A stretch of DNA of 64,000 nt, taken from positions 682,001-746,000 of the forward strand of contig NZ_SOEO01000001.1 in NCBI RefSeq assembly GCF_004365655.1. The letters are read 5' to 3'. Positions 1 through 64,000 of the stretch are shown here, piece by piece. Below the pieces are notes generated by a model. That model did no database searches, was not told where the DNA came from, and saw nothing but the letters and a program-made list of their open reading frames with translations. Position 1 is the first letter of the stretch. Every line of letters begins with the position of its first letter. A program made the translations under genes and the position numbers. The DNA is from Epilithonimonas xixisoli (GTDB lineage: Bacteria; Bacteroidota; Bacteroidia; Flavobacteriales; Weeksellaceae).

Positions 1-239
1 TTGTTGCTGTACCAAGGTTTGGATTCGAAGTATTCTTGGAATCTTCCATTCTCAAATTCGTAGCCGTTTCGGGCGTAGATTTCGTTGGTCAGGATGCGGA
101 TTTCTTCCAGATTCAGTTCACTGATTTGTTCTGGTTTAATGAGCCTTGTAGCGCAATCGGAGCAGTTTTTCAAGGTCTGAGCTTTATGAAATGGCGCAAA
201 AAGCATTAGAATTAAACTTATTAAAATCGTGTTTTTCAT
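1..239 (-). CDS. YARHG-domain exported protein, 3' part outside window
   Basis: This is the first ~79 residues of a minus-strand gene that runs off the left edge. It starts with an ATG at 239 and a signal peptide ending near HKAQ (about residue 20). The stretch around residues 45-79 (RILTNEIYARNGYEFENG, then a conserved aromatic WY) matches the YARHG domain, a small extracellular domain of unknown function. CNSDC-like cysteines (CSDC) follow the signal peptide. It heads, or belongs to, a run of minus-strand genes encoding small exported or membrane proteins; the next gene upstream ends only 17 bases away. No function can be given beyond an envelope location. Confidence 0.7.
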   Translation of the reverse strand, partial: MKNTILISLILMLFAPFHKAQTLKNCSDCATRLIKPEQISELNLEEIRILTNEIYARNGYEFENGRFQEYFESKPWYSN

Positions 240-256
240 CATTGATCAAATTATTT

Positions 257-553
257 CTAAGTGTTTTTTAATTTAAAATACAAGATATTAATTAAAATCA
301 TAACCAACGAGATTCCGCCCGCAATCATCGAAAACATCTGAAAAAACGCTTCCGAAAAAGCCCTTGATTCCGCATCACAGTCAATTGTACTTCCCCAAAT
401 ATCAATTCCTTTTTCGCCCTCAAACATCGCATCATTACAAGCAGAATATTCCGGAATGATGAGCAACAAGTAAATCAACAGAATCGGAATCAAAAAGATA
501 ACCAACAGAATATTGATGAATTTTAGGATTTTAAGTTTCTGCGCAACAGTCAT
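257..553 (-). CDS. small two-TM membrane protein, unknown
   Basis: A 98-residue protein with two hydrophobic segments (about residues 12-34 and 70-92) flanking a polar, acidic middle part with two cysteines (CNDAMFEGEKG and TIDCDAES). The two cysteines lie in the loop between the membrane segments and could form a disulfide in the periplasm. It starts 3 bases after the stop of the gene at 557-1183, so the two are probably co-transcribed. No family was recognised. Confidence 0.6.
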   Translation of the reverse strand: MTVAQKLKILKFINILLVIFLIPILLIYLLLIIPEYSACNDAMFEGEKGIDIWGSTIDCDAESRAFSEAFFQMFSMIAGGISLVMILINILYFKLKNT

Positions 554-556
554 ATT

Positions 557-1183
557 TTAATACAATTGATTTTCAAACGGCACAAAACCCTGAAGTTTCG
601 GTAACGGCTTCACCATTATTTTTTTCTTTTCCAAGACTGTGACTTCATCAGAACCCAATTGCTGAGATTCCACAGAATAATTTCCTGTGACCAAATCAAA
701 CTTGGTTTCCGTCGTCGTGTTTTTTCCATCCCAGATCACATTAAAATAATGAATCAGTTCAAAATTCCCACTCTGAAATTTGAATTGATGTTGCGAATGA
801 TTACCGTTTCGTTCGGTTAATATTTTCAAAATGCCATTATCGATTTCAATGTCTGGAATCACATTCCCAGCGTATTTCCCATCCTTGTGATATTGTGGCG
901 TTAGAAGTTTTGTAGAGGAAGTTACTAACTTGTACTTCGAATCCTTTTGCTGAAAGAAAATCTCCAGTTGCAAAGGTCTGGTGACGTTAGCGGTATCCAT
1001 TGTGATGGTAACTTTATCCGCCAATCCATCGCCATTCAAATCCCCATTTTCTTCCCGAACCAAAGCCGTGAATGAACTCTTCGAAGTTTGGGTTTGCGCA
1101 TTGGCAAAAATGGAAAATCCCATTAAACTAATAATGATAAACTTTCTAATCATCGGAAATATGGTTGTGTGAATCTTCTTCAT
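557..1183 (-). CDS. exported protein with one EF-hand-like repeat
   Basis: A 208-residue protein with a signal peptide (hydrophobic stretch about 12-28, cleavage near ANAQ). Residues about 46-60 read GDLNGDGLADKVTITMD, a calcium-binding D-x-N-x-D loop as in FG-GAP/VCBS repeats of secreted Bacteroidota proteins. The rest is beta-rich without catalytic motifs. The ATG at 1183 overlaps the TAA of the upstream gene by one base (TAATG), indicating translational coupling. A second ATG 10 codons downstream (MIRKF) gives a more usual signal peptide and could be the true start. Confidence 0.65.
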   Translation of the reverse strand: MKKIHTTIFPMIRKFIIISLMGFSIFANAQTQTSKSSFTALVREENGDLNGDGLADKVTITMDTANVTRPLQLEIFFQQKDSKYKLVTSSTKLLTPQYHKDGKYAGNVIPDIEIDNGILKILTERNGNHSQHQFKFQSGNFELIHYFNVIWDGKNTTTETKFDLVTGNYSVESQQLGSDEVTVLEKKKIMVKPLPKLQGFVPFENQLY

Positions 1184-1659
1184 TATTTAATTTTCTTCAG
1201 CGTCACCAAACCATAGTGAAGCCAAATCCCAAAGATGCCACTTTCCGTTTTAAAAGGTTTCTCGCCTTTCGGTTCAACGGTAGAGTTGGGTTCTGTTTGG
1301 CAGATGAAGAAATGCCCGCCGTCGATGCAGTTCATTTTGCCTGCTTTGTGAAGCGCAGTCCATCCGAATTCCTTGTACTCATAATCTTCCTCACTCTGCA
1401 AAAACCGTCTGACCAGGATCTCATCTTTCTTCGCGTCCCTTTTGGAACCAATAGTCCATCTCGCCAAGTCTGCTTCAAGCTTTGCAGGCACATCATCTGG
1501 CTTCAAATCTTTAGAACGTGAAATCACCAATGTATCTTGTATCACTGCATCGTTGTTGGGATGCACGCTGTAATTCCCAGACCAAATATCAGCTTCTTTC
1601 TTTTGGGAAAATGCATTGATGGAAATTAAGATTAAAATAAATAAAAAAGAGATTCTCAT
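1183..1659 (-). CDS. exported protein, unknown
   Basis: The frame is open from 1731, but the ATG at 1659 gives a clean signal peptide (MRISFLFILILISINAFSQ), so that start is chosen; this yields 158 residues. The mature part starts with a lipid/heme-like NYSVHPN segment and ends with CIDGGHFFICQTEPN followed by a C-terminal aromatic region (GIFGIWLHYGLVTL). The two cysteines near residues 110-118 may pair. It sits between a membrane protein gene and the EF-hand-like exported protein and shares their strand. No family recognised. Confidence 0.6.
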   Translation of the reverse strand: MRISFLFILILISINAFSQKKEADIWSGNYSVHPNNDAVIQDTLVISRSKDLKPDDVPAKLEADLARWTIGSKRDAKKDEILVRRFLQSEEDYEYKEFGWTALHKAGKMNCIDGGHFFICQTEPNSTVEPKGEKPFKTESGIFGIWLHYGLVTLKKIK

Positions 1660-1705
1660 TGTTTGAGTTTTAAATTTTATAATAAAGGATTCTAGAATTA
1701 TGTTT

Positions 1706-2143
1706 CTATTTGGTTTCATATATTGCCCCAATCCGCTTCCGAAACACTAAAAATTGAACCCCGTTAAAAATCAAATAAACAACTGCACAAACAAGAAACG
1801 TCGTAAAAATATGACTCCCCGCAGAATACAAATCTAAGCTTGCCATCAAAGCAAAAACCACCACACCAATTGGAATTGCGACAAAACTCAACAGTGATAA
1901 ATAATATCGGTTTCTAATCTCATCAATCAAATTAAGAAAAAAGGTGAGCGAACCAATCAACATTCCAATGAGAAAAGCGAGCGAATAACCAAGATTGATA
2001 AGAATGTCTAGGATATTCATCACCGTGTCAAACCAAGTGTCGCTGTCATAATCTCTTTCAGAAATCACCAAACGATAAATTATGAATAGAACGATGCTGA
2101 ACAAAACATTCGCTCCCCAGAATTTAAAGATTAGTTTTTTCAT
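1706..2143 (-). CDS. four-TM membrane protein, unknown
   Basis: A 145-residue integral membrane protein with four hydrophobic helices (about residues 8-25, 45-72, 82-105 and 112-133). No conserved active-site residues are evident. The ATG at 2143 is preceded by AT-rich sequence. The gene is 46 bases from the next exported-protein gene and probably shares its transcript. Confidence 0.6.
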   Translation of the reverse strand: MKKLIFKFWGANVLFSIVLFIIYRLVISERDYDSDTWFDTVMNILDILINLGYSLAFLIGMLIGSLTFFLNLIDEIRNRYYLSLLSFVAIPIGVVVFALMASLDLYSAGSHIFTTFLVCAVVYLIFNGVQFLVFRKRIGAIYETK

Positions 2144-2197
2144 AAGGAAAGATTTGGGGTATTGTTTTTACTAATGATTTCAGTAGTTTGAAGTTTT

Positions 2198-2725
2198 TTA
2201 CATACTAATCATCGGTTCCAGACATTTCCCTTTTTTGTAGAGGTGATTCTGTTCGTCTTTCAGATGGAGAAGGGTCTGCGTTTTCGTCTTGTTCACAAGC
2301 TTGAATCGGCGGGGCTCAAATTGATCCTTTTTGTTGGGTGTCATCGTCAAAGTTCCTTTTTCAATGGTGTATTTTCCTTCTATGAACTGCAATTGCTGGG
2401 TTTGCGCAAGCGTTTCGCCAGAGCCACTCAATTTCTTTTTTACTTCGGGATCGTACTGGTAGGTGGTGATGACCATTCGGGCATTGCTTCCAGAAGGAAA
2501 ATATTCCAGCAGATTCTCCGTCACATTCACCATCGAATCTTTCGTGACTTCATTCACATACACAAAACACTTTTTGGCATCGTCTTGTATGGCTAGACTT
2601 TGTGGTGGTTCAACTTTTTTAGGCATTACGATAGGTGGTGGCGGGAGAATTTTGGCAGGTTTCTTTTTTTGACCATATCCAAGACCACTGCTTGCAACAG
2701 CAAGCACAACGAGCAGATTTCTCAT
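2198..2725 (-). CDS. exported protein with Pro/Lys-rich N-terminus, unknown
   Basis: A 175-residue protein with a signal peptide (about 1-18, cleavage near GYGQ), then a Lys/Pro-rich linker (KKKPAKILPPPPIVMPKK) and a beta-rich domain of about 120 residues. The linker resembles those that let periplasmic proteins span to a partner. No catalytic motif is visible. It is the first gene of the minus-strand run and reads away from the divergent DKNYY gene across a 288-base intergenic region. Confidence 0.6.
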   Translation of the reverse strand: MRNLLVVLAVASSGLGYGQKKKPAKILPPPPIVMPKKVEPPQSLAIQDDAKKCFVYVNEVTKDSMVNVTENLLEYFPSGSNARMVITTYQYDPEVKKKLSGSGETLAQTQQLQFIEGKYTIEKGTLTMTPNKKDQFEPRRFKLVNKTKTQTLLHLKDEQNHLYKKGKCLEPMISM

Positions 2726-3013
2726 AGTTTTATAATTTGTACCAATAATCCAGCAAATTCACCGCCAATGTCATCCATCTCATTCAATTTCCCAAAACAT
2801 TCACTGATTAATCAATAAAAACACATTACACTTTCTGAATAAATTAAAATCAAATTCCCACCACATTGTCCTGCTGAGGCTCTCGAAGCACCACAAAACA
2901 AACCAAAATCGTCAGATTTTACCTTAATAAATCGACAGAGCCACAATTTCACAAATCCCCAATAAATTTTGGCAACCCCTTTGCTACCCTCAAACCAACT
3001 AATAACTTCCACT

Positions 3014-4759
3014 ATGCTCTACAAATTTCGTTACCTGTTTTACGGATTGTTTCTTTTTGTTTTCGTGATGATGTTTGCGGTGATGTTCATCTCGCTTTCA
3101 GACAAGGGCGATCCCATAGGCTACGGTGCCGACAAAACCGACCTCAACGGTGTTTTCACCCGCTTCGAGGGAAAGATCTACGCCTCGGTGCCGAGCAATG
3201 GTGATTATGAAGTCATAGACGCCGATCCCGCCAGTTTCAAGACCATTCCAGACACTTATGCAGATGCTCACATCGGCTATGACCGCAAGCACGTCTATGC
3301 CGGGAATATGATTTTGGAAGGTTTAGACCCTGCCAAGCTGAGAGTCATTGGTAACAATTATTACACCGATGGCAACACCACTTACTACTGTGCCCGCAAC
3401 TCTGAGAAAAATGAATCTCTCAGCGCCGTCGGCTTTATCATCCGGTTGGGCGCGCAGGGTCTGGGACTTGCGGGCAAACCACAAAATTACTGGTATCCAT
3501 TCAAGAAACTTCCTGATGGCAGGGCATACCGTTCCGGGCAGGGCTTTGCCATCGCCGTCAATGATGAAGTTGCTTTTTTCAAAGGCCAGGAACTGAACGC
3601 TTCCAATCCCAACACCATCCGCCCAATCAAAACCCAGTATTGGGATGGCGATGTGCGGGACAGCGATGCCTATTTCACAGACGGCAAAAATGTCTATTAT
3701 CAGAATGATCAACTGCCATTGAATTATAATGACAAGATCCATCAGCTGGGCATTGAGGGCGATATGCCGTCCCGAAGTGCCTATCTCATCAATCCTCAAA
3801 ACGGAATGGTCTATGTGGATGGGCAAGCGTTTGACGAATCCAAAGCGCCCTACCGACAGTTGGGAATCAATCTGGAACATGCCTACCAAGCCCTATTCGT
3901 GTCCAAAGACGGACTTTATTTCTACGACACCGAAGCTGAAAAAGTGGTGCGGGCAGGCGATAACCCGTTTGCAGACAACCAGTTTAAGGAGCTGGCACCC
4001 GATGTGTGGAGCAGTGGCAACAAAGTTTATTTTTTGAAGGCCACCGAACAGTGGGGCAGAAAGAGCGGTTTGCAGAGCAGAACCACCCACCTCTTGGCGC
4101 TCAAAGGTGTGCAGGCTTCTAGTCTCAGAAAGATCAGCCACCCCGATTCTTACAAAGGCAGTGTTTGGCAGGCTGGTAACCGCTATTTCTATTTTGATGA
4201 CCTCGGCAGTTCCCAGTTGATGCCTACCTCGATTTATGAAATCAAAGATACCAATGCCCTCAAATCTTTGGCGGGTACTGACCCCTTGGGGACAGACGCC
4301 ATCAGAGCGCTTAGCAGAAACAACAAGATCACCGAGGCAGAGGGCGACACCATCCTAAAAGCCGTGACCGACAGCAACAATGAATGGTACAAGTCCTATT
4401 GGATGATCTTCGGTGCGGTGATTCTGGTGTATGCCCTCTCATTTTTATTCCGCAATGTGAAGGTGCATCCATTCCTCATCAAAGACGGTTACCTCATCGT
4501 GAACAATTTGCTTTTTAAAAAATACAAAATAGAAGACATCGAAAAAGTGGTCTTTCGCTCGGTGAAATCCAATCCCAAAGTCGGTGGCTACGGTGGTACG
4601 ATGCGCATTGACCTGAAAAATGGAACATCCAGTCGCAACAGCCTCTTCACCACCCGAATGACCTTTGTTTCCGAAACTGACACGCAGGTCATCACCTACA
4701 TCCGCGAATTGCAAAAGATTTTGAAAGAGGCAGGGATTGAGAGTGAGTTGGCGAATTAG
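3014..4759 (+). CDS. DKNYY-repeat membrane protein
   Basis: A 581-residue protein. A TTG 45 bases upstream extends the frame, but the ATG at 3014 directly precedes a typical membrane anchor (MLYKFRYLFYGLFLFVFVMM), so it is chosen. The extracytoplasmic part contains repeats of the DKNYY type (DRKHVYAGN, DGNTTYYCA, DGKNVYYQN, SKDGLYFYD), a family of unknown function common in Bacteroidota. A second membrane helix near residues 462-482 is followed by a cytoplasmic tail of about 100 residues that looks like a small PH-type beta domain. Its GC content is visibly higher than that of its neighbours. It ends at a strong hairpin shared with the convergent DUF6266 gene. Confidence 0.75.
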   Translation: MLYKFRYLFYGLFLFVFVMMFAVMFISLSDKGDPIGYGADKTDLNGVFTRFEGKIYASVPSNGDYEVIDADPASFKTIPDTYADAHIGYDRKHVYAGNMILEGLDPAKLRVIGNNYYTDGNTTYYCARNSEKNESLSAVGFIIRLGAQGLGLAGKPQNYWYPFKKLPDGRAYRSGQGFAIAVNDEVAFFKGQELNASNPNTIRPIKTQYWDGDVRDSDAYFTDGKNVYYQNDQLPLNYNDKIHQLGIEGDMPSRSAYLINPQNGMVYVDGQAFDESKAPYRQLGINLEHAYQALFVSKDGLYFYDTEAEKVVRAGDNPFADNQFKELAPDVWSSGNKVYFLKATEQWGRKSGLQSRTTHLLALKGVQASSLRKISHPDSYKGSVWQAGNRYFYFDDLGSSQLMPTSIYEIKDTNALKSLAGTDPLGTDAIRALSRNNKITEAEGDTILKAVTDSNNEWYKSYWMIFGAVILVYALSFLFRNVKVHPFLIKDGYLIVNNLLFKKYKIEDIEKVVFRSVKSNPKVGGYGGTMRIDLKNGTSSRNSLFTTRMTFVSETDTQVITYIRELQKILKEAGIESELAN

Positions 4760-4839
4760 AAGTGCCATTAAACATTAAATATAGAGTGATCCAGATTGGG
4801 ATGTGTGAATCAATGCCTCGATTTCTGAACATAAAAAAG

Positions 4840-4880
4840 ACAAAAGCACAGAGTGTTCTGTGCTTTTGTTTTGATTTTAA
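4840..4880. terminator. bidirectional hairpin terminator
   Basis: A 13-bp perfect stem (4840-4852 with 4857-4869) and a GTGT loop, with T-rich sequence on the right and A-rich sequence on the left. It lies between the convergent genes ending at 4759 and 4877 and can serve both. Confidence 0.8.
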
Positions 4881-5512
4881 ATGCTTCCCAGGTAGAGGGA
4901 GTTGCAAGCGTTTGTTTCATCTTCGTTTTTGAAAGCCAGCCATACATGGAGCTGTTTGCCCTGCAGATGCGCGGGGAGTGTGACTTGGTATGTCGCATCC
5001 TGTCGCATACACGCATTTTCTATAAACAAAGTGTTGAGATCATCCTCTGCGGCAATGAGAATCTGAGCCAGATCCGCTTCGCGCAGAACGTTGCCACCTG
5101 AATTGTCCTGCCAAGAAATGTCCAATGTTGCCGCTGTAGGAAGTGCCAAGGGATTGCCAATGACTCCGAGCAAATTCCCTTTTGAGAAGAATATGCCCGG
5201 ATAGTGTGGCGTGATGGTATTTGCCACATAATCAATGTTGAAGTTGCTCAGCAGATTGGTCATTGCCAAATTGTATGACGACTTCATTCCCATGCGGTGT
5301 CCGAAATAATGACAAGCATAGCTTCGGTACGACTGCATAAATGTTGCGCAGTTGATCATCCTGTCTTGAATGAGCTTCTGTTTTGCACTCGGCTCTTTGG
5401 TTCTTTTTCTTGGTCGAATCTTGGTGTACTCGTTTCCAAAGACATTGGCTACCACTATACGTCCTGTGCGTCCTGAGGTGCCTGAAAGTAGGGAGTCATA
5501 AAGTTTACCCAT
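4877..5512 (-). CDS. DUF6266 family protein
   Basis: A 211-residue protein with the typical N-terminus of this Bacteroidota family (MGKLYDSLLSGTSGRTGRIV), in which a Gly-rich start is followed by a basic stretch (IRPRKRTKEPSAKQ) and, near the C-terminus, an Ig-like beta domain (DISWQDNSGGN). There is no signal peptide. The biochemical role of the family is not known. The ATG at 5512 is clear. It is monocistronic, with its own terminator at 4840-4869. Confidence 0.75.
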   Translation of the reverse strand: MGKLYDSLLSGTSGRTGRIVVANVFGNEYTKIRPRKRTKEPSAKQKLIQDRMINCATFMQSYRSYACHYFGHRMGMKSSYNLAMTNLLSNFNIDYVANTITPHYPGIFFSKGNLLGVIGNPLALPTAATLDISWQDNSGGNVLREADLAQILIAAEDDLNTLFIENACMRQDATYQVTLPAHLQGKQLHVWLAFKNEDETNACNSLYLGSI

Positions 5513-5806
5513 GGTATTTATTTTTAAGGGTTAATGATGTAAAGTTGGGTAGAATTTTGATCCATACGACCTATATGACCGACTTTGCCAAACAATACCT
5601 AATTATTCTTGTAGTAGCATTTTATTGATCCTATATTGCCATCATTTGCAGATTGCTGCAACGATTCTTTGTTACAGAATAGTTGTTAATGATTATTTTT
5701 AAGATTGTTGTTTATCTGTTTTTTGACTTTTGTAAATGTTTTGTTTATGCTGTGTATATGGTATGTTCGATGACTGTTCGATGGGTGAGGTGTCGGTGGG
5801 AATTAA

Positions 5807-5857
5807 CCACCCCCGTCAATTCGCTATGGCGAATTGCCTCCCCTCCAGAGGAGGGGA
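5807..5857. repeat. double-palindrome intergenic repeat
   Basis: Within the 447-base gene-free stretch 5513-5959 lie two adjacent perfect hairpins: 7 bp (5818-5824 with 5829-5835, loop TATG) and 8 bp (5839-5846 with 5850-5857, loop AGA), preceded by a C-run. The GC-rich composition stands out from the AT-rich surroundings and the arrangement resembles REP/BIME-like elements. Only one copy is seen in the window. The remainder of the gap holds no credible gene. Confidence 0.6.
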
Positions 5858-5921
5858 ATAGGTTTCAGGAAAGCGGTGGATGAGGTTGAGTAGGTGAATT
5901 GATGTGTGTTGGAATTAAAAA

Positions 5922-5943
5922 AAGCAGACTCTGTAGTCTGCTT
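5922..5943 (-). terminator. terminator of the small HTH gene
   Basis: A 9-bp stem (5922-5930 with 5935-5943, loop CTGT) followed on the minus strand by a run of T. It lies 17 bases beyond the stop of the HTH gene at 5960. Confidence 0.75.
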
Positions 5944-5959
5944 GGAGGGTGGTTACATT

Positions 5960-6223
5960 TTAATCGTTGTAGATTTTTAGGATGTCGAGCATCAAAATTT
6001 TTTTGAGGTATAAGGTTTTGCTTCCCATTTTGAAGTAGGAGATCAGACCTTTCTTCCTGTGGTTTACCAGCGTTCGGTAGGAGATTCTGAAAATCTCGGC
6101 TACCTGCTTGTCATCATAGACATCTTTTGTGAGGTCTATGTCTTCCAAATTAATTGGATGTCCATAATCTAAACTGGAAAGTGCTATTTTTTTAGCCTCT
6201 TCCGATTGTAGTTGTTTTTTCAT
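5960..6223 (-). CDS. small helix-turn-helix (excisionase/MerR-type) protein
   Basis: An 87-residue protein whose residues 34-80 (DKQVAEIFRISYRTLVNHRK, then KGLISYFKMGSKTLYLKKIL) form the helix-turn-helix domain of the HTH_17/excisionase class, in which a DNA-reading helix is followed by a beta wing. In Bacteroidota such proteins often accompany integrated elements, but no integrase or transposase is present here. The 36 residues before the domain are not recognised. It is monocistronic and lies on the strand opposite to the defence operon. Confidence 0.7.
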   Translation of the reverse strand: MKKQLQSEEAKKIALSSLDYGHPINLEDIDLTKDVYDDKQVAEIFRISYRTLVNHRKKGLISYFKMGSKTLYLKKILMLDILKIYND

Positions 6224-6544
6224 ACTATTTGATTTTTGGAGAAATAAAGTTAATAATTAAATTTAAAACAAAGAATAATTTTGGTTTTAATTTTATTTCA
6301 AAAGATTATATTTTTTATAAATGTTCTAGTTAAAGGCATTTTGACGTATAAAATTATTTGATGTTATTTAAATAGTTATTTTATTTGAATTATTTTTTTT
6401 AAAACTATTGTATCAATGGATATTTTTTTAAATTTATATCAATTAAATAGGGCTTAACCGATAATTTCAACTTATGTTTTGGAAGGGGTGCCAATGGTCA
6501 ACTGATTGAATTAGATTACAAGAACTTTTTAAACTCAAAAAGTC
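6224..6544. other. AT-rich intergenic region, no gene seen
   Basis: About 320 bases, very AT-rich, between the divergent HTH gene and the first tandem paralog. It must contain the promoters of both. No convincing -33/-7 pair, repeat or RNA structure could be picked out. Confidence 0.5.
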
Positions 6545-6802
6545 ATGATATATCAACATAATGGTCTTGCGGTTAATCTTTACAGCCTGAAAGTCATCAG
6601 GATAGAAAAGACAGAAGAAGGTGGTTATCTGGTCTTCGAGTTTGACAACGCCATCATTGCTGTCCTTAAGGATGAAACCGATGAATTGTTGGATGGCTCT
6701 TATCGAAATGAGCCTTTTTCGCAATATTACGAAGATATTGGAGCTTTGGAAGCGGATTTCAAAATCTGGGTTGATGCATGGAATGAAGCTGTTGTCTCTT
6801 AA
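6545..6802 (+). CDS. small protein, tandem paralog A
   Basis: An 85-residue soluble acidic protein without recognised domain. It is clearly homologous to the next gene: both start M-[IV]-Y-x-H-x-GLA-x-NL, continue with an LK-x-I-x-x-EK motif and GGYLVFEF, and share SY-x-N-x-P-x-SQY. The ATG at 6545 is fixed by this alignment. It ends in an aromatic-acidic helix (FKIWVDAWNEA). It lies 48 bases ahead of its paralog on the same strand, upstream of the defence operon. Confidence 0.65.
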   Translation: MIYQHNGLAVNLYSLKVIRIEKTEEGGYLVFEFDNAIIAVLKDETDELLDGSYRNEPFSQYYEDIGALEADFKIWVDAWNEAVVS

Positions 6803-6850
6803 TTCTCCTTAATTTTTCTAATTATCTATTCATTTTTTAAACTTAACGTT

Positions 6851-7207
6851 ATGGTCTATGAACATGGTGGTCTTGCACTCAATCTTTTTAAGCTGAAAGC
6901 TATTAAGATGGAAAAGGATAAGCATGGCGGGTATCTGGTTTTTGAATTTCATAATTTTGTAAGAGAAATCGAAGTGAAGAAGGGCAGTGGGATCTGGGAA
7001 GACCGTTCTTATGAAAATTCGCCCGTCAGCCAGTATTTTGACAACTGGGCAGATCTTGAACTTCATTATCATGAATGGACAGGGCTTTGGTTTGAGTGGA
7101 CGGGCTATATCCAGCGTGGAGACGAAGCTCTGTGGCGAAAACAAAATGGATTTGAAGATGGGTGGTGGGATGAAGCCCAAGAGGAAGAAAGGAAAAAGAG
7201 GCAATAA
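6851..7207 (+). CDS. small protein, tandem paralog B with basic/aromatic tail
   Basis: A 118-residue protein paralogous to the preceding gene over residues 1-75. It carries an additional Trp-rich, charged C-terminal tail (EWTGLWFEWTGYIQ, then a run ending EEERKKRQ). No family recognised; a phage or toxin-immunity type small protein is possible but unsupported. The ATG at 6851 aligns exactly with that of paralog A. The gene ends about 130 bases before the first gene of the defence operon, and a promoter lies between. Confidence 0.65.
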   Translation: MVYEHGGLALNLFKLKAIKMEKDKHGGYLVFEFHNFVREIEVKKGSGIWEDRSYENSPVSQYFDNWADLELHYHEWTGLWFEWTGYIQRGDEALWRKQNGFEDGWWDEAQEEERKKRQ

Positions 7208-7274
7208 CAAAGAATCAAGAGGGAAGAGGCGAGAATCAAGATTACTCTCATTAAATAAAGATTTGTTATTGGAG

Positions 7275-7288
7275 TACGGAAAACCGTA
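7275..7288. promoter_or_regulatory. inverted repeat, candidate operator of the defence operon
   Basis: A perfect 5-bp inverted repeat TACGG-AAAA-CCGTA. It ends 3 bases upstream of the TTG (-33) box of the promoter at 7292-7319, the usual place for an activator site. The regulator is unknown. Confidence 0.5.
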
Positions 7289-7291
7289 TTA

Positions 7292-7319
7292 TTGGGATGT
7301 GGTTTTTTGGCTATATTTG
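7292..7319 (+). promoter_or_regulatory. promoter of the defence operon
   Basis: TTG at 7292-7294, a 17-base spacer and TATATTTG at 7312-7319 match the Bacteroidetes primary sigma consensus (TTG-N17-20-TAnnTTTG). Transcription would start near 7326, giving a leader of about 13 bases before the ATG at 7339. Confidence 0.7.
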
Positions 7320-7338
7320 GAATTGAAAAACTAATAAT

Positions 7339-8334
7339 ATGGCTACACAACGATTTTTAGATATCCTTGAAGATATTAATAAAAATGATTCTCAATATGA
7401 AATGACTCCTAAGGAACTTTTAAATTATTTTAATTGTGAGAAAAGAACAAGTGGTAATACTTGGTATATCAATAGTTTTTTGGATAAGAATAATTTAGAA
7501 GTAATACCACATTACGAAGATGTATATTTGTACTCAACGGTTGTGCTCAAACATAAGGTAAAGGCAAGAATTCATAAAGATGATAAAAATCTAAAGAATT
7601 ATGATCCTGTCAATAGAATCAGTTTTTTACCTTCAGCTAATACTAAACCTTTGATAATAAAACGAGATGCTGATTTATCTGAAGCTATAACAGTAATGAT
7701 GATAAATGATTACTCTCAATTGCCTGTAATGAATAATGATAGAGATATTGATGGAATGTTAACATGGAAATCAATTGGCGAAGCATTAATTCATAAGCAG
7801 AATGGAAAAACGGTGAAAGACTTTATGTCCAAGAATTATGAAGTCATTGAATATGATAAACCTTTATTTGAAGCAATAAAAAAAGTGATTGAAAGTGAGG
7901 TTGTAATTATAAGAAATAATGAAAAATGTATATGTGGCATTGTAACCGCAACAGATATTAATCAGCATTATTTAAAATTGACAGAACCATTTTTATTATT
8001 AAAAGAAATTGAAAATCATATAAGAATTATTTTAGATGGTAAGTTTACCTTAGATGAACTTCGAAAATTTGCAAGCTCTCCTGATAATAACACAGATATA
8101 AATTCTATTTCAGATTTGACTTTTGGAGAATATACAAGAATAATTGAGAATCCTACAAAATGGGAAAAATTAAAACTTAAAATTGATAGAACTACTTTTG
8201 CAAAAAGATTACACGAAGTAAGAGGTATAAGAAATAATGTTATGCATTTTCACCCAGATGGTATAACTGAAAATGAAGAAAGAACTTTAAGAGACACCGC
8301 CTTATTTTTTAAAAGAATAAGCGAATTATCATAA
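7339..8334 (+). CDS. CBS-domain protein with C-terminal HEPN (Swt1-like) RNase motif
   Basis: A 331-residue protein. Residues 1-75 form an unassigned N-terminal domain. Residues about 100-210 form a pair of CBS motifs (AITVMMINDYSQLPVM, then GIVTATDINQHYL), which in other proteins bind adenine nucleotides. Residues 215-331 are helical and contain LKEIENHIR and, at 298-303, RNNVMH, an exact RNxxxH motif of HEPN ribonucleases; the arrangement resembles the Swt1-type HEPN group. This suggests a nucleotide-sensing RNase. It is the first gene of the operon, 17 bases before hsdM, directly behind the promoter. The enzymatic role is inferred from the motif; an annotation as plain CBS protein would also be fair. 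Confidence 0.75.
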   Translation: MATQRFLDILEDINKNDSQYEMTPKELLNYFNCEKRTSGNTWYINSFLDKNNLEVIPHYEDVYLYSTVVLKHKVKARIHKDDKNLKNYDPVNRISFLPSANTKPLIIKRDADLSEAITVMMINDYSQLPVMNNDRDIDGMLTWKSIGEALIHKQNGKTVKDFMSKNYEVIEYDKPLFEAIKKVIESEVVIIRNNEKCICGIVTATDINQHYLKLTEPFLLLKEIENHIRIILDGKFTLDELRKFASSPDNNTDINSISDLTFGEYTRIIENPTKWEKLKLKIDRTTFAKRLHEVRGIRNNVMHFHPDGITENEERTLRDTALFFKRISELS

Positions 8335-8351
8335 TTAATTAAAAATATTAA

Positions 8352-9860
8352 ATGGCAAAAACCGATAACAGTACTTTTGAACAAAAACTGTTTAAAGCCG
8401 CAGACAAATTGCGTAAGAATATAGATGCAGCAGAATACAAGCACGTTGTATTGGGGCTTATCTTTCTAAAATATATTTCAGAATCTTTTACCGAGTTACA
8501 CGACAAATTGAGAGCGGACGAATATTCCGATCCCGAAGATCGAGACGAATATATTGCTGCTAATATTTTCTTTGTTCCAAAAGAAGCTCGATGGAGTCAC
8601 ATCCACGCCAATGCTAAGTTGCCAAATGTAGGACAAACTATTGATGAGGCAATGGACGCCATAGAGCGTGAAAATAAAGAATTAAAAAACGTCTTGCCAC
8701 AGGTGTATGGAAAAGCCAATCTTGACAAAACATCTCTAGGCGAATTGATTGACTTGATTTCTAATACTGAGTTGCAGGCAGAAAACCAAAAGTCAAAAGA
8801 TCTTTTTGGTAGAGTCTACGAATATTTCTTAGGAGAATTTGCCAATGCTGAAGGTAAAAAAGGCGGACAGTTCTATACCCCAAAATCAATTGTTAAATTG
8901 ATGGTAGAAATGATAGAACCTTACAAAGGCAGAGTCTACGATCCGGCAAGTGGCAGTGGTGGAATGTTTGTAATGAGTGAGAAGTTTGTTACAGAACATC
9001 GTGGGAATATTCAGGATATTACTGTTTATGGGCAGGAAAGTAACCAAACAACTTGGAAGCTATCTAAAATGAACTTGGCGATACGCAACATCAACTCTAA
9101 GTTTGTAGCTTGGAATACAGAAGGAACTTTCCTGAAAGATGTACACCCAGATTTGAAAGCCGACTTTATTCTTGCCAACCCACCTTTTAACCAAAGTGAG
9201 TGGGGTGTAAATATCTTGCAGGAAGATGGTCGTTGGAAATATGGTGTACCTCCAAGCGGGAATGCCAACTACGGTTGGTTGCAACATATGCTGTATCACC
9301 TATCGCCTCGTGGCGTAATGGCAACTGTGTTATCTAACGGTTCGCTTAGCAGTAATACTTCTGGCGAAGGCGAGATTAGAAAAAACCTGATTACCAATGA
9401 TTTGGTAGAATGTATTGTAGCGCTCCCAAAGCAACTGTTTTACAACACAGGCATACCCGCTTGTATATGGATTATGCGTCGTGAGAAAACTCAACATCAC
9501 AGAGAAGTATTGTTTATTGATGCCAGTGAAATGGGCTTTATGAAAGACCGTGTGCACCGTGATTTGGCAGATGAGGATATTGACTTAATTACAGAAACTT
9601 ACCATAATTGGCGCAAAGGTGAAAATTATGAAAACAGAAAGGGCTTCTGCATGAGTGCTACGCTTGACGAAATAGAAAAGCACAGCCACGTATTGACCCC
9701 AGGGCGATATGTAGGCATTACTGATGTAGAAGATGATGGTGTTTTGTTTGCCGACAAAATGCAGGAATTAACCACTACGCTTAAGGAACAAATGGACAAA
9801 GAAGTGCAACTGAATGATGAGATTGCAAAACAGTTGGCTAAAATTGGGTTTGCATTATGA
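8352..9860 (+). CDS. hsdM: type I restriction-modification system methyltransferase subunit HsdM
   Basis: A 502-residue N6-adenine DNA methyltransferase. The N-terminal helical HsdM domain (about 8-140) is followed by the catalytic domain with the S-adenosylmethionine-binding motif DPASGSGGMF (197-206) and the catalytic NPPF motif (276-279). Length and motif order are normal for HsdM. It methylates the target chosen by HsdS, and with HsdS alone forms the protective methylase. The last codons overlap hsdS by four bases (ATGA), so the two are translationally coupled. All key residues are present. Confidence 0.96.
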   Translation: MAKTDNSTFEQKLFKAADKLRKNIDAAEYKHVVLGLIFLKYISESFTELHDKLRADEYSDPEDRDEYIAANIFFVPKEARWSHIHANAKLPNVGQTIDEAMDAIERENKELKNVLPQVYGKANLDKTSLGELIDLISNTELQAENQKSKDLFGRVYEYFLGEFANAEGKKGGQFYTPKSIVKLMVEMIEPYKGRVYDPASGSGGMFVMSEKFVTEHRGNIQDITVYGQESNQTTWKLSKMNLAIRNINSKFVAWNTEGTFLKDVHPDLKADFILANPPFNQSEWGVNILQEDGRWKYGVPPSGNANYGWLQHMLYHLSPRGVMATVLSNGSLSSNTSGEGEIRKNLITNDLVECIVALPKQLFYNTGIPACIWIMRREKTQHHREVLFIDASEMGFMKDRVHRDLADEDIDLITETYHNWRKGENYENRKGFCMSATLDEIEKHSHVLTPGRYVGITDVEDDGVLFADKMQELTTTLKEQMDKEVQLNDEIAKQLAKIGFAL

Positions 9861-11053
9861 TGGAAGTGAAAAAGATACCGGAAGGTTGGATAGAGACTAC
9901 TTTAGGTAATGTAATTAATATTTCAAGTGGAAAATCAAGACCTAAGAAACAAGGTTTGTTTCCTGTATATGGAGGAAATGGTATTTTAGATTATGCCGAT
10001 AGTTACAATTATGAAAATGCAACAGTAATTGTTGGTAGAGTTGGTGCTTATTGTGGGTGTGTTTATTATGAAGAGAATAAATTTTGGCTTTCAGATAATG
10101 CGTTAGGAATAAAATCAAATGAAAATTCTGAAATTAGATTTCTTTATTATTTTTTATTAAATGAAAATTTAAATAGAATTGCTATTGGAGGAGCGCAACC
10201 ACTGTTAACACAAGGGCTTTTAAATCAAATTGAAATAATAGTTCCTTCTGATATAAAAGAACAAAAATCCATCGCCCAAATCCTTACTTCTTTTGATGAT
10301 AAAATAGAATTGCTACAAGCACAAAACAAAACTCTTGAAGCTTTGGCGCAAACGGTTTTTAAAGAATGGTTTGGGAAATATCAGGTTGGGGATGAGTTGC
10401 CTGAAGGGTGGAAAACTGCAAAGATAAATGATTTTATAGAAATTTCATTAGGAGGAGACTACGGCAAGGAAGATATTGAGGATGAATTTGACCAAAAAAC
10501 ACTTTGTTTAAGAGGAACCGATTTACCAGATATGAAAATGGGAACTCCTGAAAAAGCACCTATCAGATTTTTAAAAAAATCAAAATTGGAAAAATGCAAG
10601 CTTATCAATGGAGATATTGTAATAGAAATTAGTGGCGGAACAGAAAATCAATCTACAGGCAGAGTAATGTATATCAACGATATCATTATTCAAAACTCAA
10701 AATTACCAATGACTTGTGTCAATTTTTGCAGAATAATTAGACCAAGTAAGATTGAATATACTTATTTTTTGTATTCTCTTTTTGACAATTTATACAATAG
10801 AAGAATTTTCTTTAATTGGGAAAATGGTACTACAGGTATAAAAAATCTAAATCTTAATGCGTTTCTTAATGGTTTCGAATTAATTATTCCTGCAGATAAA
10901 AATAAAATCATAAAATTTGATGAGTTGGTTAAAAGTAAATTTGTTAAAATACAAACTAATAACATTCAGATACAAACCCTCACAAAAACCCGTGATGAAT
11001 TATTGCCAAAACTGATGAGTGGTGAGATAAGACTTGAAGAATTTAAAAACTAA
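9857..11053 (+). CDS. hsdS: type I restriction-modification system specificity subunit HsdS
   Basis: A 398-residue specificity subunit. Two target recognition domains (about 5-130 and 185-350) alternate with two conserved coiled-coil spacers: one around residues 137-178 (QKSIAQILTSFDDKIELL) and a C-terminal one (TRDELLPKLMSGEIRLEEF). Each recognition domain reads one half of a bipartite target. The ATG at 9857 lies within the hsdM stop. No inverted repeats or second hsdS are seen that would point to specificity switching. Product assignment is firm; the target sequence cannot be predicted. Confidence 0.95.
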   Translation: MMEVKKIPEGWIETTLGNVINISSGKSRPKKQGLFPVYGGNGILDYADSYNYENATVIVGRVGAYCGCVYYEENKFWLSDNALGIKSNENSEIRFLYYFLLNENLNRIAIGGAQPLLTQGLLNQIEIIVPSDIKEQKSIAQILTSFDDKIELLQAQNKTLEALAQTVFKEWFGKYQVGDELPEGWKTAKINDFIEISLGGDYGKEDIEDEFDQKTLCLRGTDLPDMKMGTPEKAPIRFLKKSKLEKCKLINGDIVIEISGGTENQSTGRVMYINDIIIQNSKLPMTCVNFCRIIRPSKIEYTYFLYSLFDNLYNRRIFFNWENGTTGIKNLNLNAFLNGFELIIPADKNKIIKFDELVKSKFVKIQTNNIQIQTLTKTRDELLPKLMSGEIRLEEFKN

Positions 11054-11056
11054 AGT

Positions 11057-12058
11057 ATGAAAGAGAAAGTAATCTTTGATACAAACACAATTAGAAATAC
11101 TGATATTAATAACTTTTTTGGAGGCAGAAAAGAGTTAGAGCAATTTGAAAATGATGCAGATATCATTGTTCCATACACAGTGATAGAAGAAATAAAAAGA
11201 CAGAAAAAAGTAATTTTAAAAAGTAAAAAAGATAGTTTCTTATCTAATCCGCTTCATAGGATTATGGGAATAGATGAAGACAATACGAAAGCCTTTGATG
11301 TAGAAGCCTATATTAAAAAATTAGAAGATGATGAAACAATAGTATTTGAAGTTATAGATTTAAAGGCTAATGATGTTTTACCACAAATAAAAGAATTAGC
11401 ATTGCTAAAAAAACCACCATTTGTAGAAGCTGATGATAGTGATAAAGGTTTTAAAGATGCATTGATTTATTTTTCAGTATTAGAATATGTTCAAGAAATA
11501 CCAAATAAATATGTATTTGTTTGTACAAAGGATAACTTATTAAAAAGAGCATTTCTAGCGCACTCAAATATTGTTGTTGTTGAATCTTACACAGAATTTA
11601 AAGAGCATAGTGTTTCGCAGTTTTTTGACGATTACTTTATTCAAAAAGTAAATGCAGAACTTGGAGTTGAAATATCTAAAGAAAATATTAAAGAATATTG
11701 GTACAACATTAACGACAACAAAGTAGTACTTGTTGGATTAGAGGAACAAGAGTATGTCATAGAAACGGATTCGGGAGAAATTATCAGCACTTGTAATCGC
11801 AGTCAATTTCAAATTAACACTCTTATCAACTCTTCGAGTTTTAGGATGACACATCGGAGTATAAATGAACTTGAAAATTACACACATTTTTTGTCTAATG
11901 ATGAAGTCAAAATAATTCTTGAGGCATCGTATAGTAACCAAGAAATTAGACTAATAATAAATGATAGTGATGTAAAAGAATTTTTAGCTAGTTTGTATAA
12001 TACAAATATGATTGAGGATAATGATGCAAAAAACTTTTTGAAAGAAATATTCGAGTAG
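11057..12058 (+). CDS. PIN-domain protein, putative ribonuclease
   Basis: A 333-residue protein. Its first ~185 residues are a PIN-like nuclease domain, with the metal-binding acidic residues visible as D8 (IFDTNTIRN), E44, D134 (GFKDALIYF) and D159 (CTKDN). This fits the large PIN group (DUF4935-type) rather than small VapC toxins. The C-terminal ~150 residues are unassigned and could be sensor or partner-binding. It starts 3 bases after the hsdS stop, so it is translated with the restriction-modification genes, and no antitoxin gene sits next to it. A role as an RNase effector in defence is inferred from context. Confidence 0.75.
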   Translation: MKEKVIFDTNTIRNTDINNFFGGRKELEQFENDADIIVPYTVIEEIKRQKKVILKSKKDSFLSNPLHRIMGIDEDNTKAFDVEAYIKKLEDDETIVFEVIDLKANDVLPQIKELALLKKPPFVEADDSDKGFKDALIYFSVLEYVQEIPNKYVFVCTKDNLLKRAFLAHSNIVVVESYTEFKEHSVSQFFDDYFIQKVNAELGVEISKENIKEYWYNINDNKVVLVGLEEQEYVIETDSGEIISTCNRSQFQINTLINSSSFRMTHRSINELENYTHFLSNDEVKIILEASYSNQEIRLIINDSDVKEFLASLYNTNMIEDNDAKNFLKEIFE

Positions 12059-12091
12059 TGGAAAATTAACAAGTAAGAAATAAAGGTGACT

Positions 12092-12682
12092 ATGAGAAAA
12101 ATCGGATTGTTTTTTTTATCAATGTGGTTGTTTTTTGCATTAACAATAATCATAACTGGTCATATACCGCTTTACTATAAAAGTGATTGGGCATTTATTG
12201 GTTGGGAGGAATTACTATGCAAAAACATTATACCATTACTTTGTCTGGCAGGTATTCTAATTGGTATTTATTCCTATTTTGATTTTAGATTTTCTTTAAA
12301 AGACGCAACTAATATGCCTTTTACCATAAAGAAAATTGAAGGTATTAATTATGAGCATCTCACATTTCTAACAACTTATATTGTTCCTTTAGTCTGCTTT
12401 AATTTTGATAACACAAGGTATCAAATTGTTCTTTTGTTTTTATTAATTGTCATTTGTGCAATATACGTGAAGACAGATCTTTTCTATGCCAACCCAACCC
12501 TAGCATTGTTAGGATTCAAAATTTATAAGATAGATGGAAATTTTGAAGATGGCGCAAGAGAAGGAATAATATTAATCAGTAAAGAAAACTTATCAAAGGA
12601 TATACGATGTGATTATATAAAACTTGACGAAAGAATATATTATGCTAAAATAAAACAAAATGACCAGAACACAACTAATTAA
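12092..12682 (+). CDS. kwaA: Kiwa anti-phage protein KwaA, membrane subunit
   Basis: A 196-residue membrane protein with four predicted helices (about 4-25, 42-60, 88-103 and 108-127) and a cytoplasmic tail that starts KTDLFYANPTLALLGFKIYK, as in KwaA proteins. A GTG six bases upstream is possible, but the ATG at 12092 has AAGG at a suitable distance and begins with the expected MRKIGLFFL. In Kiwa, KwaA forms a membrane complex that senses phage attack and recruits KwaB. The identification rests mainly on the adjoining kwaB, whose start lies 23 bases inside this gene, together with size and topology. Confidence 0.78.
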   Translation: MRKIGLFFLSMWLFFALTIIITGHIPLYYKSDWAFIGWEELLCKNIIPLLCLAGILIGIYSYFDFRFSLKDATNMPFTIKKIEGINYEHLTFLTTYIVPLVCFNFDNTRYQIVLLFLLIVICAIYVKTDLFYANPTLALLGFKIYKIDGNFEDGAREGIILISKENLSKDIRCDYIKLDERIYYAKIKQNDQNTTN

Positions 12683-13637
12683 CTCTTTAAACACTGTATT
12701 AAACCAGGGCAATCAACTTTCTACTGTTGTATTTGCTGTGATGAAAGAATCATTTGAAATTAAAAAATTAAACATTGATAATAATGAAATCTCTACCATT
12801 CAAGAAATGTTCCTCCGAAGTATAAGAGAAAAAATTATTAATGTTGAAGAGCAAACAATCATAAAAGTTTCAGAAGCTGACAATAGAGCAAATACTGTTT
12901 TTCATTATGATCTTGATTTACCTACAGGATTGGACTTCTACAGCTCACCACTAACCGATGGTATTGCTAATTTTTCTTTTGCAAATGATGATTTGGGAAA
13001 AATAGATTCATTAATTATAAAGATTGGTACAGAAACAAATCAAATCAAAATTTTCAAAAAACTGTCACCTGTTGAGGTATTAGGTAGAGGTGGTTTTTTA
13101 CTTAGAAAAGCCCGTACTCAACTAGAAAGATTCACTGAGAAAATTTTAAATCTGACACCAAGTTTTAATGCTGTTTTTGTTGGGGATACGTATATTTTTC
13201 TTGATCTGAAACTTTTGGAAAACAGCTACGGTTTTCACGATGTTATTGTGAGGGAAGCTAATAATAGTGTTCAACTTATACAAGCATTACAGATTTTAAC
13301 TACAACAGAAGGAATCGTAGAGCTATTGGGAAAAACTAGCTTCGCCAGAAAAGTAGTTAAAATAAAGAATTCACCAGTAATTCTTAAACAAATACCTAAC
13401 GCTCAAATTATTACCTTTACCCAACGTCATCCATCATTAGCTAATAAGATGAGGTATAGTGATGATGGCACACAAATAATTTTACATACTAAAAAATCGA
13501 GAGAACTTTTTATAAAGATGCTTGATGATGCTTATTTGACATCAGAGCTTACAGAGCAATACTACGAAAGTTCTGCTAAAGATGTCGTAGAAGGAGAAGA
13601 AGATGCAAGTAATAATCAAGAAGAAACTCAGAATTAA
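12660..13637 (+). CDS. kwaB: Kiwa anti-phage protein KwaB (DUF4868)
   Basis: A 325-residue soluble protein of the DUF4868 family, the cytoplasmic partner of Kiwa. The family region covers about residues 85-305 and includes VEVLGRGGFLLRKARTQLE and a conserved region around FVGDTYIFLDLKLLE; the last 25 residues are acidic and probably disordered. KwaB is reported to bind DNA and act with membrane-bound KwaA during phage infection. The ATG at 12660 overlaps kwaA by 23 bases, so the two are coupled. It is followed after 17 bases by the DUF262 restriction gene. Confidence 0.8.
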   Translation: MTRTQLINSLNTVLNQGNQLSTVVFAVMKESFEIKKLNIDNNEISTIQEMFLRSIREKIINVEEQTIIKVSEADNRANTVFHYDLDLPTGLDFYSSPLTDGIANFSFANDDLGKIDSLIIKIGTETNQIKIFKKLSPVEVLGRGGFLLRKARTQLERFTEKILNLTPSFNAVFVGDTYIFLDLKLLENSYGFHDVIVREANNSVQLIQALQILTTTEGIVELLGKTSFARKVVKIKNSPVILKQIPNAQIITFTQRHPSLANKMRYSDDGTQIILHTKKSRELFIKMLDDAYLTSELTEQYYESSAKDVVEGEEDASNNQEETQN

Positions 13638-13654
13638 TAATCATAAAAACTAAT

Positions 13655-15442
13655 ATGGCAATAGAAGTAACAGGTAAGCAAATAGCAAGCGATAAAATAA
13701 CAATAAAAGATGTTTTTGGTGAGGATATGTGGTTTACAATACCAGATTATCAAAGACCTTACGTTTGGGGAGAAGATCAGATAAGTACATTATTGGATGA
13801 TGTTTCACACGCTGCTGTTAATACTCCTGAAAGTCAATACTTTTTAGGTTCTTTGGTTCTACACTGCCAGCCAAAGTCATTAAATGGTACTGTTTATCAG
13901 GAAAACAGTGTTTTGGACGGGCAACAAAGACTGACTACTTTGTATATTCTGCAAGCAGTTATCAGAGATATTACAACGGTTGAAAAAAGAAAAAAAACTT
14001 GTGCTGAAGCTATTTTTCAAGAAGGAGATCCTGATGATGGAATCCCAGAACGCTTGAGAATTGAGTTTGCTATCCGTAAAGAAGTTGAAGTTTTTATAAA
14101 CAACTACATCAAAAAAAATGGTGGAACACAACAGTCTAATGAATTACAAGCGTTGGCGAGTAATTCTGATAATGTTTCTATCAGAAATATGGCAAATGCT
14201 ATCCTTATTATTTCGAAATGGTTTGCTAATGATGATAATTTGGATATTGATACTTTGTTTCCCTATCTGCGTCAATATGTCATCTTAGTATATGTTGCAA
14301 GTAGTGAATTGGAAGATGCTTTTCGTCTATTTACAGTTTTAAATGATAGAGGAATTAAATTAAGAAACAGTGACATTTTAAAGGCGCAAAATCTTAAAGA
14401 AGTTAGCACAGAACAAAAGCAAAGTGAATATGCAAAATATTGGGAAGAGCTTGAAGGCGAATTAGGAGAGGATTTTGACTTGTTTCTTTCCTATATCAGA
14501 ACAATATTAGTAAAAGAAAAAGCAAGACATAATCTTTTAAAAGAATTTGAAGATAATATTTATAATCCTACCAAATTTAATTACAGTACTAAAAAACAAG
14601 AAAGTGCGACTCCACTTCTAAAAAAGGGTGATGAAACTTTTGATTTGATTAAAGCCTATAAAGTTCACTACGATTCAGTCTTTAGCGGGAATAATTATCA
14701 CATCAACAACAATTGGGCTTTTGATAATCTGATAAGTGTGTTGAATGATACTGCATTATCCGATATTTGGATTCCACCATTATTGGTTTATCGCCATCAT
14801 TTTGGAGATTATAAAATCTTTGATTTTTTAAAATTATTAGACAACAAGTTTTCTGGTGATTGGATTGGAAGAGAAACACCCACTACAAGAATTGAAGCAA
14901 TGAATACAATAATTAAAAAAATTGAAGAGTATTCAAAAAAAGAAGAACTAAGTAAAGATCAAAAATTGATTCAATTGTTTTCAGACAATGCTTTCATATT
15001 TAATTCTGCATTCTTCTTGTCAGACTTAGATGAAAGTTCAATCTATGGACGAAGATTTGCCCGTTACAAATTAAGAAAAGTTGACTTTTTATTAGATGCT
15101 CCATTATATTCAGAAAAACGCAATTCCTATAATGAAATGACTGTTGAGCATATTCTTCCACAAAATCCGCAAGAAGGAAGCCAATGGACAAAAGACTTTG
15201 CACAAGAGGAAAGAGAAGAATGGACACATAAATTAGGTAATTTGGTTCTTATCAGCCGTAGAAAAAATTCAGGACAAGGTAGATTAGATTTTACGGATAA
15301 AAAAATAAAGTATTTTACATCCAGCATAGAGTCTTTCCCTAATTCATTAAGAATAATGCTGAAACCGCAATGGACAATGACTGAGTTGAAAGCTAATCAT
15401 AACGATTTGATTGATAAAATTAAATTACACTATAATATATAA
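13655..15442 (+). CDS. single-chain GmrSD-like type IV restriction enzyme (DUF262-DUF1524)
   Basis: A 595-residue protein joining both halves of GmrSD. The N-terminal DUF262 domain shows DYQRPYVWGEDQ (31-42) and DGQQRLT (88-94), the NTP-binding/ParB-like motifs of GmrS. The C-terminal DUF1524 domain shows VEHILPQ near residue 497 and LGNLVLISRRKN near 530, the His-Me/HNH nuclease part of GmrD. Such enzymes cut phage DNA carrying modified, for example glucosylated, cytosines, which type I enzymes cannot cut. It ends 3 bases before hsdR. The substrate is inferred from the family. Confidence 0.85.
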   Translation: MAIEVTGKQIASDKITIKDVFGEDMWFTIPDYQRPYVWGEDQISTLLDDVSHAAVNTPESQYFLGSLVLHCQPKSLNGTVYQENSVLDGQQRLTTLYILQAVIRDITTVEKRKKTCAEAIFQEGDPDDGIPERLRIEFAIRKEVEVFINNYIKKNGGTQQSNELQALASNSDNVSIRNMANAILIISKWFANDDNLDIDTLFPYLRQYVILVYVASSELEDAFRLFTVLNDRGIKLRNSDILKAQNLKEVSTEQKQSEYAKYWEELEGELGEDFDLFLSYIRTILVKEKARHNLLKEFEDNIYNPTKFNYSTKKQESATPLLKKGDETFDLIKAYKVHYDSVFSGNNYHINNNWAFDNLISVLNDTALSDIWIPPLLVYRHHFGDYKIFDFLKLLDNKFSGDWIGRETPTTRIEAMNTIIKKIEEYSKKEELSKDQKLIQLFSDNAFIFNSAFFLSDLDESSIYGRRFARYKLRKVDFLLDAPLYSEKRNSYNEMTVEHILPQNPQEGSQWTKDFAQEEREEWTHKLGNLVLISRRKNSGQGRLDFTDKKIKYFTSSIESFPNSLRIMLKPQWTMTELKANHNDLIDKIKLHYNI

Positions 15443-15445
15443 AGT

Positions 15446-18400
15446 ATGTTATCGGAAAATACCATCGAACAATCACTTGTTGAACAACTCGTATCCCAAG
15501 GTTATACCTATCATTTCGGACCATCGATAGCGCCTTACAGCGACAACCCTCAGAGAGAAAATTTTAGTTCGGTTATTTTGGAAAGTCATTTTAAAGAATC
15601 TTTAAAACGACTAAATCCAACTTTGCCAGAATCGGCAAGAGCTGAAGCTTTTCAAAAAGTTATCAATTTAGGTACAGAAGATATTATGGAAAACAATGAA
15701 CGTTTTCATACTTATATTACTGATGGTGTCACTATTGAATACAACAAAGACGGCAACACAATTGGCATTCCAGTGACTTTGTTGGATGTTGAAAAACCTG
15801 AGAATAATAGTTTTTGGGTTGTCAATCAATTGGTTGTTAAGGAAAGTAATAGTGAGAAACGTTTCGATGTTGTTATCTACATCAACGGTTTACCATTAGT
15901 TTTTATAGAACTTAAAAACGCTACTGACGATAAAGCTACCTTACAAAAAGCTTATCAACAGATACAGAATTATAAAAAAGCAGTGCCAACTGTTTTTTAT
16001 TATAATTCGCTTTGTATTATTTCTGATGGTATTGATGCAAAAACCTCAAGTGTTTCGGCACCACTTTCAAGATATCTTGCGTGGAAAGCACCAAAAGAGG
16101 CAGATACTGCAGTACAGACAGATTTACAGATTCTAACAGAATATATGTTAGACAAGAAAACATTGGTAGAGTTGATTCGTTATTGCACCGTTTTTGAAAA
16201 AGAAGAAAAGAAAGATTCTGAGACAGGACTAATCTCACAGGTTAAAATAAAGAAAGTTGGGGCTTATCATCAGTATTATGCGGTTCAAAAAGCCGTAACA
16301 GAAACCATCAGAGCAACGCATTCTACAGATGGGGATAGAAAAGTAGGTGTGGTTTGGCATACACAAGGTAGTGGAAAATCACTTTCTATGGTCTTTTACA
16401 GCGGTCAAATTATTACGCATCCCCAGATGGAAAATCCGACCATTGTCATCTTAACCGACCGTAATGATCTTGACGACCAATTGTTTAGTACTTTTGGTAA
16501 CTGCGTAGGATTATTGCGTCAAAAGCCGGTGCAAGCAGAAAATAGAGAACATATTAAAGAGCTTTTGAAAGTTTCTGGCGGTGGTGTTATTTTTACGACC
16601 ATTCAAAAGTTTTCTCCAGAAAGCGGGAATGTTTATGATACATTATCTGAAAGAACCAATATTGTGGTAGTTGCTGATGAAGCCCACCGAAGCCAATATG
16701 GTTTTACAGGTAGAGAAGTAGAGACAGAAGAAGGTTCGGAGATAAGATACGGAAACGCAAAATATTTGCGTGATGCATTGCCAAATGCTTCTTACATTGG
16801 TTTTACAGGAACACCCATTGAAAAAGAAGATAAATCTACACCAGCAGTTTTCGGAAATTATATTGATGTTTATGACATCAAACAAGCTGTAGATGATGGA
16901 GCAACAGTTCCTATCAGCTATGAATCTCGTCTAGTTAAAATAAAATTGGATGGGGAAATAGCAGCCACTATTGATGCAGAGATTAATGCCATTTCAGATG
17001 TTACAGAAGAACAGCTAGAAAAGGCTAAAAAGAAAACAACCACCATTGACGCGGTTGTTGGGCAAAAAGACCGATTACAGGATATAGCAAAGGATATTGT
17101 TTTTCATTTTGAAGAAAAGCAGAAAGTAATTGAAGGCAAAGCAATGATTGTCTGTATGACACGTACAATCTGTGCAAAGCTGTATGATGAACTCATTAGT
17201 TTACGACCAGATTGGCATCATACTGATCTTGATAAAGGAAAGCTGAAAGTGATTATGACCAGTTCATCAGATGACGATGCTTTGCTCCAACCACATCATA
17301 CCACTAAAAAACAGAGAAAAGAATTAGCGATAAGAATGAAGGACGCTAATGATGAATTGCAAATCGTTATCGTACGAGATATGTGGCTTACAGGTTTTGA
17401 TGCACCGAGTATGAATACAATGTACATTGATAAAAAAATGCAAGGTGCAAATCTGATGCAGGCTATTGCAAGAGTGAACAGGGTTTACAAAGAAAAACCA
17501 GGTGGATTGATTGTAGATTATATAGGGATTGGACAAGACTTGCGAAACGCAATGGCAGTTTATTTACAGAGCGGAGGTGAAGGCAAGCCTATCTTAGATA
17601 TTAGTGAAGCCATAGCAGGAATGGTGGAAAAGTTTGAAATCATAGAGCAAATGTTTAATGGATATGATTTTAGAAAATATTTTTCATCTGAAACGGCTCA
17701 GAAATTACAAGTACTCTTAGGTGCACAAAACTTTATTTTGTCAACCGAAACTTTAAAAGATCGATTTTTAAAAGAAGTAACCTTACTATCAAGATTGTTT
17801 GCTTTGTCAATTCCAAGTAAAGAAGCAGAAATGATTAAAGATGGAGTTGCCTTTTTTCAAGCAGTAAAATCGAGAATTAATAAATTTTCAAATAACGGAG
17901 TAAAATCTGATTATGAAGTAGAAACAGCAATAAAACAAATTGTAGACAAAGCTTTATCAAGTGATGGCGTAATTGATATTTTTGAAGCAGCAGGCATAAA
18001 AGCTCCATCTGTCAGTATTTTATCGGATGAATTTTTGTTGGAAGTGAAAAATATGCAACAAAAAAATCTTGCGTTTGAATTACTCAAAAAATTATTAAGT
18101 GACGAAGTAAAAGTTCGTAAAACGAAAAATCTAGCTCAAGCTAAAAAGTTCTCTGAAATGCTGGAATCTGTAGTTACAAGGTATCACAACAATCAAATAG
18201 ATTCTGCTCAAGTATTACAGGAATTATCTGAGATTGCAAAGGAAATGCGCTTGGATGATAAAAAATCGGCTGAGTTGGGATTAAGCCCAGAAGAATATGC
18301 ATTTTACAGTGTACTTAAAGAAAACGATTCAACGACATTTTTAGCTGATGATAAAATGAAAGAATTAATTCATACGATTGTAGACGTTGTTAGAAAAAAT

Positions 18401-18565
18401 GCTACAGTGGACTGGAGTAAGAGAGACGATGTGAGAGCACAGCTAAGATTGACTGTTAAAAAGATTTTAATACGTTATGGTTATCCTCCAGATGTAGCAA
18501 AAATGGAAGCAGATAGGGTTCTTGCTCAGAGTGAGTCTCTTGCTAATGTTTTTTCTAAAGAATAA
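15446..18565 (+). CDS. hsdR: type I restriction-modification system restriction subunit HsdR
   Basis: A 1039-residue motor-nuclease. The N-terminal PD-(D/E)xK nuclease has D141 and E155-L-K157. The helicase motor shows Walker A HTQGSGKS (305-312), the DEAH box (411-414), the GFTGTPI motif and, in the second RecA domain, VRDMWLTGFDAPSMNT. The C-terminal helical region binds the methylase. Length and motifs are complete, so the enzyme should be active. It translocates DNA from unmethylated sites and cuts at a distance. In this operon it is separated from hsdS by four unrelated defence genes. Confidence 0.95.
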   Translation: MLSENTIEQSLVEQLVSQGYTYHFGPSIAPYSDNPQRENFSSVILESHFKESLKRLNPTLPESARAEAFQKVINLGTEDIMENNERFHTYITDGVTIEYNKDGNTIGIPVTLLDVEKPENNSFWVVNQLVVKESNSEKRFDVVIYINGLPLVFIELKNATDDKATLQKAYQQIQNYKKAVPTVFYYNSLCIISDGIDAKTSSVSAPLSRYLAWKAPKEADTAVQTDLQILTEYMLDKKTLVELIRYCTVFEKEEKKDSETGLISQVKIKKVGAYHQYYAVQKAVTETIRATHSTDGDRKVGVVWHTQGSGKSLSMVFYSGQIITHPQMENPTIVILTDRNDLDDQLFSTFGNCVGLLRQKPVQAENREHIKELLKVSGGGVIFTTIQKFSPESGNVYDTLSERTNIVVVADEAHRSQYGFTGREVETEEGSEIRYGNAKYLRDALPNASYIGFTGTPIEKEDKSTPAVFGNYIDVYDIKQAVDDGATVPISYESRLVKIKLDGEIAATIDAEINAISDVTEEQLEKAKKKTTTIDAVVGQKDRLQDIAKDIVFHFEEKQKVIEGKAMIVCMTRTICAKLYDELISLRPDWHHTDLDKGKLKVIMTSSSDDDALLQPHHTTKKQRKELAIRMKDANDELQIVIVRDMWLTGFDAPSMNTMYIDKKMQGANLMQAIARVNRVYKEKPGGLIVDYIGIGQDLRNAMAVYLQSGGEGKPILDISEAIAGMVEKFEIIEQMFNGYDFRKYFSSETAQKLQVLLGAQNFILSTETLKDRFLKEVTLLSRLFALSIPSKEAEMIKDGVAFFQAVKSRINKFSNNGVKSDYEVETAIKQIVDKALSSDGVIDIFEAAGIKAPSVSILSDEFLLEVKNMQQKNLAFELLKKLLSDEVKVRKTKNLAQAKKFSEMLESVVTRYHNNQIDSAQVLQELSEIAKEMRLDDKKSAELGLSPEEYAFYSVLKENDSTTFLADDKMKELIHTIVDVVRKNATVDWSKRDDVRAQLRLTVKKILIRYGYPPDVAKMEADRVLAQSESLANVFSKE

Positions 18566-18573
18566 AATGATTT

Positions 18574-18870
18574 ATGAAAAAAACTAATATTACCGAAATT
18601 ACTTTTTCTCAATTTTTATCTGATGTAGAATCTCTGGCAGAATTTAACAGTATAACAGGAAGAAATTATAGAGTATTATTTTTAGAAGATGAGATTCTTC
18701 ATTTTGTAAGAATGTCTAGTGATAAGAATTGGAAAATGGATCTAAGAAAAGTTTATCAAGCTTATCAAGAATTATCTGATTTTAAAGTTGCAAATTTCAA
18801 AAACTATTTACCTCGAACACAATCTCCTGCATTAGGTTTGCTTATATCATTAAATCTGATAATTAATTAA
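18574..18870 (+). CDS. small protein at the end of the defence operon, unknown
   Basis: A 98-residue soluble protein (YRVLFLEDEILHFVRMSSDKNW in the middle, followed by a helical segment, KVYQAYQEL). No family recognised. It begins 8 bases after hsdR and its TAA shares one base with the ATG of the LytTR regulator (TAATG), so it links the operon to the regulator. Its AT-rich codon use is like hsdR, unlike the regulator. Reading-frame integrity and spacing support a real gene; it could be an accessory or anti-restriction control protein, but nothing in the sequence proves this. Confidence 0.6.
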   Translation: MKKTNITEITFSQFLSDVESLAEFNSITGRNYRVLFLEDEILHFVRMSSDKNWKMDLRKVYQAYQELSDFKVANFKNYLPRTQSPALGLLISLNLIIN

Positions 18871-19619
18871 TGACTCACACCTACCGCATCGCCCTCCTAG
18901 AAGACAACTTCAAGCAACTTGATAAGCTGGAATCCTATCTCAGTCAAATCCCAAATGTTCAAATCGTATTGAAAAGCAGAGATTCTGATCATTTTTTCCA
19001 AGAGCTTCCCAATATTAATGTAGATATATTAGTGGCAGACCTAGATCTCGGCAATGACAGTATGACAGGCATGGAGGTGGCGCAGGAAGTGAAGATTCCG
19101 GTTTTCTTTGCCAGCGTAAACACGGCTGATTACATAGAGGATATCGAAAATCTGAAACGGGATGCCGAGATTTGTGTTGACCATATTACCAAACCGTACA
19201 AAGAAGAACAGTTTGTAAAGAGTTTCAAACGCTTTTTGCAGGAGGTGAATTTCTTTTCGCCCCCGCAATATGTGTCTTTGGACTTCAACAAAAAGAAGAA
19301 CAGGATCCTTATCGATGATATCGTGTATCTCTGTGCCAATAAGAATGAGTCTAATAACAAGCAAATCTATTTCATCAACAGGGCACCTGCCAGTCTGATT
19401 GATTTTTCATTTACCAGAATGGAAGAGAGTGGCCTGCTGAAGTCACAGTTTATTACGGTTCATAAATCTTTTCGTGTGAACAAGAAACATATCAAATGCT
19501 ACGATCCCAAAACTGAAAAGATAGAGGTCAGCATTTTTGACGGACATAGCAAAACGAAGTCCGACTACATAAAAGTGGCAGAAAACTACCAGCCTGTCAT
19601 TAGAAAAACTTTTGGCTAA
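18870..19619 (+). CDS. LytTR-family response regulator
   Basis: A 249-residue transcription regulator. The receiver domain (about 5-125) has acidic residues ED (11-12), the phospho-acceptor D57 (VADLDLG) and K near 109. The LytTR DNA-binding domain (about 140-245) contains FITVHKSFRVNKKHI. The partner kinase is not adjacent. The start overlaps the preceding stop by one base. Its GC content is higher than that of the hsd genes, so it may be the native chromosomal gene at the edge of an acquired island. It could regulate the operon, but this is only positional inference. Confidence 0.85.
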   Translation: MTHTYRIALLEDNFKQLDKLESYLSQIPNVQIVLKSRDSDHFFQELPNINVDILVADLDLGNDSMTGMEVAQEVKIPVFFASVNTADYIEDIENLKRDAEICVDHITKPYKEEQFVKSFKRFLQEVNFFSPPQYVSLDFNKKKNRILIDDIVYLCANKNESNNKQIYFINRAPASLIDFSFTRMEESGLLKSQFITVHKSFRVNKKHIKCYDPKTEKIEVSIFDGHSKTKSDYIKVAENYQPVIRKTFG

Positions 19620-19653
19620 CCGCTTTTGGTGCTCCATAAAAAGCTTTTGTTCC

Positions 19654-19691
19654 TGCGCTTCCGATGTTGTTTTCGGAAGCGCATTTTTTTT
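19654..19691 (+). terminator. terminator after the LytTR regulator
   Basis: An 11-bp perfect stem (19654-19664 with 19673-19683) followed by eight T. It lies 34 bases after the regulator's stop and marks the end of the transcript that starts near 7326. Confidence 0.85.
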
Positions 19692-19802
19692 GATTTTTGG
19701 ATTTGAGTTTGATGGATAATTAATGTCGACAAATTAAAATGCGGAATCCGAAAAGCAGAGAGAGTAGGTAATTAAAAAACAATTAAAAAAACAATTAAAA
19801 AA

Positions 19803-20012
19803 ATGAGTAATTCAAAATCTGATTTAGACAACCATTCAAATCAATTAAATCCTAACAATGATTCTTATTGGCAATCAAGAGGTCTGGATGAAAGGCCAGA
19901 TGATTGGGATGACAATGATTCAAATTCTAACAATTCCAATTATGATAATTCCGATGATTATTGGGATGATGATGCATATGAACCTTTCGGAGATTCGGGT
20001 GATTATGATTGA
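19803..20012 (+). CDS. Asn/Asp-rich low-complexity small protein
   Basis: A 69-residue, very acidic, probably disordered protein. It starts with a segment containing NQLNPNNDSYWQSRG and DERPDDW and continues with Asn/Asp/Ser runs. The conserved-looking N-terminal half, with the LNPNN motif shared by the micro-protein at 20169, argues for a real gene; the motif type is seen in small hypothetical proteins of Flavobacteriia. It is preceded by three tandem AATTAAAAAA-like units. Function unknown. Confidence 0.6.
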   Translation: MSNSKSDLDNHSNQLNPNNDSYWQSRGLDERPDDWDDNDSNSNNSNYDNSDDYWDDDAYEPFGDSGDYD

Positions 20013-20168
20013 TGAAGTTCTTATACTAATAAAATGGAATTTAGGAATATAGTAAGCTTATTTTGAGTGTAGATGTCGAACTCAATTACAATTATCAGAA
20101 TTTTATAAATAGGAAAGGACTTTACAACTGGAAATAGTAACCATTATTAACCAATTAAAATAAAAACA

Positions 20169-20306
20169 ATGAAAAACAAAATCACACCTGCGCAGAACCA
20201 GGCAAACATTCAGAACTCAAACAGGGGAACATCTGGAACCAACAGACAGTATGACCAGAACCAAGGTAACCGGGGCAAACAGCTGAACCCTAATAACAAA
20301 AAATAA
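20169..20306 (+). CDS. 45-residue Asn/Gln-rich micro-protein
   Basis: The ATG at 20169 opens a 45-codon frame rich in N, Q, G and K, ending GNRGKQLNPNNKK. It shares the LNPNN motif with the gene at 19803 and, unlike it, is basic. A strong terminator follows the stop by 12 bases, which supports an expressed gene. Probably disordered; function unknown. Confidence 0.5.
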   Translation: MKNKITPAQNQANIQNSNRGTSGTNRQYDQNQGNRGKQLNPNNKK

Positions 20307-20317
20307 TCTATTAGAAT

Positions 20318-20346
20318 AAGCCTGACCAATTGTCAGGCTTTTACTA
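20318..20346 (+). terminator. terminator of the micro-protein gene
   Basis: A 9-bp perfect stem (20318-20326 with 20332-20340, loop CAATT) followed by a short, interrupted T-tract. Confidence 0.75.
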
Positions 20347-20401
20347 TTTTGAACTTTAACTAAGCTCCAGCAAGGATGTGAAACATTGTGACAAGCAAAA
20401 A

Positions 20402-20794
<393 letters not shown>

Positions 20795-20953
20795 TCAACT
20801 TACATTAACCGCTTTCTCAAATTTTCTCCAACCACAGTACCTGCAACGCATAACAGAAAACCTTACACCTTTAACAAACTTTATCATCTCAATTCCCTGC
20901 ACGGCATCATATTTTCTTAGCATTAGGCATACTAATCACAAAAATAAAATCTT

Positions 20954-21502
20954 ATGTCAAAGAAAATTGCAATATTAGCCACCCACGGCTTCGAAGAAAG
21001 CGAATTGAGTTCTCCCAAAGAACATTTGGAACAGCAAGGCTGGACAGCACATATTGTCAGCCCTCAGGACGGCAGCATCAAGTCTTGGTCTGGAAAAGAC
21101 TGGGGCAAAGAATACCAAGTAGATGTGACGCTGGATGAAGTGTCGGCAAGCGACTATGATGCGCTGGTGTTGCCAGGCGGTGTTATCAATCCCGATAAAC
21201 TGAGGATCAACCACGCTGCTTTGTCGTTCGTACAGGATTTTTTCAAACAACACAAGCCTGTGGCTGCCATTTGTCACGGTCCTCAAATCCTCATCAGTGC
21301 AGGTGCTACGGAAGGCAGAAAGATGACTTCGGTAGAATCCATCAGTATCGACCTGCAAAACGCGGGCGCCATATGGGAAGACAGTGAAGTAGTGGTGGAC
21401 AATGGCCTGGTGACAAGTCGAACACCAGAAGATTTGCCAGCTTTCAATGCCAAATTGGTAGAGGAAATCAACGAAGGAAAACACGAAGATCAGAATCTGT
21501 AA
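20954..21502 (+). CDS. DJ-1/PfpI family protein (type 1 glutamine amidotransferase-like)
   Basis: A 182-residue protein of the PfpI/YhbO group. The nucleophile elbow AICHGP places the catalytic cysteine at C107 with H108 next to it, and an acidic residue in EESELSSP (around E15-E18) completes the site. Members are stress proteins with deglycase, chaperone or protease-like activity reported. Length is typical. Monocistronic, with a terminator directly downstream. Confidence 0.9.
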   Translation: MSKKIAILATHGFEESELSSPKEHLEQQGWTAHIVSPQDGSIKSWSGKDWGKEYQVDVTLDEVSASDYDALVLPGGVINPDKLRINHAALSFVQDFFKQHKPVAAICHGPQILISAGATEGRKMTSVESISIDLQNAGAIWEDSEVVVDNGLVTSRTPEDLPAFNAKLVEEINEGKHEDQNL

Positions 21503-21520
21503 ACCAATCCTCACTAAATA

Positions 21521-21559
21521 AAAACAAGACCTAAGAATTCCTTAGGTCTTGTTTTTTTT
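21521..21559. terminator. bidirectional hairpin terminator
   Basis: A long stem (21522-21535 with 21541-21554) with flanking A- and T-runs. It separates the convergent PfpI gene and the histidine kinase gene and can end both transcripts. Confidence 0.85.
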
Positions 21560-21595
21560 ATTGAATGCGCCATTAATCTATTGATTAAAATACAT

Positions 21596-22984
21596 CTAAG
21601 TCACAAATATTGGAAAGCGAATCTGAACCGTAGTTCCTACATTTTCTTTAGAATTCACAATCAATTCGCCATTGTGTATCTTAATAATATTTCGAGCCAA
21701 AGGTAGTCCGATGCCGTAGCCCTCGTAATTCTTGGTGTTGGATGCCCGGAAAAAAGGATCGTAGATTTTATCGAACTCAGAGTCCGGAATCCCAATGCCA
21801 TTATCCTTGACTATGATGTAAACGTGATTGTCTGTGGCGCCAAGGGAAACCTTCACCTGCTGGAAATTGGAGTATTTGCAAGCGTTGTTGACAATATTGG
21901 CCATTGCAAGGTGCAAAAGCTGCTCATTACCCTGGACTTTCAGTTTCTTTGGATTATCCGGAAGCATGCTGATGTCCATATAGACATTGTTTTTAGAATT
22001 AATTCGGGTTGCCGTTTCTATCACATCCCAAAGTAGCTGATCCATCCGTACTTTGTCCATTTTCTGGATTTTTCCGTCGAAACCGGTTTGGGCAATCATC
22101 AGTAGTGCTTTGATTTTTTTATCCAGTTTTTCGGCTTCGTTTAAGATGATTTGAAGCGTCTCCTGATAATGCTCTTCCGATCGTCTGATAGAGAGCGCCA
22201 CATCTGCCTCTCCCATAATCGACGTGAGCGGTGTGCGAAGCTCGTGCGAGACATTCCCAATCAAATGATTCTGCGTTTCAAACGAAGTCTCTACACGGTT
22301 TAGCATATCGTTGAAGGTTTCCACCAGCTCATTCAGTTCCTTGTTTCCGGGCTGAGGTTCCAATCGCAGGTGCAGGTTTTCCGAACTGATTTCTTTTACT
22401 TTGCTCGTGATTTTTAAGATCGGCTTAAAAAGTGTTTTCGAGAGATAAAAAGAAAAGATCATTGAAAAGAAAAGTGCCAAAATCATACAGGTAATCAACG
22501 TTCTTTTGAGATACCCCAAATAATAAACCACATAATGGTTTTTTGCCGAGGCTATGGCAATGTAATCTCTGTTGTTGGATCGGAACGTCTGGCCAATGTA
22601 GTAATCCTCTTTGTCCTTATAATTGGATTCTCCATTCTTCACAAGACTTCTGAAAAACGATTCTGGAAGATGGATTTGATGTGATATCTTTTTATAATTG
22701 GAATCTTTCGGAATTTCAAATACGTAGTCTTTTTCCAACGGCAATTCCTCTGCCTGATTGAGGTTGCTGATGATTTCGGTCGTAGAATCATTGATTTGTG
22801 ATTTGCTTTTCTCAATCTGTACAATCGTTGTCGCCCGGATTTTCAGCAATTCGTAAAAACGCTGGTGGGAAAAATTAACAATAGAAAAATAAACCAAACC
22901 ACTGAAAAGCAATATGACAACGGAGAAAACCAGCATCAAAAGAAGCATCGTTTTGGTTTGATTGGTAGAAATTTTACTCAGCAT
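21596..22984 (-). CDS. sensor histidine kinase
   Basis: A 462-residue membrane kinase. TM1 (about 13-36), a periplasmic sensor of about 120 residues, TM2 (about 160-180), HAMP (about 181-235), HisKA with the phosphorylated histidine H247 (SHELRTPLTS) and a HATPase_c domain with its N, G1 and G2 boxes (NIVNNACKY, VKDNGIGIP, GYGIGLPLA). It phosphorylates the response regulator encoded 3 bases upstream in the same operon. The signal cannot be deduced. All key residues are present. Confidence 0.93.
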   Translation of the reverse strand: MLSKISTNQTKTMLLLMLVFSVVILLFSGLVYFSIVNFSHQRFYELLKIRATTIVQIEKSKSQINDSTTEIISNLNQAEELPLEKDYVFEIPKDSNYKKISHQIHLPESFFRSLVKNGESNYKDKEDYYIGQTFRSNNRDYIAIASAKNHYVVYYLGYLKRTLITCMILALFFSMIFSFYLSKTLFKPILKITSKVKEISSENLHLRLEPQPGNKELNELVETFNDMLNRVETSFETQNHLIGNVSHELRTPLTSIMGEADVALSIRRSEEHYQETLQIILNEAEKLDKKIKALLMIAQTGFDGKIQKMDKVRMDQLLWDVIETATRINSKNNVYMDISMLPDNPKKLKVQGNEQLLHLAMANIVNNACKYSNFQQVKVSLGATDNHVYIIVKDNGIGIPDSEFDKIYDPFFRASNTKNYEGYGIGLPLARNIIKIHNGELIVNSKENVGTTVQIRFPIFVT

Positions 22985-22987
22985 AGT

Positions 22988-23692
22988 TTAAGGTTTTTTG
23001 AGGACGTAGCCCATCCCGATGACGGTGTGAATAATTTTGGAATCATCCTGACTGTCGAGTTTTTTGCGGAGATAATTCACATAGACATCCACCACATTGG
23101 TTCCCAATTCATAATTCACACCCCAAACGGCTTCCAGAATTTCTGATCTGGAAATGACCTTTTCGGGATTATTAAGGAAATAAAGAAGCAACTTATATTC
23201 CGTGGAGGTCAAGGATATTTCGTTTCCGTTTCGGACAACTTTTTTCGTGTAATCGTTCACGGTAAGGTCAGCAAACTGATAGGTGTTCTCGTCATTTTCA
23301 ACTTCGTTGAGGTCTGTGCCGTTGCTGTGTCCGCTTCTTCTAAGCAAAGATTTGATTCTCGCCACCAACTCAATAAATTTGAATGGCTTTACCAGATAGT
23401 CATCGCCGCCACTTTCCAATCCCAAAACAATGTTTTCTGAAGAATCCAAAGCCGTGAGAAAGAGAATGGGAACTGTCTTGTTTTTCTTCCGGATCTCCTT
23501 ACAAACCTCCAAACCATTGATGTCTGGCAGCATAATATCGAGAATAATCATATCAAAATCGTTGTTTTCCACCAGTTTGATTCCTGTAGATCCGTCCAAA
23601 GCAACCGAGATCTCGTAATCCAGTTCCTGCAGACCTTTTTTGATGAAGGATACGACGCTGGACTCATCTTCAATCAGAACAATTTTTTTCAT
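22988..23692 (-). CDS. OmpR-family response regulator
   Basis: A 234-residue regulator. Receiver domain (about 1-118) with E8-D9, phospho-acceptor D52 (LDIMLP) and the conserved K near 102 (LVKPF), then a winged-helix DNA-binding domain (about 135-230; LTSTEYKLLLYFLNNP). It is the partner of the kinase that follows 3 bases later and is the first gene of this operon, transcribed away from fluC. Confidence 0.94.
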   Translation of the reverse strand: MKKIVLIEDESSVVSFIKKGLQELDYEISVALDGSTGIKLVENNDFDMIILDIMLPDINGLEVCKEIRKKNKTVPILFLTALDSSENIVLGLESGGDDYLVKPFKFIELVARIKSLLRRSGHSNGTDLNEVENDENTYQFADLTVNDYTKKVVRNGNEISLTSTEYKLLLYFLNNPEKVISRSEILEAVWGVNYELGTNVVDVYVNYLRKKLDSQDDSKIIHTVIGMGYVLKKP

Positions 23693-23779
23693 AGATAGTA
23701 AAATTCAGAATATATGTAGATTTTCAAAAATAACAATTTAAAATTGAAGTCTGATAGCTTATTTTCATAATTTAGCGTT

Positions 23780-24145
23780 GTGAGAAACTTGATTTATATT
23801 TTCATAGGCGGTGGTTTTGGCAGTGTGATGCGCTTTCTGATTTCGGAGTACACACAGAAGTTTTGGAAGATGAATGCTTTCCCGATGGGAACTTTTGTGG
23901 TCAATATCACGGGTTGTTTTCTGATAGGACTGCTTGCTGCTTATTTTCTTAAGATTGATAATTCTCTCAAATACTTATTCATAACCGGTGTTTGCGGTGG
24001 CTACACTACCTTTTCAACATTCTCGGCAGAAAATTTTTCACTTTGGCAGAATGGCAATTATTTCATTCTGATTTTATATGCATTTCTGAGTCTGATTGTG
24101 GGGTTATTAATGGTTTTTCTTGGATTTAATTTGGTTCGGAATTAA
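23780..24145 (+). CDS. crcB: fluoride efflux channel FluC/CrcB
   Basis: A 121-residue four-helix membrane protein with the family signatures GGGFGSVMR (about 10-18), NITGCFLIG (about 42-50) and [13 protein letters not shown] (about 71-83), the last forming the central Na+ and fluoride-lining region. It works as a dual-topology dimer exporting fluoride. The start is a GTG at 23780, since no in-frame ATG precedes the conserved N-terminus. No fluoride riboswitch was noticed upstream. Confidence 0.93.
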
Positions 24146-24192
24146 TTTTTCTCTTTGATAATTAAAGTTTTAAAATAAATTGTAAAAAATAA

Positions 24193-24224
24193 TTTGGTCA
24201 TAAGCCAAAAGCTTTCTATATTTG
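24193..24224 (+). promoter_or_regulatory. promoter of tRNA-Ser
   Basis: TTTG at 24193-24196, a 20-base spacer and TATATTTG at 24217-24224, the Bacteroidetes primary promoter form. Transcription would begin near 24231, 26 bases before the tRNA. Confidence 0.7.
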
Positions 24225-24256
24225 CACCACTGAAAACGAGAGATCGTAGCAAGTAA

Positions 24257-24341
24257 GGAGAAATGGCAGAGTGGTCGATTGCGATAGTCTTGAAAACTAT
24301 TGACTGTAACAGGTCCGGGGGTTCGAATCCCTCTTTCTCCG
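24257..24341 (+). tRNA. tRNA-Ser (anticodon TGA)
   Basis: An 85-base class II tRNA. The acceptor stem pairs GGAGAAA (24257-24263) with TTTCTCC (24334-24340), discriminator G at 24341. The anticodon loop CTTGAAA holds TGA at 24291-24293, the variable arm is extended as expected for serine, and the T-loop is TTCGAAT. CCA is not encoded. It reads UCA and other UCN codons. Confidence 0.95.
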
Positions 24342-24357
24342 CAAACGGAAAGATTTT

Positions 24358-24388
24358 AAAAGCTGTAATTCAATTACAGCTTTTTTTT
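24358..24388 (+). terminator. terminator of tRNA-Ser
   Basis: An inverted repeat of AGCTGTAATT around 24361-24381 with flanking A- and T-runs, 17 bases after the tRNA. Confidence 0.8.
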
Positions 24389-24458
24389 GTTTTGTATTCT
24401 CTCATAAATTAGATTTCTTTTGTAAATCAACAGATGTAATTCTCGATGATTATTAAAC

Positions 24459-24484
24459 AAAAAAAAGACAGCTTAAAAGCTGTC
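24459..24484 (-). terminator. terminator of the T9SS LamG protein gene
   Basis: A 7-bp stem (24467-24473 with 24478-24484), followed on the minus strand by a T-run, 30 bases beyond the stop at 24514. Confidence 0.75.
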
Positions 24485-24513
24485 CCTTCTCATCATTAGC
24501 ATTTGGTGTATTA

Positions 24514-26529
24514 TTATTTTTTGATCACTTTAAACGTTTTAGCTGTCCCATCATTCAGTTTGATGTTTACAATGTAAACGCCTTGGGAAAGTGAAGATAG
24601 ATCAAGAACTTTCGCTGGTTTCAGTGTTTTTATCAATTTTCCAGAGTTGTCATTAATGCAAACCGAAGTTACAGAATCCACATTCGAAATATTGATCACA
24701 TTCACAAAAGGATTAGGATAGACGTTGATTGTGTTTTTACTGAAATTAGCTACAGCCAAAGTTGATCCTGTTGTAAAAGATGATTCTGCGCAGCCAATCG
24801 CTGTATCTGTAGAACTGTCCGGAACTATCTTTACATAATAGGTCGTGTTCTCTGATAATCCTTCTAGTGCAAAACTTGTAGTAGAGACATAGGTCGAAGT
24901 TACAACATCATAATTTCCGGGAGAAGTACCTACAAAAACTTTGTAAGCATCGGCGCCATTAACGGCTGACCAGCTTGCTTTGAGTTCCTCGGAGAGTGGT
25001 GTTCCATTGCTTGGTAAAGTAACTGTAGCACAGGATATTGGCGAAACATATTGTGGACAAGAATTCCCCGTTACGATTGGCGAAGATAGTAGCCAATTGG
25101 ATTGGGTGCCCGTCAGAGCAAAGTTGTTCAAAGTGACAGAAGTACTGTTTCCTGTTTCATCTGTCAATGTCGTAACAGCATTATTATCCGCTTCATTATT
25201 TCCTTGGTTGAATTTGAAATAACTCACGAGTCCATCTTGAGATCCTGGATTTGCCACTTCACAACTTGTGCTGTTTTTTAGCTCATTTTCGCTTAGTGCT
25301 CTGTTCCAAACTCTGATTTCATCGATATCGCCTTCAAATAGTTCATCCATACTATATCGATAACTGGCTCCGATATGAAATTGTGACCCGACAATATTAA
25401 GATTGTTAAGTACATCTTGTTTTACAAGTGTGCCATCTGCATATATTTTTATGAGATTATTTTTATAGGTTATAGCAAGGTGGTGCCATTTGTTGTCATT
25501 TAACTGAACATCGCTTACAACGCCGTGTCCATCTCCCATAAATGTTAGTTTACCACCAAAAGATAACATACAAAATCTGTTGAATGGAGAAAAGCTGCCA
25601 AAATCGAATATTGAGCCTGTTTTATCAGAAGATGTTTTTACCACGGCTTCTATCGTCACTTCGCTAGTGCCTTGCGGTAATTGGCTGTTGGTTCCTGAGA
25701 TATAATCATCTATCCCGTCAAAATTAAGAGATGTTGCGGCAGGTGCGTCAAGATATCGGATTTTTCCTCCCCAAGCGTCAGAAATTAGGATGCGACCGTT
25801 TTTCGTAACAAAGGTTGATGTCGGCGCATTAAGGATGGTGCCTGGAAAAGTTGTTAGCACTTGTCTATCAGCAGATAGTTTTTTGATTGTATTCCCTTGT
25901 GCGTCTGCAATGTACAGGTTGCGAGAAGCGTCTAATCTCAAATTGTGTGGATTGTTGAAGCCTGTGGCTAATGTTTTTTTGTCTGTCCCATCTTTCTTTA
26001 AAGAAAAAACATGGTCAGAACCCATCTCTGCGTAGTAAAAGATGTCTAAAATTGGATCGTGAGTAATTCCCATTGGGAGGCTTAATCCTGTGATAACTAC
26101 AGAATGATCTGTGCCATCTTCTTTTACTCTTTGGATGTTGTTGCCACTCTGGCTTGTGTAATAGATATATCCATCATTGGCAGCTGTAATATAATAAGAT
26201 CCGCTAGCCGGTGCTATTATTGTAGCATCTGATCCATCAAGATTCATTCTGTGCAAACTTCCTCCTGACAAAGCAAAAAGATAATTAGCATTGATTAAAA
26301 TACCATAAACTGGATTTCCAAAATTTTTAACCGTGGTAAGATTATTTCCGGTGTAATCTGTTTTTACAATTTTGTTATTTAAAGTCTCACTTACATAGAC
26401 ATCGCCCTGCTCATCTGCAATTACATCGTAAGGAGAATTCATATTCTCGATCAATACAGTTTGTGAAGACATCAAGGTGCTCATAAATAATGCCAGAGAC
26501 CCCAATGCAAATTGGATAAAGTTTTTCAT
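24514..26529 (-). CDS. T9SS-exported surface protein with NHL-like, LamG and FN3 domains
   Basis: A 671-residue secreted protein. Signal peptide about 1-22; residues about 25-260 are beta-propeller-like repeats of the NHL/6-bladed type (DEQGDVYVSETLNNKIVK, ILDIFYYAEMGSDHVFSL); residues about 265-450 form a LamG/concanavalin-like jelly roll (LNFDGIDDYISG); about 490-590 a fibronectin III domain; about 600-671 a type A T9SS sorting tail (INVYPNPFVNVINIS, then GVYIVNI). It is expected on the cell surface or in the medium; LamG suggests carbohydrate or glycoprotein binding. No catalytic residues were found. Confidence 0.9.
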   Translation of the reverse strand: MKNFIQFALGSLALFMSTLMSSQTVLIENMNSPYDVIADEQGDVYVSETLNNKIVKTDYTGNNLTTVKNFGNPVYGILINANYLFALSGGSLHRMNLDGSDATIIAPASGSYYITAANDGYIYYTSQSGNNIQRVKEDGTDHSVVITGLSLPMGITHDPILDIFYYAEMGSDHVFSLKKDGTDKKTLATGFNNPHNLRLDASRNLYIADAQGNTIKKLSADRQVLTTFPGTILNAPTSTFVTKNGRILISDAWGGKIRYLDAPAATSLNFDGIDDYISGTNSQLPQGTSEVTIEAVVKTSSDKTGSIFDFGSFSPFNRFCMLSFGGKLTFMGDGHGVVSDVQLNDNKWHHLAITYKNNLIKIYADGTLVKQDVLNNLNIVGSQFHIGASYRYSMDELFEGDIDEIRVWNRALSENELKNSTSCEVANPGSQDGLVSYFKFNQGNNEADNNAVTTLTDETGNSTSVTLNNFALTGTQSNWLLSSPIVTGNSCPQYVSPISCATVTLPSNGTPLSEELKASWSAVNGADAYKVFVGTSPGNYDVVTSTYVSTTSFALEGLSENTTYYVKIVPDSSTDTAIGCAESSFTTGSTLAVANFSKNTINVYPNPFVNVINISNVDSVTSVCINDNSGKLIKTLKPAKVLDLSSLSQGVYIVNIKLNDGTAKTFKVIKK

Positions 26530-26634
26530 AATCGTTTATTTTTATTAATTCCGGAAACAAAAATAACGACCTCTATTTAACATAATATTAAATTGGGACG
26601 AAATGCAAAACTTTGTATATGAAATAGGCGAGGA

Positions 26635-27288
26635 CTACAAATTAGCTCGAAAATTACGCGAAACAGGCAGTCGCAAATCCTTAATCCAAACTTCATCGGA
26701 CGTTATTTTCTCAATCAAACCCGTGTTTACAATGATGGATCTGTGGATTTGTTTGAAAGAAATTGGTAGCTGTCTGCAGAATTCTTGTAGTGTTTTTCGG
26801 ACGGTCACTTTTCGATCCGTGAGGTAGATGTCCAGATAGTTTTTGTCCACTTCTACATAGATGATGTCTTGTAATTTCAGTTTGATATCATCGTATCCGT
26901 CTTTCACAAAAAGATATTCCTTTTGTTTTTTATTAATGATGATTTTAAGAGCCGCAATCAGTTCTACCTCCCGTATCGGTTTCGTAAGATAGGAGTCGGG
27001 AGAACTGTCCAGCGCTTCTTCGATCATTCTGGAATCCGATTGTCCTGTAATGTAAATGATGGCTGTCTCGCTACTTTTTTCTCTGCCTAGTTGTATGCCT
27101 TCAAAATGCCCTTCCAGATTGATATCCATCAAGATGATGTCTGGTTGCAAGATGTGCATTTTCTCTCGGGCTTCCGAAACAGAATGGGCCATATGGATAT
27201 TTTTGAAGCGATTGATTTCCAATGTTTCCTTGATGTAATCTGCAATCAAAACCTCGTCCTCGATGATTAAAATTTTAATAAAATCCAC
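26635..27288 (-). CDS. LytTR-family response regulator
   Basis: A 217-residue regulator. Receiver domain (about 4-120) with E10-D11, phospho-acceptor D55 (LMDINLEG) and K near 102 (YLTKPI); LytTR DNA-binding domain (about 125-215; KQIHRSIIVNTGLI). The start is a GTG at 27288, four bases after the stop of the kinase gene, so it is coupled to the TPR histidine kinase and is its likely partner. Confidence 0.88.
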   Translation of the reverse strand: MDFIKILIIEDEVLIADYIKETLEINRFKNIHMAHSVSEAREKMHILQPDIILMDINLEGHFEGIQLGREKSSETAIIYITGQSDSRMIEEALDSSPDSYLTKPIREVELIAALKIIINKKQKEYLFVKDGYDDIKLKLQDIIYVEVDKNYLDIYLTDRKVTVRKTLQEFCRQLPISFKQIHRSIIVNTGLIEKITSDEVWIKDLRLPVSRNFRANL

Positions 27289-27292
27289 AATA

Positions 27293-29011
27293 TTATAATG
27301 TCATTTCGTAGTTAAATTTGAAACCGTTTTCTGTGTCTATACTGTACTGTATCCGTAGTTGTCGGCAAAGTTTTTCTATGAGATTCAGTTTTGTGATTTT
27401 GTTGCCCGCATTTCCATTATTAGAATATTCAAAATACATTTTGCCGTCGTCTGTATGGATTTTGAGTTTTATTTCTTTGATTTCTTGGTTTTGAAAAGCA
27501 TGTTTCAAAGAATTGACGCAAAGTTCTGTCACCAAAAGTCCAATGTACATCGCACTATTTGCAGGAATCGTCAGTCTTTGTATGTCAAAATCCACTTCTA
27601 TTTTATTTTCTGAAAACAAGAAATCTAGGTTTTTTTTAACCTCTTGCAAAAATTCATTGAGGTTCAAACTTTTCTTATCCTCATTTTGGTACAATTGCCG
27701 ATGCAGTATTCCCAGAGATTCGATTTTGGCAATGATTCGCTTGTCGCTGATGTCGTCGGAATTTGGATTTTTTTTCAGTTCATTACCAATCAGGATAGTG
27801 ATGAGTTGAAGATTGTTGTTGATCCTATGATGCGTTTCGGACACCAAAAATTCGTTTTGTTCCGAGACTATGGATAGTTTTTTATTCTGTTTTCTGATGA
27901 TTTTGATGTAATTGAGCAAAATCATACTGAAAATGATGATGGCAGTCAATCCGAAAAGAATAAAATATTTTATTAGGTTTTGACGCTTGATTTCTTCCTC
28001 TTTTAGCGCAATTAGTTTTTTGTTTTCATCAATTATTTTTTGTTTTTCTGCCGCTTTAAATTTTTCTTCGTACTCCAACACCTTATTGTCATAGAGTTTG
28101 TGGTAATAATCCTCGGTCAGATTTAATCGGATCAGTAAATATTTGTGGGCATTTTGATAATCTCCAATTTTTCCATAAACCATTTGCAAATTATCCGCAA
28201 ACAAGAGTTGATTGTAATTCAGTTTGTTCTTTTCGGCAATATCAAATCCAAATAACGAAACCTTGATCGACTCTTTGTAATTTTCCACACGATTCAGATT
28301 CCTCGACAGATTTACCATTGCATCACATTGAACTTGGATGTTCGAATTTTGCTTGGCGAGAACAATGATTTTGTGGAGTTGCCGAATAGCTTCTTTGTGG
28401 TTTTTTTTGCCCTCGTATATATTTGCAATTTCCATTAGAGAAACCAACTCGCTTTCTCTGTCTTTCAGCTTCTGAGATAATGTCAAAGATTTTTTTGAAT
28501 AGACAATGGCGCTGTCCTCGTTGTTCTTGTATTCAGAAAAAAGAGCCGCTTTTCTACTGTAGAATTTCATCAAATAAACATCCTTAATCTTCTCTTCTTT
28601 CTTAATCTTCTCGCATAATTTTAGGTATTCTTCCGCTTTCGAAAATAGTCTCCGATACCTGTAAAATTCAGCCAAATGGGTGTAAACATAGAATTCTTCT
28701 TGTGGAAATTGTTTGCCTTTTAAAATTTGAAGTGATGTTTGATAGGCTTCAAGGGATTTATTATAAGCTTGCTTCAGTTTATAAGCATTTCCTAATTCTA
28801 CATAGAAAAACGCCTTATCAACTTGTGATTCAGTACTTGAAATCTGTTGATTGATGAAAATAATCGCCGAATCTATTTTGTTTTGCCGAATCAGGTTGTG
28901 AGAATGTTGGAGTGGGTTTTTATCATTACCATTTACCAAAACAAAACTTAGCAATAGCCATAATCCAAATCGTTTTATAAATATATAAAAATTTGGAATT
29001 ATTTTTTTCAT
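27293..29011 (-). CDS. TPR-containing sensor histidine kinase (HisKA_2 type)
   Basis: A 572-residue protein from the ATG at 29011; a TTG nine codons upstream is less likely because MKKIIPNFYIF begins a proper signal anchor. Periplasmic tetratricopeptide repeats fill about residues 40-320, a single TM lies near 345-365, and the cytoplasmic part has a HisKA_2 box (ETHHRINNNLQLIT, phospho-histidine within it) and a short HATPase domain (ELCVNSLKHAF). The TPRs replace the usual ligand sensor and suggest protein interaction. It forms a two-gene operon with the LytTR regulator downstream. Confidence 0.88.
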   Translation of the reverse strand: MKKIIPNFYIFIKRFGLWLLLSFVLVNGNDKNPLQHSHNLIRQNKIDSAIIFINQQISSTESQVDKAFFYVELGNAYKLKQAYNKSLEAYQTSLQILKGKQFPQEEFYVYTHLAEFYRYRRLFSKAEEYLKLCEKIKKEEKIKDVYLMKFYSRKAALFSEYKNNEDSAIVYSKKSLTLSQKLKDRESELVSLMEIANIYEGKKNHKEAIRQLHKIIVLAKQNSNIQVQCDAMVNLSRNLNRVENYKESIKVSLFGFDIAEKNKLNYNQLLFADNLQMVYGKIGDYQNAHKYLLIRLNLTEDYYHKLYDNKVLEYEEKFKAAEKQKIIDENKKLIALKEEEIKRQNLIKYFILFGLTAIIIFSMILLNYIKIIRKQNKKLSIVSEQNEFLVSETHHRINNNLQLITILIGNELKKNPNSDDISDKRIIAKIESLGILHRQLYQNEDKKSLNLNEFLQEVKKNLDFLFSENKIEVDFDIQRLTIPANSAMYIGLLVTELCVNSLKHAFQNQEIKEIKLKIHTDDGKMYFEYSNNGNAGNKITKLNLIEKLCRQLRIQYSIDTENGFKFNYEMTL

Positions 29012-29201
29012 TTTGGTAATGTTGAAATCAAAATACAAAATAAAGATATTTTGCCGAAAACAAAGTTATTTATCAGAATGAGTTACTATTTTATTTCAAT
29101 CAAAATATGAGTAACTACGTTTTTGGAAACTATTTCATTTATATAATATCAGGTTTTAGCAATAGAATGATACTGTCTTGATTTTTATAAAATACTGATA
29201 A

Positions 29202-31667
29202 TCAATAATCAATTGTTCTGGTAAAAATATTGCGAACTTAAGAGGTGTAGAAGCATTTGTAAATATCAAACAATTAGATGTTCATAACAATCAACTTGCA
29301 AGTTTGGATATTAGAAATAACATAGCGTTGGAAAGCTTAAAGGCTAATCAAAATCTTCTGATAGAACTAAATTTGAAAAATGGACATAATGCACAATTGT
29401 CAATGTTGAATGTATTGGATAATCCCAATTTATATTGTATCCAAGTAGATGATATTGCTTTTGCAAACTCGAATACCAATTGGCTGAAAGATGGAACAGC
29501 AAGTTACTATGAAAGCTGCTACGTCAATATTCCAGATGTTAATTTTAAAGACTATTTGGTAAGTAATTCTCAGATTAATACCGATGGAGATGGCGAAATT
29601 TCTTTTTCAGAAGCTATTGCTTACGCTGATACAATTGATTTATATCATAAGAATATTTCAGATTTGACAGGCTTAGAAGCATTTGTCAATATTACAGGTT
29701 TCCTTTCCTCAAACAATCCAGTATCAAATGTTGACTTAAGTTCTAATGTAAAATTGACTTTGTTACGGTTTACTAGCTCCCAATTGACAGCCTTAGATTT
29801 AAGTGCTAATATTAACTTGCGAGAACTTTACTTGTATAGTGGCCAGTTGACAAATTTGGATCTTTCTCATAATGTTTTTCTCACGGAATTAGATGCAAGT
29901 TCTAATCAGTTTGCAAATATCGATATCAGTAAAAACAAAAATTTGCAATTCTTGTATCTCAGTGATAACAATCTAACGGAGCTGGATTTGAGCAATAACC
30001 CATTGTTGGTTGATTTGGAGTTAGAAGATAATCAATTGACAAACCTCAATTTGGACAAAAATTTGAATCTCAAGTATTTTTCTGTTTATAACAATAAATT
30101 AACAACGATAGATTTATCGAAAAATTTAGCCTTGGAAGGTTGTAATTTTGATACTAATCAATTGTCGGTTTTAGATGTAAGTGCAAATAAGATGTTGCGA
30201 GAAGTATATTGTAATAATAATGCTTTACTAACTCTTAATCTTAAAAATGGGAAAAATGATAAACTTCAATACGTGAATGCAGAAAATAATCCCAACTTAT
30301 TCTGTATCCAAGTAGATGATCTTGATTTGGCTAATTCTAAAACAAATTGGACAAAAGATGCTGTGGCGAGTTATAGTGAAAATTGTGGCTTCCCGGTTTA
30401 CATTCCGGATGTTAATTTAAAGGCTCATTTGGTTGCTGATTCTCAAATCAATACGGATTCGGACAGCGAGATTTCCTATGCAGAAGCTGGAGCTTTTACA
30501 GGAGCAATAGAGGTTTCTAATAAAAACATTGCAAACCTGAAAGGACTAGAAGCTTTTGAAAATATCATCAAGTTGGATGTTCAAAACAATGCATTGACGA
30601 CTCTGGATATTAGTAAAAATATCAAACTCGAAACCCTGATTGCAGATCAAAATAATTTAACTGATGTAAACCTGAAAAACGGAAGCAATAACATATTAAT
30701 GATAATGAATGTGCTGAATAATCCGGAATTATCTTGCATACAGGTAGATGATCTTGATATGGCAAACAGTTATACAGAATCTGGCGCTTGGAAAAAAGAT
30801 GTGACTGCAAGCTACAGCGAAAATTGCAACCCGCCAGTTTATATTCCAGATGCAAATTTCAAGGCTTATCTGATAAGTCATTCTGATATTAATACCGATG
30901 GAGATAATGAAATTTCTTATTCAGAAGCAAGATCTTACGGAGGAGAGATTAGACTGAGTGATAACATTCCGAGTCGTATCAATAGCCGTGTATCCGATCT
31001 TACAGGAATCGAAGCGTTTGTAAATATTATTGGATTAGATGCACAAAGTCAAGATTTGACGACAATAAACATCAGTCAAAATAAAGTTTTGAAAAACTTA
31101 ATCTTGCCTAATAATCAATTAACGAGTATAGATGTATCCAACAATACCGAGCTGCAGGCTCTAATTTTGGATGATAACAAGTTGACAAGTATTGATGTAA
31201 GTAATAATACAGAATTGTTTGGTATCTCGGTTATCAATAACGAACTTCTTACTAGTCTTAATGTGAAAAATGATAATAATGCAGGACTAATTCATATGTA
31301 TGCGACTGGTAATCCACTTTTGACTTGTATCCAAGTAGATAATCCGATATTATCAAACTCTTATTCAAATTGGCAAAAAGACGTTACAGCCAACTACAAC
31401 GAAAACTGTGGTCCAGTGATGGCAACGGCGGATGCGCGTACAAAGGCAATCAGAATCTATCCAAATCCTGTGAAAGATGTTTTAAACTTTGCAGGACAAG
31501 ATAAAATTAATAAAGTGGTGGTAATCTCTATAGATGGAAAGAAAATAACGGAAAAGACTATGAATGGAGAAAGAACAATGGATGTTCAGAGACTTTCTCA
31601 AGGAACTTATTTTATTCAAATCTTCACAGACCAAGGTGTTGAAACAAGTAAGTTTATAAAGAATTAA
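29202..31667 (+). pseudogene. 5'-truncated leucine-rich-repeat T9SS protein
   Basis: The frame is open from 29202, after a TAA at 29199, and encodes repeats from its first codons (INCSGKNIANLRGVEAF), yet has no ATG/GTG/TTG before a TTG at 29304 that lies inside a repeat. Signal peptide and first half-cassette are missing. The remainder (787 codons from 29304) has three further cassettes starting YIPD-x-NFKAYL and ending with a CIQVDD...NSxxNWxKDxxASYxENC block, with leucine-rich repeats between, and an intact T9SS sorting tail (IRIYPNPVKDVLNF, GTYFIQIF). It resembles surface LRR proteins of Flavobacteriia. Without a signal peptide it cannot be exported, so a pseudogene is the simplest reading. 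Confidence 0.65.
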
Positions 31668-31690
31668 TATCATCTTTAAATTTCAAAATA

Positions 31691-31725
31691 AAAACCACTG
31701 CAGTTTTGCGGTGGTTTTTTTGTGT
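31691..31725 (+). terminator. terminator of the LRR gene
   Basis: An 11-bp stem with one G-T pair (31691-31701 with 31708-31718) followed by T residues, 24 bases after the stop. An intact terminator implies that the 3' end of the gene is original. Confidence 0.8.
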
Positions 31726-31752
31726 ATTATTTTCTTTAAAAAAGAAGCGACT

Positions 31753-32190
31753 TTATTTGGAATCAATAATCTTTGTCTGATTTAAAAATATAGCAACTGA
31801 AGCCAAAACCAAGATGGGCAAAGCGGAATAATGAAGAACGTAATAGATTTCTTCGTCAAAAAGAAAAGTACTCCAAGAAGATTCTCTCTCGACGAAAATG
31901 CTGTAATCCCAGAAGAACCATATAGAAATCAAAAGCAAAAATTGAATTCCAATTTTGAAAATCCTATTCATTCCCGAAGGTAAAATGGCAAAAATAATGG
32001 CAAGAAAAATCGCACTTATAATTGATATCATGAAGACATCTTCCAAAAACCAACATTCCAAACAAGCGCTAGACATACTTTCTGAAAGATGTCCCATTGC
32101 CCAATAGAACTGCAAAAAGCTAGAAAAGAAAATGATAATTCCGATAATGGAAATTTTCTTCAATAGAGACACAGCTTTAGCTTTTGTCAT
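31753..32190 (-). CDS. four-TM membrane protein, unknown
   Basis: A 145-residue integral membrane protein with four hydrophobic segments (about 13-33, 50-72, 80-100 and 118-138). A CLECWF motif with two cysteines lies in the first loop, and could be a redox or metal-binding pair. No family recognised. It is monocistronic and convergent with the LRR gene. Confidence 0.6.
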   Translation of the reverse strand: MTKAKAVSLLKKISIIGIIIFFSSFLQFYWAMGHLSESMSSACLECWFLEDVFMISIISAIFLAIIFAILPSGMNRIFKIGIQFLLLISIWFFWDYSIFVERESSWSTFLFDEEIYYVLHYSALPILVLASVAIFLNQTKIIDSK

Positions 32191-32310
32191 TTGTATGATT
32201 TTTTCAAGTATAATTTTTCAACACGTCTAACTCTCAAAAGTTTTGAAGTCACGCCCAAATTACTGTCTTCGTGAAATCAATTCTTCCTCAAAATCAAGAA
32301 TTACGTTAGA

Positions 32311-32904
32311 TTAGTAATGAATATTTCGATCAATGATTCTTAGAACTTCCTGCTTTTCAAGACTTTTGATGGTTCTAATGACAGTTTCCACGCGCAATCC
32401 TGTGATGGCAGCCAGCTGTTGTCTGGTGAGTGGGATTTTGTATGAGTAAGAAGTTTGATCCGGACTGAAGCTTTTGTGATAATCCAGGACACCTTTTATC
32501 CGCACTTCTGGCAGTAAGGATGAATTGTTTTCCAACATTACAAATTTGTGATATAGCCTTTCCGAAAGGAACTTGTTGATGTCTCTCGAAACATTCGGAT
32601 GGTCGTCCAGCATTTGGATGAAGCTCGCTTTCGAAAGTTTCAGAACCGTGCTTTCTTCTATCACTACAGCATTCACAGGGTATTTTTTATCAATGAAAAG
32701 GAGAAGCTCGCAAACGCTCAGTCCTGGTTCCAAAATAGCAAGAATCAATTCTTTTCCTTCTTCGTTGTAATGGTTTAGTTTCACTCTTCCGGTCAGGATT
32801 TGGTAATAATTTTTTGGGGTGTCGCCCTCGTCGAAAATAATATCGCCTTTTTTAAATTTTTCATATTCGGCGCCATAGGATAGCAGAAGTTTTTCTTGGA
32901 TCAT
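32311..32904 (-). CDS. Crp/Fnr-family transcription regulator
   Basis: A 197-residue regulator from the ATG at 32904. The frame extends 35 codons further upstream, but those are not family-like. The cyclic-nucleotide-binding beta-roll (about 15-120; KKGDIIFDEGDTPKNYYQI) lacks an obvious Fnr cysteine cluster. The C-terminal winged helix (about 145-195) carries PLTRQQLAAITGLRVETVIRTI. Effector unknown. It lies divergent from the acyltransferase gene. Confidence 0.87.
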   Translation of the reverse strand: MIQEKLLLSYGAEYEKFKKGDIIFDEGDTPKNYYQILTGRVKLNHYNEEGKELILAILEPGLSVCELLLFIDKKYPVNAVVIEESTVLKLSKASFIQMLDDHPNVSRDINKFLSERLYHKFVMLENNSSLLPEVRIKGVLDYHKSFSPDQTSYSYKIPLTRQQLAAITGLRVETVIRTIKSLEKQEVLRIIDRNIHY

Positions 32905-33127
32905 TTTCTTGGTGTATAGTCTATGCAAGTTAAGTTTTTTGAGAAGAAAAAAATGCCATTGTAAACAATTTTTTTTCTGGAAATATGTAAAAGTGTGCTT
33001 CTTTTTCAAATCAAAAAAACTGAAACATAATTATTTATGATGCAAAAAATAATTTTTAATAGATAAAATCATAAGCTGTGTTCAATTAATTTTTGTTTTT
33101 TTGCAAATTCTAATTTAAAATCCAGAT

Positions 33128-34258
33128 ATGTCCAAGTTTGATGCAATCAGACCTTTTGAAGATGAAGAAGTAAATGATGCTTTGAAAAGTATCGCCAAAC
33201 ATCCTATGATGAAGGCGATGATGCAATTTACTTTTCCTGGCAGAAAGGAGGATTTTTGGATAGATAAGTTTAAGGAAATCCATTCCATCAGAGATTTTCA
33301 AACTCAAATTATTGCGCAGACGGTTCGTCAGATTTTGGAAAAAAGTTCAGAAGGTCTCTCTTTTTCCGGTTTTGAAAAGCTGGATAAAAATGCGTCTTAT
33401 CTTTTTATTTCCAACCACAGAGATATTATTTTGGACACATCTCTGTTGAATTTGGTTTTGTTGGAAGGTGGATTTGTAATGACGTCTTCTGCGATTGGCG
33501 ACAATCTTGTGAAGAAGGATTTTTTGCATATTTTGGCAAAGCTCAACCGTAATTTTTTGGTAGAAAGAAGTCTCTCTATCCGTGAGCAGCTGGGAAGTTC
33601 CAGACTTTTGTCGGAATATATTGTGACGCTTCTGCAGAAGGAAAACCGTTCCGTCTGGATGGCGCAGCGCGAAGGTCGTACGAAAGATGGAAATGATGCC
33701 ACACAGCAAGGTCTTTTGAAAATGCTGGCAATGGCAGCCGACAACGAACCTTTGATTGATTTTTTCAAAAATCTTAAAATTGTTCCACTTTCCATTTCGT
33801 ACGAGTACGATCCTACCGATATGCTGAAAATGCCACAATTGATGGCGCAATCCCGAAATGAGCAATACGTGAAAAGTAAAAATGAAGATTTCAACACAAT
33901 GCTAAGTGGTGTTTTGGGGCAGAAAAAAAGAATTCATCTGCACGCGGGTTCTGTTCTCGGTGAGGAACTGGATTTGCTGGATTCTCCTTCTGAAAATAAG
34001 AACAAATTGCTTCAATCCATTGCTCAATTGATAGATCAATCCATCATTAAGAATTATAAATTGTGGCCTACCAATTATATCGCTTACAATCTGATGCACC
34101 AAACCAATAAGTTTGAAAATCATTACACAGGGGAAGAAAAACAATTGTTCATAAGACGATTTGAGATGAGGCTAGATGCTTCCAGCTCTGCTGTGAAACA
34201 AAGTTTTCTGGCGATGTACGCCAATCCTGTCATCAATCAAATCTCTCTCGGAAATTAA
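33128..34258 (+). CDS. 1-acyl-sn-glycerol-3-phosphate acyltransferase-like protein
   Basis: A 376-residue acyltransferase of the PlsC/LPLAT superfamily. The catalytic block is SNHRDIILD with H97 and D103; the spacing is H-x5-D, one residue longer than the textbook H-x4-D, or else D99 is used. A later REGRTKDG (about 182-189) matches the substrate-phosphate-binding motif III. The protein is longer than PlsC (about 240) and is known in Bacteroidota as a cytoplasmic-side glycerol acyltransferase-like protein. It probably acts in phospholipid or aminolipid synthesis. Monocistronic. Confidence 0.8.
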   Translation: MSKFDAIRPFEDEEVNDALKSIAKHPMMKAMMQFTFPGRKEDFWIDKFKEIHSIRDFQTQIIAQTVRQILEKSSEGLSFSGFEKLDKNASYLFISNHRDIILDTSLLNLVLLEGGFVMTSSAIGDNLVKKDFLHILAKLNRNFLVERSLSIREQLGSSRLLSEYIVTLLQKENRSVWMAQREGRTKDGNDATQQGLLKMLAMAADNEPLIDFFKNLKIVPLSISYEYDPTDMLKMPQLMAQSRNEQYVKSKNEDFNTMLSGVLGQKKRIHLHAGSVLGEELDLLDSPSENKNKLLQSIAQLIDQSIIKNYKLWPTNYIAYNLMHQTNKFENHYTGEEKQLFIRRFEMRLDASSSAVKQSFLAMYANPVINQISLGN

Positions 34259-34381
34259 TTTTCTATTTAGGATTTTAATTTGACTAATTTTCTTGCATTA
34301 ATTTAGTCATAATCCATTATTGGTAAAGAAATTGCTTAGTGAAAAAGAAATTAATATTTCTAATTTCTAAAATTTAAGGCT

Positions 34382-34600
34382 ATGAATATTTCTTACTACG
34401 ATTTTAAAAATTTACCAGATCAGTCTCAGCGTGATATTGTTGTAAATCAAGGTCTTTTGATGAACGAAACCATTAAGAATAAACTTCGGTTTTCGCTCTA
34501 TGAATTGTCGTCCTTTTCTGTAGAAGTGGTTTACAATACTTCTGATAATCGGATTACAGGTCTGAATGTTTTCCAAAACAAGTCCGCTTATTCCAACTAA
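34382..34600 (+). CDS. small conserved-looking protein, unknown
   Basis: A 72-residue protein starting MNISYYDFKNLPDQSQRDIV and ending in two beta strands (FSVEVVYNTSDNRITGLNVF). The codon pattern and the isolated position with AT-rich flanks support a real gene. No family recognised; no signal peptide or membrane segment. It lies upstream of the signalling cluster, 240 bases away. Confidence 0.55.
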   Translation: MNISYYDFKNLPDQSQRDIVVNQGLLMNETIKNKLRFSLYELSSFSVEVVYNTSDNRITGLNVFQNKSAYSN

Positions 34601-34840
34601 TAATTTTTTTTATTGATTTAAATTTACTTTCAACTATTTCTCGGTATCATTTTTTATTAAATTAATTGCTCAATATTAATTTGTGATAATTTAATTATAA
34701 ATAATTATCAATCAGATGTTTTAATGTAATTTGCATTTTTCATATAGATATTGTCAAAATAATAATCTGTTTTTTAAAAATTTGTGAGTAGTTTTGATAG
34801 CTGAGGAAAGCATAATTCTTATTCAGATTATTTACCCGTT

Positions 34841-36310
34841 ATGATTTTAATTGTCGATGATAACCAGAACAACATCTATTCACTCAAAAAACTACTGGAA
34901 TCCAAAGATTTTCCTGTAGATACAGCCAGTTCTGGCGAAGAAGCATTGGGTAAAGCCCTCAAAAATGATTATGCACTCATTATTCTAGACGTTCAGATGC
35001 CAGGAATGGATGGTTTCGAAGTCGCAGAAACATTTACGGGATACAGCAAGACCAAAGATATTCCCATTATTTTCTTATCTGCGGTCAACACAGAGAAGCA
35101 ATTTATCACGCGAGGTTACGATTCTGGTGGGATGGATTACGTTACGAAACCAATAGATCCCGAAATCCTTCTTCTGAAGGTCAAAACATTCTACAACCTT
35201 CAGGAAAACAACATTGCGCTCAAAAAATCTCAGCAAAGCCTAGAGTTGGAAGTCAAAGGCAGGAGAGAAGCACAGGTTTCTATGCGATCCGAGATCGATC
35301 ATTTTCATTTGATGTTGGAAGCGCTTCCCCAAATTGCCTTTACCTTGGATCAAAATGGTGTAGTGACTTTTGTGAATAGAAAATGGTTTGACTATTCCAC
35401 ATTGGAACAGAAATTCCCAGAAACGCATCCCGATGATTTGGATATTAATGAAGAATTCGAACGTTGCAGGAAAAAGGGAAAAGCCTTGGAATTGGAAATC
35501 CGAATTAAAAATTTAAATTCCGGCGAGTTCCGCTACCATCTTCTGAGAATGTCCCCCGTGCATCAAAATGAAAAAGTGAAAAACTGGGTCGGAACTTTCA
35601 CAGATATTGACGATCAGAAGAAAGTCGAAAAAGAAAAAGACGAGTTCCTCAGTATCGCCAGTCACGAACTCAAAACACCGCTTACCAGCATCAAAGCTTA
35701 TATGCAGCTTTTGGATCGTAAGCTCAAAAATAATTTAGAAAGCAAAGAAGGAACATTCGTTATCAAAGCATTAGACCAAATCGAAAAACTGAACAGCCTT
35801 ATTAGTGATTTGCTGGATGTCTCAAAAATCGATAACGGGAAACTCAGAATCAACAAAAAACCTGAGGATTTGGAAAAACTCATCCACAACACCATCGATA
35901 CCATCGTACAAACCCACGAAAATATCAATATCAAAATCGACCGCCATATCGCTAAAATCGATCATTTGATTCCTTTTGATGCCATCCGCATAGAGCAGGT
36001 TTTGATTAATTTTCTTACCAACGCAATCAAGTATTCTCCGGACAATCACCAGATTATCGTTACCACTTTTGTAGATGAGGAGGAGGTGAAAGTAAGCGTT
36101 ACGGATTTTGGAATCGGGATTCCAGATTTCAAGCAGGATTCTGTTTTTCGCAAGTTCTACCGTGTCGAGGAATCGTCTGTTCAATTCCAAGGGATGGGAA
36201 TCGGTTTGTACATCTGTTCAGAGATCATCAAGCAGCACCACGGAACCATTGGATTATCCAGCAAATTGGAAGAAGGTTCCACATTTTACTTTACATTACC
36301 ATTAAACTAA
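34841..36310 (+). CDS. receiver-PAS hybrid histidine kinase
   Basis: A 489-residue cytoplasmic kinase. An N-terminal receiver (1-120, phospho-acceptor D50 in ILDVQMPGMDG), a short coiled coil, a PAS domain (about 150-265), HisKA with its histidine near residue 275 (ASHELKTPLTSIK) and HATPase_c (about 370-489; GIGIPDF, GMGIGLYI). With an input receiver it is regulated by another phospho-donor rather than by a membrane sensor. First gene of a six-gene cluster, 7 bases before the large hybrid kinase. Confidence 0.92.
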   Translation: MILIVDDNQNNIYSLKKLLESKDFPVDTASSGEEALGKALKNDYALIILDVQMPGMDGFEVAETFTGYSKTKDIPIIFLSAVNTEKQFITRGYDSGGMDYVTKPIDPEILLLKVKTFYNLQENNIALKKSQQSLELEVKGRREAQVSMRSEIDHFHLMLEALPQIAFTLDQNGVVTFVNRKWFDYSTLEQKFPETHPDDLDINEEFERCRKKGKALELEIRIKNLNSGEFRYHLLRMSPVHQNEKVKNWVGTFTDIDDQKKVEKEKDEFLSIASHELKTPLTSIKAYMQLLDRKLKNNLESKEGTFVIKALDQIEKLNSLISDLLDVSKIDNGKLRINKKPEDLEKLIHNTIDTIVQTHENINIKIDRHIAKIDHLIPFDAIRIEQVLINFLTNAIKYSPDNHQIIVTTFVDEEEVKVSVTDFGIGIPDFKQDSVFRKFYRVEESSVQFQGMGIGLYICSEIIKQHHGTIGLSSKLEEGSTFYFTLPLN

Positions 36311-36317
36311 TTTTTCT

Positions 36318-39300
36318 ATGCCGAAAAAAGTAATCAGAAATCTACAGTTCGGAATCGGATTTTCATTATTTATATTAATAGCAAGTTCCGTCGCATCCTA
36401 CTGGAGCATCAAAAATCAGATGCAACACCGAGAGAATGTCTCGCAAAGCAGACGTTCGGTCACGGCAGTCAAAGATGTTCTCATCGCACTTTTGGATGCA
36501 GAAACAGGAAACAGAGGTTATCAACTTACGGGTAGAGAAAGCTTTCTGGATCCGTACAACAAGAGTTTGGCAGAATATTCCAAATCTATGGATTATGCTA
36601 AATCTCTGGATATCAAAGAACCGGAACAATTGGCAAGACTGAAGCAATTGGAGAAAAATGTAGAAGTCAATATCAAAAATCTAAAACAGTTTGTAGAAAA
36701 CAAAAAGCGTGGCTTTGAGATGACTCAGTATCAGATCGAGCAGAGCAAACTGTATATGGATACTTGTCGTACGTTGGTTCTGGACTTTGTAAAATCCGAA
36801 GAAGTAGGATTGGAGAAGAAAAACAAAGATCTGGACAGCTCTTCCAGTACGACGGTTTGGTTTATCATTTTTTCATCTTTGGCAGCCATTGCAGTTACCA
36901 CATTTTTTTACATTAAACTGAAAAATGATTTACTCAGAAGAGACAAACTGGAGAAAGAACTGAAACAAAAAGATTTCGAAATTTCGCAACGTCTTAGTAT
37001 GATTCAGCAGGTTGCAAATCGGGTTTCAAACGGCGATTATGGACAGAAGATTACAGAGGTCTATGACGGCGATTTGGGCGATTTGGTAGATTCTCTCAAT
37101 CATATGACAGAGTCTCTCAAGATTTCTTTTGATGAGATTAATAAAAGTGATTGGCGACAAAAAGGTTTGGCTTTGCTGAATGAAGCGTTGGTTGGAAACA
37201 AATCGGTGAAACAAGTCACGAAAGATTCACTCAATCAATTGATTGATTATGGAAATTGTACCAATGGCGCAGTTTATTTGATTGAAGACGGAACATTGAA
37301 ACTTCAGGGTTCCATTGGTTTGGAAAGCAATATGAAGCAGTTTTTTGAACCTGGCGAAGGAATGGTAGGGCAAGTGTTTCTCAACAAAAAAGCGAAAGCT
37401 TACAATGATTTGGATGATAAAGATTTTGCCGTAAGTTTCGCAAGCAGCAAGATTAAAATCAATGCCATTTTGTTGCTGCCGATAATGTCGGATTTGCAGA
37501 TTGTAGGCGTTTTGGAATTGAGTTCGGATCATAATTTTGATGAAGACAGAATCGAGTATTTCACCGAAAGTGTAAGAAATATAGCCATTGCCATCCGTGC
37601 TGCAAGAGGTCGTGAAAAAGAACAGCGTTTGCTGGAGGAAACTCAGGCGCAGTCAGAGGAATTACAAGTTCAACACTCCGAACTGGAAAATCTGAATACC
37701 GAACTGGAAGCACAAACCCAAAAACTGCAAGCTTCCGAAGAAGAACTGAAGGTACAACAGGAAGAATTGATGCAAACCAATACAGAACTGGAGGAACGTT
37801 CCAAATTGCTGGAAGAGAAAAACCAACTGATTGCAGAACGAAATATTGAGATTCAAAGAAAAGCCGAAGAGCTAGCCCTCAGCACACAATACAAATCCGA
37901 ATTTCTGGCCAATATGTCGCACGAATTGCGAACGCCGCTTAATTCAATTCTACTATTATCAAGATTAATGGCGGAAAATCCGGACGAAAATCTGAACGAA
38001 GATCAGATAGAATCAGCAAAAGTGATTCAAAGTTCGGGAACAAGTCTATTGACTTTGATTGATGAAATTCTAGATCTTGCCAAGATCGAATCCGGGAAAA
38101 TGTCTTTGGAATATCAGGATGTTGTGATTGCAGAAGTGGTTCACGATTTGAAAAATCTTATCAATCCTTTGGTCAAAGAAAAAGGCATCGATTTTAATAT
38201 CAATATCGATGAAAACCTCGAAAAAACCATAGAAACGGATCGCCTTCGATTGGATCAGGTTCTTAGAAATCTGATGTCCAACGCGCTGAAATTTACTAAA
38301 GAAGGAAGCGTTGAACTCAATATCAAAAAGTATCCGAAAAATAAAGATTTCATCATTTTCTCGGTTAAAGATAGCGGCATCGGAATTCCGGAAGAAAAAC
38401 AAAAAATCATCTTCGAAGCCTTCCAGCAAGCGGACGGATCTACGCAACGCAAGTTTGGCGGAACCGGTTTGGGATTGTCGATCAGTCGGGAAATTGCCAA
38501 ATTATTAGGTGGACATCTTGAGCTTGAAAGCAAAGTAAATGAAGGAAGCGAATTCAGTTTGGTTATTCCAATCAATGAGAAATTCAAATTTACAAACAGT
38601 CATTCGGATCAGAATTTGGTGGAGGTGATTCTGGAAGATGTGGAAGTCATTAAACATATCATAGATGAGGATTCTGCCGCGTCAAATTCTAAAACCTTGG
38701 AAATCCCGGCAGGAGTGGAGGATGACAGAAACGATATTTCCCAAGATGACAAAGTGATTCTCATCATAGAGGATGATACCAATTTTGCAAAAGCATTGTT
38801 GAAATATGCTAGGCTCAATAGTTACAAAGGAATCGTGGTTGTGCGTGGCGACGAGGCTTTGTCTGCCGCTTTGGAATATCATCCTTCAGCAATTTTGCTA
38901 GATGTACAGCTTCCTGTGAAAGACGGCTGGCAAGTGATGGACGAGCTGAAAAGTAATCCGCAAACCAAACCAATTCCAGTTCATATGATGTCTTCTCTTC
39001 ACGTGAAACAAGAAAGTTTGATGAAAGGTGCGATTGATTTCATTAATAAACCTGTGGCCCTGGAGCAGATGACAGACGTTTTCAAAAAGATTGAAGATGC
39101 GCTTAAAAAATCACCTCAGAAAGTATTGATTGTAGAAGAGAATGCGAAACACGCTAGTGCATTGTCGTATTTCCTGAGCAATTTTAATATTTCACTTTCT
39201 GTGGAAGACAATGTGGAAGACAGCGTTCGTGCTTTCAATACAGATCAGGTAGATTGCGTGATTTTGGACATCGGACCCAACCGTAGAAATGCCTACAAAA

Positions 39301-39923
39301 TCATCGAATCGATTAAAAGTTATGAAGGTTTGGAAAATCTTCCGATCATTATTTTTACCGAAAGAAATCTTTCTACTTCAGAAGAATTGAAGATCAAACA
39401 ATATGCAGATTCTATAGTTGTGAAAACGGCGCATTCTTACCAAAGAATTTTGGATGAGGTTGGTTTGTTTTTACATTTGGTAGAGGAAAAAAGCAGTTCT
39501 GTAGAAACCATCAGAAACAAAACATTAGGTTCTTTGACGGAAGTTCTCAGCGGGAAAAAAATCCTGATTACAGATGACGATGTCCGCAATATTTTTTCAT
39601 TAACCAAAGCTTTGGAAAAATACAAAGTGGAAGTCGTATTGGCGATGGATGGCGTACAGGCATTAGAACAAATCAAGTTGAATCCCGACATCGATGTGGT
39701 TTTGATGGATATGATGATGCCAGAGATGGACGGCTACGAAACCATTCAAGAAATTAGAAAAATGCCACAATTCAGAAGACTTCCCATCATTGCGGTGACG
39801 GCAAAGTCTATGATTGGAGATCGTGACAAATGCATACAGGCAGGCGCTTCGGATTATATTACAAAACCTGTGGATATAGATCAGTTGCTGTCTCTGCTTC
39901 GGGTTTGGTTGTATGAAAGTTAA
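36318..39923 (+). CDS. large hybrid histidine kinase CHASE3-HAMP-GAF-HisKA-HATPase-3xREC
   Basis: A 1201-residue membrane kinase. TM (about 8-30), CHASE3-type extracellular sensor (about 35-180; ETGNRGYQLTG), TM (about 184-205), HAMP (about 215-275), GAF (about 290-430), a long coiled coil (435-525), HisKA with H535 (ANMSHELRTPLNS), HATPase_c (about 640-755) and three receivers (about 810-930, 935-1055 and 1080-1198). Receivers 1 and 3 have the standard acidic pocket; receiver 2 (VEENAKH, LDIGPNRR) keeps Asp and Lys but has EE in place of DD. It should feed phosphate to several outputs, with the next gene being a stand-alone receiver. Confidence 0.92.
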   Translation: MPKKVIRNLQFGIGFSLFILIASSVASYWSIKNQMQHRENVSQSRRSVTAVKDVLIALLDAETGNRGYQLTGRESFLDPYNKSLAEYSKSMDYAKSLDIKEPEQLARLKQLEKNVEVNIKNLKQFVENKKRGFEMTQYQIEQSKLYMDTCRTLVLDFVKSEEVGLEKKNKDLDSSSSTTVWFIIFSSLAAIAVTTFFYIKLKNDLLRRDKLEKELKQKDFEISQRLSMIQQVANRVSNGDYGQKITEVYDGDLGDLVDSLNHMTESLKISFDEINKSDWRQKGLALLNEALVGNKSVKQVTKDSLNQLIDYGNCTNGAVYLIEDGTLKLQGSIGLESNMKQFFEPGEGMVGQVFLNKKAKAYNDLDDKDFAVSFASSKIKINAILLLPIMSDLQIVGVLELSSDHNFDEDRIEYFTESVRNIAIAIRAARGREKEQRLLEETQAQSEELQVQHSELENLNTELEAQTQKLQASEEELKVQQEELMQTNTELEERSKLLEEKNQLIAERNIEIQRKAEELALSTQYKSEFLANMSHELRTPLNSILLLSRLMAENPDENLNEDQIESAKVIQSSGTSLLTLIDEILDLAKIESGKMSLEYQDVVIAEVVHDLKNLINPLVKEKGIDFNINIDENLEKTIETDRLRLDQVLRNLMSNALKFTKEGSVELNIKKYPKNKDFIIFSVKDSGIGIPEEKQKIIFEAFQQADGSTQRKFGGTGLGLSISREIAKLLGGHLELESKVNEGSEFSLVIPINEKFKFTNSHSDQNLVEVILEDVEVIKHIIDEDSAASNSKTLEIPAGVEDDRNDISQDDKVILIIEDDTNFAKALLKYARLNSYKGIVVVRGDEALSAALEYHPSAILLDVQLPVKDGWQVMDELKSNPQTKPIPVHMMSSLHVKQESLMKGAIDFINKPVALEQMTDVFKKIEDALKKSPQKVLIVEENAKHASALSYFLSNFNISLSVEDNVEDSVRAFNTDQVDCVILDIGPNRRNAYKIIESIKSYEGLENLPIIIFTERNLSTSEELKIKQYADSIVVKTAHSYQRILDEVGLFLHLVEEKSSSVETIRNKTLGSLTEVLSGKKILITDDDVRNIFSLTKALEKYKVEVVLAMDGVQALEQIKLNPDIDVVLMDMMMPEMDGYETIQEIRKMPQFRRLPIIAVTAKSMIGDRDKCIQAGASDYITKPVDIDQLLSLLRVWLYES

Positions 39924-39937
39924 ATCATAGAATTTTT

Positions 39938-40303
39938 ATGATAAAGAAAATTTTGATTGTGGACGATGATCCACGAAATATATTTGCTCTGAAACTAACT
40001 TTGAAAGCGCGTGGCTACAAAATTGTAAGTAGTACAACGGGAAAAGAAGCCATCCAAATTTTGGAACAAGATTCGGAAATCGGATTGGTTTTGATGGATA
40101 TGATGATGCCAGAGATGGACGGTTACGAAGCTGTGAAAATCATTCGTCAAATGCCAGCTGTACAAGATATTCCCGTGATTGCCGTCACAGCGCAGGCAAT
40201 GGAAGAAGACCGGCAGAAATGTCTGGATGCCGGCGCGCAGGATTATGTGAAAAAACCAATTGATGTAGATCAATTATTAATTGCAATAGAAAAATGGTGT
40301 TAG
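39938..40303 (+). CDS. stand-alone receiver-domain protein
   Basis: A 121-residue single receiver domain with D9-D10, phospho-acceptor D54 (LMDMMMPEMDGYEAV) and K near 106 (YVKKPID). It is strikingly similar to the third receiver of the preceding hybrid kinase (both share MDMMMPEMDGYE), so one is probably a duplicate of the other. Its last 10 bases overlap cheR. A shuttle or sink in the phosphorelay is likely. Confidence 0.9.
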   Translation: MIKKILIVDDDPRNIFALKLTLKARGYKIVSSTTGKEAIQILEQDSEIGLVLMDMMMPEMDGYEAVKIIRQMPAVQDIPVIAVTAQAMEEDRQKCLDAGAQDYVKKPIDVDQLLIAIEKWC

Positions 40304-41127
40304 AGCCAAGTATCATAAAAGACGAAGAAATCGAATTTCTGATCAAAGATGTGTACGACTTGTACGGATACGATTTTTCTTTGTACAGCAGAGCTTCTTT
40401 CAAACGCAGAGTCAACAGAATCTGTCTCATAGATCGTTTTACGAGCTTTGCAGAATTGCGATACACCATCATTAATGATCCCGATTATCTCAAACATTTC
40501 ATCGAAGAAATTACGGTAAACGTGACGGAAATGTTTCGTGATCCTCAATTTTTCAAAAAATTGAGAGAAGAGATTTTGCCACAATTGGGAACTTATCCCT
40601 TGATTAGAATCTGGGTTGCTGGCTGTTCTACGGGCGAGGAAGCTTACTCGATTGCAATTTTATTAAAGGAAGCGAATCTGTATCACAAATGTCTGATTTA
40701 CGGAACCGACATCAATCCTTCTGTTTTAGAAACTGCAAGAGGAGGCGTTTTCCCGATGCATCAAATGAAGATTTATTCGGAGAATTATATGTTGTCTGGT
40801 GGAAAAAAGGATTTTTCCGATTATTACACCGCCAATTATGACAGCGTAAGATTTGATAAAAGTCTGCAGGAAAAACTGATTTTGTCCACGCACAACTTGG
40901 TAGCAGACAGTTCTTTCAACAGTTTTCAATTGATCATTTGCCGCAATGTGCTGATTTATTTTGAAAAGTCTTTGCAGGAAAGGGTTTTTAATCTGTTTGA
41001 TGCGAGTTTGGAAAACTTAGGATATTTGGCTCTCGGGACAAAAGAAACATTGAGATTTTCAAATTTAGAGAAGTTTTATCATCAGATTGGCGATCAGAAA
41101 ATTTGGAAAAAAGTTGATCATAATTAA
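40294..41127 (+). CDS. cheR: CheR-type protein-glutamate methyltransferase
   Basis: A 277-residue S-adenosylmethionine-dependent methyltransferase with an N-terminal helical domain and the catalytic domain. NVTEMFRDPQFF (about 71-82), GCSTGEEAYSIAI (about 109-121) and RNVLIYF (about 214-220) are the CheR signature motifs. The ATG lies 10 bases inside the preceding gene, so translation is coupled. With the adjacent CheB it would modify glutamates on a partner, but there is no chemoreceptor, CheA or CheW in the window. Confidence 0.9.
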   Translation: MVLEPSIIKDEEIEFLIKDVYDLYGYDFSLYSRASFKRRVNRICLIDRFTSFAELRYTIINDPDYLKHFIEEITVNVTEMFRDPQFFKKLREEILPQLGTYPLIRIWVAGCSTGEEAYSIAILLKEANLYHKCLIYGTDINPSVLETARGGVFPMHQMKIYSENYMLSGGKKDFSDYYTANYDSVRFDKSLQEKLILSTHNLVADSSFNSFQLIICRNVLIYFEKSLQERVFNLFDASLENLGYLALGTKETLRFSNLEKFYHQIGDQKIWKKVDHN

Positions 41128-41138
41128 GATTTGAAACG

Positions 41139-41711
41139 ATGTCATCAGAAATCAATCCGACCGAATTAATTGTCATTGGAGGCTCCGCTGGAAGTCTTCA
41201 GGTCATTATGGAATTGATTAAAAATCTGAACGAAAATCTGAAATTTCCAATCCTAATCGTGGTTCATAGAAAAGCATATTCTACAAGTATTCTTCCCACT
41301 TTGTTACAACAATTCACAAAAATGAAAGTGGAGGAAATTGAGGATAAAACGGAGATCTTGAGCAACAGAATTTACATCGTCCCGGCGGATTATCATCTCT
41401 TGTTTGAGAGTAAAAATACGGTTTCTCTGGATGGTTCGGAAAAGATGAATTACTCGAGGCCTTCTATAGATGTGACTTTCAAATCTGCTGCAGAAATGTT
41501 TGGAGAAAGCCTTGTAGGAGTTCTTCTTTCCGGCGCCAATGCGGATGGAGTAGAAGGTTTGCAGTATATCAAAAAGAATAATGGAAAAGTCTGGATCCAG
41601 GATCCGGAAACGGCGGAGGTAGATTATATGCCAAGGCGTGCGACTGAAGAAGTGGATTTTGATTTGTTGATTTTGCCGAAAAAACTGGCAGATTGCATTA
41701 ATCAATTATAA
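41139..41711 (+). CDS. cheB: CheB-type methylesterase (no receiver)
   Basis: A 190-residue protein comprising only the methylesterase domain. The catalytic serine is S16 in GGSAGS; RPSIDVTF and LSGANADG are also family motifs, the latter holding the catalytic Asp. The usual N-terminal receiver of chemotaxis CheB is absent, so activity may be controlled by the separate receiver proteins encoded on either side. It follows cheR by 11 bases. Confidence 0.9.
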   Translation: MSSEINPTELIVIGGSAGSLQVIMELIKNLNENLKFPILIVVHRKAYSTSILPTLLQQFTKMKVEEIEDKTEILSNRIYIVPADYHLLFESKNTVSLDGSEKMNYSRPSIDVTFKSAAEMFGESLVGVLLSGANADGVEGLQYIKKNNGKVWIQDPETAEVDYMPRRATEEVDFDLLILPKKLADCINQL

Positions 41712-41741
41712 AAAAATATAAAACAAGAAACTAACTATAAA

Positions 41742-42101
41742 ATGAAAAAGCTATTAATATTTGATGATGATAAAAGCATTCTGGAAGTCATCAGCATTAT
41801 TTTCGAGGAAAATGGATACAAGGTAGAGATCTCAGAAACATCGCACGATATTATCCAAAAAGTGACAGAATTTCAACCAGATGTAATTTTGATGGACAAT
41901 TGGATTCCCAATATCGGAGGTGTAGAAGCAACAAGATTACTCAAGAATCACGAAGATTTTAAACACATTCCTGTCATCTATGTTACCGCGAACAATGATA
42001 TCGAGATGCTCGCACAAAAAGCCAGCGCAGATGATTTCGTTGCAAAACCTTTTAATTTGGAGGATTTGGAAGAGAAAGTGGCGTATCACATGAATTCCTG
42101 A
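41742..42101 (+). CDS. stand-alone receiver-domain protein
   Basis: A 119-residue single receiver with D8-D9-D10, phospho-acceptor D52 (LMDNWIPNIGG) and K near 105 (FVAKPF). It is the last gene of the cluster, 30 bases after cheB. Like the receiver at 39938, it has no output domain. Confidence 0.88.
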   Translation: MKKLLIFDDDKSILEVISIIFEENGYKVEISETSHDIIQKVTEFQPDVILMDNWIPNIGGVEATRLLKNHEDFKHIPVIYVTANNDIEMLAQKASADDFVAKPFNLEDLEEKVAYHMNS

Positions 42102-42223
42102 AAAATTAAAAAACCAATGTTTCAAAAGCATTTGTAGATTGTAAAATAAAGAAAAATAGATTAATTTTAAATCAGAAAGATTAACATAAGTTAATCAAAA
42201 TAGTAGGATCCAATTAATTATAT

Positions 42224-42231
42224 TACCTTTG
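42224..42231 (+). promoter_or_regulatory. putative -7 box of the acyl-CoA dehydrogenase gene
   Basis: TACCTTTG fits TAnnTTTG, but no clear TTG lies at the correct distance upstream. If used, the leader is about 110 bases. Confidence 0.3.
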
Positions 42232-42349
42232 TTTTATTATTTATAATTGTGAAGCTGCTGAATTATTGTATAGTTCAATTGCCATTCGTTTCACATTATT
42301 TTTTTGTTGCAATAATGGCTTGCAGCGTTTTTTTATCTCTCAAACTATT

Positions 42350-43858
42350 ATGAATGCACTAGCATTGGATTTACCTACAGATTCCTACACGGAGTTTCTA
42401 AACCGCTTCAAGACCTCGTTGTCAGCTCTTTTTCAGAAAGAAAATATAGATCAGCTTAGCCTTTCGCGAGGTTTGCCGGCTAATGTCTGGAAAGAGATTT
42501 TCAATTTGAAGCCGTTATCTGTTGCTATTCCTACAGAGTTTGGAGGGAGAGGCGTGAAGGTGAAAGAATGTTTGGGAATCCTGTCCGCTGCATCTTATCA
42601 GTCTTTGCCTTTGTCTTTGACCTTTGGGATCAATATTGCACTTTTCCTAGAGCCATTGGCTAAATATGGAAACGAAATCATAAAAGGAGATATTTTCAAA
42701 CATTTTCTGGATTACGGCGCAATGGGCGGTTTGATGATTACAGAACCAGACTACGGTAGCGATGCTTTGAATATGAGAACTCAAAATCAATTGATTGATA
42801 ATGAATATCATGTGAAAGGAACAAAGCATTGGCAAGGTCTTACAGGATTGGCGAATTATTGGCTAATCACTTCCAGAAATATGAATGCTGAAGGCAATCT
42901 TGCCAGAGATGTTGATTTCTTCATTGCGGACACCCATCAGCCGAATCAAAATATAGAAGTTACAGAATATTACGACAACGCGGGATTGTATATGATTCCT
43001 TACGGTCTTAACAAAGTTGATATCAAAGTTCCGGAACAGAACAAATTAATTCCAGAGTCTACAGGATTAAAACTAATGTTAGACGTTCTGCACAGAAGCA
43101 GATTCCAATTTCCGGGAATGGGAATGGGATTCCTGAAAAGAATGATGGACGAGGCTACGACGCATTGCAAAGAGCGAATCGTAGGTAATTCCAACCTTTT
43201 TTCTTTGGATCAGGTTCAGTTTCAATTGGCAAAGATGCAGTCATTTTTCACGCTTTGTTCTGCAATGTGTGCGAAGAGTTGCAAAGTGAGCGGGATTGAT
43301 AACGATGTTTCGGGAAGCGGTATTCATGCCAACAGTATGAAAGCTTTAGTAACAGATATGATGCAGGAAGCGGCGCAGATGTTGGTTCAGCTTTCCGGCG
43401 GAAAAGGCTACCGATTGAGCCACATCGGTGGACGTGGAATTATGGACAGCCGTCCTTTCCAGATTTTCGAAGGTTCTAATGAAATGCTTTACACGCAGAT
43501 TTCTGAAGGGATTTTGAAAGATATGAAGAAGAAAAAAACGGATAATCTGGGAGAATATCTTGCAATCAATGAATTGACTGTCAACGCTTCAAAGCTTTAT
43601 AAAAAAGAATTTGATTTCGCAATTGGAAGCCCAATTTCTCAGAGAAAAATGATAGATCTTGGAAAAGTGATTGCAAGAGTTGTAACGGTAAATGATTTAT
43701 TAGAACTTAATAACGATGGTTTTAGCCAGCAATTGACGGATAACTCTATCGAAATGGTAAGACAGGAGATTGTAACTTTGCTTGCATCTTTGCATCACCA
43801 CCAAAACATCAGCGCATTGGAAGATCTTGGAAACAGCGATTGGATGGCGTTTGCATAA
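42350..43858 (+). CDS. acyl-CoA dehydrogenase family protein
   Basis: A 502-residue flavoprotein from the ATG at 42350; the frame is open 28 codons upstream but those residues are not family-like. The N-terminal helical, middle beta (MITEPDYGSDALNMRTQ, the FAD/substrate region) and C-terminal helical (QLSGGKGYRLSHIGGRGIMDSR, then FEGSNEMLYTQI) parts follow the family order. It is about 100 residues longer than standard enzymes. The R and the GxGY..S segment that bind FAD are visible. It oxidises an acyl-CoA, but the chain length cannot be told. Monocistronic. Confidence 0.85.
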   Translation: MNALALDLPTDSYTEFLNRFKTSLSALFQKENIDQLSLSRGLPANVWKEIFNLKPLSVAIPTEFGGRGVKVKECLGILSAASYQSLPLSLTFGINIALFLEPLAKYGNEIIKGDIFKHFLDYGAMGGLMITEPDYGSDALNMRTQNQLIDNEYHVKGTKHWQGLTGLANYWLITSRNMNAEGNLARDVDFFIADTHQPNQNIEVTEYYDNAGLYMIPYGLNKVDIKVPEQNKLIPESTGLKLMLDVLHRSRFQFPGMGMGFLKRMMDEATTHCKERIVGNSNLFSLDQVQFQLAKMQSFFTLCSAMCAKSCKVSGIDNDVSGSGIHANSMKALVTDMMQEAAQMLVQLSGGKGYRLSHIGGRGIMDSRPFQIFEGSNEMLYTQISEGILKDMKKKKTDNLGEYLAINELTVNASKLYKKEFDFAIGSPISQRKMIDLGKVIARVVTVNDLLELNNDGFSQQLTDNSIEMVRQEIVTLLASLHHHQNISALEDLGNSDWMAFA

Positions 43859-43878
43859 TCTTTTCGAATAAAGTAGGA

Positions 43879-43913
43879 AGACCTCAAAGCAACTTGTTTT
43901 GAGGTCTTTTTTT
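43879..43913 (+). terminator. terminator of the acyl-CoA dehydrogenase gene
   Basis: A 10-bp stem (43879-43888 with 43898-43907) and eight-base loop, followed by a T-run. Confidence 0.8.
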
Positions 43914-43999
43914 TATTAATAATTTTTTAAAAATATTTCGATATAATATTAATTTGAAAATCAATTATTTAAAAAGATGAATGTTTGATAAATTTGTTG

Positions 44000-44007
44000 T
44001 ATATTTG
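44000..44007 (+). promoter_or_regulatory. -7 box of the cold-shock gene pair
   Basis: TATATTTG in the form TAnnTTTG, followed by an AT-rich start region; TTTG elements upstream are not at the ideal distance. It implies a leader of about 225 bases (44014-44239), which has a pyrimidine-rich part and an AT-rich part but no gene. Confidence 0.5.
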
Positions 44008-44239
44008 CATTATAATTTATAAAACAGGTCTCTGCCCTTGCTTTTTCTGCTACAGTTAAGAATACCCAATTTCTCTCTCTCAGTTTTCGCTTTCAGTACC
44101 AAATTTTTAAATTTTAATTTTTAGAATTAAAATAATTTGCTGACCTTTATTATTAAATTAGAAACTCTAATTAAGGTAAATCCAAGTTAGAAACATTCAA
44201 TTATTACATTAATTAAATAATCAAATACTAAAATAATTT

Positions 44240-44662
44240 ATGGCAGATTCTTTCTCCAAAAAAGAAAATTTTAAGAAAAAAATCGCAAAACAAAAAGAAA
44301 AAGCTATTCGTCGTGAAGAGCGCAAAACCAACAATGACAAAGGCAAAGAGTCTGAGTTCATGTATGTAGATGCCTACGGAAGATTGACTTCTACACCTCC
44401 AGAGGAGAGATTGGAAGTGGATCTGGACAACATCCAGCTTGGTGCAGCGCCGATAGAAGCAGAAGAATTAGTGAAAAAAGGAATCGTGACGTTCTTAAGT
44501 GAAAAAGGTTACGGATTCATCACAGAAGATAACAACAAAGAAAATGTTTTCTTCCATAGCAACAACTGCGCACAGCCAGTAAAAAAAGGAAACAAAGTCT
44601 CTTTCGAAAAAGAGAGATCGCCGAAAGGTTATTCCGCCATCAATATTCAACTTATCAAATAG
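44240..44662 (+). CDS. cold-shock-domain protein with basic N-terminal extension
   Basis: A 140-residue protein. Residues 1-35 are highly basic (KKENFKKKIAKQKEKAIRRE), residues 36-75 an acidic linker, and residues 78-140 a cold-shock domain with the RNP1 motif KGYGFITED and RNP2 NVFFHSNN. It binds single-stranded RNA or DNA, probably as an RNA chaperone. The basic extension is typical of a Bacteroidota subgroup. It is followed after 34 bases by a canonical cold-shock protein gene. Confidence 0.9.
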   Translation: MADSFSKKENFKKKIAKQKEKAIRREERKTNNDKGKESEFMYVDAYGRLTSTPPEERLEVDLDNIQLGAAPIEAEELVKKGIVTFLSEKGYGFITEDNNKENVFFHSNNCAQPVKKGNKVSFEKERSPKGYSAINIQLIK

Positions 44663-44696
44663 ATAAATATCAACAACAATTTTTAATACCATTACA

Positions 44697-44891
44697 ATGC
44701 AAGAAGGCACAGTAAAATTTTTCAACGAAACAAAAGGTTTCGGATTTATTTCTCCATCAGCAGGAGGAGACGACATCTTTGTACACTCAACAGGTTTAGT
44801 TAGCAGAAACATTCGCGAGAATGATAAAGTTACTTTTGAAGTGCAAAAAGGACCAAAAGGACTAAACGCTGTGAATGTAAAACTTGCATAA
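44697..44891 (+). CDS. cold-shock protein, CspA family
   Basis: A 64-residue single cold-shock domain with RNP1 KGFGFISP and RNP2 DIFVHST. Length and motifs are canonical. It binds single-stranded nucleic acids and melts RNA structure. Shares the long leader with the preceding gene and ends at a strong terminator. Confidence 0.95.
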   Translation: MQEGTVKFFNETKGFGFISPSAGGDDIFVHSTGLVSRNIRENDKVTFEVQKGPKGLNAVNVKLA

Positions 44892-44913
44892 TCATACAGT
44901 TATTCCTATAATC

Positions 44914-44944
44914 AATAAGCTCCAGTTTGGAGCTTATTTTTTTT
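44914..44944 (+). terminator. terminator of the cold-shock gene pair
   Basis: A 9-bp perfect stem (44915-44923 with 44929-44937) and a T-run. Confidence 0.85.
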
Positions 44945-44977
44945 GGCTTTATTTTGGTTGATTGGATTAATAAAAAT

Positions 44978-45238
44978 ATGGATGAAAATGTATTAGGATT
45001 AATAGCAGGCGGTTTGACATCCGTAGCCATGATGCCTCAACTCATCAAAGTTTTAAAAGAAAAAAACGCAGAAGATATTTCTATCTTGATGCTTTTAGTC
45101 TTGATTTCCGGACTTTCGCTCTGGGTTTGGTACGGAATCTTGAAAAACGAATTACCGATTATTTTATCCAATGGATTTTCAGTCTTGGTCAATTTAACCT
45201 TATTGATTTGCTGCTTTATCTTCAAAAAGAAGAATTAG
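44978..45238 (+). CDS. SemiSWEET/PQ-loop family small transporter
   Basis: An 86-residue protein with three membrane helices from the ATG at 44978 (the frame extends 17 codons upstream into the preceding terminator, which argues against that start). The PQ motif is present (AMMPQLIKVLK, helix 1), with the usual helix order ending in CCFIFKKKN. SemiSWEETs dimerise to transport sugars. The substrate is not predictable. Its last four bases overlap the convergent pdeM gene. Confidence 0.82.
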   Translation: MDENVLGLIAGGLTSVAMMPQLIKVLKEKNAEDISILMLLVLISGLSLWVWYGILKNELPIILSNGFSVLVNLTLLICCFIFKKKN

Positions 45239-45879
45239 ATTTCATAGATTTCAGAATCTGTGAATACAAAGTAAGTTCCTTTTTTAGGAATATTTTTCGT
45301 GTCCAATCCTGTAAATTCACTGAAAGCCGGCAACAATAATTGCTTGGAAGTCTGAGCAAAACAAGGCAGTTTTATCCGTTTCACAGGCGAATTGATGACA
45401 AAGCCAGGATGAATGTGTCCTGTAATCTGAAACTTAGAATTCGAACGGTCAAAGTCGTGAACAAAAGCGATATCATCGATTTCTAAAGAAGCACTTCTAG
45501 AATCTAAACATAATTTCTTTTCTAAAGTTTTGGAAATTTTATCGTGATTTCCTTCCACCAAACAGAACTTGATATCTGGATATTGATTTTGCCAAGCACA
45601 AAATTCATCCACATCAGAATTATTTCCTGCGTGCAATAAATCGCCCACGATAATGAATTTTTCGGGCTGAAAATTTTCAATTAAAATAGATAACCGTTCC
45701 AAATCATTTTTCATAATATGATTTGCCAAAGCAATTCCGTTTTTCCTGAAATGGGCTGTTTTACCGATGTGTAAATCAGAGAAAATCAAGGCTTTTTCCT
45801 TTTCCCAAAATAATGCACGTTGGTTGGTGAGCGTGAAAATTTCATTGTGTATCGTAATGTCTTTGGTTGCTATATTCAT
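45235..45879 (-). CDS. pdeM: ligase-associated DNA damage response endonuclease PdeM
   Basis: A 214-residue calcineurin-like metallophosphatase. Metal ligands are seen in DLH (35-37), GD (79-80), GNHD (110-113) and GHIHPG near 148-153. In many bacteria this gene sits with an ATP-dependent ligase, an Lhr-type helicase and an MBL-fold exonuclease; here it is the last of the three found, 24 bases after the helicase gene. Confidence 0.9.
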   Translation of the reverse strand: MNIATKDITIHNEIFTLTNQRALFWEKEKALIFSDLHIGKTAHFRKNGIALANHIMKNDLERLSILIENFQPEKFIIVGDLLHAGNNSDVDEFCAWQNQYPDIKFCLVEGNHDKISKTLEKKLCLDSRSASLEIDDIAFVHDFDRSNSKFQITGHIHPGFVINSPVKRIKLPCFAQTSKQLLLPAFSEFTGLDTKNIPKKGTYFVFTDSEIYEI

Positions 45880-45903
45880 AATAAGGTTGGAAGATGGAAG
45901 TTT

Positions 45904-48360
45904 TTATTCGTCCTTAATATTTCTTCCGGATTGCTTAATTAATTTCTGAATTCTCGCATCCAGATTTTCACTCGTCAAAGTCTGTCTCAAACTGTCAACT
46001 TTAATAGGAAAACTTAAAGGCGTAAATTTATCTGAAAATTTTAAAATAAACTTCGATTTTTCAATTCTTTTAAAAGCTTCAACTAATCTTTGCTCCTGCA
46101 ATTGCATATTAAAAACCTCCGTGTAAGCCTGTCTTACAAGAAAATGATTTGGATCGTAATCTTCCAACACTTTAAAAATCAATCCGGCAGAACTTTGAAG
46201 TGATTTATTAGAACGTTGCTGTCCCGGAAAATTCTGTACCACCATTCCTGAAATTACTGCAATATCTCTGAATTTACGTCTCGCCATTTCTGCCGAATTA
46301 ATACTCGAAATCACATCGACCATCAGATTATCTCTGGTCAGAATTTTAGCTAAATTATCTTCATTCAGCGGAATTTCTTTATCACTAAAAAGTTCAAAAC
46401 CATAGTCATTCATCGCCATTGAAAAAGAAATCGGAGCAAGTTTTGAAATTCGGTAAGCAATTAATGCAGCCATTACTTCGTGCACCAAACGTCCTTCAAA
46501 TGGATACATAAATAAGTGATAGCCTTCACGGTTTTTAATTAATTCAACTAAAAATTCATCCTCTCTCGGAATGTGAGAGCGCTTCTCCTGATTGGCTAAA
46601 AGCGGATGCAGAAACTTCAATTCTTTCTCAGAAGCCTTTGGGTTAAGTGCTCCGGACAGTTTCTCTCTTAAAAAATGCCCTAAATTTGAACTCAAAGGCA
46701 ATCTTCCACCCAAATAACTCGGAGCCTGAGCTTTACCTTTTGAAGCCCTCACGAAAACCGTCATATCCTTAATCATTGCCACTTCCAGAACCCGACCAGC
46801 CAAAATAAATTTTTCTTCTTTTTTCAGCCTCGAAATAAAATATTCCTCCACCATTCCAATGTAACCGCCGGAAATAAATTTCACTTTCAGCATTGCATCG
46901 CTTACGATTGCGCCCATATTCATCCGGTGCAACACCGCGATTTTTCGGGAAGTGACTTTGTGCAGTCCATCTTCCATCACGACGACTTTATGATATTCTT
47001 CATAGCTTTTCAATGCACTTCCGCCAATCGTGAGAAAATCAATCACCCCTTTCCATTCTTCATCTCTGATTTCCTGAAATGTGTAGACTTTTTTAATTCT
47101 TTCATAAACTTCAGCAGGGAAAAATCCGTCGCCAACCGCCAAAGTCATTAAGAATTGAACCAAAACATCAAAACATAAAACCAAAGGTTCACGAGGCTCA
47201 ATGACTTTCTGTTTTACAGCTTCCTTCAACGCTGCAACTTCAATTAATTCCAAAGAATGCGTCGGAACACAGAAGATTTTTGAAGTTTCAAAAGGGGAGT
47301 GGCCGCTTCGTCCCGCACGTTGCAAAAATCTCGCAACACCTTTGGCAGAGCCGATTTGAATGACTGTGTCAACAGGTTTAAAATCAATTCCCAAGTCCAA
47401 AGATGATGTGGAAACAACCGCTTTCAGTTTTCCCGAACTTAAATTTTCCTCAATCCAGATTCTCAGATGCGCATCAATCGAACTGTGGTGAATAGCGATT
47501 TGTCCGGCAAAATCTGGGTAGGCGTTGAGCAAAAGCTGATACCACATTTCGCTCTGACTTCGGGTATTTGTAAAAACAATTGTCGATTTAGATTCCAGAA
47601 TAATCGGAACGACTTTATCGGCTAATTTCTGTCCGAGATGCCCTGCCCACGGCAACAGTTCAACTTCATCAGGAAAAACAGATAGAATTTCGATTTTCTT
47701 CTGTTCTTTAGCTGTGATTTTCGTCTTTTTAATATCAAAAGGAATCAAAACATCCATCGCTTCCTCCAAATTTCCGATGGTCGCTGTAATTCCCCATATC
47801 TTTACTTTTGGAACATAATGTACGAGCTGCGAAATGCCCAATTCAAGCATCACACCACGTTTTGAGCCTAATAATTCGTGCCACTCATCCACCGCCACGC
47901 AATGCATATCCGTAAAAAACCGCTGATGATTTTTCTGTCCTAAAAGCAGGTGCAGACTTTCGGGCGTCACTACCAAAATTTCAGGCATATTTTTTACCTG
48001 CTGCTGACGGACTTTTGGGTCGGTATCGCCGTTTCTGACGCCAACTGTCCAATCCAATCCAATCTCGTCAATCGCTTCCTGCATTGCTTTTGCGATATCT
48101 TTTGCGAGTGAACGAAGTGGCGTAATCCAAATCATTTTCAGTCCATTTTTATACTTGTCAGGATAAGTCAGGAAATCTGAAATCAAAGCTAAAAATACCG
48201 AAAAAGTTTTCCCAAAACCCGTGGGAGCCACAACCATTCCACTGTAGCCATTCCCGAATTTCTGCCAAGTATCCACTTGAAATTTGAATGGAGAATTGCC
48301 TTTTTCCATCATCCAATTCTGAATGATTTTAAAGCCTTCGGTATTTTCGTAGTTGCTCAT
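45904..48360 (-). CDS. ligase-associated DNA damage response DEXH-box helicase (Lhr-type)
   Basis: An 818-residue superfamily 2 helicase from the ATG at 48360; a GTG four codons upstream is possible. Walker A APTGFGKT is at 45-52, the DEWH box at 158-161, and the second RecA domain ends with QRAGRSGHSP. An Lhr-type C-terminal region of about 400 residues follows. It translocates on single-stranded DNA. It is separated from the ligase gene upstream by a 329-base spacer filled with a palindromic element. Confidence 0.92.
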   Translation of the reverse strand: MSNYENTEGFKIIQNWMMEKGNSPFKFQVDTWQKFGNGYSGMVVAPTGFGKTFSVFLALISDFLTYPDKYKNGLKMIWITPLRSLAKDIAKAMQEAIDEIGLDWTVGVRNGDTDPKVRQQQVKNMPEILVVTPESLHLLLGQKNHQRFFTDMHCVAVDEWHELLGSKRGVMLELGISQLVHYVPKVKIWGITATIGNLEEAMDVLIPFDIKKTKITAKEQKKIEILSVFPDEVELLPWAGHLGQKLADKVVPIILESKSTIVFTNTRSQSEMWYQLLLNAYPDFAGQIAIHHSSIDAHLRIWIEENLSSGKLKAVVSTSSLDLGIDFKPVDTVIQIGSAKGVARFLQRAGRSGHSPFETSKIFCVPTHSLELIEVAALKEAVKQKVIEPREPLVLCFDVLVQFLMTLAVGDGFFPAEVYERIKKVYTFQEIRDEEWKGVIDFLTIGGSALKSYEEYHKVVVMEDGLHKVTSRKIAVLHRMNMGAIVSDAMLKVKFISGGYIGMVEEYFISRLKKEEKFILAGRVLEVAMIKDMTVFVRASKGKAQAPSYLGGRLPLSSNLGHFLREKLSGALNPKASEKELKFLHPLLANQEKRSHIPREDEFLVELIKNREGYHLFMYPFEGRLVHEVMAALIAYRISKLAPISFSMAMNDYGFELFSDKEIPLNEDNLAKILTRDNLMVDVISSINSAEMARRKFRDIAVISGMVVQNFPGQQRSNKSLQSSAGLIFKVLEDYDPNHFLVRQAYTEVFNMQLQEQRLVEAFKRIEKSKFILKFSDKFTPLSFPIKVDSLRQTLTSENLDARIQKLIKQSGRNIKDE

Positions 48361-48363
48361 TTT

Positions 48364-48701
48364 TTTTACCACATAATATTTTTACCACAAAAGTCACAAA
48401 AGATGAGTTTTATGTATGACTTTCTTAAAGTTCAAAAAAGGTAAGTCTCCATTTTTTTACCAAATAATATTCTTACCAAAAAAGTTATAAAAGAAAGGCT
48501 TTAATTATAATTTTTTATAGTTCATTAAAGGAGATACTTATTTCCACTTCATATTTTTTACCACAAAAGTCACAAAAGAAAAGCTTTAATTAATACTTTT
48601 AAAAGTTCAAAAAAGCCCTTTGTATAAGCTTTTTTGAACTTCTGATTTTCATTAATCAAAACAATTACAAAAACTTTTGTGACTTTTGTGGTTGATATTT
48701 T
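48364..48701. repeat. palindromic intergenic element with two decayed arm copies
   Basis: The spacer between ligase and helicase genes holds a large inverted repeat: CCACAAAAGTCACAAAAG at 48561-48578 pairs with its reverse complement at 48674-48691, and inside it AAGTTCAAAAAAGC (48603-48616) pairs with 48628-48641. The left arm occurs two more times upstream: well preserved at 48385-48440 (with AAAGTTCAAAAAAG at 48427-48440) and degenerate from about 48475. The structure resembles a non-autonomous MITE/REP-like element. No gene is present. Confidence 0.7.
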
Positions 48702-50282
48702 TTACTGTATCAATTTCTTAATCTCTTCAATATCATCAATTTCATCCACTTTTTTATCTTTTCGCCATCTTAAAATTCTTGGGAAACGCAATGCAACACC
48801 GCTTTTGTGACGGTTGCTGAAACCAATTCCTTCAAAGGCAATTTCGAAAACCAATTCAGGTTTCACGGTTCGAACAGGTCCAAATTTTTCAATCGCATTT
48901 TTATTCACAAACTTGCTGACTTCCATTATTTCTTTGTCGGTCAATCCTGAATAGGCTTTGGCAATGGTTACCAGTTTATCGCCACTTTTCACAGCAAAAC
49001 TGTAATCGGTATAGTAGGCACTTCGTCGGCCGCTTCCTTTCTGAGCGTAAATCAAAACCGCATCAATCGTCAGCGGACTGATTTTCCATTTCCACCAATC
49101 GCCTTTTTTTCTTCCGGAATGATAATGGGAATTTTTCTGTTTCAGCATCAGACCTTCGCTGTTAATTTCCCTTGAATTTTCTCTGATTAAATCCAATCTG
49201 CTCCAATCATCAAAATCAATCGCCTGAGAAATTTTAATTTTTTCAGGCGCTTCATTCAGCAGTAATTCTTCCAACATTGCTCTTCTTGCAGAGATTGGTT
49301 TTTCCCTTAAATCGGTTCCTTCAAGCTCTAAAATATCGTAAGCAAAAACTTCAATTGGAATTTCTGCAAGCATTTTTTTGGTTAAAGTTTTACGGTTTAA
49401 TCGTTTCTGTAATTCATTAAAATTTAAAACGTTACCTTCCTTTACCGCAAGTATTTCTCCATCAATAACGAAATTTCCTTTCATATTCTGAACCACTTCT
49501 GCAATTTCAGGAAACTGTTCTGTCACCAATTCTTCTCCACGCGACCAGATGAAAACTTCATCGTTTCTTCTGATAATTTGTCCACGAATTCCGTCCCACT
49601 TGTATTCAATCAGCCATTCATCGGGATTACCGAGTTCTTCCAAATCTTTTTCCAAAGGATAAGCCAGACAAAAAGGGTAGGGTTTTGAATTGTCGGGATT
49701 GATATTTTCAGCCGAAATCAGTTCCTGAAACGAGACTTCATCCGGTTGCCATTTTCCCATCAGACTGTGCATCAGCGTGCTCGCTTCCTGTCCGGAAAAT
49801 TTAGTCAGAGAATTAATTAAAGTCTTAGATGATACCCCAATTCTGAAACTTCCGCCCAGTAATTTATTGAAAATCAACCGTTCTGTATAATCCAAACCAT
49901 TCCAAGAGTTGAGAACAAATTCTTTTTTCTCGGCTTCGGTTTTTGTTTTTAAACCAATAATTTCCGTCATCCATTCAGACAAAGTTTTTTCGATTTTTTC
50001 CGTTGGTGGCGGGAGAATCAAAGAAATCGTCTCGCCCAAATCTCCAACCGAAGAATAACTTTCCTGAAACAGCCAAAAAGGCAATTGGATAATCTCCAAC
50101 GCCCATTCTTTCATATAATTAGTGTTGATATTTCGCTTTGGTCTCTTACCCGTAAACAAGGCGATAAACCACAATTTATCGTCATCCGGTGCACGCTCAA
50201 GATAATCGATGATGGCATCGATTTTAGCATTGGTTTTATTGGTGCTCTCGAGGGCGTTGATGAGTTCTGCGAAATTTTTCAT
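48702..50282 (-). CDS. ATP-dependent DNA ligase
   Basis: A 526-residue ligase. The N-terminal DNA-binding domain (about 1-190) is followed by the adenylation domain with the nucleophile K228 in EYKWDGIRGQ, then DGEILA and the C-terminal OB fold (about 410-515). It seals nicks and belongs to the ligase-associated DNA damage response group, whose helicase and PdeM follow on the same strand. The MBL exonuclease usual for this cluster is not in the window. The ATG at 50282 is clear. Confidence 0.93.
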   Translation of the reverse strand: MKNFAELINALESTNKTNAKIDAIIDYLERAPDDDKLWFIALFTGKRPKRNINTNYMKEWALEIIQLPFWLFQESYSSVGDLGETISLILPPPTEKIEKTLSEWMTEIIGLKTKTEAEKKEFVLNSWNGLDYTERLIFNKLLGGSFRIGVSSKTLINSLTKFSGQEASTLMHSLMGKWQPDEVSFQELISAENINPDNSKPYPFCLAYPLEKDLEELGNPDEWLIEYKWDGIRGQIIRRNDEVFIWSRGEELVTEQFPEIAEVVQNMKGNFVIDGEILAVKEGNVLNFNELQKRLNRKTLTKKMLAEIPIEVFAYDILELEGTDLREKPISARRAMLEELLLNEAPEKIKISQAIDFDDWSRLDLIRENSREINSEGLMLKQKNSHYHSGRKKGDWWKWKISPLTIDAVLIYAQKGSGRRSAYYTDYSFAVKSGDKLVTIAKAYSGLTDKEIMEVSKFVNKNAIEKFGPVRTVKPELVFEIAFEGIGFSNRHKSGVALRFPRILRWRKDKKVDEIDDIEEIKKLIQ

Positions 50283-50396
50283 CGGACTGATTTTCGGATT
50301 GAAAACTGGAATTTAGTTTCAAGAAAGGCTCAGATTATAAAATCCAAGCCTTAATATTTTACTTAAAAAATTGTGGCAATTGACCACAAAATAATT

Positions 50397-50666
50397 TTAG
50401 TGGGTAGCGTTTTGAACGTCTGTTTTCACTTCTTCAGCTTTGTTTTTGAATTGGTCAGCTGTTTCAGTCGCTCTATCTTTCAGCTGGTCTGCTGTTTGAT
50501 TTGCTTTGTCCTTCAGGTCATTTCCGAATTTCGTCAGATTTTCCTTTGCAGTGTTGAAGGTATCTTTCACCTTTTGTTGATCTTCCGGAGAAGATTTTTT
50601 GTATTTCCACCACGCCAAAGCGCCAACTCCTAACAATGCCAATAGGCCATTTGTTTTATTTCCCAT
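50397..50666 (-). CDS. YtxH/LEA-like small membrane-anchored protein
   Basis: An 89-residue protein with a Gly/Leu-rich hydrophobic start (GLLALLGVGALAWW, about 7-20) and an amphipathic Lys/Asp/Ala/Thr-rich helical tail of repeats (DQLKDRATETADQFKNKAEE). This is the pattern of YtxH-like and LEA-like stress proteins, thought to protect membranes or proteins in desiccation. Function inferred only from composition. Confidence 0.7.
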   Translation of the reverse strand: MGNKTNGLLALLGVGALAWWKYKKSSPEDQQKVKDTFNTAKENLTKFGNDLKDKANQTADQLKDRATETADQFKNKAEEVKTDVQNATH

Positions 50667-50752
50667 TTTTGTAATTTTTTGTAGTTAATAAACTGATTTG
50701 TAAAGAGAGTAGAAAATTTTGTGCCAACAATCCAAGATTTGCATATTTTTTT

Positions 50753-50803
50753 GGGCGTGCCCCTCTCCAGCGCTAAGGCCAATGCTCGGGTCGGGCTGTC
50801 CAT
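50753..50803. repeat. GC-rich interspersed repeat (GGGCGTGCCC...CGGGTCGGGCTGTCC)
   Basis: A GC-rich stretch in an AT-rich intergenic region, reading GGGCGTGCCCCTCTCC, then CGGGTCGGGCTGTCC. From general knowledge, sequences of this pattern recur between genes in Bacteroidota genomes. Only one copy is in this window. It has no coding support. Confidence 0.5.
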
Positions 50804-50924
50804 TACAATCTTTTTATTTTTTAGAACTTTGGTTTTCCAAATATAATTTTCAACAAAAAAAATAAAAAGGATTTCCACTACCATCCCTCACGCGCTTCGC
50901 AAAGTACAACTTTTTGTCATCCAA

Positions 50925-52265
50925 TTATCGTTTCAAATCCGTTAGAAGCTGAGCCAATTTCTGAGTCAATTCTTTCCGACTGAATTCATTAATATTCGCA
51001 GAATTCTCTATCGATTTTCCAGATTTCCAATCGTTATAAAGTGACAAAATAAAATCAGAGATTTCCCCACTTTCCGAATAATCGAAATGTTTACCGGCTT
51101 TCGTTTTATCAAGTATGGTTTCCACATCCGCATCTTTCGGACCGAATGAAATAATCTGTTTTCCTGTCGCCAGATATTCAAACAATTTTCCTGGAATAAT
51201 GCCATTCGAACTTTCATTGGGAAAATTAGTAATCAATAGCAAATCAGAATTTTCCATTTCTTTCACAGATTCGTCGTGCGCCAAATAACCAAGATTCTTG
51301 ATATTATTTTTAAGAACAGAATTTTCAATATTATTCAAAATTTTATCATCAATTCGTCCGACAAATTTCAATTCAAAATCATTAGCAAAATCTGGTTGTT
51401 TTTCGCAAAGTTCCTTCAACGATTTCCAAAGATTTTCGGGATTTCTCAATTGTTCCAAAATGCCAACATAACTTAATGTGAATTTTGCAGAATCGTGGAT
51501 TTGTAAAATCGAATTCTCAATATCATTTTTTACAATTTTACGATTTAACGATTCAACATTTTCATCAAACCCATTCGTCACACAAAAAGCATTCGCTCCA
51601 TTTTTCCTGAAATTTTCTGCATCCGTGTAACTTGTTGCCAAAGTCAAATCGGCATTTTCGAAAACAGATTTTTCAAGCTGTCTGTGTTTTTTGTCAGAGC
51701 TTGAGGTGAGTTTTAAATGTTTGTAATAAGAAATTTCTGTCCACGGATCGCGGAAGTCGGCAATCCATTTTAGATTAGGTAATTCCTTTTTCAGTCCAAG
51801 TCCAATCAGATGCAAACTGTGAGGCGGACCAGTTGTGACAATTGTATTAATCTGATTTTCAGTTAAATATTTTTTTAAAAATTTAATCGAAGGTTTTATC
51901 CAAAATTTCCTTGCATCCGGAATGAAAAAATTTCCTCTGATGAAAATTGAAAGTTTAGAAATAAAAGATTGATTCTTACCAACATCAAACTGTCCACCTT
52001 TAAATTTCTTATTGCTCTTACTGAATTTCTCAGCAATCTGATAAGGTTCCCAAATATTGGTTTTCACGATTTTCAGATTTTTTGGAACTTCTTTTGTCAA
52101 AGTCTCATCCACCAAAGGATAACTCGGATTTTCCGGCGTGTAAATAATTGGTTCCCAACCAAATTCCGGCAAATATTTTGCAAACTTCAACCAACGTTGT
52201 ACGCCAGGTCCGCCAGCTGGAGGCCAATAATATGTGACGATTAAAACTTTTTTAGAATTTTCCAT
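50925..52265 (-). CDS. glycosyltransferase (GT-B fold, family 4-like)
   Basis: A 446-residue glycosyltransferase. N-terminal acceptor domain (PPAGGPGVQRWLKFAKYLPE, about 15-34), then a donor-binding domain with LSYVGILEQLRNPE, VGRIDD, and a Glu-containing segment GIIPGKLFEYLATGKQII (about 375-393), typical for GT4 enzymes using nucleotide sugars. Acceptor and sugar unknown; probably surface polysaccharide. Monocistronic. Confidence 0.85.
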   Translation of the reverse strand: MENSKKVLIVTYYWPPAGGPGVQRWLKFAKYLPEFGWEPIIYTPENPSYPLVDETLTKEVPKNLKIVKTNIWEPYQIAEKFSKSNKKFKGGQFDVGKNQSFISKLSIFIRGNFFIPDARKFWIKPSIKFLKKYLTENQINTIVTTGPPHSLHLIGLGLKKELPNLKWIADFRDPWTEISYYKHLKLTSSSDKKHRQLEKSVFENADLTLATSYTDAENFRKNGANAFCVTNGFDENVESLNRKIVKNDIENSILQIHDSAKFTLSYVGILEQLRNPENLWKSLKELCEKQPDFANDFELKFVGRIDDKILNNIENSVLKNNIKNLGYLAHDESVKEMENSDLLLITNFPNESSNGIIPGKLFEYLATGKQIISFGPKDADVETILDKTKAGKHFDYSESGEISDFILSLYNDWKSGKSIENSANINEFSRKELTQKLAQLLTDLKR

Positions 52266-52394
52266 TTAAGAATTTCGGCTTCATCAAACTATTCAGTAAA
52301 TTTATCTGTTTTTTCGAAAGGTCTAAAATAGGACTTTTACAATTCGCTTCAAAACCAAAATCAACAAAAACATTAATTTCTATTTTCCAGACCA

Positions 52395-52946
52395 ATGAAC
52401 TATTTCTCTGACCAAAAATTCACAAAAATCAAAATTGAAAAAGCGGATTATGAAAACTGTATTTTCACCGAGTGCAACTTTGCCGGTCAAGATTTATCAG
52501 ATTTCAAATTCTCTGATTGTGATTTCAAAGATTGTGATTTAAGCAATGCAAAAATCCATCGAACTGCTTTCCGAGAAGTGGTTTTCAAAAATTGTAAAAT
52601 GATTGGGCTTAATTTTGACGAGGCGCATTCCTTCAATATATCTTTCAAATTTGAGGATTGTCTGCTCAATCATTCTTCGTTTTATCAATTGGATATCAGA
52701 AAAACAACGTTTAAAAATTGCAGTTTGAAAGAAGCTGATTTTGCAGAAGCGAATCTTTCAAATTCATTTTTTGATCAATCGGATTTGACAAATGCTGTTT
52801 TTGATCGAACGATTTTAGACAATGCAAATCTCAAAAATGCCATCAATTTTTCCATCGATCCGAATAAAAATCAACTCAAAAAAACCAAATTTGCAAAAGA
52901 TAATCTCGCCGGATTATTGGAGCAATTGCCAATCATTATTGATTAG
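52395..52946 (+). CDS. pentapeptide-repeat protein
   Basis: A 183-residue protein with pentapeptide repeats from about residue 16 to 160, for example DLSDFKFSDCDFKDCDLSNA and ADFAEANLSNSFFDQSDLTN. It folds as a right-handed beta-helix. Length and cysteine-rich repeats resemble Qnr/McbG proteins that protect gyrase, but sequence alone cannot tell; a resistance role is not established here. Start ATG at 52395. Confidence 0.85.
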   Translation: MNYFSDQKFTKIKIEKADYENCIFTECNFAGQDLSDFKFSDCDFKDCDLSNAKIHRTAFREVVFKNCKMIGLNFDEAHSFNISFKFEDCLLNHSSFYQLDIRKTTFKNCSLKEADFAEANLSNSFFDQSDLTNAVFDRTILDNANLKNAINFSIDPNKNQLKKTKFAKDNLAGLLEQLPIIID

Positions 52947-52951
52947 TATCT

Positions 52952-52985
52952 AACTTTGTCAAAGTTCCAAATCTTTGACAAAGTT
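52952..52985. repeat. palindromic element of the GTCAAAG family
   Basis: A 13-bp perfect stem (52952-52964 with 52973-52985) with loop TTCCAAAT. It closely resembles the hairpin at 62931-62963. It may also act as a terminator for the preceding gene. Confidence 0.55.
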
Positions 52986-53031
52986 TTTCATCATTTTTCA
53001 AATTTGGGATTTAAATTATACTATTAAGACA

Positions 53032-54720
53032 ATGAAAAAAATACTATACACAAGTTTCCTTTTATCCATAACGGTTTCTGCACAATATACAGACATTAAC
53101 ATCATAAAAGAAGTCAAAGTAAAGAACAAGGGCGTCGTGGTTTCTGCACACCCGTTGGCGAGTGAAGCCGGTGCAAAAATCCTAAGACAAGGCGGAAATG
53201 CGTTTGATGCAGTGATTGCGACACAGTTGGCTTTGGCGGTTGTCTATCCTCAAGCCGGAAATATCGGAGGTGGTGGATTTCTGGTGGCGACGACTGCGGA
53301 AGGGAAAAAAATCGCTTTAGATTATCGGGAAACTGCGCCTTCCAAAGCTTCTTTCGATATGTATTGGGACAAAGAAGGCAATGCAAACGTAGATCTTTCT
53401 CAAAACGGACGATTGGCGGTTGGCGTTCCGGGAAGTATTTCGGGGATTTTCGAAACTATGAAATATGCAAAATTGCCTTTCTCAAAATTAATAGAACCAG
53501 CGATTGATTTGGCTGATAAAGGTTTTGCGATTACAGAGCAAGAAGCCGGATTGTTGAATTCCCACAAAGCAGATTTCCTCAAAAATAACAAGAACAAAAC
53601 GGTTTTTGTGAAAGATGCAGATTGGAAAATTGGAGATTTGTTGATTCAGAAAGAATTGGCGGAGACTTTAAAACGGATTCAGAAAGGTGGTGAGAAGGAA
53701 TTTTATCAAGGAAAAACAGCAGATTTGATTCTTGCTGAAATGAAACTTGGAAACGGAATTGTACAATCTCAAGATCTTAAAAATTACAAAACGAAAGAAA
53801 GAAAACCACTTGTTTTCGACTACAAAGGTCATCAGATTGTCTCGATGCCTTTCCCTTCCAGTGGTGGCGTTTTGTTGGCGCAAATGCTGAAAATGTCTGC
53901 TTATGAAGACCTTTCAAAATATCAGCAAAATTCGACTGAGGCGGTTCAGATTATGGTTGAAGCAGAGAGAAGAGCCTTTGCCGATAGAGCAGAATATATG
54001 GGCGACCCAGATTTTATTCAAGACAAAACTGCAATGCTAACCTCCGATGAATATTTGAAAACCCGTTGGAAATCTTACAACCCAAAATTGGCGACGCCAA
54101 GCAAAGACGTTGGGAATATCATTAATCCAAATCAAAAGGAAAGTACCGAAACAACGCAGGTTTCTATTTTTGATAAGTTCGGAAATGCGGTTTCTGTGAC
54201 CACAACTTTGAATGGACTCTACGGAAGCAAAACTGTAGTTTCCGGCGCTGGATTTTTCTTGAATAACGAAATGGACGATTTTTCAATCAAACCTGGCGTT
54301 CCCAATATGTTCGGCGCAGTTGGCGGAGAAGCGAACAAAATTGAGCCAGGAAAAAGAATGCTTTCTTCTATGACGCCGACTTTGGTTTTGAAAGATAACA
54401 AAGTGAAAATCGTAGTTGGAACGCCTGGTGGAACTACAATTCCAACGTCAGTTTTTCAAGCAATTGTTGGCGCGATTGATTTTAAGCAAAATACGAATTT
54501 CTCTGTCAACGCTCCGAAATTCCACCACCAATGGTTGCCTGAAACGATTAAAGTTGAAAATAATTTTCCTGAGACAACCATCAAAGCTTTGGAAAAAATG
54601 AATTACAAATTTGAAAGAGTCAAACAAATCGGAAGAACAGAAATGATTTTGATTGATGATAATAAAACCGTTCACGCCGTTGCAGATGGGCGAGGAGATG
54701 ATTCTGTGGGAGTGGAGTAA
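53032..54720 (+). CDS. ggt: gamma-glutamyltransferase
   Basis: A 562-residue exported enzyme from the ATG at 53032 (signal peptide 1-17, cleavage near VSAQ); the frame is open 19 codons upstream but without signal-peptide character. Large and small subunits are made by self-cleavage before the nucleophile Thr, here T374 in ETTQVSIFD. GNIGGGGFL, PSSGGVLLAQML and SSMTPTLVLKDNKVKIVVG are family motifs. It removes gamma-glutamyl groups from glutathione in the periplasm. Confidence 0.94.
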   Translation: MKKILYTSFLLSITVSAQYTDINIIKEVKVKNKGVVVSAHPLASEAGAKILRQGGNAFDAVIATQLALAVVYPQAGNIGGGGFLVATTAEGKKIALDYRETAPSKASFDMYWDKEGNANVDLSQNGRLAVGVPGSISGIFETMKYAKLPFSKLIEPAIDLADKGFAITEQEAGLLNSHKADFLKNNKNKTVFVKDADWKIGDLLIQKELAETLKRIQKGGEKEFYQGKTADLILAEMKLGNGIVQSQDLKNYKTKERKPLVFDYKGHQIVSMPFPSSGGVLLAQMLKMSAYEDLSKYQQNSTEAVQIMVEAERRAFADRAEYMGDPDFIQDKTAMLTSDEYLKTRWKSYNPKLATPSKDVGNIINPNQKESTETTQVSIFDKFGNAVSVTTTLNGLYGSKTVVSGAGFFLNNEMDDFSIKPGVPNMFGAVGGEANKIEPGKRMLSSMTPTLVLKDNKVKIVVGTPGGTTIPTSVFQAIVGAIDFKQNTNFSVNAPKFHHQWLPETIKVENNFPETTIKALEKMNYKFERVKQIGRTEMILIDDNKTVHAVADGRGDDSVGVE

Positions 54721-54743
54721 GTTTTTTTTTATTAGAAGTAATT

Positions 54744-55265
54744 ATGAAGTCAAAATTCTCAATTTTATTTCTGATTCTAATTTTACTTTTCTCTTGCTCT
54801 AAAGATGAAATTCAATATATAGAACTTACAAGTGGACGTGAAATGGATCGTCGCAAAGAAAGATTTGGGGTTAAAATTAAGTCAGATAACTACATTTATT
54901 TTTGTAAAGAGATAATGGATGTTAATCCGGATAACTATGATTATCATAGCGGAAAGTATAGTTACTATAAATCAATTTCAAAAGTTGATTTTATGGAATA
55001 TCAAGCTTTAGTGTTCAATAATTTTTCAAGAGATAAGGTAGAAGTATTTAATCCTATTCCAGATGAAACGGCATTTCAAATAAAATTTCAATTCACAAAT
55101 GCTCAGGAAAAATTGACTTTCTATCCCGAGTATTTGAATGAAAAACAAATTTTTATTTTTGAAATGCTGGAAAGATTAAAGTATAAGAAATTTAAACCGA
55201 TAGATTCAATTGAATTTTCGAAAGATTTGTTGCAAGAGAAACTTCCAGAGCCACCAAAATTTTAA
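54744..55265 (+). CDS. lipoprotein, unknown
   Basis: A 173-residue protein with a lipobox (LLFSCSKDE, lipidated Cys near residue 18). The body is charged with mixed strands and helices and shows no domain. It follows ggt after 23 bases and ends at the terminator that also serves rny, so it is probably in the ggt operon. Confidence 0.65.
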   Translation: MKSKFSILFLILILLFSCSKDEIQYIELTSGREMDRRKERFGVKIKSDNYIYFCKEIMDVNPDNYDYHSGKYSYYKSISKVDFMEYQALVFNNFSRDKVEVFNPIPDETAFQIKFQFTNAQEKLTFYPEYLNEKQIFIFEMLERLKYKKFKPIDSIEFSKDLLQEKLPEPPKF

Positions 55266-55273
55266 ACAAAACA

Positions 55274-55300
55274 AAAGGCTTCCAAAATCTGGAAGCCTTT
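55274..55300. terminator. bidirectional hairpin terminator
   Basis: A 10-bp perfect stem (55274-55283 with 55291-55300), between the convergent lipoprotein gene and rny. Confidence 0.75.
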
Positions 55301-55322
55301 CATTATTATATCAAACTGAAAA

Positions 55323-56894
55323 TTATCTCGCGATATTCACAGATCTTGTTTCTCTGATAACAGTTACTCTTACTTGTCCAGGGTAAGTCAATTCGTTTTG
55401 AATCTTCTCAGAGATGTCGTAAGATAGTTGGTGTGCATTTTCGTCATTCACTTTTCCGCTTTCTACCATTACTCTAAGTTCTCTACCAGCTTGGATTGCG
55501 TAAGCGCTGGAAACGCCGTCAAAACTCAAAGCGGCTGCTTCCAAATCTTTCAATCTTTGGATGTAAGATTCCAAAACTTGTCTTCTTGCACCTGGTCTTG
55601 CACCTGAGATTGCATCGGCAACCTGGATGATTGGAGATAGGAGAGATGTCATTTCGATCTCGTCGTGGTGAGCACCGATGGCATTGATTACTTCTGCATT
55701 TTCGCCATATTTTTCTGCCCATTGCATTCCAAGAAGTGCGTGTGGCAATTCTGATTCCTGCTCTGGAACTTTCCCGATATCGTGTAGTAAACCAGCACGT
55801 TTCGCTAATTTTACATTTAATCCTAATTCTGCGGCCATAGTTGCTGCGATGTTCGCAACTTCTCTTGAGTGTTGAAGAAGATTTTGACCGTAAGAAGAAC
55901 GGAACTTCATTCTACCAACCACTTTTACCAATTCTGGGTGAAGACCGTGGATTCCAAGATCGATGATAGTTCTCTTACCAACTTCAATGATTTCTTCCTC
56001 AATTTGTTTTCTTGTTTTTTCAACCACTTCTTCAATTCTAGCTGGGTGGATTCTACCATCCGTCACCAATCTGTGAAGGGACAATCTTGCAATCTCTCTT
56101 CTCACAGGATCGAAACAAGAAAGAAGAATAGCTTCCGGCGTATCATCAACAATGATTTCTACTCCAGTTGCAGCTTCCAATGCACGGATATTTCTACCTT
56201 CACGTCCGATGATTCTACCTTTGATCTCGTCGGATTCGATATTAAATACAGACACCGAGTTTTCAACAGCTTGCTCTGTTCCGATTCTTTGGATGGTTTG
56301 GATAACGATTTTTCTGGCTTCGTTTTTCGCATTCAATTGCGCTTCTTCCATAATGCTTTGAACGTGTGCGGATGCTTTGGTTTTCGCTTCTGCTTTCAAA
56401 GATTCTACCAATTCTGTCTTAGCTTCTTCGGCAGAATAGTTGGATATTTTTTCCAACATTTCTACTTTTTGAGCCGTTGCAACTTCTAGATCTTGTTGTT
56501 TTTTCTGAACAACTTCTAGTTTTTTGTTGTAATCGCCAACTTGTCTTTCAAGGTCTTTTTCAAGTTTTCCGGCTTTGCTAAGCTCGTCGTTCAGTTTGTT
56601 TTCTTTGTCTTTGGTGCGTTTTTCAGCTTCCTGCATTTTTCTCTCGCGAGATTGTATGTCAGAATCGTGCTGAGATTTCAGTTCCAAAAACTTTTCTTTT
56701 GCCTGAAGGTGTTTTTCTTTTTTTACAGCTTCGGCTTGTACATTGGCTTTTTCTATAATGTTTTCGGCTGTTTTTTTAGCATCCTCTACCACAAACTGCG
56801 CTTTTGTATTCAGAGAACTTTTTCCGAAGATAAGTCCTGCAACTGCGCCTATGATAAGTGCAACAACACCGATAATAATGGTAATTGTGTCCAT
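55323..56894 (-). CDS. rny: ribonuclease Y
   Basis: A 523-residue membrane-anchored endoribonuclease. N-terminal TM (about 3-25), coiled coil (about 30-200), KH domain (about 213-275; [19 protein letters not shown]) and HD domain with the HD motif (LLHDIGKV near 368-375). Length and order are canonical. It starts mRNA decay at the membrane. On the minus strand it lies downstream of zapA and a putative 6S RNA. Confidence 0.96.
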
Positions 56895-56948
56895 AAAATT
56901 TATATATATTGAGTTTTAAATTGTCTCTTTTGTTTTGTAAAAAAGTAT

Positions 56949-57021
56949 AATGTACAATGTACGTTGACTTTCTTTATTTTAATCTTAATTCTTTATACAT
57001 TTTACTTTGTACATCGTACAT
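56949..57021. repeat. imperfect inverted repeat AATGTACAATGTAC / GTACATCGTACAT
   Basis: Two imperfect arms (56949-56962 and 57009-57021) separated by about 46 AT-rich bases, between rny and the putative 6S RNA. It may be a decayed interspersed repeat or part of a downstream hairpin. No coding capacity. Confidence 0.4.
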
Positions 57022-57027
57022 AAAAAA

Positions 57028-57188
57028 AACCTACAACAGTTCAGATATAGAGTAAACTCCATAAAAACACGATTTGAACTGATTTTCACTCTCTGTAATC
57101 TGCGCAAGGCAGCACGCCATCAAGTGAACTTTCGTCCGGTAATTTTTAATTGTTGAGTTTACTTCTTTGTGTTAGAACTATTGTAGGT
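57028..57188 (-). ncRNA. probable 6S RNA (6S-Flavo type)
   Basis: A rod-like paired RNA between zapA and rny. The closing stem pairs 57030-57042 with 57175-57187 (13 positions, one mismatch) and the next stem 57051-57059 with 57155-57163 (9 bp). The middle is a large bubble with a GC-rich apical part. On the minus strand the closing stem is followed by a run of T, like a terminator; the plus strand has none. 6S RNA binds RNA polymerase, and in enterobacteria lies next to zapA. Length about 160 and shape fit; the name rests on position and structure. Confidence 0.6.
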
Positions 57189-57211
57189 AGCTTGTCAATT
57201 CAGAAAAATAA

Positions 57212-57499
57212 TTATTTTTCCAATTGGTTCAGGAGTGCGTTGATTTTCACTACGCGCTCGTTTGTATTTTTAATATTTTTCTCATTGTTTAAAGAATATA
57301 CTTCTGCATTGGTCCCGAGTTTCAAAACGCACATTGCGAGTGCATCTTGTTTGTCCCTCACATCGAAACTGGCTTCGAAGTCCTTAATCATACTTTCTAC
57401 CTGCTTACCAACTTTCCTCAGAGTTTCTTCCTCGGCTGCTGGCACATTCAGTGGATAGTTTCTTCCGGCAATAGTTATAGTTATTCTTCTGAAATCCAT
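57212..57499 (-). CDS. zapA: cell division protein ZapA
   Basis: A 95-residue protein with the ZapA N-terminal strand segment (RITITIAGRNYPLNVPAAEE) and a long C-terminal helix (EVYSLNNEKNIKNTNERV) for the coiled-coil dimer. It bundles FtsZ filaments at midcell. It follows the coiled-coil gene by 2 bases and is followed by the putative 6S RNA. Confidence 0.88.
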   Translation of the reverse strand: MDFRRITITIAGRNYPLNVPAAEEETLRKVGKQVESMIKDFEASFDVRDKQDALAMCVLKLGTNAEVYSLNNEKNIKNTNERVVKINALLNQLEK

Positions 57500-57501
57500 A
57501 G

Positions 57502-57804
57502 TTATAAGCCGGTGTTTTGTAATTCAGAAACGCACATATCTATTTCTTTTACCAATCTGTTGATGTGATTTTTCATCAGGCGGTTGTGTTCTGCGTTTCC
57601 GGATATTGCTGAATAAAGTTTTAATTCTTTGTTTTCTTCTACTAAGATCTGGTTTCTGCGTTTCTCCTCCATATATTCCTCCTTCAACTTTTGTAGCTCC
57701 TCAGACGTTTCTGCGTGTTTCTCCGAAAGATTCTTAAACTTCTTATAAAGATTGAGAATCTTTTTTTCTAAAACAGAAAAGTTGTTTTCTAATTCGCTTA
57801 ACAT
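57502..57804 (-). CDS. small coiled-coil protein upstream of zapA
   Basis: A 100-residue, nearly all-helical protein with heptads (LSEKHAETSEELQKLKEEYM). It lies 2 bases upstream of zapA, so a role in the division ring is likely by context. Its size and shape recall ZapB, but homology is not shown. First gene of the zapA transcript. Confidence 0.7.
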   Translation of the reverse strand: MLSELENNFSVLEKKILNLYKKFKNLSEKHAETSEELQKLKEEYMEEKRRNQILVEENKELKLYSAISGNAEHNRLMKNHINRLVKEIDMCVSELQNTGL

Positions 57805-57983
57805 GACCAGAATTAAATTCTAACTTTTACAAAAATAGGAAAAATTAATGATGATTTAACACGATATTTCTGTTTTGTGAAATCGAAATTGCTTCTGTTT
57901 GATTTTTAATGATTTAACTTGAAGTAAGTCATCAAAATGATTAAGAATGAAAGCTTTGAGATTGAATTAATTTGAAATTTAAG

Positions 57984-58010
57984 CAAAAAAAAGAGCTTCG
58001 TAAAAAGCTC
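57984..58010 (-). terminator. terminator of the ubiE-porT operon
   Basis: A 6-bp stem (57993-57998 with 58005-58010) followed on the minus strand by eight T, 11 bases after the porT stop. Confidence 0.75.
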
Positions 58011-58020
58011 AATTTATATT

Positions 58021-58830
58021 TTATTCAAATTTCAGAACCAGCATAAAGGCTCTGGATTGCATTGTCGAAATTGCTGGTGTCCAATAGGGTGGCGTGGTGG
58101 CATTATCAGAAACCAATTCATTGTTTGTGAAGAAAGTTCCACGGATGGCTGGTGTCAGTTTAAATCTGCTGAAGTAAAGCTGAATCCCAATTTCTGCACT
58201 CCATCCGAAGTTGTGAGTTGTCGTTCGGAAAACATTTTGCAAATTGTCGTCTCCCGAGGTTTGGTTGGATTGTAGATTCACCAAATAATTAATCCCAGCC
58301 GCCGCGTAAGGACGAGAATTGTACCAACGATCACCGTGAACTTCCAGCAAAACCGGAATATCAATGTAAGTAGATTTTACGACTTTTTTTGTGTAAGTGT
58401 CATTCAGTTCTGTGATGACTTCCGAATTAGTTCCATCCGGCAAAGGGATTCCGCCAGGGAAGAGGTCATTGATATGATTAAATGTATTGAACGTCAAATC
58501 TCTTTGTACAAAGTGCAAACCTGGCTCAATTCTCAGATCAAGAAACTCATTCAGTCTCATTTTTCCAATCAATCCAGCTCCGAAACTGTACGTTGATTTG
58601 GATTCTACCAAACTCTGGTTGCCATCCATCCCAAAAGTTGGGTTCAAAACCATTTTGTAATCGAAATTGTTGGCGGCAAGATAAAATCCGTAACTGAATT
58701 TCTTCAAATCAAAGTCTTCCAAATTGTCCATTCTGTCTTTGGTTCGGAACAAATTGTTGAAAGTCTGAGCCTGTAGATTACTGCTCAGAAGTACTGCAAA
58801 TGATAAAATCTTGATAAGTCGCTGCTTCAT
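58021..58830 (-). CDS. porT: outer-membrane beta-barrel protein, PorT family (T9SS)
   Basis: A 269-residue protein with a signal peptide (cleavage near NLQAQ, about residue 22) and alternating amphipathic strands ending in an aromatic-terminated C-terminus (FMLVLKFE), typical of an 8-strand-type barrel. Its position 1 base after ubiE is the known context of PorT/SprT in Flavobacteriia, a component needed for type IX secretion. The assignment to PorT rests on context and fold. Confidence 0.75.
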   Translation of the reverse strand: MKQRLIKILSFAVLLSSNLQAQTFNNLFRTKDRMDNLEDFDLKKFSYGFYLAANNFDYKMVLNPTFGMDGNQSLVESKSTYSFGAGLIGKMRLNEFLDLRIEPGLHFVQRDLTFNTFNHINDLFPGGIPLPDGTNSEVITELNDTYTKKVVKSTYIDIPVLLEVHGDRWYNSRPYAAAGINYLVNLQSNQTSGDDNLQNVFRTTTHNFGWSAEIGIQLYFSRFKLTPAIRGTFFTNNELVSDNATTPPYWTPAISTMQSRAFMLVLKFE

Positions 58831-58831
58831 C

Positions 58832-59557
58832 CTATTTCGTAGCTTTATAAATGGTGGCTATTCCTAAACTAAGTTTTGTGTATTCTACTTTTTTGAAACC
58901 TGTCTTCAGAAGAATGTTTTTCATCTTTTCTCCAAAAGGAAACGCGTTTACAGAATCCGGAAGATACGTGTAAGCACGGTTGTCTTTGGAAACCAGACGC
59001 CCAATTGCAGGCAAAATGTTCTTAAAATAAAACATATAAAATGGTCCCAAAAATCCTTCTACTTTGGAGAATTCTAAGATATAAATACTTTTGTTCTCCT
59101 TCACAACTCTTCTTAATTCTGATAATCCTTTTTCCAGATTTTCAAAATTACGCACTCCAAATGCAACGGTTACGCCATCAAATTTATTGTCCTCAAACGG
59201 AAGTTGTTCCGCATCGCCTTTTTGCATAGAGATTTTCCCGTCCAGATTTTGCTTTCTGATTTTCTCGATTCCAACGTTCAACATTTGTTGAGAAAGGTCC
59301 AATCCTACAACGTCTGCGCCTGTTCCTTTTTGTACGGTAATTGCCAAATCTCCGGTTCCAGTTGCAACATCCAACACCAATTCTGGTTTGTCTTTAGAAA
59401 GCATCTTAACCAATTTGTTTCTCCAAAGCACATCAATTTTCATTGACAGAACGTGATTCAAAAGATCATATTTTGGCGCAATATTGTCAAACATATCTTC
59501 TACTTGACTTTTTTTGCTGTACTCGGAGTTGTATGGTGTTACGTTGTTGTGTTCCAT
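58832..59557 (-). CDS. ubiE: demethylmenaquinone methyltransferase UbiE/MenG
   Basis: A 241-residue S-adenosylmethionine-dependent methyltransferase. YDLLNHVLSMKIDVLWR (about 30-46) and LDVATGTGDLAI (about 62-73) are signature motifs, and GVRNFENLEKGL is the second. It makes menaquinone from demethylmenaquinone; as Bacteroidota lack ubiquinone, menaquinone is the product expected. It is first in a two-gene operon with porT. Confidence 0.93.
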   Translation of the reverse strand: MEHNNVTPYNSEYSKKSQVEDMFDNIAPKYDLLNHVLSMKIDVLWRNKLVKMLSKDKPELVLDVATGTGDLAITVQKGTGADVVGLDLSQQMLNVGIEKIRKQNLDGKISMQKGDAEQLPFEDNKFDGVTVAFGVRNFENLEKGLSELRRVVKENKSIYILEFSKVEGFLGPFYMFYFKNILPAIGRLVSKDNRAYTYLPDSVNAFPFGEKMKNILLKTGFKKVEYTKLSLGIATIYKATK

Positions 59558-59606
59558 TTTTTATGAATGATAGTTGATAAATGATTTTTGATAATTAATT
59601 TCAAAA

Positions 59607-60194
59607 TCATTTAAAATTGTAGTAATTTTTGTAATAATTGATGAAATCCTGCTTTCTGAAGATTTTGGTTCGGCTTTCTACCTTTGCCACGTTTTTTACG
59701 ATTTTGTCATAATCCTCGTCCAAATTGTAGTAGAAATCTTCTGTGTAGAGTTTGTTGGTTTTCTTCACATCGCCCAGATATTGCTTTTTATCAATTTCAA
59801 TTCCCGCTTTTGCAGCCATCAGAGAATCTCTGTTCAAACCATAACCGTAATATTGGTTGTTGACGTAATAATCTTTATTTGTGATGTTTAGCAATCCTCG
59901 AGCTTTGTTTACAGTGAACGCAGAATCGTAAAGCATTGTTTTGTTTTGGTCAAAAACCTTGATGTTGTTTTTACCTTTTTGCAAATCTACTTTAAGAAAT
60001 TGTCCTGCAGAAAGTATCTTTTCCTCACCATTGTTGAGCTTAAAATAATAAGTTTCCGGCGTCGGATTATCCACCAAATAGTAGTTGGGTTTTGACAGAA
60101 ACACGAAGTAAATCGCAAACGCAATTCCCATTGTCAAAAGAGAAATAATCAAACCTTTAATAGATGGACTCAGATTTTTCATAAATAGATTCAT
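59607..60194 (-). CDS. membrane-anchored protein, unknown
   Basis: A 195-residue protein with one TM near the N-terminus (about 14-33; GLIISLLTMGIAFAIYFVF) and an extracytoplasmic domain, rich in Tyr and Lys (DYYVNNQYYGYGLNRDS). Two ATGs, at 60194 and 60182, are possible. No family recognised. Monocistronic, 49 bases upstream of ubiE. Confidence 0.65.
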   Translation of the reverse strand: MNLFMKNLSPSIKGLIISLLTMGIAFAIYFVFLSKPNYYLVDNPTPETYYFKLNNGEEKILSAGQFLKVDLQKGKNNIKVFDQNKTMLYDSAFTVNKARGLLNITNKDYYVNNQYYGYGLNRDSLMAAKAGIEIDKKQYLGDVKKTNKLYTEDFYYNLDEDYDKIVKNVAKVESRTKIFRKQDFINYYKNYYNFK

Positions 60195-60310
60195 TGTTTT
60201 TCGAGTCTGGAATTGTAATTATTAAACGACAGTTTCTGGACTTAGAAAATCAAATTAAAGGTGCGAATTTACGGATTTTTTTCCGAGCGTTGATTTTTAT
60301 AATTCTGATA

Positions 60311-61348
60311 TTAATCAAGACTTTGATTCCTGAAAAACAAAACCTCGCAATCTCTCAATTTTTCTGTTTTTTCTGGACGGAAATCGAAAGTTGGCGCTTT
60401 GGTTCCATTTTCAAGATTCAGATTTGGATTTTTGAAGATCAAAGCTTCGTCCCAAAGATTTTGGTCGATGAATTGTTGCAAAGTAAATCTTCCACCTTCG
60501 ATAATCACAGACTGGATTTGCAATTCATACAACTTTTCTAAGATTTGATTTAATGAATTTTTTTTTTCTATTTTAATGAATTTCAGGTGTTTATCTTCAA
60601 TGTTTTTAATTGAATTGAAGATAATCGTTTCCGCGTCATTATTATAAATATTAAAATTCTCAGGAACATCAAGATTAAAATCAATCAAAATTCGAATAGG
60701 ATTTCGACCTTCGATTTCTCTCACCGTCAAGCTTGGATTGTCGTGAAGTGCGGTGTTTTTCCCAACGAGAATTGCGTGTTCTTCACTTCTCATCTGATGA
60801 ACAAACTGCTTGGAAAGTGAATTGCTAATTTGCGTCGGTTTGAAATCTTTGTCCATAAATCCATCCGAAGATTGCGCCCATTTCAAAATGATGAACGGTC
60901 GTTTCTTCTCGTGGTAAGTGAAAAATCGTTTGTTAAGTTCTCTGCATTCATTTTCTAAAACGCTGGAAACAACTTCAATTCCTGCATCGGTAATGATTTT
61001 TTTGCCTTTTCCATTCACTTTGTCGTGGCTGTCCATTGCGCCAATCACGACTTTTTTGAAACCAAGTTCCACAATCTTCAAAGCACAAGGTGGCGTTTTC
61101 CCAAAATGCGCACAAGGTTCCAAAGAAACATAAATTGTAGATTCCGTAATCAGATGTTTGTCTTCATATTTTACGGAATTTATGGCATTTATTTCTGCGT
61201 GCGGTTCGCCAGCCTTTTTATGAAAACCCTCACCAATAATTCTGTCATTATGAACAATCACAGAACCTACCAAGGGATTTGGATAGGTCTTTCCCAGAGC
61301 TTTTCCTGCTAATTCTATGCAACGTTTGATGTAATATTCTTGATTCAA
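60311..61348 (-). CDS. ribD: bifunctional riboflavin biosynthesis deaminase/reductase RibD
   Basis: A 345-residue enzyme. The zinc deaminase domain (about 1-145) has HAE (50-52) and PCAHFGKTPPC with C79 and C88. The reductase domain (about 148-340) has KWAQSSDGF and ILVGKNTALHDNPSLTVR. It converts the GTP-derived pyrimidine in steps 2 and 3 of riboflavin synthesis. The start seems to be a TTG at 61348: the frame upstream reaches a stop with no ATG or GTG. Monocistronic. Confidence 0.93.
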   Translation of the reverse strand: MNQEYYIKRCIELAGKALGKTYPNPLVGSVIVHNDRIIGEGFHKKAGEPHAEINAINSVKYEDKHLITESTIYVSLEPCAHFGKTPPCALKIVELGFKKVVIGAMDSHDKVNGKGKKIITDAGIEVVSSVLENECRELNKRFFTYHEKKRPFIILKWAQSSDGFMDKDFKPTQISNSLSKQFVHQMRSEEHAILVGKNTALHDNPSLTVREIEGRNPIRILIDFNLDVPENFNIYNNDAETIIFNSIKNIEDKHLKFIKIEKKNSLNQILEKLYELQIQSVIIEGGRFTLQQFIDQNLWDEALIFKNPNLNLENGTKAPTFDFRPEKTEKLRDCEVLFFRNQSLD

Positions 61349-61418
61349 AAAATTAAATGATTAAAAAATTAGATTAATAAAAAAATCTGACAACTATCAA
61401 CTAAAAACCGTCAACCAA

Positions 61419-62072
61419 TTACTTCTTCGCTTCAACTGCAGTTGGTTTGTAAGTTATGGGCGGAATTGCCATTGTAATGATGGCTTCCATCAATCGGCTT
61501 CTTTCTTTTGATAACGATTTTGATGCGTATTTCAAATCGCCGACAAGTCTTTTAGAATATGAGAAAATAAGGAAAGATTTTTTGCCTCCAGCGTCAAAAT
61601 TTTTGAATCGGTCAATGTTATATTCAGCGTAAGATTCGCCTTCTTTTGGAACTACGGTCACGAGATAATCTACGACAATCTCTTTTCCATCGGGACTTTC
61701 GGTCACATTGACGAAAGAATATTTGTCCTGCGTTCTTTCTTTTCGTTTTTCAACATATTCCACTTTTTGTTTTACAGCAGTTTCAATGTCGATTTCTTTG
61801 TCGAAGTAAGAAAGATTGATGAGTTCCTTATAATTATTAAAATCATCATCGCGCAAAATGTATTGCTGTTGCGCCCAAGTTGCAGAATTTTGTTTGCTCC
61901 AAGTCAAAATGTATTCATTTTCATAAAAATTTAAAGGACCAGGAATATTGAGTCTGTCAATCACTTCAACAGGCGCAGAAACAGGAGTTTCTTCAACTTT
62001 TGTTTCTTGTGAATGAAAAACCGATGTGAATGTAAAAAGACTTAGAGCAGAAAGTAGAATTTTATTTTTCAT
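61419..62072 (-). CDS. exported protein, unknown, between ribD and nadE
   Basis: A 217-residue protein with a signal peptide (cleavage near FHSQ, about residue 21). The mature part, rich in charged residues, contains QQQYILRDDDFNN and YAEYNIDRFKNFDAGG. No domain recognised. It is 42 bases after nadE on the same strand and may be co-transcribed. Confidence 0.65.
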   Translation of the reverse strand: MKNKILLSALSLFTFTSVFHSQETKVEETPVSAPVEVIDRLNIPGPLNFYENEYILTWSKQNSATWAQQQYILRDDDFNNYKELINLSYFDKEIDIETAVKQKVEYVEKRKERTQDKYSFVNVTESPDGKEIVVDYLVTVVPKEGESYAEYNIDRFKNFDAGGKKSFLIFSYSKRLVGDLKYASKSLSKERSRLMEAIITMAIPPITYKPTAVEAKK

Positions 62073-62114
62073 AAATTATTTTTTTTGATGTCTTGGATCT
62101 TATGTCTTGTTTCT

Positions 62115-62912
62115 TTAATCTAATTTCAATTCTTCAGGGATCTCACAAACCGGAATTGGATTCATCTTATGTTGCGTCGCTCTGTTGAATCTCAAATAGA
62201 TGCTCATCACTTCTTTTTCTCGTCCCTCGAAATCAGCTTCAGTTTTTCCAACTTTCTGCTGTTCCATTGCCCATTCCAATTCTGGATAAGTCGCACCAAT
62301 TTGATCTTCATCCGTTCTTTCCACTTCCCAAAGTCCATCTGTAGGTTTAGCTTTTTGAATGCTTTCAAGAACGCCTAATTCTTTGGCGATTTCATAAATT
62401 TGAGTTTTGTAAAGGTCAGCGATAGGAGAGATGTCCACACCTCCGTCGCCATATTTTGTAAAAAATCCAACGCCAAAATCCTCCACTTTGTTTCCAGTTC
62501 CAGTCACAAGAAATCCATTGATTTGACCATAATAATAAAGTGTCACCATTCTCAATCTCGATCTTGTGTTCGCTTCTGCCAGATTTTTGCTCGGCGAATC
62601 ATCTTTATAACCTTCTGTTGTTTTTTCGAAACTTTCAAAAGTTGGTGTCAAATCAACACGGAAACCTTCTACGTTTGGGAAATTAGCTTTCAGAAAATCT
62701 ATATGACCTTGAGCTCTGTCCACCTGATCAGCTTTTTGACGGATTGGCATTTCCAAAACCAAAACCGGCAATCCCGTTTTCGCCACCAAAACAGAAACCA
62801 CTGCAGAATCGATTCCACCTGAAACACCGACTACGAAACCTTTTGAGTTCGCTTTGGTCGCATAATCTTTGAGCCAGTTAACGATATGATCTATTACTTT
62901 TTTTGTCTGCAT
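62115..62912 (-). CDS. nadE: NAD+ synthase
   Basis: A 265-residue, ammonia-type NAD synthetase without a glutaminase domain. The PP-loop SGGIDS is at 31-36, and TGNKVEDFGVGFFTKYGDGGVD and KPTDGLW are further signature segments. It amidates deamido-NAD in the last step of NAD synthesis. It is close to gldB, as in other Flavobacteriia. Confidence 0.94.
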   Translation of the reverse strand: MQTKKVIDHIVNWLKDYATKANSKGFVVGVSGGIDSAVVSVLVAKTGLPVLVLEMPIRQKADQVDRAQGHIDFLKANFPNVEGFRVDLTPTFESFEKTTEGYKDDSPSKNLAEANTRSRLRMVTLYYYGQINGFLVTGTGNKVEDFGVGFFTKYGDGGVDISPIADLYKTQIYEIAKELGVLESIQKAKPTDGLWEVERTDEDQIGATYPELEWAMEQQKVGKTEADFEGREKEVMSIYLRFNRATQHKMNPIPVCEIPEELKLD

Positions 62913-62930
62913 ATTTTTTAAATATTTTTT

Positions 62931-62963
62931 AGCCTTGTCAAGGTTTCAAACCTTGACAAGGCT
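62931..62963. repeat. palindromic element of the GTCAAGG family
   Basis: A 15-bp perfect stem (62931-62945 with 62949-62963) with a 3-base loop, lying between nadE and the GNAT gene. It resembles the hairpin at 52952-52985. It may serve as a terminator, but it lacks a strong T-run on either side. Confidence 0.6.
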
Positions 62964-62973
62964 GTTTTAACTA

Positions 62974-63495
62974 TTATTTTTTTTCTAATTCGTACCAATA
63001 GCAATTGTCGCCATTATCAACAAAAACACCTTTGTTTTCAAAACCTAATTTTGTGAGAATGTGATTGGAAGATTGATGCTCGACATCGGCGTAAGCGTAG
63101 ATTTTATCAGCATTGAGTTGATTAAATCCTAAATCCAATGAAGCTTTTGCTGACTCTGTTGCGTAACCTTTTCCCCAGAATTCGGGAAGAAATCTATAAC
63201 CCAATTCATAAACATTTTTGAAGCCATTCACTTCATCTGTCAGAAGTTTGATGCCACTCCAACCGATGAATTTGTTGGTTTCTCTTTCGATGACAGCCAA
63301 TCTTCCGGTTCCGTTTTTTTCGTATTGATTCAGAAGACTTTCAATCAGTTTTAAACTTTGTTCCTTATTTGTAAAAGGTTGGACTCCTACATATTTCATA
63401 ACCTCAGGATTGCTGTCCAATAAGAACAAATCATCCATATCGTCTAGCGTTATTTTTCTTAAAATTAATCTTTCCGTAATTATTGGTAGCTTCAT
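62974..63495 (-). CDS. GNAT-family N-acetyltransferase (RimJ/RimL type)
   Basis: A 173-residue acetyltransferase starting with TERLILRKITLDDMDDLF and continuing with the acetyl-CoA-binding segment WGKGYATESAKASLD (about 111-125) and a terminal LTKLGFENKGVF. Subfamily RimJ/RimL by pattern; substrate unknown. ATG at 63495, divergent from gldB with 46 bases between. Confidence 0.88.
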   Translation of the reverse strand: MKLPIITERLILRKITLDDMDDLFLLDSNPEVMKYVGVQPFTNKEQSLKLIESLLNQYEKNGTGRLAVIERETNKFIGWSGIKLLTDEVNGFKNVYELGYRFLPEFWGKGYATESAKASLDLGFNQLNADKIYAYADVEHQSSNHILTKLGFENKGVFVDNGDNCYWYELEKK

Positions 63496-63541
63496 CTATT
63501 AAATTGTATTTTTGCTTTTCGAAAATCTTAATGTAAAAATA

Positions 63542-64000
63542 ATGAAGTTTTTCCGATATATCTCTTTTTCGGCGATAATTGTTTTCAGTTTATCGGCTTG
63601 CAAAAAGGAAAACGAAAATAGATGGGAAGTTGAAATCAAGAATCCTGTCAAAAAAGTAAATGTGACGGACATCTCTGGCGAATTCTACAATTCATCGGTG
63701 AGTTTGGAAGATTTCAAGAAGAAATATCCGTGGTTTCAAGGTTCTGTTCCAGATTCGGAATATGGTGACCGACGAAAAGATACGATGGAAGTTCGCATTT
63801 ATAAAGAAGCAATTTCCAAGATTGATAAATCCAAACTCGACAAAGATTTGGTGAATCTTTTTTCACATATCAAAAATTATTTTCCGAAGTTCGTTCCGCC
63901 TCATATTTACTTATATTCATCGGTTGTTGATCCTCAAAATGTGACAGATCCTATTTTCTTGAGAGAAGATGAAAATATGCTTTTCGTAGATATTACGGGA
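63542..64000 (+). CDS. gldB: gliding motility lipoprotein GldB, 3' part outside window
   Basis: The first 153 codons of a + strand gene that runs off the right edge. A lipoprotein signal (FSLSACKKEN, lipidated Cys near residue 20) is followed by an EF-rich domain (YPWFQGSVPDSEYG, LFSHIKNYFPKFVPP) as in GldB. GldB is a cell-envelope lipoprotein required for gliding and type IX secretion, and its gene lies near nadE in Flavobacteriia. Assignment from sequence pattern and context. Confidence 0.8.
   Translation, partial: MKFFRYISFSAIIVFSLSACKKENENRWEVEIKNPVKKVNVTDISGEFYNSSVSLEDFKKKYPWFQGSVPDSEYGDRRKDTMEVRIYKEAISKIDKSKLDKDLVNLFSHIKNYFPKFVPPHIYLYSSVVDPQNVTDPIFLREDENMLFVDITG

Follow-up and report, generated by a model that had tools for sequence, protein, structure and literature searches.

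Genes embedded between hsdS and hsdR of type I restriction-modification operons have already been published (PMC4619093, PMC11411939, PMC12255303), and the embedding itself is known for PrrC, RloF, TgvAB and DarTG2. An accessory gene lies in the type I locus in EcoprrI-PrrC (PMC12707154) and in Campylobacter, where RloF, a DUF262 protein, is encoded between hsdS and hsdR (PMC4619093). In the type I operon of Vibrio cholerae, TgvAB of the GmrSD family places a DUF262/DUF1524 type IV enzyme among the type I genes, and complementarity against modified and unmodified phages is proposed there (PMC11411939). The EPEC RptR-RMS-DarTG2-M48 island carries defence genes between hsdS and hsdR and a regulator gene in the same unit; its authors call the hsdS-hsdR site a potential recombination hotspot (PMC12255303). 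Two further systems are described on their own: Kiwa (KwaA-KwaB), a membrane supercomplex binding phage DNA (PMC12904381), and DefensePredictor DS-11, a one-protein system with CBS and HEPN domains (PMC13092281). The locus described here resembles the embedded systems in these traits, Kiwa in having both of its proteins, and DS-11 in its one-protein build of CBS and HEPN domains.

The sequence analysed, hereafter the window, is a 64,000-nucleotide stretch of Epilithonimonas xixisoli (GCF_004365655.1, NZ_SOEO01000001.1, positions 682,001-746,000 of the forward strand). On its + strand, positions 7339-18565 hold DS-11 (CBS-HEPN), hsdM, hsdS, PIN, KwaA, KwaB, GmrSD and hsdR, in this order and all with open frames. 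The features are as follows.

6545..7207, + strand, two small genes (85 and 118 aa) 5' of the promoter
7272..7334, + strand, conserved promoter segment: inverted repeat ACGG-AAAA-CCGT, TTG at 7292, TATATTTG at 7312-7319
7339..8334, + strand, DS-11-type CBS-HEPN anti-phage protein, 331 aa (NF053863; HEPN R-x4-H at residue 298)
8352..9860, + strand, hsdM, type I DNA methyltransferase, 502 aa (PF02384 and PF12161 over cut-off; NPPF, DPASGSG)
9857..11053, + strand, hsdS, specificity subunit, 398 aa, two Methylase_S stretches (PF01420 over cut-off)
11057..12058, + strand, PIN-domain protein, 333 aa, cargo (PF16289 over cut-off; C-terminal part matches PADLOC PDC-S34)
12092..12682, + strand, kwaA, Kiwa membrane protein, 196 aa, cargo (NF041622; GTG at 12086 is an alternative start)
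12660..13637, + strand, kwaB, Kiwa DUF4868 protein, 325 aa, cargo (NF041623)
13655..15442, + strand, GmrSD-type (DUF262-DUF1524) type IV restriction enzyme, 595 aa, cargo (PF03235 and PF07510 over cut-off)
15446..18565, + strand, hsdR, type I restriction subunit, 1039 aa (TIGR00348; GSGKS, DEAH, ELK)
18574..18870, + strand, 98-aa protein with no assigned function (53% identical relative 3' of a different hsdR in L194)
18870..19619, + strand, LytTR response regulator, last gene of the unit (PF04397 over cut-off; no adjoining kinase gene)
19621..19655, + strand, direct repeats of 14 bases with a period of 21, one base past the regulator stop codon, proposed binding site
19654..19683, + strand, predicted strong intrinsic terminator, 11 pairs followed by a T run

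From DS-11 to hsdM the gap is 17 bases, followed by -4 to hsdS, 3 to PIN, 33 to KwaA, -23 to KwaB, 17 to GmrSD and 3 to hsdR; 3' of hsdR, 8 bases separate the 98-aa gene, and the response regulator follows at -1. The co-directional, tightly spaced or overlapping arrangement noted in the preliminary description is thus borne out by the open reading frames and family models. Its four extra modules inside the type I operon become three between hsdS and hsdR (PIN, Kiwa and GmrSD), with DS-11 placed 5' of hsdM. Its end of the unit at 18870 has to be moved: the 98-aa gene shares one base with the gene for the LytTR response regulator, which extends the unit to 19619. Relatives of the 85-aa gene directly precede hsdM in L187 and L228, so both small genes may represent a 5' portion of the island that is older. 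Direct repeats of 20 bases (85% identity) flank the island at 6221 and 19682; they are short and may be due to chance. No tRNA lies within the island, the sole tRNA of the window being outside it at 24257.

The type I system has all three genes, with NPPF in HsdM and ExK, GxGKS and DEAH in HsdR, motifs that are used as catalytic signatures. HsdR scores 575 bits against TIGR00348 (cut-off 285) and matches EcoR124I HsdR (4be7) with an E-value of 9e-30. DS-11 reaches 397 bits against NF053863 (cut-off 260, E 3.9e-119), and its R-x4-H agrees with the HEPN signature, Rx4-6H. It is the only copy over cut-off in 395 genomes of the phylum, and none was seen in the other frame loci. The PIN protein matches PDC-S34 with an E-value of 2.9e-9 over profile positions 302-374 of 384 only; as the match does not span the whole profile, we class it simply as a PIN protein.

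KwaA (237 bits against NF041622, cut-off 100) and KwaB (346 bits against NF041623, cut-off 200) are adjacent and both exceed their curated equivalog cut-offs; a solved KwaB relative, 9o0i, is matched with an E-value of 1.2e-23. KwaB is over cut-off in four genomes including the window, in two of them within an hsd operon. A further nine matches are weaker, including one in G386 within a frame of 1379 aa; they add one clear hsd-operon case, L177. Several Kiwa pairs lie elsewhere without adjoining hsd genes, and on these matches Kiwa does not behave as a typical hsd gene. The type IV enzyme has the GmrSD_N and GmrSD_C domains and the stretch HILPQN, a case of HxLPxN, which is a His-Me type signature. 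It also contains QR, DGQQR and FTVLN; QR, DGQQR and FxxxN are the DUF262 motifs (PMC11411939). Across the six loci of the clade that have it, GmrSD is 80-89% identical, like HsdR, and may therefore be inherited with hsdR and not freely exchanged.

The preliminary description regarded the type I frame as a carrier for other defences, and proposed a comparison of hsdM-hsdS-x-hsdR loci in which an ancestral, invariant gene order would speak against this. We compared 72 loci, of which L115, L124 and L125 (HsdR below 50% identity) were left out, giving 69, or 70 with the window. In 21 of the 70, hsdM, hsdS and hsdR could not all be read in order, owing to contig edges, frameshifts and probably recoded stops in L094 and L099; 49 were readable, the window and 48 relatives. 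The HsdR tree and the comparisons of HsdR pairs and of G+C used 48 loci each, 42 of them with cargo. Cargo was defined as genes of at least 100 aa, excluding smaller genes and hsdR fragments. Open reading frames and clusters are mechanical calls, and the cargo family scan covered one member per cluster for part of the clusters. Other frame groups were represented by 20 selected regions (12 of a nearer kind, 8 of a 33% kind), a subset of the matches.

The frame stays and the cargo varies. The hsdS-hsdR gap is occupied in 43 of the 49 readable loci, which display 34 cargo sets, the empty set included, with at least 38 changes of set on the HsdR tree (48 loci). HsdR identity is 92% or more in 30 locus pairs; 24 of these have no cargo in common, five share part of it and one has an identical set. 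All 86 extra genes between hsdM and hsdR are oriented like the frame, and cargo G+C is below that of the frame in 41 of 42 loci. The gap is not the sole insertion place, since in six of the 49 loci the hsdM-hsdS junction is occupied as well. In plasmid and phage collections, HsdR relatives occur only below 60% identity. The genes between hsdS and hsdR are thus foreign, co-directional and variable among relatives, and an ancestral, invariant order is excluded. Because relatives hold quite different defence genes in the same gap, the comparison supports the view that the type I operon works as a carrier of exchangeable anti-phage genes.

The same comparison bears on whether the locus is one fixed multi-protein system, a single machine inherited as a unit. 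Close spacing and overlaps would suit such a machine, and KwaAB, PIN and GmrSD do occur together again in L059 and L096, whose Kiwa genes indicate that Kiwa may be old in the clade. In both of these loci, however, the order is KwaA-KwaB-PIN-GmrSD, against PIN-KwaA-KwaB-GmrSD in the window, and further loci carry PIN without the others or GmrSD without Kiwa. With so many sets, a fixed machine is already contradicted, and we consider it highly improbable.

Alternatively, the cargo could watch the type I enzyme, so that phage inhibition of HsdM or HsdR would trigger PIN or DS-11. There is precedent in PrrC: this nuclease, encoded within a type I locus, is triggered by T4 Stp (PMC12707154). Among the 48 frames of the family, moreover, 13 carry PIN. 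The slot nevertheless accepts unrelated mechanisms, and the available account of TgvAB in its type I locus reports the same pattern of protection with HsdR mutated (PMC11411939). PIN and HsdR also have no common history across loci: for six loci of the clade a shared history is rejected (AU p 0.00044), and the PIN of L055 clusters with those of Pseudomonadota and Campylobacterota. We regard such surveillance as unlikely.

We favour a third reading, with a probability of about 0.78: the locus is a composite defence operon, assembled through two levels of exchange, whose products most likely act as layers. Exchange at the inner level has left traces. In the sister pairs L085/L117 and L078/L109, HsdM is 97-98% and HsdR 98% identical, yet HsdS only 40% and 38%, and the cargo differs. 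DNA identity in the compared pairs ends at most 60 bases from the start of hsdS, reappears inside hsdS over about 115-235 bases and at the 3' end of the gene over 60-120 bases, is absent across differing cargo and returns no more than about 40 bases from hsdR or gmrSD. Longer blocks of identity are found in L054/L057, which have part of hsdS and cargo in common, and the 5' end of an abandoned hsdR still lies between two cargo genes in L064. Replacement most likely proceeds by homologous recombination at conserved stretches of hsdM, hsdS and hsdR or gmrSD.

One clear promoter had been proposed to drive all genes. The candidate at 7292-7319, TTG-N17-TATATTTG, is not callable from its motif alone, because TANNTTTG occurs in the window at chance frequency (80 found, 79.5 expected). 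A sigma-70 scan of the window likewise gave promoter-like matches at chance (59 found, 58.6 expected), matches inside the operon being at this level too, although some of these may be functional, and the Bacteroidota -7 motif shows no excess over chance in the window. The candidate is supported by conservation of the surrounding segment, 7272-7334. A copy 85.7% identical lies upstream of another composite operon in L187, aligned copies lie upstream of operons in L188, L189 and L193, and in all, a single chromosomal site has five different restriction operons behind this segment. No + strand terminator is predicted between 7310 and 19428. Together with the conserved segment, this indirectly suggests that the genes of the unit would be co-expressed, as the preliminary description had it for all of them.

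These data also weigh on passive accumulation, in which a defence hotspot tolerates harmless insertions into the gap and neither expression nor function ties the modules together. The cargo is indeed very diverse and in part without a clear defence role (DUF3307 in L089, a Y1_Tnp-type cluster in four loci), and there are the Kiwa copies outside hsd operons. On the other hand, the 86 extra genes are uniformly co-directional with mostly short gaps, one promoter segment is retained before five different operons, and most scanned recurrent cargo clusters match nuclease, restriction or PADLOC candidate families. We regard passive accumulation as improbable.

At the 3' end, the regulator exceeds the LytTR cut-off and is below that of Response_reg; it has LEDN, DLD and TKP, which would supply the acidic pair, Asp and Lys typical of receivers. 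We found 18 copies: in raw counts, 13 end restriction or defence operons and 7 precede a viperin gene, so that 17 of 18 do one or the other, or both. LytTR sites are habitually direct repeats with a period of about 21 bases. Such repeats lie 3' of the regulator gene in 17 of 17 copies (leave-one-out); the held-out L233 has them too, and none of 2000 resamples attains its score. In 12 loci at or near the chromosomal site that lack the regulator, no repeat site was found. We propose the repeats at 19621-19655 as a putative binding site of the regulator, which probably tunes expression of its own unit or of the next gene. Sequence similar to the terminator at 19654-19683 follows homologous regulators. 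The searchable literature yielded no description of a LytTR regulator tied to both restriction systems and viperins.

Of the five restriction operons at the site, those of L188 and L189 lack the regulator. From cargo turnover in the frame and the shared promoter and regulator cap, exchange seems to occur at two levels, of modules inside the frame and of whole operons between promoter and cap. These two levels and the regulator are additions to the preliminary description. It is possible, if tentative, that the site serves as a platform for expressing restriction systems. Whole restriction operons, swapped as units, would be bracketed by an invariant promoter/operator on one side and by a LytTR regulator plus its own direct-repeat site on the other, an inner slot would swap modules such as Kiwa, and the regulator would represent a new family of Bacteroidota defence regulators that links these operons to an antiviral gene encoded next, for instance viperin. 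Common descent at a hotspot, and not function, could also account for the conserved promoter and cap.

For the composite operon, the gene content and its order, the turnover of cargo, the regulator, its repeats and the conserved promoter segment are observed; we infer co-transcription, the recombination route, the activities (by homology), their layering and the role of the regulator. At the first level, the hsdS-hsdR gap of the frame would be a slot, here filled with a PIN nuclease, Kiwa and GmrSD, and slot and hsdS recognition domains would be replaced together or in parts, recombination taking place within hsdM, midway along hsdS and at its 3' end, and where hsdR begins (gmrSD in the clade of the window). 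At the second, whole restriction operons would be swapped behind the conserved promoter, with the LytTR regulator, direct repeats and terminator as a 3' cap in some genomes. By homology, HsdMSR would cleave DNA without the self mark, and GmrSD modified DNA beyond its reach; KwaAB would sense infection at the membrane and bind incoming DNA; DS-11, probably acting on RNA, and PIN would serve as nucleases once other layers fail. In the preliminary description, Kiwa and GmrSD would take care of phages escaping type I restriction.

What had appeared as single genes stuck in type I operons may thus be read as a measurable exchange process, in which cargo and specificity subunit differ even at 98% HsdR identity. 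Position in the slot alone gives a list of candidate antiviral genes. If promoter and regulator cap are functional, a new restriction operon would be taken up ready for regulated expression, and the cap would point to a regulator linked to both restriction systems and viperins.

A literature search that stopped short of the main Kiwa paper found no printed precedent for Kiwa in the hsdS-hsdR gap; here Kiwa is encoded inside a type I restriction operon, a coupling absent from the part of the supercomplex account available to us (PMC12904381). Compared with DS-11 as described (PMC13092281), the window has it as the first gene, before the type I frame, with predicted activity. The regulator differs from BrxR, a WYL family (PMC9122601), in being LytTR, and resembles it as a regulator family co-occurring with diverse defence systems. 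The EPEC island as reported has a small repressor as regulator, the product of its first gene, whereas in the window the last gene of the unit encodes a LytTR response regulator; the cargo is unrelated (PMC12255303). PrrC and RloF are described as single accessory genes (PMC12707154, PMC4619093), whereas the window holds a mixed set including Kiwa. Finally, in contrast to TgvAB in its published description (PMC11411939), a single-protein GmrSD is accompanied here by Kiwa, PIN and DS-11, and several modules are exchanged per frame.

The restriction operon lies in the window, which is C1:682001-746000 of a 3.39-Mb genome of 11 contigs. All genes but that of the 98-aa product were assigned with Pfam, PADLOC and NCBIfam:

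7339-8334, + strand: DS-11, a CBS-HEPN anti-phage protein
8352-9860, + strand: hsdM
9857-11053, + strand: hsdS
11057-12058, + strand: PIN protein
12092-12682, + strand: kwaA (Kiwa)
12660-13637, + strand: kwaB (Kiwa)
13655-15442, + strand: gmrSD, a DUF262-DUF1524 type IV enzyme
15446-18565, + strand: hsdR
18574-18870, + strand: gene of 98 aa
18870-19619, + strand: LytTR response regulator (RR)

From DS-11 to RR, intergenic gaps are at most 33 bases, and the motifs looked for in the encoded proteins were found. The gene list of the preliminary description is correct, with two corrections. DS-11 precedes hsdM (7339-8334 against 8352) rather than lying within the type I frame, and the unit does not stop at 18870, as RR extends it to 19619.

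The earlier reading of the type I operon as a carrier, with cargo in the slot between hsdS and hsdR, is supported by comparison of hsdM-hsdS-x-hsdR loci, in which the frame is constant and the cargo variable. An HsdR query gave 72 loci, fetched together with up to 10 kb of flank at either end and from one genome per species; 20 further regions were picked among HsdR hits from a set of 197 genomes belonging to the window's family. The main comparison set comprises the window plus 69 loci whose HsdR shares 63-86% identity (best segment); 49 of them are readable, with hsdM, hsdS and hsdR all in order. Among these, the slot is filled (one or more genes of ≥100 aa) in 43, genes lie between hsdM and hsdS in 6, and 5 have no extra gene at all. 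What the slot holds falls into 34 distinct sets, one of them empty; all 86 extra genes are co-directional with the frame, and the HsdR tree of 48 loci carries at least 38 changes of cargo set. In the chosen regions, filled slots occur in 10/11 readable loci of a frame group with HsdR at ~50% and in 6/6 of one at ~33%.

Turnover extends to close relatives: of 30 locus pairs with HsdR at ≥92%, 24 have no common cargo, 5 share it partly and 1 has the same. Loci L085 and L117 (HsdM 97%, HsdR 98%, HsdS 40%) carry no cargo in one and ApeA-HEPN in the other; L078 and L109 (HsdM and HsdR 98%, HsdS 38%) also differ in cargo. The G+C content of cargo is below that of hsdM and hsdR in 41/42 loci. Families were assigned from a scan of one member per cluster. 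They include PIN, GmrSD, KwaAB, McrBC (L055), RhuM (PDC-S05) and AAA_14-DUF4143 (PDC-S01), together with PDDEXK_3, PDDEXK_4, DUF3800 with PDC-M04B, ApeA-like HEPN, an OLD-like ATPase, Mrr, NYN, a deaminase, and Y1_Tnp-type and DUF3307 proteins; some cargo proteins have no family match.

DNA alignments of 13 locus pairs locate the probable edges of exchange. Identity is mostly lost no more than 60 bases from where hsdS begins, regained inside hsdS over ~115-235 bases plus 60-120 bases at its 3' end, absent across differing cargo, and regained no more than ~40 bases from where hsdR begins. When the window is aligned with L054 or L097, identity returns ~40 bases upstream of gmrSD; pairs sharing cargo (L059/L096, L038/L042, L054/L057) have similar DNA throughout it. 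In L064, an orphan 5' fragment of hsdR (222 bases of its start, L064:8195-8440) lies between two cargo genes and is probably a scar of slot exchange. For PIN, a single history with HsdR was rejected for six loci that are members of a single HsdR clade (AU p 0.00044), and L055 and L057, with HsdR 95% identical, have PIN proteins only 49% identical. Within the window's HsdR clade GmrSD is 80-89% identical, comparable to HsdR; for this reason it may co-travel with hsdR, which counts against free exchange of everything.

In L040 and L042 the open frames of HsdR measure 1254 and 1228 aa, with roughly 190-215 additional residues past ~residue 291. In L061, L066, L074, L077, L095 and L106, a protein of 60-70 aa, resembling a small helix-turn-helix regulator in appearance, ends 0-2 bases upstream of hsdM.

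The KwaAB pair occupies the hsdS-hsdR slot of the window, L059, L096, L044 and L115. The order in L059 and L096 is KwaA-KwaB-PIN-GmrSD, and L044 KwaB is only 29-31% identical to that of the window, L059 and L096. In a sample of 395 phylum genomes KwaB exceeds the cut-off in 4, window included; in two of the four (the window and locus L169 of genome G487) it belongs to an hsd operon, directly before or near hsdR, and at L169 the search recognised no hsdS. Of nine weaker matches, L177 comes after hsdM-hsdS and L174 is next to an hsd operon. Kiwa has therefore probably been captured by such operons repeatedly. No paper on Kiwa embedded in a type I operon was found among titles and abstract starts, preprints and most subscription papers being outside the scope. 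The closest plasmid relatives of the window's KwaB (36.5%) are on NC_018742.1 and NC_018749.1 of Emticicia oligotrophica, with kwaA annotated adjacent.

The chromosomal site is itself variable. Homologues of window 3014-4759 and 20954-21502, on the same contig and within ~23 kb, bracket the island in 8/23 genus genomes, window included. Five hold differently built restriction operons (the window, L187, L188, L189 and L193, the last three identified by blastp only); that of L187 reads hsdM-hsdS-AAA15-GmrSD-hsdR-McrB-McrC-RR. Three of these operons include RR, which L188 and L189 lack. At the site, L190 and L191 have a gene pair of 654 and 210 aa, and L192 has RR and viperin. The pair is conserved in L193 as well; in L190 and L191 it is found at the site without a visible restriction operon. 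A segment like the window's promoter segment (7272-7334) is found upstream of the operon in 5/5, scoring over 10 shuffles each, and in L188 the first long gene is ~360 bases away from it; in the remaining three site genomes the score is inside the shuffle range. Short matches also occur 5' of operons in L224 and L228, of other genera.

RR homologues occur in 17/197 family genomes (63-100% identity), with one more (49%) among 395 phylum genomes, 18 in total. In 13 of them RR is preceded, on its own strand and at a distance of at most 60 bases, by the end of a restriction or defence operon (window, L187, L193, L201, L221-L225, L227-L229, L233), the window's RR being counted through the intervening 98-aa gene. 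In L223 the gene nearest RR has no PADLOC match, and the operon includes genes for type IIG-like and helicase proteins. In seven cases a prokaryotic viperin gene comes immediately after RR (L192, L222, L225, L226, L229, L230, L231). One or both neighbours are found for 17/18; for the sole exception, L220, the contig ends 435 bases upstream of RR. No paper linking LytTR to viperin, to restriction-modification or to defence islands appeared among the matches listed, by titles and abstract starts.

LytTR proteins bind direct repeats, and repeats of such kind follow RR in 17 loci, with consensus CGCTTTTATTCCTC. They begin 0-3 bases from the RR stop codon in 16/17 (19 in L230), with a period of 21 in 15/17, 20 in L230 and 24 in L231 in the first search. 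Leave-one-out scores exceed all 300 resamples in 17/17, most weakly in L231, with L226 and L230 favouring period 20; the held-out L233 (offset 1, period 21) scores above all 2000 resamples. In twelve further loci that lack RR, fetched from the site or its vicinity, no repeat match scored >16. The putative RR site is placed between the RR gene and the next one, viperin in 7 cases. Beyond the terminator, window 19803-20306 and the corresponding stretch of L187, L220, L221, L223 and L227 hold a conserved leader (AAATGCGG.ATCCGAAAAGCA) and encode short conserved peptides 3' of RR, one of ~45 aa and Asn/Gln-rich.

By homology, the modules may work as layers. HsdMSR would cut unmodified foreign DNA, and the PIN protein is probably a nuclease. 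TgvAB, a GmrSD-family member, defends against phages whose DNA is hypermodified (PMC11411939). Kiwa detects infection at the membrane through KwaA, and its KwaB binds DNA but does not cut it (PMC12904381). For the HEPN protein DS-11, which has been validated in E. coli, an adenine derivative is the proposed gating signal (PMC13092281). Published work already describes defence genes embedded between hsdS and hsdR (PMC11411939, PMC4619093, PMC12255303, PMC12707154), an arrangement generalised in a preprint as cited in PMC11411939 and PMC12255303. As far as searched, what is new here is the turnover quantified within one frame, the probable repeated capture of Kiwa, and a possible platform with its promoter and regulator.
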